This document shows positions 1-64,000 of a stretch of 64,000 nucleotides of DNA, in pieces. Every line of letters starts with the position of its first letter. Position 1 is the stretch's first letter. Made by a program: the position numbers and the translations under genes. This DNA is from Apostichopus japonicus. Taxonomy: Eukaryota; Echinodermata; Holothuroidea; Aspidochirotida; Stichopodidae. Under the pieces are notes generated by a model. The model was not told where the DNA came from and made no database searches. It worked only from the letters and a program-made list of their open reading frames with translations. Where the stretch lies: contig NC_092573.1 in assembly GCF_037975245.1 (NCBI RefSeq), positions 22,411,265 through 22,475,264 on the forward strand, in the 5' to 3' direction.

Positions 1-388
1 AATAAACTTACTATTTTGTTTTTTGATTAATAAATAGCCGTAGGTGAAGCAAATGAAACATGGTTGATGTATTTACGTTCAGTGAATGACTTGCCTTACT
101 TATTTTTAGTGTCTTATGGGAACACAAAAGATTGTCATTTATACAGTTTTGTAAATTCATTCTACTCGAAATGTATAAAAAAAAAGGATCAAAGTGTGAT
201 GTGCTATTATAAACTTTGTGACCATGTTAGCGCATTAAACAGCTATTATTTACATTGTCCCTTTAAATGACAAGGCAATTTCAGGTTTCAGGGTTCGTTT
301 TCTCTTGTAAGTTTATCCTCCAATGATAATTGTGCCTCATTTCCACAAAAAAACATTTATGCTATCATCCAAATTTTCTTTCCTGCAG

Positions 389-2223
389 GGAGCAGTTATT
401 GGATACAATCAGATGCCTAAAATCAACTGCTGTGTCTTCCACATTTCTTCAAGAGATTGCGTAACGATGCAAGCTATGAAGCTACTCTCGTCTAACACTG
501 CCCTCTACGGCGTAAAGTCGGTCGAACACAAGTCTCGGCCTCCGGTCGATGACGTTTACAGAATCGATTATCCACTGATGGGTTCCTACCTGCACGCAGA
601 AGGGTAAGTTATAGGCAGGCGCGGCGGAACGGAAAAATTATTGGGGGGGCTAATGTGTGGAGACTATCTAAGCGGAGCGCCACCATCGGTTGGCGCAGAG
701 CGTGCAAGAAAATTTTGGGTTTTTTCAAACCCCCAGATGGCCGGAAACGGCACTTCCCGAGTGTTTTATGCTTCGAATACCTAGCCCTAAAATATGGGTC
801 TCAAGCCTGCAATTTCTCTGATTGCACGTAAAAGTCTGTAAAAACATTGTTATTTGTATATCCGATGGTGTTTTAAGAGAGTAGCTATTACTCGTAGTGT
901 ACTCACAAAGACGTTTTTTGAGTGTAGTAAGGGCAGTGGCGGAGCTAGGGGTATTGGTCGGGGGGGGCAAGAATGGTCTGTAGGGGCACTTACGACACTA
1001 TCTAAGCGGAGAGCCACCACAGGTTGGCGCGGAGCGTACAGAAATTTTTTGAGTAAAGATACTCCCTAGATTGCAGGAAATGACCCTCTCCGGGCCTTGC
1101 TAATTTGCAGATAAACGGAGAATAAATAGGTGTCGTCGCCATTTTGTCGGAAAATTACACCAACAGAATATGACAAATGTCAATAGGTAGATGAGAGCGC
1201 AATAAAATAGTCAATAATCGCGAATAAGTAAAAAGTAGTGAAAAGCTGAAAAGGGCGCCAGCAGTCTATTGGAGAACTGGCTGAAATGAGGCAAGTCATT
1301 GGCCTAAGACGAAGTTGTGTTGAGCTTACCGGTACTCACACTCACTGCTTCCACTTTTCACGGGGCGTGAAGAAGCGGTTGGGGTGACAATGTGGTCTAT
1401 AGCCAGGGGACGGGCCGAGGGTCCCCCAGCATTTACTAAAATTATTACACCTGTATAGTATACGTGTGCATCGGACAGATCGACAAGTATGCATTGAAAA
1501 ATGGGCAGATGCACGTTTCGGAGCCTTGGTAAATATTGGGGGGCTTATCATGCATTTTCCCCCTCAACTTTTTTATTGGGGGGGCTGAGCCCCCCCAATC
1601 CCCCCGGTTCCGCCGCCACCGGTTATAGGATCTGACAGAAATGATACGTATTCAACAAAAAATACCCATATTTTATCACGACTGATAATTAAGCATCCAT
1701 GACTGCTGGGGCCAGGAAGGTCACAGAAATGATTCAAGTGTCACACAGTTACACAGAACCTCCATTTTGGAATGTATGTAACAGAAACCGGATATTTCTA
1801 CTTGAAACCTAAAATTCCTTGTGCAATGATTTATCTGTGTACTAGTTACAAAGCTAATTATGGTTGTGTGCCATATTACAAGCGCAGGTCAGACTACATC
1901 TGGCAATTGACACTTTTTCACTGAAATGCTGCTGTTATTTTTTTATTTGATTTCTTCTTTTTTGTTTTCATCTGGATCCATCAGTCCATCACAAATTACC
2001 CTTTTCTACATTCGTCCCTATTTTAATGTGCGTTTTCCTTTTTGTTTACAGAAATGTGGTCCATGTGGAATCTTATTTTGCGGAGGTGGATCTCGGCGGT
2101 AAAATAGGTAAAATGGGAGCCTGTATGATCATGCACAATTGGGTAAAGGAGACCATCAAATTGGCGAACGAAATTCCTAGTATGCTGGATGTGACAAGCC
2201 CTCCTTATGAACAGTTTCTGTAA
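389..2223 (+). CDS. START-domain lipid-transfer-like protein, C-terminal part (5' end outside window or unseen)
   Basis: Two spliced exons, 389-603 and 2052-2223, ending in TAA at 2221-2223. The acceptor before 389 is a pyrimidine tract plus CAG. The donor at 604 is GTAAGT. The exons join in phase through a shared Gly codon. The product reads as the C-terminal half of a START domain: an RDCV motif, a SVEH strand with following Pro residues, a VYRIDYPL strand, then an EVDLGGKIG turn leading into the amphipathic C-terminal helix. In the family the DxGG turn and last helix close over a hydrophobic lipid cavity. About 128 residues are visible, so the N-terminal half of the domain and the start are missing. 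I could not assign a STARD subfamily. An AATAAA overlaps the stop codon, but no convincing poly(A) site was fixed. The intron is mostly a hAT-like insertion. Confidence 0.72.
616..1621. mobile_element. Non-autonomous hAT-like DNA transposon, 1006 bp, with perfect 8-bp TSD
   Basis: The segment is flanked by identical 8-bp direct repeats GTTATAGG at 608-615 and 1622-1629. Its left end (CAGGCGCGGCGGAAC) and the reverse complement of its right end (CGGTGGCGGCGGAAC) match at 12 of 15 positions. An 8-bp target duplication with CAG-type termini is characteristic of hAT elements. No transposase frame is present, so it would depend on a helper. The left target duplication overlaps the last bases of the START gene 5' splice site. 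Confidence 0.75.
934..1130. repeat. Second, internal 5' end of the same repeat family nested in the hAT-like element
   Basis: At 934 a fresh terminus-like sequence (CAGTGGCGGAGCTAGG) occurs. About 60 bp later comes a box, ACTATCTAAGCGGAG..GCCACCA..GGTTGGCGC, that also appears at 662 and, more diverged, at 19978. The two copies inside one element suggest nesting or a duplicated left end. Confidence 0.45.
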
Positions 2224-3530
2224 TAAATCTGTATCACATATGGCTGCATGATATGGAATATTCGTACATATAAATTCAAATATATTTATATTTTAAGTCA
2301 GCATCATTAATAGAAAACCCTATTTTAAGTTAATGGCTTCGTACATGTAATTATATTGCATCCAAATTTAAGAATGTTCCTTGTCACGATTGTAAATGCT
2401 TGCGATTCAAATTCTAGAAAGCACGCTTCCTGTTTTTGTACCATGTGGTGAAGTTTTTCTTTCTTAATTAATTTGATGAAACAATCACTACATATCACTC
2501 CTCACAACACCGTCAAGTGATTGGCAACAAAAGAAATTGTTAACAAAAGATATCGTATTTTATGCATTGTACCTGAAAAAAAATACAATTACCTTTTCTT
2601 AAAAGTGGGTATAGTTACAAAATTTGCAAGCATTAAGATTCTTTCAATGTAAAGCATAAATTCTACAGTTAAAATGTTTTGTGTGTATATTTGATTAATT
2701 ATTTAGTTTATTTCATGTCCAACTTGTAGGGTATTCATCACTGAAATATTTTGAAATATTTTATTTTTATGTAGTCAAGAACCTTTCAGCAATTATCTTT
2801 TTTACTTAATATCTTATTTTTAATAGAGCTGGATATATGACAGTAAAGCCATCTTTGGCAAATAAGCCATCTTTGGCAAATATTGGTAGCAGGCTTTAGG
2901 TCTCTTCAACTTTGTAAGAAAAAGCATCTTTCATAGTAATTATTATACCTCAGGAATGTAGAAGTCAAGCATTGTTTTTTCTAAGAGTTTGTCATGTTTA
3001 ACCAAAAGTTTAAAATTTCATCATCTTTATATTCGAAAGATTGTTTATATTAATTGAATGCCAAATTACAGATAACAAAAAAAAAAAATTTAAAAATATG
3101 TGCACTGCCATTAACTTGAGTCATCAGGCTAAGTAGATGTGAAGGAAAATTGTGCAATTTTGTTGTATTCAATGTCACCGAGTGACTGGGCATTCCACAT
3201 CTCGTTATCTGACAGTTCAGAAACAATTTCCAAGAATGAAACTCATAGTATTCACATTCTCAAAAGTAAAGTTAGTTAAACTACCATGAATGTAGTAGTC
3301 TTTCAATTTTGAAACTTTACTAATACATGTACAACTCAATCAATATTAAATGTGATTGTAATTTAATAGTAAAATATCAAACTATAATAAACTATTGACA
3401 ATATTCACATCAAGTTGTTTGTTTATTATAATTTGTTTGTTTGTTTACATACTTCATGACTGCTGTCTTTAATTTGAGTAAATAAGATTCAAACCACTCT
3501 TGTCACTTGCCCCTTGACATATGACAAGTA

Positions 3531-3581
3531 ATATATATATATATAGTTATATATTTAGTTATATATATATATATATATATA
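3531..3581. repeat. TA microsatellite with two TTAGT interruptions
   Basis: Alternating TA dinucleotides, interrupted by TAGTTATATATTTAGT, directly abut the dispersed repeat that starts at 3592. Confidence 0.85.
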
Positions 3582-3591
3582 AGCCTTGCAT

Positions 3592-3715
3592 ACCTGTCTG
3601 TATTCTGTGTGTGTGTATTTGTCCCTTCTGTTACTGTAACTTGTCATTCAGCCTCTGTAAAAGATCCTGCTAGGATTGAAATGTCAGGCCCTCTTACTTT
3701 TACACAAGTAAAATA
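3592..3715 (+). repeat. Dispersed repeat copy A with hammerhead-like/PLE-type motif
   Basis: About 120 bp is shared with 35108-35221 in the same orientation. Both run from CCTGTCTGTATTCTGTGTG to CTTACTTTTACACA. The 3' half contains a short hairpin GATCC-TGCTA-GGATT (3663-3677) followed by GAAATGTC. A purine-rich core, short hairpin and GAAAC is the kind of ending seen in Penelope-like elements that carry hammerhead ribozymes. This copy is decayed (GAAAT rather than GAAAC). Confidence 0.55.
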
Positions 3716-5361
3716 CATCTATCCTGGGAGGCTTTAAACGATCACTTGACCTGCATGCTCAGTTGCAACCTAAATTTATCGACAATGTTTATAAGCCTGG
3801 TTACAGTTCTGAATTCACTCCAAATCAAGTCTGTTTACCTAGTTGCATTCCTAATGTGTGTATGTGTCTAGTTGTGTGGTGCTATACTCCTGGTATCTGT
3901 ATGTCGGTATCAGTTGATATAGGTTCACATCCATAACAAAAGAAACAAGAAAACTTTGCAAAAATCAAACAGAACACATAAAGTATGATTTGACCCAAGA
4001 AAAATGAGAATATATTTATAACCAGTACCTACTTTGAAAGACTTCTACATTCAGGAAAACAAAAAGAATAACATTTGAAATTTCCTTAAAAAAAATGTCG
4101 GCATTCTTTTAACTTTAAAAAATACATGATCATTATTTATTCAGTGATTTTAGACATATATATCTCGATGTAACTAGATACGATAAGCTGGAATTAAAAT
4201 ATCTTTGTGTGTCTATCCATACACAGCTACAACTTTGGCTTCTATCGATGATATCCATATGATGACAAGAGAAAAGTAAACTAAATCCGTGAATATATAA
4301 ACTATGTTTGGACAAAAATTTGAGTAAATGTATCCATAACTATATCAAGATGATTTGGTAGGACGGAATCTTGCAAAAAAAAAACAGGAATGAATGAAAA
4401 TAATGTAAAAGAATGAAAGTTAAGACATGATTAAAAGTTTGGAATGTTAGTAAAATTTACTATTTGTGTCTATATCATCTCCGAGTCTTAATCATATCCT
4501 ATTTGATAGCTCAAAAAAGTCATGTTTATTATTTTTTCTAAATGGAAGCTTGCTATATACAAGATGTAAACTTGATTTCATCTCTAATACTAGAAAGAAC
4601 AAACTAACAAAGGTACTCAGATATGGACGGAAACTTAAATAAATACAACAGAGGAAAGAAACATGGTTTTCACAGAATGTCTTGCTCTGAGATAAGTTTA
4701 CATGATAAATGTTAAAAAAAAAATTGGAAAATAATTCTAAATTTACATTTCCTGATATGACTGGACGGATTGAGAGATCGCAATATAAGTGCAGAAAACC
4801 TTGATCTTTATGCAAACAAATTTATCGTTATAATGATAATAATATAAAATTAGACATCACTGCCTTAATAGCTGCTATTAATTCTGTTTACTCTTAAACC
4901 AAACATTTCGGATGACTGGATATACTTATTGGACTCCTGCTTTTCTGAAGTGTTTCCATTTCTTTCAAAATCAAGCTGAATTCTTGTAATGAGAAGAAGT
5001 GCTCTTCTACCCTCTATGTGCAACAACTTCTTACCCTGTCACACTGTCTATGGACGCTACATACTATGCATCAGAAGGGATACCAAATTAAATATGCAAT
5101 TTATAAGGAACATAGCTGGTTACCCTAACATCATCATATTCCATTTTTTTCTTAATCAGATACATGGAAAGTTACTTTTGCAATGTTCTGTATCATTGTT
5201 TGATATCTGACCAGAATCTTGATTTGGCCACAGATGGTCGAAACGAGTGGTTTTTTAGAAATATCATGGACTTAACTCCCCGGTTCTAATAAGTGAAATA
5301 AGCTAGGGGTGGGTACCACCATAAGTATGCTATACTTACTTAAAGTAAACATGATCCTCGC

Positions 5362-8300
5362 CTAATTTCCTCTTGAACTCAGAGATGACTGCGATCCCAT
5401 TTTTGCCTTTTGCAAAGAAGAAACCGACCCGGTGCGATCCTCCGATCCACCAGCAGCCGTCTTATCGAGTGATGACGACGAGCCGAGAGGTTTCTTATCC
5501 ACCGATTCCTCGGATAACTCTTTTCGCTTCAGATTCGAGATGGATCCCATGGGATCCTTTGATCCGCTGGGAGCCATCTTATTGAGTGATGACAACGATC
5601 CCAGAGTTTTCTTATCCACTGAGTCTGTGGACGATGCTTTCTTCTTCAGACTGGAAGTGGATCCCATCGTCTCCGACGAGGTCGATGGGTACACCTTGGA
5701 CACGGTGGATCCGTCCATTACGGTGATCCCTTCGTCGGCCATATTCCAGGCGTCTCTGTCCCCAGCATGCTTGCTCACATAGTGGAAGATGTCCCTCAAG
5801 CCCTGCTCTTTCGCTCTCAACCTGTTCAAATAAAATACATCAAAGTCACAAGTTTAACAGGGTTTCATTGAGGCTTTTCACATGAGACACAAACTTATAA
5901 GTCAACCTTGCATTGATACAAGGGTACTTCCATGGTATCCAATGCAGTGTTGGTTATCTTATCTGAGTTGGTATTTGTCAAGGAAGACAAAGAAATGGAT
6001 ATATTAAAGGAATGTTTCTGCTGCTGCAGATGCAGGAAGACAAAGGAAAGAGAGAAACAGTTAATGAATAATTAATTATTAATTAATTATAATGAATTAA
6101 AATTAAATTAAAATTACATTTAAATTAAATTTAAAAAAATTAAATTAAAATTAAAATTATAATTAATTAATGAATATTAAATATACCCTAACACTAAGTT
6201 TAGTAACAGGCTCTTTTGCATTACCGTGATATGAACACCAACTGGTCAATTAACACAGTTCAGGTGATAAGACCACATACTAGCAGTTTAAAATCATAAT
6301 GATCATCATAAAAGAGTTAGCTTTAGGAAGGGTCTGGATATCAATCATAATCTTACTCTGCCCCACTGATCAACTAGTTTGATTGTGTTCTGTGACTGCT
6401 GAAGGTCAAATAATTTTGCCGCATAACATTGTGAAAAAATCCAGAATTCTAAGACCAACATCACTGTGCATGTTCTTACGAGTAAAGTCACATGCATTTC
6501 AAAATCTTGGGAAAAGAGAAATTTCGGCAAAGACATTAGTAATACATTGAAGTCAATTATAAGGTTTCAAAGAAAGTTGAAAGGTTAACTTTCTGTGAAA
6601 GTTTTGACACTATTTGATAACAGGCTGATCGATATGTAGCTAATGTAAATATAAAATGACAAGTAATTTTTCACCTTTACGTACAGTGGCGTCTGCAACA
6701 AATGTTTCATTTTAAAAGACACAAAGGACTTGGAAAACTGGTGGGAGGGGGAAGGGGTGAGTGGGGAAGTTAGCAAAGAAAAGGAAACACAATCTGCTTA
6801 CATAAGGACCTTCTCCTCCAACATACAATGGATGATTTTGCAGACAACTTTCTGGAGAGTAGCATCATCTGTCTTGACAAATCTCATCAGAGTATCTTTC
6901 AGGTTTTCCTTGGCTAACAGCTGGGTACAAGACTGGAATGAAAAAGTGGGAGGATGCCTGACATCAACATAGATTAGATTACAGAAGCACGTACTAAACT
7001 TAAAGGGTGTGAAGACGTGCAAAAAGAAACGTCTAATGCCGGTAATCTGACCTAGTTTTGAATGAGGTGTAACAGAAGTGTTAAACACCACCTCGATCCC
7101 AGAAAAAAACACACACAGCTTGCTACCGTCGGTAATTAGACACTAGTGTACAGTCAGTACATACAGCTGCGGTCAATACCCATAACACAGTATACAAACG
7201 ATACAGCGATGGACATCTCAGGTCCGGCTAAAGATAACAAGGTATCATGTTTCATTACTGTCTGCATTTTGTAGCGACACGAAAAAAAACTTCACCTGCA
7301 AGCAACGGAAAGTTAACTTTTTCAGATGGTCGCACACGTTTTGGGGCGAGTCTTCAATGCCTTTATTCCTAACATGGTAGATGACCCACACTTTGGAGGG
7401 ATAGTACCAGACTACAATCTACATAGCGAAACAGGGTTGCTGCTATATCATTATACATATCAATATGAGTTTGGGTTCCTGATATTGTTTTCGAAACCAG
7501 CCTGAGCAATACCACAAAATATTTTGACAGACAATCATAAACACATGCAATAAACATATTTTACAAGTGAAAACGGAAGAAACTTGATAATGAATCACAT
7601 ATAACAAAGATTTTGCTGACAAAAAATGAAAGTTAGTAAAAGTATCATTTTGCAGGCATCATAAAATGGAGTTGTACTTTGGTCTGAAGTGTTGTTTCTA
7701 TCATTCTGTAAGTTGGTTAAAAAATAGCATGTCAGAAATAAGAAGCTGAGGTCTTATACATGTCTTATTGACACTGAGTAAGTAGTACGAAGGGGGAGGG
7801 CGGGGGGGGGGGAGTTGAATTTGGGTGTGGCTTGACAAATGATACATGGCAATATTAGTTTAGGGGGGAAACAACAATTTTGATATGTTGATTGGGCTTA
7901 TCTCATATCACAACAACCCTTATAGTTAAGTATAGTTAATAATCATGCCACTAAATTGTAAACATTGGGTTTCTGTTGCTCGCTTAGTAACTGTTCAGTT
8001 ACAATTATTGGCCAGGTTAGGAGGAAATTAATACTTACATCAGGGCTTTCTGCAAAATACAGAATAATTTTACCAGCCAGAAGATAGATGCTGGCATCGA
8101 GAGATAGTTTAGTAACATTCAGAAGATGCTCCAACAAATCTTCCTATTTAACATAGAAGAAAAAAAATATAACATAACAAATTTATTTCTTTCATTAGTA
8201 TTTTTTTGCGCTTATGCCCTATGGGTTTCTGCAACGTAAGAAGAAGAAGAAGGATTTCATACATGATAGAAACATTTCAAAACATTCATCGGTTGGTGTA

Positions 8301-11300
8301 CTGTGCAAATAAGACAAAGCATATTATAGACACCTAACTTTACCAAATAATCAAGACAATTGCGACCAAAGAAATTGAAACAAGGCTCACAAAATGCTCT
8401 TATAACATGAGACATGTCAGGTAGTCTATATAGAATGACTTCAACACCATGAGTACCACTACAAGCAGGATTTCCCTTGATAGGGTGCAAGAAGTAGTAG
8501 AATGACTTCAACACTATGGGTATCACTACAAGCAGGGTTTCCCATAATAGGAGTACAAGTAGTAGTAGAATGACTTCATCACCATGTGTACCACTACAAG
8601 CAGGTTTTCCCTTGATAGGAGTATAAGTAATAGTAAAATGACCTAGACACCATGGGTACCACTACAAGCAGGATTTCCCTTAATAGGAGTACAAGTAATA
8701 GTAGAATTACCTCAACACCATGAGTACCACTACAAGCAGGATTTCCCTTAATAGGAGTACAAGTAATAGTAAAATGACCTAGACACCATGCGTACCACTA
8801 CAAGCAGGATTTCCCTTAATAGGAGTACAAGTAATAGTAGAATGACTTCAACACCATGGGTACCACTACAAGCAGGATTTCCCTTAATAGGAGTACAAGT
8901 AGTAGTAGAATGACTTCAACACCATGGGTACCACTACAAGCAGGATTTCCCTTAATAGGAGTACAAGTAATAGTAGAATGACTTCAACACCATGGGTACC
9001 ACTACAAGCAGGATTTCCCTTAATAGGAGTACAAGTAATGGTAGAATGACCTCAACACCATGGGTACCACTACAAGCAGGATTTCCCTTAATAGGAGTAC
9101 AAGTAATGGTAGAATGACCTCAACACCATGGGTACCACTACAAGCAGGATTTCCCTTAATAGGAGTACCAATACTTAAGCCTTGCACAAGTACCTGTTCT
9201 AGATTTCTACAATGCACCGAGTATGAGTACAGAGTGGTGAAGTGTAAGTATAACTACTGGCAGCTATGGTATGACAGGAGTTCCTACTATGGACTTATTA
9301 CATGGATGTTGTCATCAGATGACCCTCCTCACATATCTAAGAGTAAACTCATTTGGGGCTTTTGAGGGCGATGTTAAACCTAATGGTTTTCTGTGAAATT
9401 TACTTACATGGTAAAGGATCACATCTGGACTCTCTATAGCGATAAGCTCCAGGGTCTGTAGAGACAAACGAAGTGTCTCCGGGTCTCCACTGCTGCACAG
9501 AGTCACCAGGGCAGAGGCTAAGGAAGGAAGAAAGAAAACAAAATAAATTACCCGAACGTGAGAAATACTATTTCACTATACAGGTAGGTAGGGAAAATGT
9601 CCATTTTTTTCATGAACTTATTGGCTGACAAACAATGCTTGAGGTATACCTGAGCAAATGCTTGTTAAAAAGCATATTTTTTTATGTCATATTAAGGATG
9701 TGACAAAAGAAGGACAAAAAAAAGAAGAAAAATCATATGACATGATCTATGGACTTTTAAGCAGATGAGATGCAATGGAGAAGAATGTAGTTAACTCTGT
9801 TTGTTTATTGGTTTGTGTCCTTTGTAAACAAACAAACATAGCAGATGAACCAGCAGTAGAGATTTGAAGGCTTAAAGGGTGTGAAGACTCGCGCAAAGAG
9901 AAACGTCTAATGCCGGTAATCTGACCTAGTTTCAAATGAGGTGTAACAGAAGTGTTAGACACCACCATCGATCCCAGAAAATACACACACAGCTTGCTAC
10001 CGTCGGTAATTAGACACTAGTGTACCGTCAGTACATACAGCTGCGGTCAATACCCACAGCACAGTGTACATACGACACAGCCTAAAGATCATGTTTATCA
10101 TGGTATCATGTTTCATTACTGTCTGCATTTTGTAGCGACAAGAGAAAAACTGCACTTGCAAGCTACGGAAAGTTAACTTTTTCACAGGGCGGCATGCAGT
10201 TTGGGGCGAGTCTTCAATGCCTTTAACTATGTTGTATGTTTGTTTGTTTCTGTCCTTTGTAAAAAAAAACCCAAAGCAGATGAACCAGCAGTAGAGATTT
10301 GAAGGCTTAAGAACACAATAAAATATGAACTATCATATATATATAAGTATTAAAATATATGTACACTGTATGAACATGATTGGCAAGTAAGAAGAAATGG
10401 GAAAAAAGGAATAAAATTGCAATGGGTAATGAACCCTCATGAATATTTTACGACTAGGGTTGACCGTAAAGTTAGAGATCAAAAATTTAAAATTACAAAA
10501 TGGTTATTTCTATCATTCTGCTCACTTGGTGAGTTCATGGAGGCCATCTGAGACCTGATTTCTGGACTAAATGCCAAGTCCAGAAAGATGCCCGCGATGC
10601 ACCTCTGTGTGACCTCGGAACCATTCTTGGCCGCGTGAGAGAGGTCTTCCAGACCCCTCTCTGCTGCCACCACTTGCTTATTCTCATCAGAGTCTGCCAC
10701 GATGTAGGAGAGAGCTGTGGCCGCTTCCTGCACGAGTCGTTTGTTTTGCGAGTGGAGGATGGTGGAGAGGGTCGTGACCCCACCGGCCTCTACGAACTGA
10801 TCCTGGATAGAGAATGAACACAGAGCACTTATTAGGTTAATGCATTACATGATGCAACTTTTGAATATATATTTCTGTTTTTTTTATGATGCAACATCAT
10901 ATGATGCAACTTTTGTATATAAATATTTTTTTTGTTTTTGTTTTTTGTACACTAACATTTTAAAATAATATTTTCTTATGACGTACATTTGATGTCCTGC
11001 TTATAAATATTTATATTTATACTGGAAATAAATTAATGAAAATGAAAAAAAAAATGGATGGAAATTTGTCTGTGTTTTGATGCTACAGCTCGCCTGCAAG
11101 ATATTAACAGTTATCGCTATGTATTGGGTAACGTGTACATCTAACTTGTAACACGTTTTAATTTTGATGGAGAGAAGCGACATGTAGCACCTATCTGTAT
11201 CAATATATTTTGCATTCAAAATGCATCATTTAAAATGAAGCGAGTTCATGTGTACTCCGTTATGAAAGACGTTTCTTGAAATGTTAATCCTTAGAGAAAG

Positions 11301-14300
11301 GAACAGAGTTGAAGACATGATTTTAATCATTCCCCGGGTAGGGTTGAAATATTTAGCAAGATAACGTCCAGTCTTACCTGAATTGCAGGCACGGTGAGAA
11401 GTTCTGCCATGGCTTCTGTTGCGTACTCTTGAGTTGACTCATCTCTCGATAGACCCAGAGAGATTAACACTTCTAACCTGTCGGCCGAAAAAAACAAGAA
11501 GAAAACGTGATAATTACAACAACAAAATATGAAAAAGTATCATCAGAATAAGGTGTTTCCCACTTATAGAGTTCAAACTGTTGCAGTTTTCATTTCATGG
11601 GGTCTTATAATGTCAGAGGCATTACAAGCACACAACATGTCAGTGGTCAAGGGACTTCCTAGGTCACAGAACACACCACAATTCAAGCAACTATGACCAT
11701 GAACACTTCACAACCAGTGCAGAACAAATGCATTTTCTTTCTGATACAAATCAATGACAGCACATTTGCTAAATACTGCATCTTTGCACACACGTACATA
11801 TTTTGTCTTGCTGCTTATTCAACCCACAGATTTCATGGCTAGGGGCATGACTTGTTACTGAGCAAATGAGGTATGTTTTGACCCTGACAAATCCTAAATA
11901 TCGATAGGTTGGAGAATAAAAAATATAATAAAAATAAAAACTCACCCTCCCTCTGCAACAATCCTGAATTTGCTGTCATCTCCTGTTGTTGACAATGTGG
12001 CCAGTTCAAATGCTGCTGTTCTCTGTTCTTTAACTCTAAAACAAAAAATGAACATAATTTAATCATGTCCAATTAACATTTGTTTGCCTTCATATATAGG
12101 GAGATGAAATATCAAAACTTTCCAATCATTCAGGACATTGAGCTGTTCCTCAATAAAATGAAGACAAGATGTAGTGCTATTGAACCGAGATGATGAGAGG
12201 ATCATGTACAATAGATGACAGGCTTGTAGTATGAGTAAAACCTACAGAAGAATGAGTTCAATTAGAGTTCCCTTGGTCTGAGTACAAATATGATTACAAG
12301 GCTCTAAGCAAGAGTATATTAGATCCTCCTGCAAGCAGGAACTCGCGAAGAAGCCTCATTGGCTTATCAAAGCCGCTAGCTGACCGAAGTCAGTCTCTTA
12401 CATTCATATTTAACGTCCATGATTATGAATTGTCAATTGTCAACAACTCTGTAACTGGAAAACATACATTAATCTGGGCGTGACTCAAACCGGGGACCTT
12501 ATGATTGAAAGGCACCGGCGTTAACCACTGAGCTAACACTCCAGTACATGTATTCTTACACTATTATCTGTGCTGGATTTCCAAAGAGTACAAGTATAGA
12601 TAACTATGTTAGAATACAAGCACAGACTCCCTATAAGTCTGATAGATGCAAGCACATATAGCACAATACAAGCACAGACTCCCTATAAGTCTGATAGATG
12701 AGAGTGCAACCATTGTGTGGAGACAGGGGAGTGAGTAGTAGCACAGTAAACAATTAAAACAATTTCCACGAATGTTGAGCATATAGAGAATATGATGTTA
12801 TTGTGAATGAGTGTGTTTGTCTTCATTAGGTTTTTGTTCTGCTGTGAAGATTTAAAGTCTCACTATGAACAAAACAGGACTTCCATCTGCTTATATCTTG
12901 ATATAGTTGTTTGAAATTCTGAATGTGTGCATGACAAATCACATCCTTTAATGCAACAATGTTACACCCACACGTATATTCAAATTATTGCAATAGCTGA
13001 AAGCAAAATTAGCAAATGGTAATGGCTATGTCGAGACTAACACATTATGTTTAAGGAAACATAAAGCCACTCTAAGAGTAATAATACTGAATCATATCGC
13101 AATATTTTAATAATCAGCAGTTATTTTTACGACGCTTAAGCGACCACAGATGTGGGAGAAACCCACAAGGGCTTATGGATTACAACTTACACATCTGGTG
13201 GCTTCCAATTCGATATTTTAACTCAAATTTGGAATCTTTTCAATTTAGAATGTCATTTCAGATGGGAAACCGTAGATTGCTCTACGGATGAAAAACCCAC
13301 CTTACTATGACCCGGCCATGGAATCGAACCAGGAACCTCCCGATTGCGAAGCCTCATTGCCTCAAATGCCACCGCCTTTATCCACTTGGCCACAGCACCG
13401 GTATTCAAATATTGATAGGATGTTACATATAACTACAAGCTCCCTCCTTTTGACTCAAATCTTTGTTACAATATTGTCATTCTTTAGCAATTGGATGTTA
13501 TATTTGTTTAGCTGACCTTCATCCAGACTACTACTTCTCTGTTCAATAAATATCAGTCCATTTCAATAATAGTCAATATAACCATATCAGATTCCATATG
13601 TTCATCGGTCCATTGAATAAATCCTGCGTTGCAACAGATTCCAGAAACCTTGGATGGGGTAAAATGAGAAGTAGAGAGGCAGACGGAACTGAGCAAGGAC
13701 TTTGATAAAATGGCGGCTACCAAGAGCTCTGAATACCTTAGAGTGAGAGTGTAGTGGGTAGACAGGGAAGTGAAAAATTACCACAACACAAGATATCAAG
13801 TTTTATATCAAATTCACTACTGAAGACAAAACACAACTTAAAAAGGTCTGCTAGGTGAACTATTTGTTTATATCATTCAGTAGAACGTTCTGTCTGCTTG
13901 AATCTGGCTTCAATCAAGTGCGTACTCACCTGCTCGATCGAGCGGCCTGGATTACCTTCTCTACATCCCGTGTGATGACCAGGTACTTCTCCAGGTAATC
14001 CCCCACGAGGAAGCCAAAGTTTTTCAGGAGGGTCAGAGCAGTTGTGCAGACACCGAATAGGTAGATGGCATGAATCACGAAGAAGACCATGGAGTAGATG
14101 TGGCCAACATACTGAGATGAACAACTATTGGTGGTGGAACTCGCTGTATCTGGATTGTCAACGCAATCGAATTGCTGAACACGAATAAAAAAGAAAATCA
14201 TCACAACATATCGTTATCATTTGAGACTGGGGTTAAGTCTCAAGTTATGGCTGGGTGGCTCAGTTTGTAGAGTGCTTGTGTCCTATCATACTGAGTTCAC

Positions 14301-17300
14301 TAAGGTCAGAGTTTCTCAGTTATCAAGCTTCCTGGCACTGCAACTGACAATACCTACTCCCCCAACCTCTCCATCCCACTCCCACTCATCTCACACACAC
14401 ACCATCTGACTTGAGAGTATGCAGGGAAAAGGAACAATTTCATAAAAGTTATGCATACTACCAACATAAATTAACAGGGAAAGAAAATCATATATATATT
14501 TTTTTTGGGGGGGAAGTGGGGGGTGGGGAATTATCCAACTCACTCACTACTACTCCATTTATCAGATTTAAATAGGCCTACTTACAAAGATGGAGAGAAA
14601 TGACAGAACAGTAAGAGCTACCGTTGCACCCCAGTTCAACAGCAACAACACAGCAAAGATGATCATGAATCGTCTCGGCCTACAAGAGAGAGAGAATCAA
14701 AGATGTGTCACGTTTATTTCTGAAATGATGGTTTCAATTCTGATTTGTACTTCTACTTTCCTAAATGTTGTAAAAAAGTTTTAAACTAAGTTTTTACAAC
14801 TAAAACTGAATTGTCAACATGTAAAATATTGTTTTAAACAGTATCATGGAAGCTTGACAGTGTGGCCTGATAGCAAAGTAACTTACACATGGCTAGGAAA
14901 TAGACCTCAAACTATCAAGAATATTGCTGGTGAGACTACAAGCGAAACAGTAAACATGATATATAGAGGCAGCAGTTTTACTACTAGAGCAAAGTCATTT
15001 CTAATTGCCAAAGGTTAGGATGAACTGAGAAAGAATAACTGACATTATGACACGTATCCTTTTCATTTCACACATGCGCAGCATGATCGCTATTTAATGC
15101 ATCGCATTTAATTCAAGATATTACTCACAATTATTTCTGCAGCTCATTACCTGTTTACAACTTTGCTTTCAAATTTTATCTTTTAAGAAAGGTAAAGCCT
15201 ACTGAATGTTTCAGCGCTTGTATATATACCTGAAATCAAGTAATATGGAAGACTCTAAACGACTTCTTTTGTTCCCTAATCAAAATAAATTCACTCACCA
15301 AAGACTTGAAGTACCGACGAATCCCCCTCTGTGCGTGTAAGTCGGACATCTCAGCACCGCATAGAGCGTGACGATAAAATTCCAGATGCCAGCGTACCAG
15401 TAAGTGGTGAAGAAGGCGAACAGTACAAAGAGCCAGCTGACATATAAAGAACCCTGTAATGAAGAACAAGCCAGGAGATAACTGAAAACAAAAGGTGGTC
15501 AATAAAGTGCCCACTTTCAGCATGGTTCAAATTGCTAGATGTTCTCAAAATAACTTACCACAGTGTTAATATCCTCTGATTCATTCTTAGAAATTAGAGA
15601 GTGTACAATTACACAAGTTAACACCACAGAAAAACAAAAATCTTTGAGTGTGGCAGGAAAAAAAGCTTGTTTAAAGACATTGAAGAATCACCCCAAACCA
15701 TGTGCCGCCATCTGAAAAGTTAACTTTCCGTTGCTTGCAAGTCAAGTTATTTTTGTGTCGCTACAAAGTGCAGACAGTAATGAAACGTGATACCTTGTTA
15801 TCTTTTATCTAGACCTGAGATGTCTATCGCTGCTTTGTACACTGTGTTGTGGGTATTGACCATAGCTGCATGTATTGATTGTGCACTAGTGTCTAATTTA
15901 GCAAGATGTGTGTGAATTATCTGGGATCGATGGTGATGTCTAGCACTTCTGTTACACCTCATTTGAAACTAGGTCAGATTTCCGGCATGAGACGTTTCTT
16001 TGTGCGCGAGTCTTCAATGCCTTTAAGTTTCAACACTAGAGACTTTTATTTGACTTTCTAAGTTTCTAGTATATTTGGTGGTTATAGTTATGACCCTTAA
16101 GGTATGCTGTATTGGCCCCAAATATGCTAGATATTCAAACATGGTCACCTTTGGTCAAAATTCTTGAACCCTTTTTCATACCACCTTCCAGGAAATTTTA
16201 CTCACTTAGACATTCAGTCATGTTGTGTGTTCCTTAAAAATTGTCTGAGAACAATTTGGAGAGTAAAGCCCTCCAGGAAAGTACTTTTTGTAAACTTCTA
16301 GCAATTATAGCGTGCTATAATTTTGGGGCTCATACTGACTACCTTTAAATGGCGTGTAACTTATACACCTTTACCTGCGGATCCCTTTGATATCTGAGTC
16401 AAGCTCCCCCTTCTTAATTGCTATAAGACCTCATGAAGTGTATCTTCTTGAAGAGGTGCAATCGACTAGTAATTGGCATGCAAAATTTCGATAACAATAT
16501 TTACATCAGACCAGATTTATATTTGAAATTAGAGAAGATTAAGGTATATCTCCAATGAATTTCAAAGCATTGTAGGAGGAAGGTTGAGTGCTGATACTGA
16601 TGGGGTACTAACAGAATATTCATTAGGTATAAAGCTATTTTTGATTGTAACACTAATGCACCAATGACAAAGCCTTTGGTCTGATGTACAATTTACCTGA
16701 CCAGAGGCATAATATAATTGCAAACACCACAGGTTTGCTCTGATAAGAAAGACATCTGTCAAGTTAGATGACTGTTTGCAACTCGTTTCACTAAATGGGT
16801 CATGCTGTGTTTGATCTTATCTAACCTTGAAATCTCTGAGGATAGTTTCCCTCCATTTTAAGAGCATCACTTCCTTCAAGAGAGCTTTGGTGATCTCTTC
16901 ACTGTGTCCTGCCCCACCAGCGTCAGGGTCTTGCCTGCCGTCGAGAACGTCCTCTAACTTTACGAAAGACTGTATTGAGAAAGAACAGGAATTAAGTTGA
17001 GCGTCAGAATGTTTCTTTATACGTCTGATAATGGTCCTGATGTCCATTTATTTACAATTTACAATTGAGAACTGTGATCATTTCAATGAACACTAGAGAA
17101 CATGATGTAAGAAGAGTACAGGCATATTAACAAAATGTGTGATTTGAATACAAAAAGAAATTTGAAGTCAATATCTGAACATGGTAAGAGCTTTGGGTTC
17201 AGGACACATGTAGATAATGGCCAAATTATGAAATGGAATAAATTTAAAGTAGTTAATTCACCTCAGAACGCTTTGACATGGGAATCATTTTAACGATGCA

Positions 17301-18553
17301 CCGGTCACCAATTCTGTAGTCATCCAGAGTATATGAATCTCTCAGAAATTGACCTTTGAACCTCAAGCGGAACTGATGGTTTTCCCGTCCCATGTCATAC
17401 AGCAAGTGTAGTAGCTTAGCCCTTACACGGGCCAAAGTTTCTGTTTGGGTGCATTGCACTATAAAGGTGTGCACCTAACGAGGAGAATAAAAGAACATAG
17501 GAATCTCGTAGACAAAAGCATGTAGTTACAGTTAAAACAAATTTAGTAAAAGGTCTAGCCTGGGCTAGCTCTAAACTAAAAGTAGCACTGTTCCACGCAT
17601 AAGCGTTGTGGTCAAGTGGTTAAGGCAGTGGACTTGTGATCTAAGGATTACAGGTTCGAACCCTGGCCAGATCACTGCGTTGTGTCCTTTGGCAAGGCGC
17701 TTTATCTCCATTGCCTCTCTTCACCCAGGTGTATAAATGGGGACCTGCGAGGTAACTTGTAAAATATAGTTGCGTGCGCCGGTTTGTGGCTGCACCCTAT
17801 GGGAAGTCCCCCGGGGACACATGGTTGTGGTGCACTGTGGTGCCCCAGGAGAGATTGGTTGAATTGTGCACACTTTGGTGTGTCAAGTTACCAATGACCA
17901 GGGTTGTAATTTTGTAAGGTGCCATTGAATGTTTGTTTACGTGCAATAATGAGCACCATATAAGTGTTATAATTATTATTATATTATTATTTATCATTTT
18001 CATCCGTTTATTGTAACTGAGCCACCAAACTCCCACCGGAGATTTTTTTTTTTAAATCATTATTTGTCGAACTTACCATTAAATGTTTTTTTTTTGGTTT
18101 TAAAATCATTAGAACACATTTATCCAACGTAAAATATGAGTAACTTAGCAAACTGCCTGAATATCCTGAACGAAAATTGCAGTTTCATACTTTGAATGTA
18201 TCTGTTAAAACTAAATCAGTTAAAGTGTATCCATTCCAAAGTGGCTATTCTTACGACTAGTTGTAAGAATAATTTCCGACTACGCAGTTGCTATTTTCAT
18301 GACCAGGAGTACTATTTTTACGACGAGGAGTAACAATAATTTGCGGTTAGGGTTAGGGTAAGGGTTAGGATTGAGGTTTAGGGTTAGGTTTAGGGTTAGG
18401 GTTACCCCTACTACATGCGCAGTTGCTTTATTTACTTTACTGCACTTGAATTTGCCTTTGTCGTAAGAATAGTTTATAAATAATTGTTACGACTCGTCGT
18501 AAGAATAGCCACGGCCTATACATTCTGCAACGGCTCCTTACCAAATCCGTCAT
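5362..18553 (-). CDS. Ubiquitin-like / multi-pass membrane / armadillo-repeat protein, 711 aa, 13 coding exons
   Basis: Coding exons, from the start: 18542-18553, 17262-17474, 16826-16969, 15299-15453, 14586-14679, 13930-14174, 11946-12035, 11378-11477, 10526-10802, 9408-9517, 8039-8143, 6802-6932, 5362-5821. Every junction has AG/GT and keeps phase (2136 nt). Residues about 5-72 form a ubiquitin-like fold: FKGQFLRDSYTLDDYRIGD aligns with the K48-side loop and strand of ubiquitin, with no Gly-Gly tail. Hydrophobic segments lie at about 126-157, 178-206 and 229-268. Residues about 289-558 are alpha-helical armadillo-like repeats (EQRTAAFELATL, EYATEAMAELL, LVQEAATALSYIV). The last exon ends in Ser-rich 39-residue repeats. 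I do not recognise a named family. A role as a membrane-anchored scaffold is inference only. The start ATG is in a 4-codon first exon, so the true start is less sure than the rest. Confidence 0.82.
5365..5667 (-). repeat. Coding 117-bp tandem repeat (39-residue units) in the UBL/ARM gene tail
   Basis: Residues 611-649 and 650-688 are two 39-residue copies, each with GSxSxLK(K/R)K, then SVDKK, then LGSxSSLxK. A shortened third copy (689-711) follows. DNA units are 5551-5667, 5434-5550 and 5365-5433. The tail is rich in Ser, Lys and Gly and predicted disordered by composition. Confidence 0.85.
6060..6182. repeat. AT-rich cryptic simple repeat
   Basis: A run made almost only of AATTAAATT-type words, in the last intron of the minus-strand UBL/ARM gene. 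Confidence 0.7.
7000..7366 (+). mobile_element. MITE with TTAA-type ends, copy 1
   Basis: Begins TTAAAGGGTGTGAAGAC and ends GAGTCTTCAATGCCTTTA, whose reverse complement matches the start, giving terminal inverted repeats. About 360 bp long with no reading frame. Copies at 9872-10226 (same orientation) and 15671-16026 (inverted) share the interior. The right TTAA is mutated to TTAT here. It lies in an intron of the UBL/ARM gene. Confidence 0.7.
8425..9171. repeat. 68-bp minisatellite, about 11 copies
   Basis: The word ACTACAAGCAG recurs at about 8458, 8527, 8593, 8661, 8729, 8797, 8865, 8933, 9001, 9069 and 9137, so the period is 66-70 bp on the left and settles at exactly 68 bp. Rightmost copies are nearly identical, and the left edge is more diverged. 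It lies in the intron between UBL/ARM exons 9408-9517 and 8039-8143. Confidence 0.92.
9791..9875. repeat. TTAA-bounded 85-bp unit, left copy flanking MITE copy 2
   Basis: Starts and ends with TTAA and shares most of its length with 10223-10310, including GTCCTTTGTAAA and GCAGATGAACCAGCAGTAGA. The two copies sit directly on each side of the TTAA-type MITE. Confidence 0.7.
9872..10226 (+). mobile_element. MITE with TTAA target duplication, copy 2
   Basis: TTAA at both ends (9872-9875 and 10223-10226). Terminal inverted repeats read TTAAAGG..GAAGACTCGC. The interior matches the copies at 7000 and 15671. A TTAA target site is typical of piggyBac-like and Kolobok-like elements. Superfamily is not determined. 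Confidence 0.75.
10223..10310. repeat. TTAA-bounded 88-bp unit, right copy flanking MITE copy 2
   Basis: Partner of 9791-9875, in the same orientation, and it also ends in TTAA (10307-10310). Confidence 0.7.
12310..12546 (-). mobile_element. tRNA-derived SINE, minus strand
   Basis: On the minus strand, starting near 12546, an A-box-like TTAGCTCAGTGGTTAACGCC is followed by a B-box-like GGTTTGAGTC (about 12492-12501). A non-tRNA body reaches to about 12310. It is too diverged and too poor in stems for a functional tRNA. It lies in a UBL/ARM intron. Confidence 0.6.
12613..12701. repeat. Short direct duplication
   Basis: A 39-bp segment starting CAAGCACAGACTCCCTATAAG occurs twice, about 50 bp apart, ending each time in GTCTGATAGATG. 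Confidence 0.8.
13120..13402 (-). mobile_element. tRNA-derived SINE, second family, minus strand
   Basis: Reading the minus strand from 13402: GTGGCCAAGTGGATAAAGG (A-box-like), then GGTTCGATTCC (B box, about 13314-13324), then a unique body to about 13120. The anticodon region is longer than in a normal tRNA, so this is a SINE rather than a tRNA gene. Confidence 0.6.
14238..14310 (+). mobile_element. Possible decayed tRNA-like SINE head
   Basis: GGCTGGGTGGCTCAGTTTGT resembles a tRNA 5' half with A box. The B-box position is degenerate. A C-rich run follows. Confidence 0.3.
15671..16026 (-). mobile_element. MITE with TTAA target duplication, copy 3 (inverted)
   Basis: TTAA at 15671-15674 and 16023-16026. 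Sequence is the reverse complement of the copies at 7000 and 9872, with shared blocks such as AGTTAACTTTCCGTTGCTTGC. It lies in a UBL/ARM intron. Confidence 0.75.
17601..17995 (+). mobile_element. tRNA-derived SINE with ATT-rich tail
   Basis: The tRNA-like head has A box TGGTCAAGTGG (17609-17619) and B box GGTTCGAACCC (17653-17663), with a TGT triplet at the anticodon position inside a 4-bp stem. A body with CTTTGGCAAGGCGCTTTAT and GGTGTATAAATGGG follows, then a 3' tail of ATT repeats (about 17969-17995). This body style is common in SINEs of marine invertebrates. It lies in intron 1 of the UBL/ARM gene. Confidence 0.8.
18241..18512. mobile_element. Small TIR element with telomere-like TTAGGG core
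   Basis: Left end GTGGCTATTCTTACGAC (18241-18257) is the exact reverse complement of the right end at 18496-18512, and similarity continues inward for about 10 bp. The interior holds a degenerate TTAGGG run. No obvious target duplication was seen. It ends about 30 bp from exon 1 of the UBL/ARM gene. Confidence 0.75.
18345..18405 (+). repeat. Interstitial telomere-like (TTAGGG)n tract
   Basis: About ten units of TTAGGG and variants (GTAAGGG, TTTAGGG, TTAGGA) in 60 bp, enclosed by the terminal inverted repeats above. Confidence 0.85.
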
Positions 18554-19897
18554 GGTCTTCTTCTTACACCAAGGCTGACCAGACAGAGGGGGTTTTGTGA
18601 ATGATGAAACAAGGATCAATATTTGTTGTAGCGAGATCAAACGTTAGGCTGAACGTTGGTCTTTACGGTATACATAGTCTACAGCAGTCCTACCATTAAG
18701 TGCCATGGGTCCTAGCCTAGGCCTACTCACTCCACAGCAATAGCACTAAGTTACTAACGTTCGGTAAAGCCTACATTTGTTTATTGTTGGAGGTCTTACC
18801 ACAAATGCACTGCTTTCAATATACAACAACATTTTTAATATTGTTGTGTGCACATCTTCGCAATTTCTTGTCAACCAGATCAAGCTGACGGATTTGAAAT
18901 GGTTCTTCAATGTCAATTTCGCGGAGTTATTGTACACTATCCACGAACGCTTTCATGAGCCTATGCTATGGTTGTAGTGTTTACATACGCTTACGCGTCT
19001 GCATGACGTAATGATAGTCCAGGTAACGTTGACGTCACTGAATTCTGCGTTTTAACAACCTACACTGTACGTACCGTCTATCCTTTGCTGCGAGTAGTCT
19101 GGGCTGGGCCTTATACTGACCCCTGAAAGTTTCCCCAATCATGCTTAATTCAGAGTGTAATGCTTCAATTAGATTTTAACTTTTGTTCAGACTTCAACAC
19201 AAGGAGTCTATATTAACACATTGCATAAATGTCCGGGAACACTGGGCCGCGGCCCAAACACCATTTTCGTTATGGGGTGGGGGTTGGGAGGGGTTAAGAT
19301 GCTATATACTTGGTTCTGTGTGAGATTTCTATGAGGATGGCTTACCCTCTCCTTTGGAGTTTTTGTACATATGGAGGGTGCCTGGATGTAAAACGGTGCT
19401 TTTCTTGACAACTTTCGTACAGTGACAGAATTTTAAACTGTGTGGGCTGTACCGTACATGCACGCTACAAATTTATGTATTGTATGGTAGGAATTATATT
19501 TTTTATAGCCTGTCAGTGGAGAGGGGGGGGGGGGGAATGGGCTGATCCCCCTCTTCGTGGGAGAGGGATAAAGAACAACCTTAAATTATACATGGTTGCA
19601 TATCTGGGAATTTTTTTATTAAGATCTATACAGAAGTAGGGGCAACTTAGGAATTTTATCAAGCACTGACTTGTTAGTCTTTATATGCTAAGTTTGGTTG
19701 CTAATGATGCCTTTGAGGCCACTTATAGCAAAGTATTGTACAACTGAATAGCCTATCTTTTCCAACATATTAAGCTTTAACCTTCTGTTCCAAGATGCCA
19801 AATAACAGCACACAAGGATCAACACAAATTAACTTTACATTCTCAAATAAACTAGTTCAAGTGATACTGATTAGTACTTGTATAAAATCATTTTAAC

Positions 19898-20217
19898 CAG
19901 GCGCATAGCCAGAAATTTGCCAAGGGAGGGGCGAACCTGTAGGCAAACTATCAGAGCCGTAGATTCGGCATTGCAAACTATCTAAACGTAGTGCCACCAT
20001 GAGTTGGCGCTATGCATACAAGAAAATTTTGGCTGAAAATGCCTCCCAGATCGCTGGAAATGGCATTTCCCAGGCCTTGTAAGTTGCATCTACGCTTGAA
20101 ATTACTAGCGATATCATAAAAACACAAAACAAAAATTATGCTCAAGGGGGGCTGTTGCCCCCTTTGCCCCCCCCCCGGCTAAGGGGGCAACAGCCCCCCC
20201 CCCCGGCTAGGCGCCTG
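19898..20217. mobile_element. Short hAT-like non-autonomous element, about 320 bp
   Basis: Left end CAGGCGCATAGCC matches the inverted right end GGCTAGGCGCCTG with one mismatch in 13. Flanks ATTTTAAC and ATTTCAAT agree at 6 of 8 positions, compatible with an aged 8-bp target duplication. The interior carries the same ACTATCTAAACG..GCCACCA..GTTGGCGC box as the element at 616. Confidence 0.65.
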
Positions 20218-23200
20218 ATTTCAATATTTAAAACCAGAAAACAAAATCGTTTAGTGGTTATGATGCCTAAACACATTCATAGTGTGGTAAGCCATACATG
20301 TTAATATACATGAACTTGTGCACACCAAAACTAAGAGGATTATCTATTGACTAATGCGGCAACAAATAAAGAAAGGTATCAGGGATCAGTTATCATGTTG
20401 ACAAAGCATCAACCATTTAATTCACTGGTAAGGACTACAGTATAGAATTTTTATTCCAATTCCTATGTGAAATAAACCGTAGACACATAGATTGTATGGA
20501 TGAAAGGAAATTTGGTGTTGCCAAGTTTTGAGTTTGCAAATCCCTTTAAGATTTGTTGTTATAGATTGAGAGCTCTACATGACATTGTTTGAAATACACT
20601 GTAAAATATTTTGACAACCTACAAGTCATCTGGTACAAATTGCCAATTTTTGGCAAATTAAAATAACTTTTTGACACCTTGAAGCTCGGAGGGTGAACTG
20701 GATAATGGCCAAAGACTTGAGGATCCCACACAAATATAGATGGAATATACTTGTACACTGAACTAAGTGAAGTCTAGAGCAGAAATAACTATGAACAAGG
20801 TTTTAATTTACACCCTCTTATATTTGTTTAAACCCAACAGAAAAAGGATACTTTGTAACAGACAAAACAGAAAAAAACAGTACAGGGATAGCTGTAAACA
20901 CTACCAATAAAATCAACATAGGTAATTAATATCGTTAAGAAATCACTGTTAAATAATCTGGGAAATACTAATTAGGAATAAATAAAGTGCACCTGTAAAA
21001 TTCTAAATTAACATCTCTTGCTACTTACTTGTCACAATCATATTTATCCTGACAACTACATCTTGAAAAAACAAAGAGGTCTTTAAAAACATTGTAAGCT
21101 TTATTTATATGTTACAAAATGGTGTTGTGAGATATCAAATACTGGTAAACTTCCACAAATAGTTATACAGTATAATAGAAACTACAGATTCACTAATATC
21201 CTCTCCCTCTTTTATTTTCTTTTGCTTAAAAGTCTGACCCCATGATACTATTTGGAGAAGCATGTTGAAATACTTCTGCTGTAGTTTGTAACATACAAGG
21301 AAAAGGGTTGTGGTGGGAGTTTAAAGTTTCAAACCCACCCTTTCATCTAGCATTGTCTTGTACAAACAGATTTTTGTTGTTGTTCCAACCAATCTGGAAT
21401 GTTTGCCCAGAACCTCAACCTCATTTCCTCTTAAACAAACAAACCTAAAAGGTTTCATATAAAATGTTTCCCTCACACATTCCAAGTGCTCTACTCCTGT
21501 TCAGTAGACCAAATCCCAAATGTTTTTTACTTGACCCTATTAAAAGAAAAGTTCTTCTTGGTATTAAGTGAACTTGCCATAGAAACTTGAGCCCTGTATC
21601 CATCTGCTTCATAAACAAACTATCATATACATTGTTACATCATTGCTATTTACCATAGTAAGGAACTTGTTTTATGAATCAACAAATTATAAATGCTTTT
21701 AAAGATGAAAAATAGAAAATGAAAGCATTGAAAAGTAAGTTGTTGTCAACTCTTTTGCCATTAGTTTCAGCTTCGACTTAAAATCTCTTCATCTGATTCC
21801 TTTCAATCTACCGAGTTATCTTAAGCCGTCGATGATGGGAAATAACGAGGAAACCGAGAAAAAAAAGAAAGAAAAATACTGCTTAATCATCAAAGAGATT
21901 GGTTATGGAATAATATTAAGAAACAAGAAAGAAAAAAAAAATGCTCAAACAGTTTTCCAATAATCAAAATAGTTCCATCTTGAAAAAGTCTTGTTATGGT
22001 ACAGCAATTGACAGATGAAATGAATAGAAAAATAGAACTTAACCATCAAGATCGTGACAGCAACTCGTAAGATTACCGACTAGAACGGAAACTTGGCAGT
22101 TAAAAAGACAACTTTTGATGCAAACCCCCCCTCCCCCCCAAAAAAAAAAACAGACAACAAAGAGGCTGATGTTCTCCTAAAAATTATCTCTGGCTGACAA
22201 GATTTTAACACCAAGAGAGGATGAAAACCTCCACTGTTCTAACTTTTATTTGAATTTATTATTACCTGTTTATCCCAAATGTCATTCAAAGCAGCCAAGC
22301 TCTTTTCAAGAACTATCCAGCATACTTTGTCTACGAGACGACGTCAAATAGCATCTACAATTTCCAGAATGCATTTGCAGAAATTGGGATATATTTCTGT
22401 TGTCTTAAAAATAGTGAATCTAACCATTAGGTACTTCTAAGACCATAAATAGTTCTAAGATAACTGAAAAAGTCAACCATAATGACAAAAAGGCACAAAC
22501 CCCATCCTTTCTCAGATCAAAGTCTAGTTTAACAGAAAGCTTCATGCAAACAGTTATATATTAGGAGAAAATCTGCCATCTGCAATTCCTATCTGTTCTA
22601 CCGCAAAGGTTAGCATTCTTCTGCGATCGTACTTTAGACCCACTAATTAAAAAAAATCATTTACACCCACTCAACACGTAGCCCCAAAGTCAAAACTCTA
22701 AAGTAATAATATCATTTACAACGAAACCAAAAATCATCGACGGTACATTTCTCTTGTATAGCAATCAATATCTTTTCAATTCTGATTTGAGCCACTTTTG
22801 ACAATTGACCAACTTCATTTTCACAGTTTTTACCTTTGTGAACATCTATGGTTAAATTTAAATACTTTTTAAATCGCACGGTAAGCAAGAAAATTCTTGA
22901 TTCCTCTGTACATTCAATTCTGTTTTAATTACTATGCACACCTTTCCATAACATCCATAACAGATGCAGAGAGCAAATATGGAAGTGAATAATAACTTAC
23001 TAACAATTTTGCTTACTTTAGAAATTTATGTGAGATGCTCTCTAGCAGTATAAAGCTTTTTTTTAATAAAGATAATGAAAACATAAGGAACACCCGCTAA
23101 AATCGATAATCAAAGAGGTTATCTTCACATGCTGCATTTCAGAGTTTATAAAGTTATACACCTTGTTGCCTGGTGGACATGGTGAATCCATAATTGCCAT

Positions 23201-23439
23201 ATAAGCCTTACATTTCACTGGAATTGTCCTGTCCCTCCAGTAAATTGCCTTTCACTGTCAATGTCGCTGACATGGTAACATGTCATAATTTGTACATTTT
23301 CATGATTGCAAATCATTAGCTTGGCTAAGTTTGTTTACCAGAGAAAGAAAGAATTGCAAAATAGCCACATTATCAATCCCCCTTTGAAGTGATAATTAGA
23401 CCAACAGATTTGATTCTGTGTTTGTGTGAACACAATGCA

Positions 23440-24615
23440 AACTAAGTGTCTGATCATAAACTAAGTGTCTGATCATAAAACTAAGTGTCTGATCATAAAC
23501 AAAGTGTCTGATCATAAAACTAAGTGTCTGATCATAAAACTAAGTGTCTGATCATCAGTTTATCGTCGGATCATAAAACTTAGTGTCTGATCATAAAACT
23601 AAGTGTCTGATCATCAATTTATCGTTGGATCATAAAACTTAGTGTCTGATCATAAAACTAAGTGTCTGATCATGAACTAATTGTCTGATCATAAAACTAA
23701 TGGTCTGATCATAAACTAAGTGTCTGATCATAAAACTAAGTGTCTGATCATAAAACTAAGTGTCTGATCATGAATTTATGGTCTGATCATAAAACTTATC
23801 ATAAAAATAAGTGTCTGATCATCAATTTATCGTCGGATCATATAACTTAGTGTCTGATCATAAAACTAAGTGTCTGATCATGAACTAATTGTCTGATCAT
23901 AAAACTAAGTGTCTGATCATAAAACTAAGTGTCTGATCATCAATTTATGGTCTGATCATAAAACTTAGTGTCTGATCATAAAACTAAGTGTCTGATCATG
24001 AACTAATTGTCTGATCATAAAACTAAGTGTCTGATCATAAAACTAAGTGTCTGATCATCAATTTATGGTCTGATCATAAAACTTAGTGTCTGATCATAAA
24101 ACTAAGTGTCTGATCATCAATTTATCGTCGGATCATAAAACTAAGTGTCTGATCATAAACTAAGTGTCTGATCATCAATTTATGGTCTGATCATAAAACT
24201 TTGTGTCTGATCATAAAACTAAGTGTCTGATCATAAAACTAAGTGTCGGATCATCAATTTATGGTCTGATCATAAAACTTAGTGTCTGATCATAAAACTA
24301 AGTGTCTGATCATAAAACTAAGTGTCTGATCATAAAACTAAGTGTCTGATCATAAAACTAAGTGTCTGATCATCAATTTATCGTCGGATCATAAAACTTA
24401 GTGTCTGATCATAAAACTAAGTGTCTGATCATCAATTTATCGTCTGATCATAAAACTAAGTGTCTGATCATAAAACTAAGTGTCTGATCATGAACTAAGT
24501 GTCTGATCATAAACTAAGTGTCTGATCATAAAACTAAGTGTATGATCATCAATTTATTGTCTGTTCATAAAACTTAGTGTCTGATCATAAAACTAAGTGT
24601 CTGATCATAAAACTA
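23440..24615. repeat. 20-bp satellite/minisatellite with TGATCA in each unit, about 55-60 copies
   Basis: Basic unit AACTAAGTGTCTGATCATAA. Variants (ATCAATTTATCGTCGGATCA, GAACTAATTGTCTGATCAT) recur at intervals of several units, giving a higher-order pattern. The region has no spacers and no reading frame of note. Confidence 0.93.
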
Positions 24616-27600
24616 GCATCTGTTCTTCCATCAATAATCCACTCGCAGACCTAACCAAGTGTAAACAATTAATTGATAGCCAAAACTTCACAAAGCAGCT
24701 GCAACATTAATCCTGGCTTTTTGGATGTATTGGAAGCTTAGCAATCATAAGCAAATTTTGTTCGTTGAACTATCAACATATGGTATCCATTAACTCATTT
24801 AAAATAAAAATCAGATATCAAGTATGACAACCTGGCAACAGAACAAATAACCTATCCCACCACCTCATACAAAATGATATTGTAAACTCTGTTATGAAAG
24901 ATTCATTTCTATGATAGTTTACATCTGTACTCCATCCCCCTATCTATCCTCATCATCCTTCATAACTACAACATCTCTACCAAATATCATCATCATCAAA
25001 TAAATCTGTGTTGAAGAAAAATCCGCCATCAACATCTGCTAGTCTGAGCAGGAATTTCATAACAAAAACGGTTGAGCATGCTGCCTCGACCATTAATGGA
25101 ACAGGTAGATTCAAAACTGGATATAAGATTATCATTTTTCTGAAAAGGAGTTGGCCTTCTTGCCAAATGTGACCCATCTCCCCCCCCCCCCCACCTTCCT
25201 CTCTCCCTCCTCTCATGTTTTCTTAAACATTTTACACCCTGTCTTTGCTCCTGCAGAGTGTCAGAAACCTCATGGAATAAGCATACAAAGAACAAAGTGA
25301 GTTGTAAATATTATGTGAAACACTTTAGACAAGGTCATTTTTATAGCTAGATCCAGTGCAAACAGGCAGAAAAGCATTTTTGAATAATGTCACGACCTCC
25401 CAACTTCTGCTGCTAATAAAAAAGATTGGGTTAGGACGACAAAAACATGGAAACTTTTTATAAAGCAGAGCAACAACAAACAAGTATATTATATATGCAC
25501 TTCCAGGAATCACCCCTCAAAAACCTACTCTTAAAGAACATAGTGTTGCATTTCTGTACATATCATATGCTTCCAGGTTAATCCCATTCAGCTACATCAC
25601 AGACGAGATGAAACTCATTTTAACGATGGTTATAGTCTACGGTCCACATCACTGTCAATATTGACTAAAGCACCAGTTCAGACACTTCACAGTCTGCTCT
25701 TCAGAGGAAAACGCTTCCGAGGATTTCTGATTGAATTATGAATTGCTTAAAACTGGGATGGTATATATCTCACATAAAATGAAAGGCTCCCATACATTTT
25801 GTTTGTCAAAATGTCACTGAACAGAACTCAACAAAGACAAAGACTGTAGTTCCTGGAAGGTGGAAGGGTCTGCTTCAAAGTGTCATGACGAATTGTACGA
25901 GCTATTTACAAATTAAAGAGGGGTCGAGCATTCCTTCCTCTTACTTCCTCTTCCTTTTACAAATTTATAAACATCTGACTGATTGAAGAGAATGCCCCCT
26001 TCCTCCTTCCTAAAGACCCCAATCCTGACGGCGGCATAACGGAGAGAAGACAACCGGCACCCCCAAACACAGCAGCAGGTCCTGAAGATGGGAGAAGTAA
26101 AGTTTGTTTCTCGATGGAGGAAAAGTTTGCTGGAAGAAAAAAAGAAAACAAAGAGTGTGACTATATCCAGGTCTTATTAAATATCCTGACGACATCCTGA
26201 CCGACAGAACAGTTTACTGAAGAGTTAAATGGCCACAAGATACACTGGTTATGGGAACGGCATTAATATGGGAAGAAAACCCTACAACTTTTTATTGGGC
26301 ACTTGGACTTGGACTGACAAAACTAAATGCAGCAACAAATGCTTGACAGATGCTCTCCTTTCTACATTAGTTTATGATTTGTAATACTGAAGAACTGCAG
26401 GATGTACAATTTGTTACACATTTACCTTCTTTTTTGTTTGCCTTTAGTTTGATGAACAACATCCTCAGGAAACCTCAAACTGTCTCAATTGTACTTTACA
26501 AACAGACATACTTGACCAACCTCTCTACATAATAAACCTTCACGATTAGTACATATCCGTAATCCCATATTGTGACCTACAGTATGCACCTTGAATCTGG
26601 TAACCTCACCCAGGACCATATGCTAGCAGCGATGTAAACTAACTGAACTGTCCATACCAGTGGAAGCAATGTATTATGTGGCATATATGCACTTTTCAAT
26701 AAAAGCCATACAAAGCTAAGTTAGTGTAAACTGTATGACATGTCAGATAATGCAGGTACATATGAACTACACAAGTGCAACTATTAGGTAAATTTATGTT
26801 GATATATCAGCCTATTGAACACACTTCCTACAGTGAACAAATATGTGAGTAATACCATCCTGAGGTTAAAGTGCTATAACAATCTTAAGTTAGTTCATAA
26901 AGAGCTTGATCAAGTGTAAACACCATTAGCTTGTTACCATAAAAATGCCAACAGTCACTCATTTATCCATTTCCTTATTTGTATTTAACAAATACTATGT
27001 AACAATGATAAATTACGATGGAGTTCCTAGTTAACCTTTATCCTGTGTACCAAAGTAACAGAATGGAATGAAATAGTCCAATGTGTATTTAAGTATACCC
27101 CCTGATAAGTTTGTTTAGGGAAGGCTCGCAAATTTAACCGACGATCATCGAAGGCCCAGCCAGCAGCACACCACTGCTCATTATGCAGCCTGCATATCGC
27201 TCACGCTTGAGTGCACACACCCACGGTAACTCTGTGAAAGTAATGAGCATCCAGTTCCCAACAGAAAAGCGCTGCTATTGTTATTGTTTGTAAACAAGAG
27301 CTGTACTTGGCTTTTCCTGGTCTGTGGTTTTCACGAAACAATAGCACTCTGACCACAGATTTATCTCAAGAATGAGTTGAAATCATGATACACCGTATTC
27401 CTATTGAATGTGTCAAAATACTTTCTGTCTTCTTTTCCTGTTCAAAGGATTCTCATTCACTAACACTGATCCACCTCTTTCTTTTTTCTTAGTTCCCAAC
27501 GAAACATTTTATCTTCTATCGTTTTGATGAATGATGAAGTAAATAGTTATACCACATGTTGTGTATTTTTAATTGATTATGTAAGACTTCTTTACAAATA

Positions 27601-27930
27601 TAGGACCAAAACCCAGAACCCACCAACTGAAATAGAAAGCACTTATTTGCTTTCGCCGAAGTTGCCCTTTATTTTAATCATGTATTTTTTCGTGTGTTGA
27701 TAAAATCACCACCGACAACGAAAATATTATACTGGAGAAAAGTACTCTAAGTTAAAACCTTCAATCCATGGCCACAGCAACAGTGTACGTAAAGTACTAC
27801 ATTTCCTCTTCAAGACTATAGCACATACCCTCCAAACAACTGCCGATATCCAGCTAATTGAAAGTCGTTGACAAGGCTACCCAAAGTGTGTTTTTTCTCT
27901 TTTTGTAAACCGATGGTTTGGCAAGATTTT

Positions 27931-28229
27931 CCCATTGACTTAGTGTGGTGTTAGGCTACCATGTGGTCAAAGATAGCAGTAAAAATGAGTATTACATGGA
28001 TATCTTAGTTCCAGCTAACTGCATCACAATTTCAGTGAATAAATAGGTGGTTAGGCTAGATTTCCCTATTGAATTAGTGTGATGTTAGGCTACCATGCGG
28101 TTGAAGATAGCAGCAATAAAGAAAGTATTCGGTGAATGTTTTTAGTGCCAGATAACTGCAACACAATTTGAGCGAATATACAGGGCTAGATTTCCATGTT
28201 GACCTATTTTGATGTTAGGCTACCATGTG
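27931..28229. repeat. Tandem repeat of about 130 bp, 2-3 copies, third copy split by an insertion
   Basis: The block GTGTTAGGCTACCATGTGGT recurs with variation at about 27945 and 28078, and its left half at 28212. The third copy stops at CCATGTG (28229) and resumes after the transposon with CATGTGGTCGGAG at 28954. Confidence 0.7.
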
Positions 28230-28953
28230 CAGGGATGTAAGTGCAGCCAAAAAAAAAAACCGGAAAACTATTCGGAGACCCCAGGTGAATGCCGTCCTAA
28301 CACATCCTACTCCTAGCTCTGACTACTTACACACTATCGTTATGTTAGGCTAGCTCAGAAGTATTAGCGCTAGCACATCTTACCCCTAGTTCTTACTACT
28401 TACACACTATCGTTATGTTAGGCTAGCTCAAAGTTACGAATACGTCGCAGCGAACTACGGAATAAAAAACAGTTTCACATTCGAATGCGATCACAAATAT
28501 CGACTTTCATATGCGTATCCCGTAGATTTCCGCTGCTCACAAATATCACAAGCGTTAATTATGTAAAGTTATGTCGAGCACCAGCAGTTACGAAGATATT
28601 AATTAGCAGTACAATCAACGTGAATTAGGCAAGGTTTTTCAACGACAGAAATGAGCTATGGCGATTTGAAGTTCGCACGTACGCAACGATATTCACATGG
28701 CACAATGTTGTACAGTGCAATGCGATGATGCGAAACAGGAATTGTATTTTGATTGATCGATGAGTGAAAGTTGAAGTTAGCTTGCTGCAACGGGCCAGGC
28801 ATTTTTGCCGCGTTGTGTCTTTGATATTCGAACAATTTTGTGGAACTTTATTGGAATTAAAAAAAAACCGGATTTCCATAAAAATACGGAAGACTTACAT
28901 CCCTGAAAAAAAAAACCGTATTTCCGTAAAAATACGGAAGACTTACATTCCTG
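28230..28953. mobile_element. Non-autonomous DNA transposon, 724 bp, 6-bp TSD CATGTG
   Basis: Left end CAGGGATGTAAGT and right end ACTTACATTCCTG are inverted with one mismatch. CATGTG occurs at 28224-28229 and again at 28954-28959. The neighbouring tandem copies show the uninterrupted target. The right end is duplicated (a copy ending at about 28906 and the true end at 28953), and an internal duplication of about 74 bp lies at 28301-28435. No transposase frame. Confidence 0.75.
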
Positions 28954-29916
28954 CATGTGGTCGGAGATTTGTGGAGAGTTTAGGCATAGTTTGTCGAGTG
29001 CAGGTGTCTTTGTTGTCATCAAGCAGCTGGCTCTGGTAGCCCATAGCAAGTGCTTTCCTCTCATACTTATAGCTACTGTATATGTTCGTGATTCAAGCGA
29101 AAAAATATTGAAATTCTCAACATTTATTATTGCTTGATTCGTTTATTTCATATGAGGAAAAACTGACAAGGAAATTTACGGGATGTTAAGACTGATTATA
29201 GAGACTAGATAACTAATAAAAAAATTAAAAAATCGCTAGTGGATTTAACTAAACGTTTATTCCAATGCAATCGCTCAGCAATAAATCACTACACGGTAAC
29301 AGCCCTAATGTCTGTATAATGCAAATTGAGAGCTGAAGTTGTTTTGGGATATCCCATCTTGGCAACTTTTTGGTAACTTTCTGTTTACACGGTTGTTTCC
29401 GTGGATTTTTTTTCGTTTGTGTCTCAGAACATTAACCAGCCTTTTCTAAAAAATGTGGTTGTCCACCGGGCAACAAGTACATCACGATTTGACAAGTTTT
29501 GCTTGCCCGGCAGTTATATTGGTCGTCCTGGACGACCGCTAAGTTTACACGCTGTTCATTGATTAAAAAATTCTTGAACCTGCGGAGAGAATTCGATGAT
29601 CCTTTTGTGTACATCCTGGACCGAAGTGGCCAACTCATTTAGCTGTTTTAGAGGCTTAATTTGTGGTCTCATAGTCAGTACTGTGCTCATTACACTGGGT
29701 AGCAACAGCTGGGCCAGAAATGATCGTAGATTAAATTTGCGAGCCTTCTCTTATGGGAAGCTATATTCAAGTACATTGGTGCCACGTGATGTAGCTAAAT
29801 GATCCGTTGGTTTCATCTCTACTTTGAACAGGCCAACATGAATCTGAACCGTGTCGATGGATCGAATTTTACTAACCATTGCAGAGAGCATCGTCACATA
29901 GCAGGATTTAGTCCAT

Positions 29917-41685
<11,769 letters not shown>

Positions 41686-43502
41686 GGCCAGTAATATTTT
41701 GTAATTTTGTTAAAAGAATGCAACTTTACACCACTCTTTCTTGCAGAATGTTAACTTATGTCGTTGTATTGCCACGAAACAGGTCAACGTAGATTCCTTT
41801 ACTATACTAATGTACGTTATGGTATACGTAGAAGTAGTAGGCACTATATGCTTGTGTACTACTACGTATGTCGTTGTCGTTGACTATCATTGAGTTTACG
41901 TGCAGAACATATAAACACAATTCGTATAACAGTTGCACCCAATGATGTCATCCAAGTGAATAGAGGGCGCTCGGTGTTTTTACAGATGCAAGAAAACAAT
42001 TCATTGACTCAGCTGCAACTTCCAGCGGGACAAGGAATATTGTCAGGGGCACCACTGCTTGCGCTTGGTGATGAATACCCCTGAAAATTGTTTTTTCGTC
42101 GGGCCAAAGGGACGGCTGTCGGGAGATTATTCGTTTTATCAACAAAATAATTACGTTAAGTTTCGATATTTTATCTCGTCATTTTTAAGCTTCGTTTCCA
42201 AAATATGATGAACGCGACGTGTAACGCTAAAAATTTCGACGTTTTATCTACGGTTATTTTGCATGTTCATCTCGAAAAGTGTGGTATTTTCTTATAACAT
42301 TGTGACGATATATATAATTAATTGTTTTATCTCATAATTTCATGTTTAATTTACATTTTTGACATTTTACCCCAGACTAAACTAATGTAAAAATGCTCGG
42401 CGATCAATTTCCCCTCCTACAACGATGGTGGAGGAGGAGGGGAGGGGAAGGGGCAGTTTCCTTGTCTCGCAATATTTTGCGCCGACGACACTGGTTTTAT
42501 GAGGATGATTGAAGTTGAAATTGCATATTTTAAATTTGCAGGTAAGACATAAAATACAGGTGAATTGTCGAATGCCAAGTAGCAAGTTTGAAATTCAAAA
42601 GACACTTAAACGTCTTTTAGGTAAAATGTCGTAATTTCAGATGAAATGTCAATACTTCATCAGCAGAAAAAAATTCGACAAAGAACTTAACTATTGAGCT
42701 GAAATAGTGAAATATTGAGAAGAAAATGTCAACAATTTCTGAACAGCTTTCAAAATTTTGAGAGAGAGTGTGTATGAGAACAATTTCATGAAACGTGACA
42801 TTTTAAAGATAAAGTTTGGATTTGTGCGCTAAACCATGAAAAGTTTGAGATGTCAAAAGAAACATAAATATTATAATTCGAGATGAAACTGGATATTTCG
42901 AGGTATATCATCCAGATTTCGAATGAAATGCTTCGATATAATAATACGGTAGAGTAAATGGCACATACTATTCGAGATAAGAAAATTTGTGACAGGCTGT
43001 CATAAAAAAATATATTAAAAAAACGCGTCGAATTCGGTGGCAAACATCACCGAATATTACGATAAAACGTAACATTTTCGAGATGAACATTAAAGATTAC
43101 GAAATAAAACATTCGAAAATTTGAGACAATGTTTACATTTTGGGTAGAACGTCACAATCTTCCACAATAATAATGATTCTCCTGACAATCCGCAAAACTT
43201 TTTCTAGACAACCATCGTTTTTACTTTAAGCAAAATAATTTATGGGCTCCTAGTTATAGCATTTCTTTCAAACTAAACAATGCTGGTAAGTTCATGAGGG
43301 ATGACTTAATGTATAGAATTTTAGACTTGAAAGGTCAAATTAAGTCCCACTACAAGACGAAATAAATATTTTAGCGGTAGTAGCTGCCTTTATAACTTCT
43401 GTTAACTTCTGTTTGTTTATCAAAATACTGTATTCACCTTTAGTTGGTCTGGAAACCTCTGGAATCATGCTAAATTGATGATGACGTCAGTATCTCAGAT
43501 TG

Positions 43503-43573
43503 GAGGAGGGGGATGGGAAAAAGAGGAGGACTGCGGAGGATGGGGAAAAGAGGAGGACTGAGGAGGATGGGGA
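43503..43573. repeat. Short GGA-rich tandem repeat
   Basis: GATGGGGAAAAGAGGAGGACT repeats about three times, in the CFAP161 upstream region. Confidence 0.8.
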
Positions 43574-43800
43574 AATCCGGCCGGTCCTCGCATCCCTCAC
43601 CCAAACATGATTTTCCACTCGAATTCCCCACCTTTCCCCCCATCACCCACCCCCTCCCCACTCACCTCCCCCAACCATCAACACGTACAACCTCACCCCT
43701 GCAAAAGCTTAGTCGGTTACACCCTGTTTGGAGTGTATTGGGTTGTGACTTTGGCCCTCGCTTCAGCCTGGAATCTCGTTGCTATCCGCCAATGAATTTG

Positions 43801-43814
43801 GTTGCCAAGGAAGC
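43801..43814 (+). promoter_or_regulatory. Candidate RFX X-box upstream of CFAP161
   Basis: GTTGCCAAGGAAGC has a perfect left half-site (GTTGCC) and a near-match right half (GGAAGC versus GGCAAC), 247 bp before the CFAP161 ATG. A second left half-site, GTTGCTAT, lies at 43778 and a CCAAT box at about 43789. RFX factors activate ciliary genes through such sites. Confidence 0.35.
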
Positions 43815-44047
43815 AGGGCACGATCAATTCCAATGAAACATAGGCTAGGTCTACACAAAACTCGGTGAAAACAAATGGACAGCCTAAGCACTGTAGCAGT
43901 AACGCGATATGTGTAACGATATAACATACCATATGATTTCAGCCGAACGAGAGGCCCACTAACGTAGAACACGATCACAGTCCTTTGCAATAGCTGTTTG
44001 CAAACTTTGTAATAACAGAAGAAGTTTGTGTTTTGAATTACAACAAA

Positions 44048-47000
44048 ATGAGTGTTCGAACGTATAATCGATCTGTGAGAGTCGGAAATTGGATCGAAGA
44101 TATATGTCTGGAAGAGGTAGCCTACAATTACAAACGTCAGGCCTAAGTTAGGCTAACGTTAGGCATAACTTATTATGAGTATTTAGGGGCCGACTTAGTG
44201 AGCCAACCATTCACGTTAAGCGCAGTAAAACCTTATTTACCAATATAATTATGACTACAGTAATTAGCCTTACCAGCAAAGCATTAATATTTAACATTAA
44301 AACGAGGCCGATACTATATATAGCTAGATTTGTAATCTTATTAGAATGCCAGTGATCATAACTTAGATACTGATATAATAATTTGTTTGTCCTTCACCAG
44401 ATTTTCTTGTGAGTTTACAAATTTTGACTGTTTTGTCTCTCCATAATTTCTCATCTCCTTTTATTTTGCCAGGACACAGTGAAGGATCACCTGGAAAGAC
44501 GAGAAAGAGGAGAACTCCTGATTCAGAAAGCATCCAAGCTCCAGGGAACCATCCTCAAAAAGGTGAGCTACAAACATCCTGTATATTGTATAATCATCTC
44601 AATTTGCTCTGTAATGTTCTTTCCAGGGACAACTTTATGCAATAACTGTGGTATGGTACAAATAAATCCAGCAGTGTAATTTTTTGTAAAGTGAACCTTT
44701 GACATGTCAAGTCAAGTCACAAGTCATTTGAATATATTGTGAGTCACATAACAAGTCCCTTCAGTTTGTTGCAATTTTGCAACTTACAAAGTCATACAGT
44801 AAAGGCTAGATGTAGGCGTAATGAAAATCAACGAGCTAGTTAAGGTTGGACAAATTTGGCATCTGTGTGACGGGATGATGATGAAGTCTTGGGAATGAAG
44901 TGCAACAGTGAGCTTCAGCTGCAATGTTGTGAGGTTATTAAATTCAACTACAGTAATCTAGTTTTGGCCAACAACTGAACATTATTGTCAAACAAGTACT
45001 TTTACCTCTCTTCCTATACAGACTATAAGAATATTACTTACATTATAGTAAATCATAAAACATGACATGATTTCACATTGCCTTTTGTTTGTGATAAATG
45101 TGACATTACCATCTATCAGGCTAGTGTCTTTTTGATATGTTAATGAAACCATAATATATATGCTAAAATGATACTGAAAAAATGCCATACATTGAGGCAC
45201 TCATGCATTAATTTCAATTTTCTTTTAATTACAAATTAGTAGCATCTACTCTGGTAATTTTGATATAACAAATAAATTCAAGTCAAGTCACAAGTCATTT
45301 TATTTTATAGCAAGTCAATTCAAAAGTTATTTGTTTGTTTTACAATTCATGTCAAGTGACGAGTCATTTACTGAAGATTGGAAAAATGATTTTTTATTGT
45401 TGAAGGAAGTAGATTTAAAGTTAAAGTATACCCTAGTTTTGTCTTAATCTGTTTGTTATTTGTCTCCTGAATTTATCTCTTGCAGGCCATTTATATTGTT
45501 TATCCTTCTCTTCTTATCCAATGACTTGTATGTGGAAGCTTCTATCAGTACACTGTTCCACTTTCATTAATGTGTTCACCAACCCAGTTGACCAGTCTGT
45601 CCTTCTGTTCTATAATTATTTGTCTTTATTTTAATTCTTCCAATCTGCCTCTGAATCACCAATATCTGGCTAGCTGAATTAACACATGTATCAGGCCCTG
45701 TAACATTTATTTTCATTCTTAATTCAGACTGACCTTTCGGTATCAGTTGACGGCTTTGTACATTTTGGAGACCATGTGATGTTGATGAACGAGGAGGCTC
45801 AGGACCAGGTGGTCACTCAGACCGACATTGAACCTCGTCAAGCCAATGCCCTATCTGTCAGTATGTCCGAGAGTAAGATGCACGAGGCACTCAAGTTTAG
45901 CGGAAAGTGTGATGTCTCTTCCAGTAAACACTTGGAGCCCAACGCCAGGAACACTTTTGTTATTTGTTCGTAAGTAGACCAGCATAATCTTGGCTTTTCC
46001 TTGACAAGATGATATTGTTCTGGCACTGCCATTCCTGTTGTTGATTGTAGCATCTACTAAGTAGTCTTCCACAAACAATTAAAATGACACTCTTCCAATC
46101 TTTTGTAGATCTATCATGTATGAAGAAAATATGTGCAGTATGACATCTCAAGTTCAAAGAACAGATTTGAAATATTTGTTTGCTAAATTCAAAATTTAAT
46201 TTTAATGATCTTGCTACAATATAGATGGCTTGATTTTTTGTGACCTGGATTATGACATATTATCAGCTTTTAAGTCAATTCATGTCCATCTCACAATTGT
46301 ACAATACAAAAGTGCCATGTTACTGGTACATAAGTAATAGCTTTACATTTTTTCCTTGGTTATCCATCTAAGTGAAGCCATTACTAACTTTATGAAGTTT
46401 GCCATACACCAAGATTTAATATCATCTGGGTCATAGGTCAACCCAAAATGCACCAATTGTCAGTTGTTAGGTACAAACCCCCAACAACTACAATTATATA
46501 TGCTGCTATGTAGCAAAGCTGAATATTGATTTACTCATTTTCTTCTGACAGGACTCTCTCAGAAGGAGTCCCGCTTGGCACACCCCTGGTATATGGACAG
46601 CATTTCTGCCTAAGAACCTTACCCGGCATTGGAGGTGATGTAAGTATACCAATAAAGCCAGGTACAGGTAAATTGCACCAGCAGTTAAAAAGAAATTAAT
46701 TGTCCAAATTTTGCCTGCATTACACATTGGAGGATTCAAATATGAATGCTCTAGGTAGTAAAAAGTTCTTTGATGGACATTCATGGAGTACCTGACACAC
46801 AGTGGACAGAAATTAAACACAGAGATAAGACATATTACAACAGCTTATTAATAACACTGACTTTGCATTCATGCATGTTTATGATTGCCAAAAGGTGAAA
46901 TATATAATTAGAAAACATGACTGACCATAATCAGGGCATCCTGGTAAAATACCAATTCCTTGATGCCATTTTAATTTGAAGGTGTGGTGTGATGTCATAG

Positions 47001-49881
47001 ATTAACATTGGCCCAATTTAGTTTTCAAAATTTGCCTTTCGTTCTGTCCTTCAAAAGACACCACATTAAATGATCAACTTCACACCACCTTTAGGTTAAG
47101 TTGGTATCCTACCCCAATCCAAGGTCTAACACAGAAGAGTTATAAAAAAAAGCTAACCAGAATATTTTTCATCTTTCTACAAGTTTGGTGATATAACACA
47201 CATTTGCTTTGGAATACTCAGATTTGGTACAAAGTGTGACAACTTTTGACTATAAATGGCTCCAAAATTGAGTGTAGAAACAGAATTTTTGACAATATTT
47301 TCTCTGCATTAGTTTTCACACAGGCAACAATTTTCACCACCACAGAACGTTTGTCCTAACTTCTGCCCCTCTACCCATCCCAAAACCTGTATCGGGGTCC
47401 CTATTGTCCTAACTTCTGCCCCTTTACCCATCCCTAACCTACATTGGGGTCCCTATTGTCCTCATTTCTGCCCCTCTACCCATCCCAAACCTGTATTGGG
47501 GTCCCTATAGTAGACTGTTATTTTACAGGATTTAATAGAAAAAATTCACATCCTAGTTCACATCTTACTTTTTTCACATCTTTCTTTATCATTAGCTGAT
47601 GCTTCAAAGTGACATTGCTACATTCCAACAATCAGCCAAAAAGTCCAGGAAGCAGTTACTATCCTGTGTAGAGGAGACACCAAGTTACCTTACACACTGG
47701 AAAATCCTAAGCTTTGACCCTCAGATCAGAATGGAGACCGAAGGGTTACCTGTTCCGGTACGTCACATTTGTACGTGGTTAGGGAAGAGGGGGAGGGGTA
47801 GAAGAGGGGGGGTGGGAAATTGAAGGAGACGAAAGTGCAAAAGATATTTTCCCAGCACCAATTTCATTCAACTTGCATTTGGATGATAAAAAAATAGTTT
47901 TGTGTGCAGATTTGTGTTTAAGTTTATATTTTATTTCTCATAACAATACTGAAACTATTGTGGATCTGTGCCCCCCCCCCCAAAAAAAAAAAGCTGCCAT
48001 GAATCTTTGCATTTTGTGTATGCATGAAAACAATATGTTTAAGTCCAGGAGCATATTAATAAGTACTCAGTGCATATTGTTAATGTGGTGCTAATTTACA
48101 AACTGTCACATTCATTCAAAAAGTAACTAATGTTATTCCAAGTGAATGGTGTTTGTGGAGGCAGTGTGGGGAAATTAATAGCATAGTTCACATTTTGGCT
48201 TTCTCCATCTGTGTTGTTAAACATTTATAGATAGTTATATAGGTTCCAGACATCAAAGTTAAATTTCATGTGGCATTGTAACATAATTTAACTACCCCCT
48301 CTCCTAGGCAAGAAAATTGTTTCATCGTTATGGTTTGTGGTGTATTTTTACGATCATGAGAAATTCTGCTTTTTCTTGTTCACAATATTTCTTTTTCCCC
48401 TGGCCCTTTTCAAATTTAGTGTATCATTCCCAGTCAGCTGTCAGTTGATCATTTTTACAATTCATGTCTTTTTTCCTATTCAGGCCAACCAGAAGATAAT
48501 ATTTAACCACTGTAAAACCAATCAGGACCTTTGTGTCATCAGTGACTTTATGGTCAGGTGAGTTTGAGGAAGCCCATTGGGTCTATGCTAAATAGATAGA
48601 AAAAAAGACAAACTGTGACAATTCATCTGCGATTCCAAACCTTCCTTCGTGCATCCTACCAAGATATTAGACGACATTTCCCTGTAGCCTTTGAATCGAC
48701 TGGATATACTCTGTCATTCTCAGGTTAAGCAAGGCTTTACATTCGAAGATAAGAGTTGAAACTAGAACATGATTGTGCATCATTATATCTTTTTTCATGT
48801 GATTTACAATTGCAATCGCAAGTATACATTATGACAACAAAATGTTTAATTTTCTGGATTTTAAGCTGCATACTGAATTTGCTCTGAGGTGTTATCATAT
48901 GCTATTCCACTATAAAAGGAAGATGATATATTGGGAAACCTGATCCGTTAGTCAACCAAAATCACACAATCAAGGATAGCATTGTCTTCAGACATCCTCA
49001 TAGTGTTTTTTTGAATACTGCCCCTCAATTTTCAGTTGAGACATCTGTAAGACCAATCCGTCCTTTCTATTGTGTTGCCTGAACTACATAGCTTGTAATA
49101 CCTCTGCTTCAAGTAATGCAAAGTTTTGTATGCCAACATAATGATGGCATTATCTTCAGACATCCTAATAGTAATTTTTGGAATACTCTACCTCTACATA
49201 AGTAAATTTTATGCAAAGTTTTGTATGCCAACATAATGATGACAATGTCTTCAGACATCCCCTTAGTATTATTTGGAATACTGCCCTCATTTTCAGTTGA
49301 GACGTCTGTAAGACCAGTCCATTCTTTCTATCGTCTTGCCTGAACTATAGCTTGTAATACCTCTGCTTCAAATAATGCAAAGTTTTGTATAATTATAATT
49401 TGACCCCCTACATACAGCAAACTAAAGAGAAGACAGGTTAAATTGACCAAGTTCTGTTTTTCTACTCTCTCCTTGGTTTGCTTTACATTTGTATTTTGCC
49501 AAATAGTTAGAGGTCCTGGCATGCCAAATCCAGCATGATGTTTATCAAAGACAAATTTCTCGTTTTGATTTCCGCTAACAACTCTGCAACAATAAACAAT
49601 CAGTTCCCGTCTAATGTTAATTCAAAAATGCATCAGCTTCCTGTTTTGGTAAATAGTACTCTGTGCTTGCAAGTGTGTGTGTGTGATATTTCATATCTCT
49701 TTTCCTCTAAATTTTATTTTTAAATAGGACTCCGTTTGGCAGAGAGTATGAAGTCGTGGCTTATACAGAATTAAATTCACATAAAGCTGAAACTGAAGTC
49801 AACCACTGGATTATCAAGACTGGCCACCCGGGAGATCCCGCACGACAAGCTACCACCCTACCAGTAGGGGCCCAACAATGA
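44048..49881 (+). CDS. CFAP161: Cilia- and flagella-associated protein 161, 292 aa
   Basis: Seven coding exons: 44048-44116, 44473-44562, 45728-45969, 46552-46639, 47596-47757, 48484-48557 and 49728-49881, all with GT/AG and in phase (879 nt, TGA at 49879). The protein follows human CFAP161 (C15orf26) along its whole length. Matches are VRVGNWIEDICLEE at the N-terminus, GELLIQKASKL, the VHFGDHVMLMN strand region, YGQHFCL, GLPVPANQKIIFNHCKTNQ, and the C-terminal REYEVVAYTELNSHKAE plus NHWIIKTGHPGDP. Human length is 301 aa. Family knowledge: a microtubule inner protein of motile-cilium doublets. Presence of this gene means the organism has motile cilia or sperm flagella. The first donor is GTAGCC, weaker than the others. 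An AATAAA at 50946 is a possible poly(A) signal. Confidence 0.96.
47352..47508. repeat. About 53-bp tandem repeat, 3 copies, in a CFAP161 intron
   Basis: GTCCTAACTTCTGCCCCTCT..CCCATCCC..TTGGGGTCCCTATT recurs three times head to tail. Confidence 0.88.
48960..49395. repeat. Diverged tandem repeat in last CFAP161 intron
   Basis: Blocks CTTCAGACATCC, TTTCAGTTGAGAC, CTTGTAATACCTCTGCTTCA and GCAAAGTTTTGTATGCCAAC recur two to three times with deletions between copies. Confidence 0.75.
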
Positions 49882-52421
<2,540 letters not shown>

Positions 52422-54254
52422 TCAATCCTCTCTGGTGATTGCCGTCCTTGTAGCTTCCTTTAACTTCCGTTTGATGTAAGTCATTCGTTTCTTCTCCGAG
52501 TGTTGCATCAAGGGACGCCACTCGTAGTATGGAATCTGTAGATACATGATAGAGTCAACATGGTTATTAATGACACAGAGGCAGACATCATGTAAGCTAT
52601 ACTATAATTCAAGAACAGTGATAGAGGAAAGACTGCAATCTGCACACTTTTACCCTCCCCCCCCCAAATGCACTGAAGCATCAAGACCACAAACAATGCC
52701 ACATGTGTAACCCACTATTATATGCTAGTATATTATCAATTTAACTACCGTTGGATTAAATAATCAGAATTTTTGTACTCCTGTTAGGGCAATTGTTTTT
52801 AAGTACTAAAATGGTAGGAAAGCCACAGCCATTCATTTCTACTAGATTTTTCAATAAAATGTTCCATTTTAATCAAAGACTACAATAAAAAAGAAAGTTT
52901 CTTGACACTATGATCATTATCAAAACACAGTCACTTATCAGTGCTTAAGCTAGCCCTATGAGGCCACTGTAAAACAAAGTTGCTGATGATGACAACCATG
53001 CACATTTACAAATTGCCTGAATTCCTGGAATTTATTCCCTGTTTGTGTACTTAACATGCACATAGGAAGACATCCCTGGTGTGGGAGGGGGATGGGGGAA
53101 TGACATCCCTTTGTGTAAGATGTGGGTGGAAGGGGGGTGATATCCCTTTGTGTTAAGTATAGGGGAATGATATCCCTTTGTGTAAGGTGTGGGAGGGGGA
53201 GGTGCAACATGAGCATAGGCCTTTTCTCCCACCAGTGGGAATTGTTTACATACTGTCCTGATACCTGTAAATACTGTGCCATAATGAACAGAAATGGTAG
53301 TGTGATCTAACTATCTTTCTAAGACATTTGAATGTTAATACCAGCATTGAATGTTCCTGATTTAGCGGGGTGTTAACCTAGTAATCCAATGCCGAAAAAC
53401 TGTTTTAAAATGGTTAATGTTTGGTCGGCAAACCAAACAATTATTATGACATATACTCCCACCATTTCTGTTGCAATTTTGTTGGCTGGCAGTAATTAAC
53501 AAACTTTCATCTCAGGGATGTTATCATTAGTTTAACAGTTGAGAATGAACTTCACATTCAACCCTAAAATACACCTCCTGTAAAAGGTATTGACACCCTG
53601 TCGATCAAGAGGATCGTTCACTGAAATATTACTGTCGCTAATCCCATGTGATCTGGCACTAAGATGAAGCTAATCAAATTACACATTCAGGTTATTTCAA
53701 ATATCTGTTTGTCTCTCCACTCCATCCAAACCTGACCTATCATATTAACCTAGCCTATCCTCACTGACAATTCGGCCGTCAGGTTTTCATATTAAACCCT
53801 ATTTATGTGGCCCACAGAACCCTCTGGCCCAAAAAACATAAAATAAAATAAAATATAAAAGGTAAACTTTGTATAGTAGCCCAGTTCTCACTTGAGACAG
53901 GATATTTCAATTTTCAACATAACAGATGGGCAATGCATATATATATAGCACTTTCTGATCTCTCATTTGACATGGTAATCTTGAGAGTAGGTACATTCTT
54001 AAGAGTTGTAGCACTTGAACTAGGTACAAAGTTTCATTATGGCAAGTTGCAAGATCCATTTCGTGCCCACCCATCCCTTGTCCTAACGTACATTACGATG
54101 GCTCCTAACATGAAGAGTAACGAGCGAAGCATCTGTTACCTCGGCAACCTTGTACCCTAATCGCATCAGTTGTCTCTTCTTCATCACGTGAACTCCTAAG
54201 AGCTTTCTCGGAGTAAGCCGGTAGTTGTTCTGTAACTGGATCAGAATAGCACAT
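52422..54254 (-). CDS. FASTKD-family protein, C-terminal RAP domain (5' exons not found)
   Basis: Two exons, 54140-54254 and 52422-52535 (TGA at 52422-52424), joined between E and I codons. The product ends with a typical RAP domain: LQNNYRLTPRKLLGVHVMKK, then a GYKV strand, then IPYYEW, then a Lys-rich terminal helix (EKKRMTYIKRKLKEA). In FASTK-domain proteins this module follows the FAST_1 and FAST_2 regions and the proteins act in mitochondrial RNA processing and stability. Only 75 residues are visible. The upstream exons expected on the minus strand above 54254 were not found, so they are either poorly conserved or beyond the window. The member (FASTKD1-5) cannot be named. Another RAP-domain protein is possible. 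Confidence 0.75.
53060..53210. repeat. About 50-bp G-rich tandem repeat, 3 copies
   Basis: GA(C/T)ATCCCTTTGTGT followed by a G-rich run recurs three times, in the intron between the two FASTKD-family exons. Confidence 0.8.
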
Positions 54255-56246
54255 CTGTATAAAAAGGGAGGAAAAAAATTTAAATCGTTAAAAGCTGCAA
54301 AATACTGATAGACATCAAACCAAATACTGACATTTCAACCCCCCCCCCCCAAAAAAAAAAAAAAATACTGACAATTCAAACCTGAAAAAGTCCCAGAGAG
54401 AACGAATGTTAGTCTTCAAGCATAAAATTAACATGGTTAATTTAAAAGAAATTCAATTATTCCATTTAGTTTTAAAAAAAAACTTGTTTTTTAAATGACA
54501 ATGTTGAACAAGCTAACCTAATCCAATGTGACGAAGTTACAGTTTGTTCTGTTAATTTAGTAACTAAACCTCTCTTGAAATATCCATCACGATTAATGTG
54601 ACTAATCTTGGTTTATTTAAATAATTTTATTTCTATAAATATACAGAGCAAAACAAGGTGTCGCTTTAATCTTTGTTTGTGCATTACAAAGCTGTGACCT
54701 AGGGGCACTTTATATTACCTTTATCTCTTGTAATCAATTTCCATTCATTCATTCTTAATTTGATGACACAGAAATTTAATAAGAAGACAGATTAAATATA
54801 ATAACATCATTTCCAATGTCCCTCCTGTAAAAACTTAAGAGGTATTTGTTTGGTAAAACATTGCATCCAAGACACACCATTATTCATAAAGAATAATACC
54901 ATATTCAATACTCTGCAAGCTTTGAAAGACTTAATCAATAAAATAAAATTATTCAATTCTTGTACAAACAGCTTCAAGGTATTTCCGACCCCACTGTTGG
55001 ATCGCAATGTAGCATACCTCAGAAAAAGTGTGTTATTAACATGTTGTAGCAACAATTTGGTTTATTAAACCAAGTTATCACACATATTCATTTTATTAAA
55101 GAATAAACATACAATTCCTCCTTCCTTTCTTTATCTTTGGGGGACAACTGTCAGGTCTGTTCATATGATGAGAAGTATTAAAACTCGACCATTTCTAAAC
55201 AGTATTCCGCTAGTCGTGAATGCCCAGACTCAATGTAAGACACCATAATAAGAAAGTGGCTAGTGGCAAGGAGAAGGCTAAATCAGTTTAAACTACAAAT
55301 CAAAACAGGGGTGCTGATAAGGGGTTGCCTATCATCACATGGCTCCAGATACCCCAAATATGTTCATGTTTTTATTACAATTACGACCGCAATACATTTT
55401 ACGAGCTTATCACTTTTTCTCACTGATCGTATCAGACACCGACTGAGAAACGGGTTAATACCGAGACGTATTTTTCGCTCTTACCCTGCTACAGAAATGG
55501 AATTTTCCCGGGGTCACTCTCCGTCCTGATTTGGCGAGGGCTGCAGATATGCCCTCCTTTTTACTTGATTGACCTTATCCCGATGAAATGGTGATATCGT
55601 TGGCAGTGGAAACAAAAACACCACAATTACCAGCTAATCAGTTGGCGCCACATGTTCAATCTTTTGTTTCTATTACTCATTGTGATAGCGGACCCCTCTC
55701 GTCGCAGCATGGGTTCAAGGTGGCACGTTGCGACCCAATTGATTTCATAAGGGGGGCCCCACCTCGGAACATCTGCTTCTTACCCCACGTACGTGAAAGG
55801 AGAGACCAACGGTCATCTGTGAGGTCATCGAATGACACCATCGACCGTACCGTCGCAAAAGACCAGTTTAAAATTTTCAAGACGATATTAAGTTTTCACG
55901 CTGTGCATTGGGAAAACCATACATACACAAAACAGGAAAAAAACTTTGGAGAGATTTCCATCAATAAATAGACCCCTCTCAGATTTACACGATTCGGTCA
56001 TAACACGCGTGAGAATGTGACGCGAATCAATACACGAAGCGAGTTTGTTTTTTTGGACGGATAAACAAAACGTCAACAAGATGCAACCCCTATAAAACGT
56101 GAATGTGATGTTCGATCAGCTTCAAAAAGCTAGACGAAAATCATTTTTACAAAGGTTGACAGCAGAGGAGTAAACAGTTTGTGGTGTGGCACCAGCCAAA
56201 GGTTTGCTGCACCAATGTTAGCTGAAGCTAGTTTCAGAAATTTAAA

Positions 56247-56625
56247 TGAATGTTCATCATAACTGCCTCCTCAATGGTGTCATGAATGTTCACCATAACT
56301 GCCTACTTAACGGTGTAATGAAATGTTCACCATAACTGCCTACTCAATGGTGCAATGAATGTTCACCATAACTGCCTACTCAACGGTGCAATTAATATTC
56401 ACCATAACTACCTACTCAACGGTGCAATGAATGTTCACCATAACTGCCTACTCAATGGTGTCATGAATGTTCACCATAATTGCCTCCTCAACGGTGCAAT
56501 GAATGTTCACCATAACTGCCTCCTTAATGGTGTCATGAATGTTCACCATAACTGCCTACTCAACGGTGTAATGAAATGTTCACCATAACTGCCTTCTCAA
56601 TGGTGTAATGAAATGTTGACCACTC
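56247..56625. repeat. 36-bp minisatellite, about 11 copies
   Basis: Unit AATGTTCACCATAACTGCCT plus (A/C)CTCAA(C/T)GGTG(C/T)AATG. Two units are 38 bp. Because 36 is divisible by 3, one frame stays open over seven units (MNVHHNCLLNG-type), which is a by-product of the repeat. Confidence 0.92.
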
Positions 56626-56649
56626 AACAATGTAAATGTTCAATTTTTA

Positions 56650-56775
56650 TCAATGAGGGAAGCATGCTTTTGCCAATCTCTTATGCAATCATTAGTCCCT
56701 ATCAATAAGGGAAGCATGCGTTTAACCATATCTTATGCAATCATTTGACTCCATCAATAAGGGAGGCATGATATA
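56650..56775. repeat. About 53-bp tandem repeat, 2-3 copies
   Basis: ATCAAT(A/G)AGGGAAGCATGC followed by TCTTATGCAATCATT recurs, directly after the 36-bp array. Confidence 0.78.
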
Positions 56776-58140
56776 TCACATCCAGAAAGAAAACCATACT
56801 GATACACTCGGTATGTTATAGAGCTGTACAGCCTGTGCAGAGCTTTGCATGGTACAGTATGAGTATGAAAATGTTCCCTATTCCTTCTTTTCAAAACAGG
56901 GAAAAACTCGGTAGCAAAGCACGGTCAGAAAACTGTACATACATTACTGTGCAGAGTCAACAGCATGTTCAACAGATAGGATCCTAGACCACCTTGAAAG
57001 CTAACCATCAAAACAATGGAATATAATGATACGATGATACCCAAATTGTTATAATTAACCTTGACAACTGGCGGCTTAATCACACTCCGGGAGTTGATAA
57101 CCTATCTTTGGAGATGACAATATCAGGAATTTGTAATACAACATTGATCTTTTTGCATGTTAGTCTTTCTCTGATCTGCTATAATTCTCTGCATTCTGTA
57201 TACAAGGTTTTTCCCCTTCTCTTAAATAGCAAGCGTGGCTAATCTTTCGATAATCTGTCGATATTTGCCAAGAGAGACAGAATGACAACAAAAAAAGGAG
57301 AGATTTGATAAGGACCTAAAATCCTGGACTTCATATCTGGGGGCTATATACCTCTCTCTCTGTCTTATCAGTTGTTTAATGCCCACAAGTCTCGTCCAAC
57401 GGTGATTTATCATAGAGTAAACATTCTTCTGACATTAATGAGAATTTGAACATATTTTGGTCCACTAATCAGATTTAAGGATGGAAACTTGCATCAAAGA
57501 AGAATGTATGAAGTGGATGTAGCAGAACCCAAACAGCCAGTGTTTTTTCATCTCTGTATAAAGAAATGACTCGAGTTATCCCTGCTTAGCTGTGATTGGA
57601 CAAAGGCCGGCCTACATGTTGTCTGATCTTGAGCGTTGCGGGAGGTAGCGTTCTTGGTAGGGCAGATCGTCTTAATTTACGGCGAGAGGTATAACCATTT
57701 TATGAGAGGGGTGCATAATTATACCTTTCCATTACTCTTGATCTAATTATGTCAAAACATTTTAAATTGACTGATATCCCAAGCGGTTCAAAACATCAAC
57801 AATCCGACAGTCGGCCTACAATGACCTTGCAACAACCTTTTCTCTTTTCATTTAGTTTTTGTTTCTGCACAGAATGACGTACCCATCTGGTTGTGAATGT
57901 GGATGCCACACAACGTTTGCATCTGACCATCGCATGAATTGGTCAATCGGTCATATATAAACCAACAAGACAATACCTTTGAGCTTAATAATAACTTTTG
58001 GTTGCCAAGTTCTGCTAGGATTCGACCACAGCTTTGAAAACATTTCCTGTTAGGTTTCTTAGGATTACAACTACAAATTTTTAGAATAAGGATTGATACA
58101 ACCAACATCATATTCATGGTTGTATCTTTGATGGCTATAT

Positions 58141-58760
58141 CTGATGTGGACAGCAGTCACATAGCAGCGACACAGAATAGCAGCTGTACAGAATGACTAT
58201 ATGCTGCCATAACTATAACTTGGACAGCGTCACATAGCATAAACAAAGCAGCGATACAGATTGAAAGTACATGACACAAATGCATCTAGCAGCTGTACAG
58301 CATAAATATATACTGCCATAACTACAACTTAAACAGCAGCCACATAGCATAAACATAGCATCGATACAGAATGAGCAGCTGTACATAATAGCAGCTGTAC
58401 AGAATAAATATATACTGCCAGAACTACAACTTAAACAGCAGCCACATAGCATAAACATAGCATCGATACAGAATGAGCAGCTGTACATAATAGCAGCTGT
58501 ACAGAATAAATATATACTGCCATAACTAGTACTTGGACAGCGTCACATAGCATCAACATAGCAGTGATACAGAATGAAAGTACAGTACACAAATGCATCT
58601 AGCAGCTGTACAGCATAAATATATACTGCCATAACTACAACTTAAACAGCAGGCCACATAGCAGCGATAAAGAATGACCAGCTGTACAGAATAACTATAT
58701 ACTGCCATAACTACAACTTGGACAACAGCCACATAGCATGGACACAGCAGCGATACACAA
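58141..58760. repeat. Complex tandem array with CAGCTGTACA units
   Basis: About six units of roughly 100-120 bp contain GCAGCTGTACAGAATAA, TATATACTGCCATAACTACA, CAGCAGCCACATAGCATAAA and GCGATACAGAATGA. Two unit types alternate (with or without AAATGCATCTAGCAG). Confidence 0.88.
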
Positions 58761-59959
58761 AAGAAAAGTACAGGGCAGAATTCAAAAGTAGGTAAAGGTC
58801 AAAAACTGAATGCCCCAATATTGCCCCAATATCATCCAATAACGAAAAAAAATTGAAAAATAAAATGAAAAGCTACTATAAATGAAAGCCTAAAGGTGTC
58901 AAGTGCAAACATTTATACTTGTTTTATCACCCTTTAAGTAATTTACATAAAGGCAGGTGTTTTTGGTCAGCTATTTCTCAGGTCTCTATTGATTCCTGGT
59001 ATTGAGGGTCTCACATAATCCTCATGTGGGCTAATTTCTTTTGTTTCAGTGCTTTTCGGGGGTGACAATTGGGTTTGGGCATCAGTGGGTGCTGTCAGGG
59101 GTTTCCTTGGGGAATGTTTACACACCCTGCCAAAATCCTTAAGACGGTGGTTACGCCTCCGCAGGGTTCCACCCTGTGCCACGATCCCCTTTCACAGGAA
59201 GACAGCTGTTTCACGTCACTAATAAGCCAACCTCCGACAGAATCTTTTTATTCTGTTCACGGTTTTGGTGGGATTTCAAATTTCCTCCATAATTTGATAC
59301 ATTAAGATGTAATTATCTCAAACGGGTACGAAAGGACAGGTGTGGCGACTCTACCGAGAGTCAACCTACATAACCAATCAGTAAAACAAGTGATCAATTT
59401 ATCAACTTCGCTATCCTCATCAACTTCCATTTTACGCAAATTTCTGCCAGTTTAACGGGAATTGAGGCAATTTAGGTAGGGATACTTAGGGTTCCATACC
59501 ACTCACTCACTCTACGGTACAAAATATAACCTGTTAAACAATCATTTTAGGTTTCTATGTAAAATCTATTGAATTAACCCACATACATTATTCATTTCTC
59601 ATACAGGAATATAAACTTTTTTTGTTTTTGTATTTATTCTTTATGATTCTGCTTTTTCTACTGAATTATTGGCTTTGTATGAGCACTTTTGATCAGTTTA
59701 GTGTGGACTTGTCTCTAACAGTTTTATTAATGTTTGGTTCTATGAAGATGATGTTTGAACTATGTTATTACTGTTACAACATACAGATACTTCCTTCAAT
59801 TTCATTAATCACTTATTAGCACCTATTAAAAGTAAAAACATGAAAAATTTTCAACTGGGTTTTTGCATGCATGTGATTAAGTCTATGGATACTTACAAAG
59901 TTCAGTACGAGTAATACTTATTGAATTTGGTACAATATCTGGAGACTGATCACCAATCT

Positions 59960-60153
59960 GCTTAAGGGTACTTTGACTTCTACCGGCTAATATGGGAGCT
60001 TGCTGGTGCTATTCAGCATGAGGTACCCATGCTTAAGGGTACTTTGACTTCTACCGGCTAACATGGGAGCTTGCTGGTGCTATTCAACATGATCTTCCCA
60101 TGCTTAAGGGTACTTTGACTTCTACCGGCTAATATGGGAGCTTGCTGGTGCCA
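59960..60153. repeat. 71-bp tandem repeat, 2.7 copies
   Basis: GCTTAAGGGTACTTTGACTT starts at 59960, 60031 and 60102. Copies are almost identical, so the duplication is recent. Confidence 0.9.
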
Positions 60154-61137
60154 TGTGAGAATCTCCACATTTTAACAAACAGAATGAAACACATTGCAGT
60201 AGAAATCTTGAGCATAAACGAGTATTCTTATATCATAACTGTAAAGTATACTGACTGGGTGCGTTTTTTAAACTTGTTTGCATAATACACTAAGTATGTA
60301 TGAAACTATAGATCCGAACTGAATTAAGTTTTGGAAAAATATGAATAGAAATCGAAGCATCAATTTGCATACTAAATCATGCCAATTGTGAGATATGTTC
60401 ATTTGGAGTTCATATCAAAAGTAAACTTGCACCAAACAAGTGTGATGGCATACATGCAAAACTACAGAAAACTGTTTCACTTTTGCTTCTAAATTAGAAT
60501 TCAGCTTCTTTTGTTTCGGATCAGATCATGAACACATTCATGATCAATGGTATCATATGAACTTTACAACCCTGTCTTGAATGTTTCAAGGTCAAATCAA
60601 TGCAGTGAATAATCAAAGAAAAACAAAACATGTTTCATTAACCGTGTAATTGGCAAACATAAGTCTTATAGCCTTAAATAACATGTTAATAATGCATTAC
60701 ATATTAGTCAAGGACAAAATGGTGTCAAAAAAACATTTAGTAGTGTTCTGTTGTCTATATGATGCCAGAAATATAGATTTAGTTTTGGTTGAGAATAGTT
60801 GGAATTTATTAGCCTGCAATGAGAAGCCCATACCGTTAATGTAGCATTTACTGTATATTGGGGACCTTCCATATATCTGAAAGCTAAACATCTGGAAAAC
60901 CAGAATAGCTATTAAAACATAATTAACACTCATATTTGTTTTGTTTTTTGTACTTTGTCTTGGTCTTTACCATATGGAGAGTAAATCTGCCACAAAAGTC
61001 ATCCTATCAGTGGACAAACAAAAAACGAGTATAAATGCAGATAACACAGATAACATCAAATTGACTGACTCTCTCTTTCTTCAGACTGACATACACCAAA
61101 GGCAATTTGTGAACCGACTCCTACCACGGCTAACGAC

Positions 61138-61274
61138 ATGTTGCATAAAAGGAAGACGGACATCTCTGAGAAAGCGGCTGTTCTCTCAAGCCTACGCGAC
61201 ACACTAGATTACCAGGTTGCCCTTGCCCCACTTTTCTCGAGCACCAGAAATGTAGATGGGGAGAACAAGGAGAC
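61138..61274 (+). CDS. Candidate coding exon, unknown protein
   Basis: An ATG with G at -3 opens a frame of 45 codons with protein-like composition (MLHKRKTDISEKAAVLSSL at the start, then a DYQVALAPLF stretch). It ends at a good donor, GTGAGT, at 61275. The frame is also open back to 61090, so an internal exon from an AG at 61100-61101 is possible. No family recognised and no partner exon found. Confidence 0.3.
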
Positions 61275-62264
61275 GTGAGTTGACCTAGAAATCTTGGTTG
61301 GGTTGCGGTTTGGGGACACCCCGGGTCTGTCTATTGTTCTAAAGTGATATGCAACGTTATTAGAAAACAGCGTGCATCGGGTGACCTAATTAAATCATGC
61401 GACCCAGTGACCTGGTTAGCATGGGTGGTAGCTGCCTCAAGCACCCTTCCTGAGTCGCCCAAAAGAATTCTGCTAATAGACTGTCAACATGTCTCTTTTC
61501 CCCGCTTTTGACTTTTTGGAAAGAAAAAGGAGAAGATATGAAGAGTGACTTCTTTTTACTTTGTGAATAATTTTTTCTCTTACATGTTTTCGTGTCTGGG
61601 CGGATGCAAAACATCGAGATAGCAGTCGCTAGTAATGCCTGACATGAGCCCTGAGTTGAGAAGGACAAGCTTTGAAAGAGTTAAAGCCCTTTCCTGGTGC
61701 AAGATTTGTTCTTGCCCTAGTTCCTAATTTTTTTTGTTTCTCAAGTTTACAGTGAAGCCTTGCTAAATCCATCGAGAGGAACTGTAGAATATAAGTATTA
61801 AAAGTGGTCTGTTAGTTACAACAAGACAAAATTCATTCCATCCATAGGAGCGGTATGCGTAGTTCAAATGGACTCGCCCGTGCGCTTAGACATCTATCTT
61901 AACTGTAGGACTAGCCACTCTGTGTGCCAAGAATGTCTGGGTAAAATAAGACTCTCTGATTGACATCAATACAAACGGCACAAATAGCTGATGGTCTGTC
62001 AAGCACGGGTGATTCCATTTACCATCGACTGTGGGACTCGTTATGGGTCGGTCTTGTTCGGTGAGACTCATCGAGTCTGTTAATATCAACTGCATGGATA
62101 ACTAGTAATGGTCTGTCTTAACAGTCAGGTCAATGGGTAACACTCATAGACTTTATTATAAATAAGTGTATACTTGCACAGAATAATACGTGATTATTCA
62201 ACTATGTGCAATACATAGAGACAACTACTCCAGACCAATCTGAAGTGACTCAATTTATCTGACT

Positions 62265-62296
62265 GGGGGGGTTGGGGGTCGGGGTGGGGTGGGGGG
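62265..62296 (+). other. Strong G-quadruplex-type motif
   Basis: Five or more runs of 4-7 G separated by 1-2 bases in 32 bp. Confidence 0.75.
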
Positions 62297-62724
62297 TTAT
62301 GAAGTGGTACCTTGAAATGGTATCATAGCACCAAAAGAAACAATTCTGTACTCAAGAAAAATATAGCTGACTCCTTGCATTAATTTATAATTTACCCAAA
62401 CTTATTCAACAACGTCACTTAACTGTGGCTTAAACATTTATAATTCCAAACACCAATTTTAACACTTAACATATTATATATGTATGACTAAAGTGTTATA
62501 GCAGACTATGAAATTATGCCTGACCTAATGTGTCTATAAAATTTGGGATGAACTGGTTTCAAATTTTTTAGCAAATCGTTAAGTTGTTTACAAAGGATCT
62601 TCCAGAGGCAAATAATGTGACACTCTTGGTAAAGCTCAGCGTCCCACACTGCTAATGTAAACCATATCTCAATCTCCTATTCCGAACTCTAGACATGACT
62701 TTTATGAAACAGGAGGAGTTGCTA

Positions 62725-62907
62725 TTATAGATGACTAACTATATGTAAGACTGAAGGGAACGATTTTTCAACAGTACTGAACGTAGTAAGTGGTGCTAGC
62801 TTCTTGGGACAACCATAGGATACCGTGAACATCAAATGCTCTCTGGCTGTACCTCCTACCAAATCAATAATGGTAACAACGAATAAAATGATGACCAGTC
62901 TGGCCAT
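62725..62907 (-). CDS. Candidate small secreted peptide or signal-peptide exon, 60 aa
   Basis: The minus-strand ATG at 62905-62907 starts MARLVIILFVVTIIDL, a classical signal-peptide core, followed by a small-residue cleavage-like site (GGTA) and a tail with one Cys. It could be a 60-aa peptide, or a first exon cut by a GT shortly after the hydrophobic core. The start context is weak. No homolog recognised, and chance is a real possibility. Confidence 0.2.
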   Translation of the reverse strand: MARLVIILFVVTIIDLVGGTAREHLMFTVSYGCPKKLAPLTTFSTVEKSFPSVLHIVSHL

Positions 62908-62936
62908 AGGCAAAGAAGCCTGAAGAGATGGATGAT

Positions 62937-62962
62937 GGGGGGGGGGAGGGGAGGGGAGGGGG
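62937..62962 (+). other. G-rich tract with quadruplex potential
   Basis: A run of about 10 G followed by three A-separated runs of 4-5 G. Confidence 0.65.
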
Positions 62963-63693
62963 CTTGAATATAGCCCTGTGGTCAATTAGGGGGCCTAGGG
63001 AAATATAGGATAAAGAATAACGTATTTTCATTTCGATTAAAAAAATTGAAGACTTCAAACAGGGGGAACTGTGTCATAACTGGTCCCAGGGGAACAACCT
63101 TGCTATCGACATCACTGCATATGAAAACTGTATGACACCACTCTTTTCTTTAATCTGGATTCATTCCAACTATGGGATAAAAATCCACTTGCCAATCACT
63201 GACGAGTGCCAAATAGCACAGAATAAATTGACGGAATTGGCGAGGAAAAAACCGTGAACTCATAAAGAAAGAAAAATGTATAAAGAAAGGAAAATAACAA
63301 AAATTTGGGACTGTGCTTCAACTGGCAATTATTGTAAAAATAATAACCCACTTTTTCTAGAGTTCGATAATCTGACCTAATTTATTTTGCTTCCGCTCTT
63401 CCACTTCTCTTGCCCTTCTCTTGACCTTCTGCCAAAATAAACACGACCCCCGGACAAGGAATTATTTAAAACAAAAACAAAAAGAGAGAGCGAGCGAGGG
63501 GAAAAAAAAAAAAAAATAATGATATCATTCACCAAACTTGTCATAGCATTAAAAATCATTTTTATATAGACATACTTCTGTTTGTTTGCTTCCTCAGCAG
63601 AAGAAGTATTTGAAGTAGTTGTTTGACAGGCAGTGACATAAGAATTGTCAAAATAACGGGCTTTAAAGAGAGCCGTATCCTGCAAGGAGGTAC

Positions 63694-63752
63694 CCACGAC
63701 CACCCAATGGGTGATAAAAACTCCTTCCCTTCTCATGTTTAGGAGTCGCCAT
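63694..63752 (-). CDS. Candidate first coding exon, unknown protein
   Basis: The minus-strand ATG at 63750-63752 lies in a strong context (AACATGG) and starts MATPKHEKGRSFYHPLGGR. A GGTACCT donor candidate follows. If unspliced the frame stops after 29 codons. No partner exon found. Confidence 0.22.
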
Positions 63753-64000
63753 GTTTCTCGAAGACCAAAGGAGAGGCACGAACTAGGAGAGACAACCACA
63801 CCACCAATCGATACTCCCGTGGCTACTGCCTGTCAAAATCCATTCTCATGCAAATCATTTTCAGATTTAGTAAGTTGGGTAGCCCTGTCAATTTCCTTTG
63901 ATTTGCTTTCCTTTTCATTTCTTTTTTAAATGTTACTCCTTAACATTTTCTTCATATTTTGAAGGGGGGCCCTAAAACCCAACTAGATGCTTCATTTAAT

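What the first reader, a model, noticed from the sequence alone, without database searches (positions are those of the whole stretch)
5362..18553. Unrecognised UBL + membrane + armadillo protein architecture
Thirteen exons join perfectly in phase into 711 aa with an N-terminal ubiquitin-like fold, three hydrophobic blocks and then armadillo-like repeats. I know separate membrane-UBL and armadillo families, but not this combination. It could be a lineage-restricted or overlooked membrane scaffold, with the UBL and armadillo ends on chosen sides of the membrane.
Basis: partly seen in the sequence, partly recalled or inferred. Interest (0 to 1): 0.7.

Follow-up and report, generated by a model that had tools for sequence, protein, structure and literature searches.

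The report
Membrane ubiquitin-like armadillo scaffold gene
One intron-rich gene appears to encode a membrane protein with a ubiquitin-like front end and an armadillo-repeat back end, a combination I could not match to a named family with the limited databases available, and which is probably a membrane-held docking scaffold.

Summary
The observation largely holds. On the minus strand 13 exons (18553-5362) join in phase through 12 GT-AG introns into 711 aa plus stop. Pfam finds Arm (47.3 bits, cut-off 20.6) and ubiquitin (24.8 bits whole protein, just under its 25.4 cut-off; 28.3 for the N-terminal 123 aa). Between them lie three hydrophobic blocks with no Pfam or PDB sequence relative. The joins rest on splice sites and phase; no transcript was available.

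Another phase-0 start, 18832-18800, offers a beta-1-like strand and lies in a CpG-rich stretch. I prefer that 718-aa model provisionally; family searches do not decide between starts.

Best reading: a membrane-held ARM scaffold with a UBL docking arm, working like Vac8. Topology is unresolved: a strict three-pass count puts UBL and ARM on opposite sides. None of the titles and abstract openings listed by ten paper searches describes the combination, but no eukaryotic protein database could be searched and the own-genome search did not complete, so 'lineage-restricted' and 'unrecognised' remain untested.

The parts
18800..18832 (-). Preferred first coding exon, MLLYIESSAFV, phase-0 donor; would supply UBL strand beta-1
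   Evidence: one of 3 phase-0 ATG-to-donor candidates in 17475-30000, donor score 4.1; M, L, I fall opposite ubiquitin M1, I3, V5 in the alignment; 5 of 17 mini-exons of 8-14 aa in the window share the hydrophobic pattern, so weak alone; Pfam gains nothing from it
18542..18553 (-).
   Evidence: phase-0 donor, score 3.9; leaves the UBL without beta-1
18800..19099 (.). Possible promoter region: CpG-rich stretch with a CRE-like TGACGTCA at 19030-19037
   Evidence: CpG o/e 1.28 against 0.49 for the window, but 18200-18499 has 1.09 and 28400-28699 has 1.9 in the same scan; the 8-mer is not beyond chance (2 found, 0.75 expected)
17262..17474 (-). Exon 2: UBL beta-2 to beta-5
   Evidence: Pfam PF00240; PDB ubiquitin matches; predicted E-H-E-E-E-E at mean pLDDT 59.8
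16826..16969 (-). Exon 3: charged linker before the membrane block
   Evidence: splice chain
15299..15453 (-). Exon 4: first hydrophobic block (about 35 residues)
14586..14679 (-). Exon 5: second hydrophobic block
13930..14174 (-). Exon 6: acidic two-Cys loop, third hydrophobic block, start of the ARM-like region
   Evidence: PDB ARM alignments begin at residue 275 of the 711-aa product, inside this exon; the first repeat window alone is not significant
11946..12035 (-). Exon 7: ARM region
11378..11477 (-). Exon 8: ARM region
10526..10802 (-). Exon 9: ARM region, holds the best Arm stretch
   Evidence: five helices predicted from this exon alone, mean pLDDT 56.7
9408..9517 (-). Exon 10: ARM region
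   Evidence: repeat window 438-479 scores 19, above the 95% shuffle level of 16 but below the largest shuffle, 33
8039..8143 (-). Exon 11: probably degenerate ARM-like helices
   Evidence: no significant repeat score
6802..6932 (-). Exon 12: probably degenerate ARM-like helices
   Evidence: no significant repeat score; weak Pfam UNC45-central, 15.0 bits, cut-off 25
5362..5821 (-). Exon 13: end of the helical region, Ser/Lys-rich tail with six GSxSxL motifs, stop
   Evidence: motif count; 117-base tandem repeat, 1.8 copies, 5455-5667

Best explanation
A membrane-held armadillo scaffold. The hydrophobic blocks (residues about 131-263 of the 718-aa model) fix the protein in a membrane. The ARM solenoid follows the last block, faces the cytosol and binds peptide clients in its groove. 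The N-terminal UBL, which has no Gly-Gly end and so is not a conjugatable modifier, is a second docking arm for a UBL-binding partner. The Ser/Lys-rich tail with six GSxSxL motifs is a phosphorylation-controlled switch. It would work like Vac8 (an ARM scaffold on a membrane) joined to a HERP/TMUB-like membrane UBL. Shown: in-phase exon chain, UBL and ARM homology, hydrophobic blocks. Inferred: transcription as one mRNA, membrane insertion, sidedness, partners, phosphorylation. Most likely both ends are cytosolic, which needs the long first block to be a hairpin or re-entrant.
For: In-phase 13-exon chain; Arm 47.3 bits and ubiquitin 28.3 bits for the N-terminal 123 aa; best PDB match that I take to be natural is Vac8, 5.6e-10 over 286-472 (one higher row, 5mfm_C, is labelled importin alpha but belongs to a designed-ARM entry); UBL matches ubiquitin chains; exon 2 alone predicted E-H-E-E-E-E, the beta-grasp order without beta-1; repeat windows spaced 41-42 residues at 271, 313, 354, 396, 438, of which 313, 354 and 438 pass the 95% shuffle level; loop between blocks 2 and 3 has 0 K/R, 3 D/E and two Cys, while residues 264-300 have 8 K/R and 5 D/E, which mildly favours a cytosolic ARM end by the positive-inside rule (recalled).
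Against: Whole-protein ubiquitin score just below the cut-off. Only one repeat window exceeds the largest of 200 shuffles, and those at 271 and 396 and from 480 on do not pass. A strict three-pass count with the ARM end inside puts the UBL outside; the second half of block 1 is a poor helix alone (+0.73 at best). Ubiquitin's I44 is opposite Arg, against classical UBL-receptor binding (the role of I44 is recalled). Both folds are of low confidence. No homologue, transcript or localisation evidence.
Confidence: 0.55

Rival explanations
1. An ERAD-type adaptor: the UBL recruits degradation machinery at the ER, as proposed for TMUB1, and the ARM region selects clients.
For: UBL beside membrane segments; TMUB1/2 sit in an RNF185-membralin ERAD complex, HERPUD1 is an HRD1 cofactor, and a cited title calls TMUB1 an escortase for p97 extraction (PMC12765900, passages seen).
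Against: I44 equivalent is Arg; the membrane block matches no Pfam or PDB sequence; ER targeting was not tested.
Confidence: 0.2
2. A true three-pass protein with the UBL on the non-cytosolic side and the ARM domain in the cytosol, acting as a transmembrane linker or receptor.
For: Three segments on the recalled insertion scale; charge pattern of the two loops.
Against: A UBL outside the cytosol would be very unusual (recalled); the last 30 residues before block 1 carry 6 K/R and 5 D/E, so their charge decides little. A signal peptide was not tested for.
Confidence: 0.15
3. Two genes, or two products, read as one: a short UBL product (exons 1-2 or 1-3) and a separate membrane-ARM gene.
For: The UBL join depends only on phase-0 splice sites between exons 2, 3 and 4; exon 2 read past its donor meets a stop after two codons, so a UBL-only product by intron retention is possible; no homologue shows the parts together.
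Against: Consensus sites with every phase matching. I did not search for a separate start for the membrane-ARM part.
Confidence: 0.08

Closest known systems
Vac8 (yeast vacuolar armadillo protein)
   Same: ARM scaffold held on a membrane (function recalled); best PDB sequence match that I take to be natural, 5.6e-10
   Different: Vac8 is lipid-anchored, without UBL or transmembrane blocks (recalled)
TMUB1/TMUB2 and HERPUD1 (membrane UBL proteins of ERAD; PMC12765900, passages)
   Same: UBL together with membrane segments
   Different: no ARM repeats (recalled); the membrane block here matches nothing in Pfam or PDB; their sequences were not compared directly
ARMC10/ARMCX/ARMC12 (membrane-anchored ARM proteins of animals; recalled)
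   Same: membrane-anchored ARM proteins (recalled)
   Different: single N-terminal anchor and no UBL (recalled); Pfam Arm_2 only 12.9 bits for the ARM part, cut-off 20.4

Membership tests
Armadillo-repeat proteins (PF00514) | Arm repeats above the Pfam cut-off | tested here: met
   47.3 bits against 20.6, two stretches
Armadillo-repeat proteins (PF00514) | tandem repeats of about 42 residues along the whole region | tested here: inconclusive
   windows at 271, 313, 354, 396, 438 in 41-42 residue steps; 3 of those 5 pass the 95% shuffle level, none after 480
Ubiquitin-like domain (PF00240) | ubiquitin profile above cut-off | tested here: inconclusive
   28.3 bits for the N-terminal 123 aa, 24.8 for the whole protein, cut-off 25.4
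Ubiquitin-like domain (PF00240) | complete beta-grasp including beta-1 | tested here: inconclusive
   beta-2 to beta-5 predicted from exon 2 at pLDDT 59.8; beta-1 only with the alternative exon 1, and only 1 of the 60 PDB rows shown begins before residue 9 of that model
Conjugatable ubiquitin-like modifier | Gly-Gly after beta-5 | tested here: not met
   the alignment ends in MIPMSKRSE
TMUB/HERP membrane UBL proteins | sequence match across the membrane block | tested here: inconclusive
   no Pfam or PDB hit of the block; TMUB/HERP sequences were not compared directly
Vac8 family | N-terminal acylation, no transmembrane segments (recalled) | tested here: not met
   candidate N termini MLLY, MTDL, MILK lack Gly at position 2; three hydrophobic blocks

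The most novel reading that the evidence does not exclude
An uncharacterised family of animal membrane proteins in which a UBL and an ARM solenoid are joined through a polytopic anchor, forming a two-armed membrane docking hub, absent from the well-studied model animals and therefore overlooked.
Probability: 0.4. Interest if true: 0.55.

Novelty: new variant of a known kind. Interest (0 to 1): 0.42.

Why it matters
If the architecture is real and conserved, it joins two well-known docking modules through a membrane, giving a new adaptor to test in protein quality control, membrane contact sites or signalling. If the family is missing from vertebrates and flies (untested), that would explain why it has no name.

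Tried and rejected
Set aside: a two-gene break at the membrane/ARM boundary; exon 6 holds block 3 and the residue (275 of the 711-aa product) where PDB ARM alignments begin, though the first repeat window is not significant alone. Doubted: MTDL as the start. The third candidate, MILKPKKKHLM at 18109-18077, has the best donor score (6.5) and the highest ubiquitin score by 0.3 bits (28.6 against 28.3 for the other two), so the start stays open. The beta-1-like pattern is common (5 of 17 mini-exons), and CpG-rich patches as strong or stronger exist elsewhere in the stretch scanned (28400-28699, o/e 1.9).

Led nowhere: genome contigs (18 pattern matches, 0 confirmed) and viral contigs (5 pattern matches, 0 confirmed), both queried with the N-terminal 294 aa of the 718-aa model only, in collections of prokaryotes and viruses; NCBIfam with 585 of the 711 aa (one chance-level hit, 12.7 bits, cut-off 287); tRNA scan (0 genes). 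Paper searches, all ten used: no papers held the terms; listings were seen (15 of 41; 2 of 2; 3 of 4; 3 of 3; 2 of 2; 10 of 19). I judged these by title and abstract opening; only PMC12765900 was opened, for passages.

Full report
Gene. The minus strand carries 13 exons from 18553 to 5362. All 12 introns are GT-AG, all joins are in phase, and the product is 711 aa plus a TAG stop. With the alternative first exon the product is 718 aa. tblastn of the 718-aa product against the window returns 13 pieces, its own 13 exons, and no second copy at E up to 1. The exons were selected to be open, so the open-frame probability is not evidence; the domain matches and the agreement of sites and phases are.

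Domains. Pfam gives Arm at 47.3 bits (cut-off 20.6), ARMC9_ARM at 27.9 (cut-off 27.3) and, for the whole 711 aa, ubiquitin at 24.8, just below 25.4; the N-terminal 123 residues alone score 28.3. ARM_ARMC5 (28.4, cut-off 79.9) and ELMO_ARM (20.5, cut-off 27) stay below their cut-offs. The PDB search (best 60 of 111 rows shown) finds designed ARM proteins (to 3e-29, summed over repeats), Vac8 (5.6e-10), plakoglobin (1.2e-4) and beta-catenin (2.1e-4), the ARM matches starting at residue 275 of the 711-aa product or later. The UBL alone finds ubiquitin (best 60 of 271 rows shown): the small E-values are sums over polyubiquitin, and single-domain chains in the rows shown run from 0.0011 (a ubiquitin variant) to 0.089. 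Only 1 of those 60 rows begins before residue 9, so the search does not support the proposed beta-1.

Repeats. Numbering of the 718-aa model. Against one recalled designed module, windows at 271, 313, 354, 396 and 438 are spaced 41-42 residues. Scores are 8, 30, 46, 2 and 19; the 95% level of 200 shuffles is 16 and the largest shuffle 33. So three pass the 95% level and one the maximum. Windows at 489, 520 and 558 score below zero. The back half is degenerate or merely helical.

Folds. Exon 2 alone gave E-H-E-E-E-E, the beta-grasp order without its first strand, at mean pLDDT 59.8. Exon 9 alone gave five helices at 56.7. Both are single-sequence models of low confidence. No fold search was answered.

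Start. With MTDL the ubiquitin match begins at profile position 10 and beta-1 is missing. In 17475-30000 three ATG-to-phase-0-donor mini-exons pass my donor score. The one at 18832-18800 places M, L and I opposite ubiquitin M1, I3 and V5, with a two-residue longer hairpin. It lies in a CpG-rich stretch, 18800-19099, o/e 1.28 against 0.49 for the window; 18200-18699 (0.94-1.09) and 28400-28699 (1.9) are CpG-rich too. If transcription starts upstream, this ATG precedes MTDL, although a short out-of-frame ATG lies a little further upstream (18855, read). The pattern is common, 5 of 17, and Pfam does not separate the three starts (28.3, 28.3, 28.6). I prefer the 718-aa model without claiming it.

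Membrane block. Segments 131-153, 182-204 and 241-263 score -1.29, -0.97 and -0.27 on a recalled scale applied to about the first 312 residues. Kyte-Doolittle agrees, and also shows one window at 493-511 in the ARM region. The block has no Pfam match at E up to 5 and no PDB match at E up to 10. The loop after segment 2 has 0 K/R, 3 D/E and two Cys; loop 166-184 has 2 K/R and 0 D/E; residues 264-300 have 8 K/R and 5 D/E; the last 30 residues before segment 1 have 6 K/R and 5 D/E. This mildly favours a cytosolic ARM end. A strict three-pass count then puts the UBL outside, unless block 1, about 35 hydrophobic residues, is a hairpin; its second half is a poor segment alone (+0.73 at best). Topology is open, and no signal peptide test was made.

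Tail. The last exon holds a 117-base tandem repeat of 1.8 copies and six GSxSxL motifs, a possible phosphorylation cluster (inference).

Surroundings. The next gene recognised on the same strand is GOLPH3 (GPP34, 74.1 and 64.1 bits for two ORFs). The eight other ORFs given to that call had no Pfam match at E up to 0.01. The species was not identified.

Known or new. Vac8, the membrane UBL proteins TMUB1/2 and HERPUD1 (PMC12765900, passages) and the membrane ARMC proteins each share one half; that none has both is recalled. None of the titles and abstract openings listed by ten searches describes the combination. This is a weak negative: the phrases were narrow, most subscription papers are missing, unnamed database entries would not appear, and no eukaryotic proteome could be searched.

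Verdict. A coherent and unusual gene architecture made of ordinary parts, probably a membrane-held ARM scaffold with a UBL docking arm. Interest is moderate because conservation and expression are unknown.

Noticed in passing
30243-30722 and 39722-40021, minus strand: Two ORFs matching GOLPH3 (GPP34), about 9 kb apart.
   Followed up: partly
6996-7365, 9871-10226, 15666-16045: Three copies of a roughly 370-base interspersed element (84% and 81% identical to the third), all within introns of this gene; the third is inverted relative to the other two.
   Followed up: partly
8431-9168: Tandem array of a 68-base unit, 10.9 copies, in an intron of the gene.
   Followed up: no
23439-24615: Tandem array of a 20-base unit, 60.3 copies.
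   Followed up: no
17600-17740: Stretch that looks by eye like a tRNA-derived SINE; ARAGORN (bacterial code) found no tRNA and blastn found no second copy in the window.
   Followed up: partly
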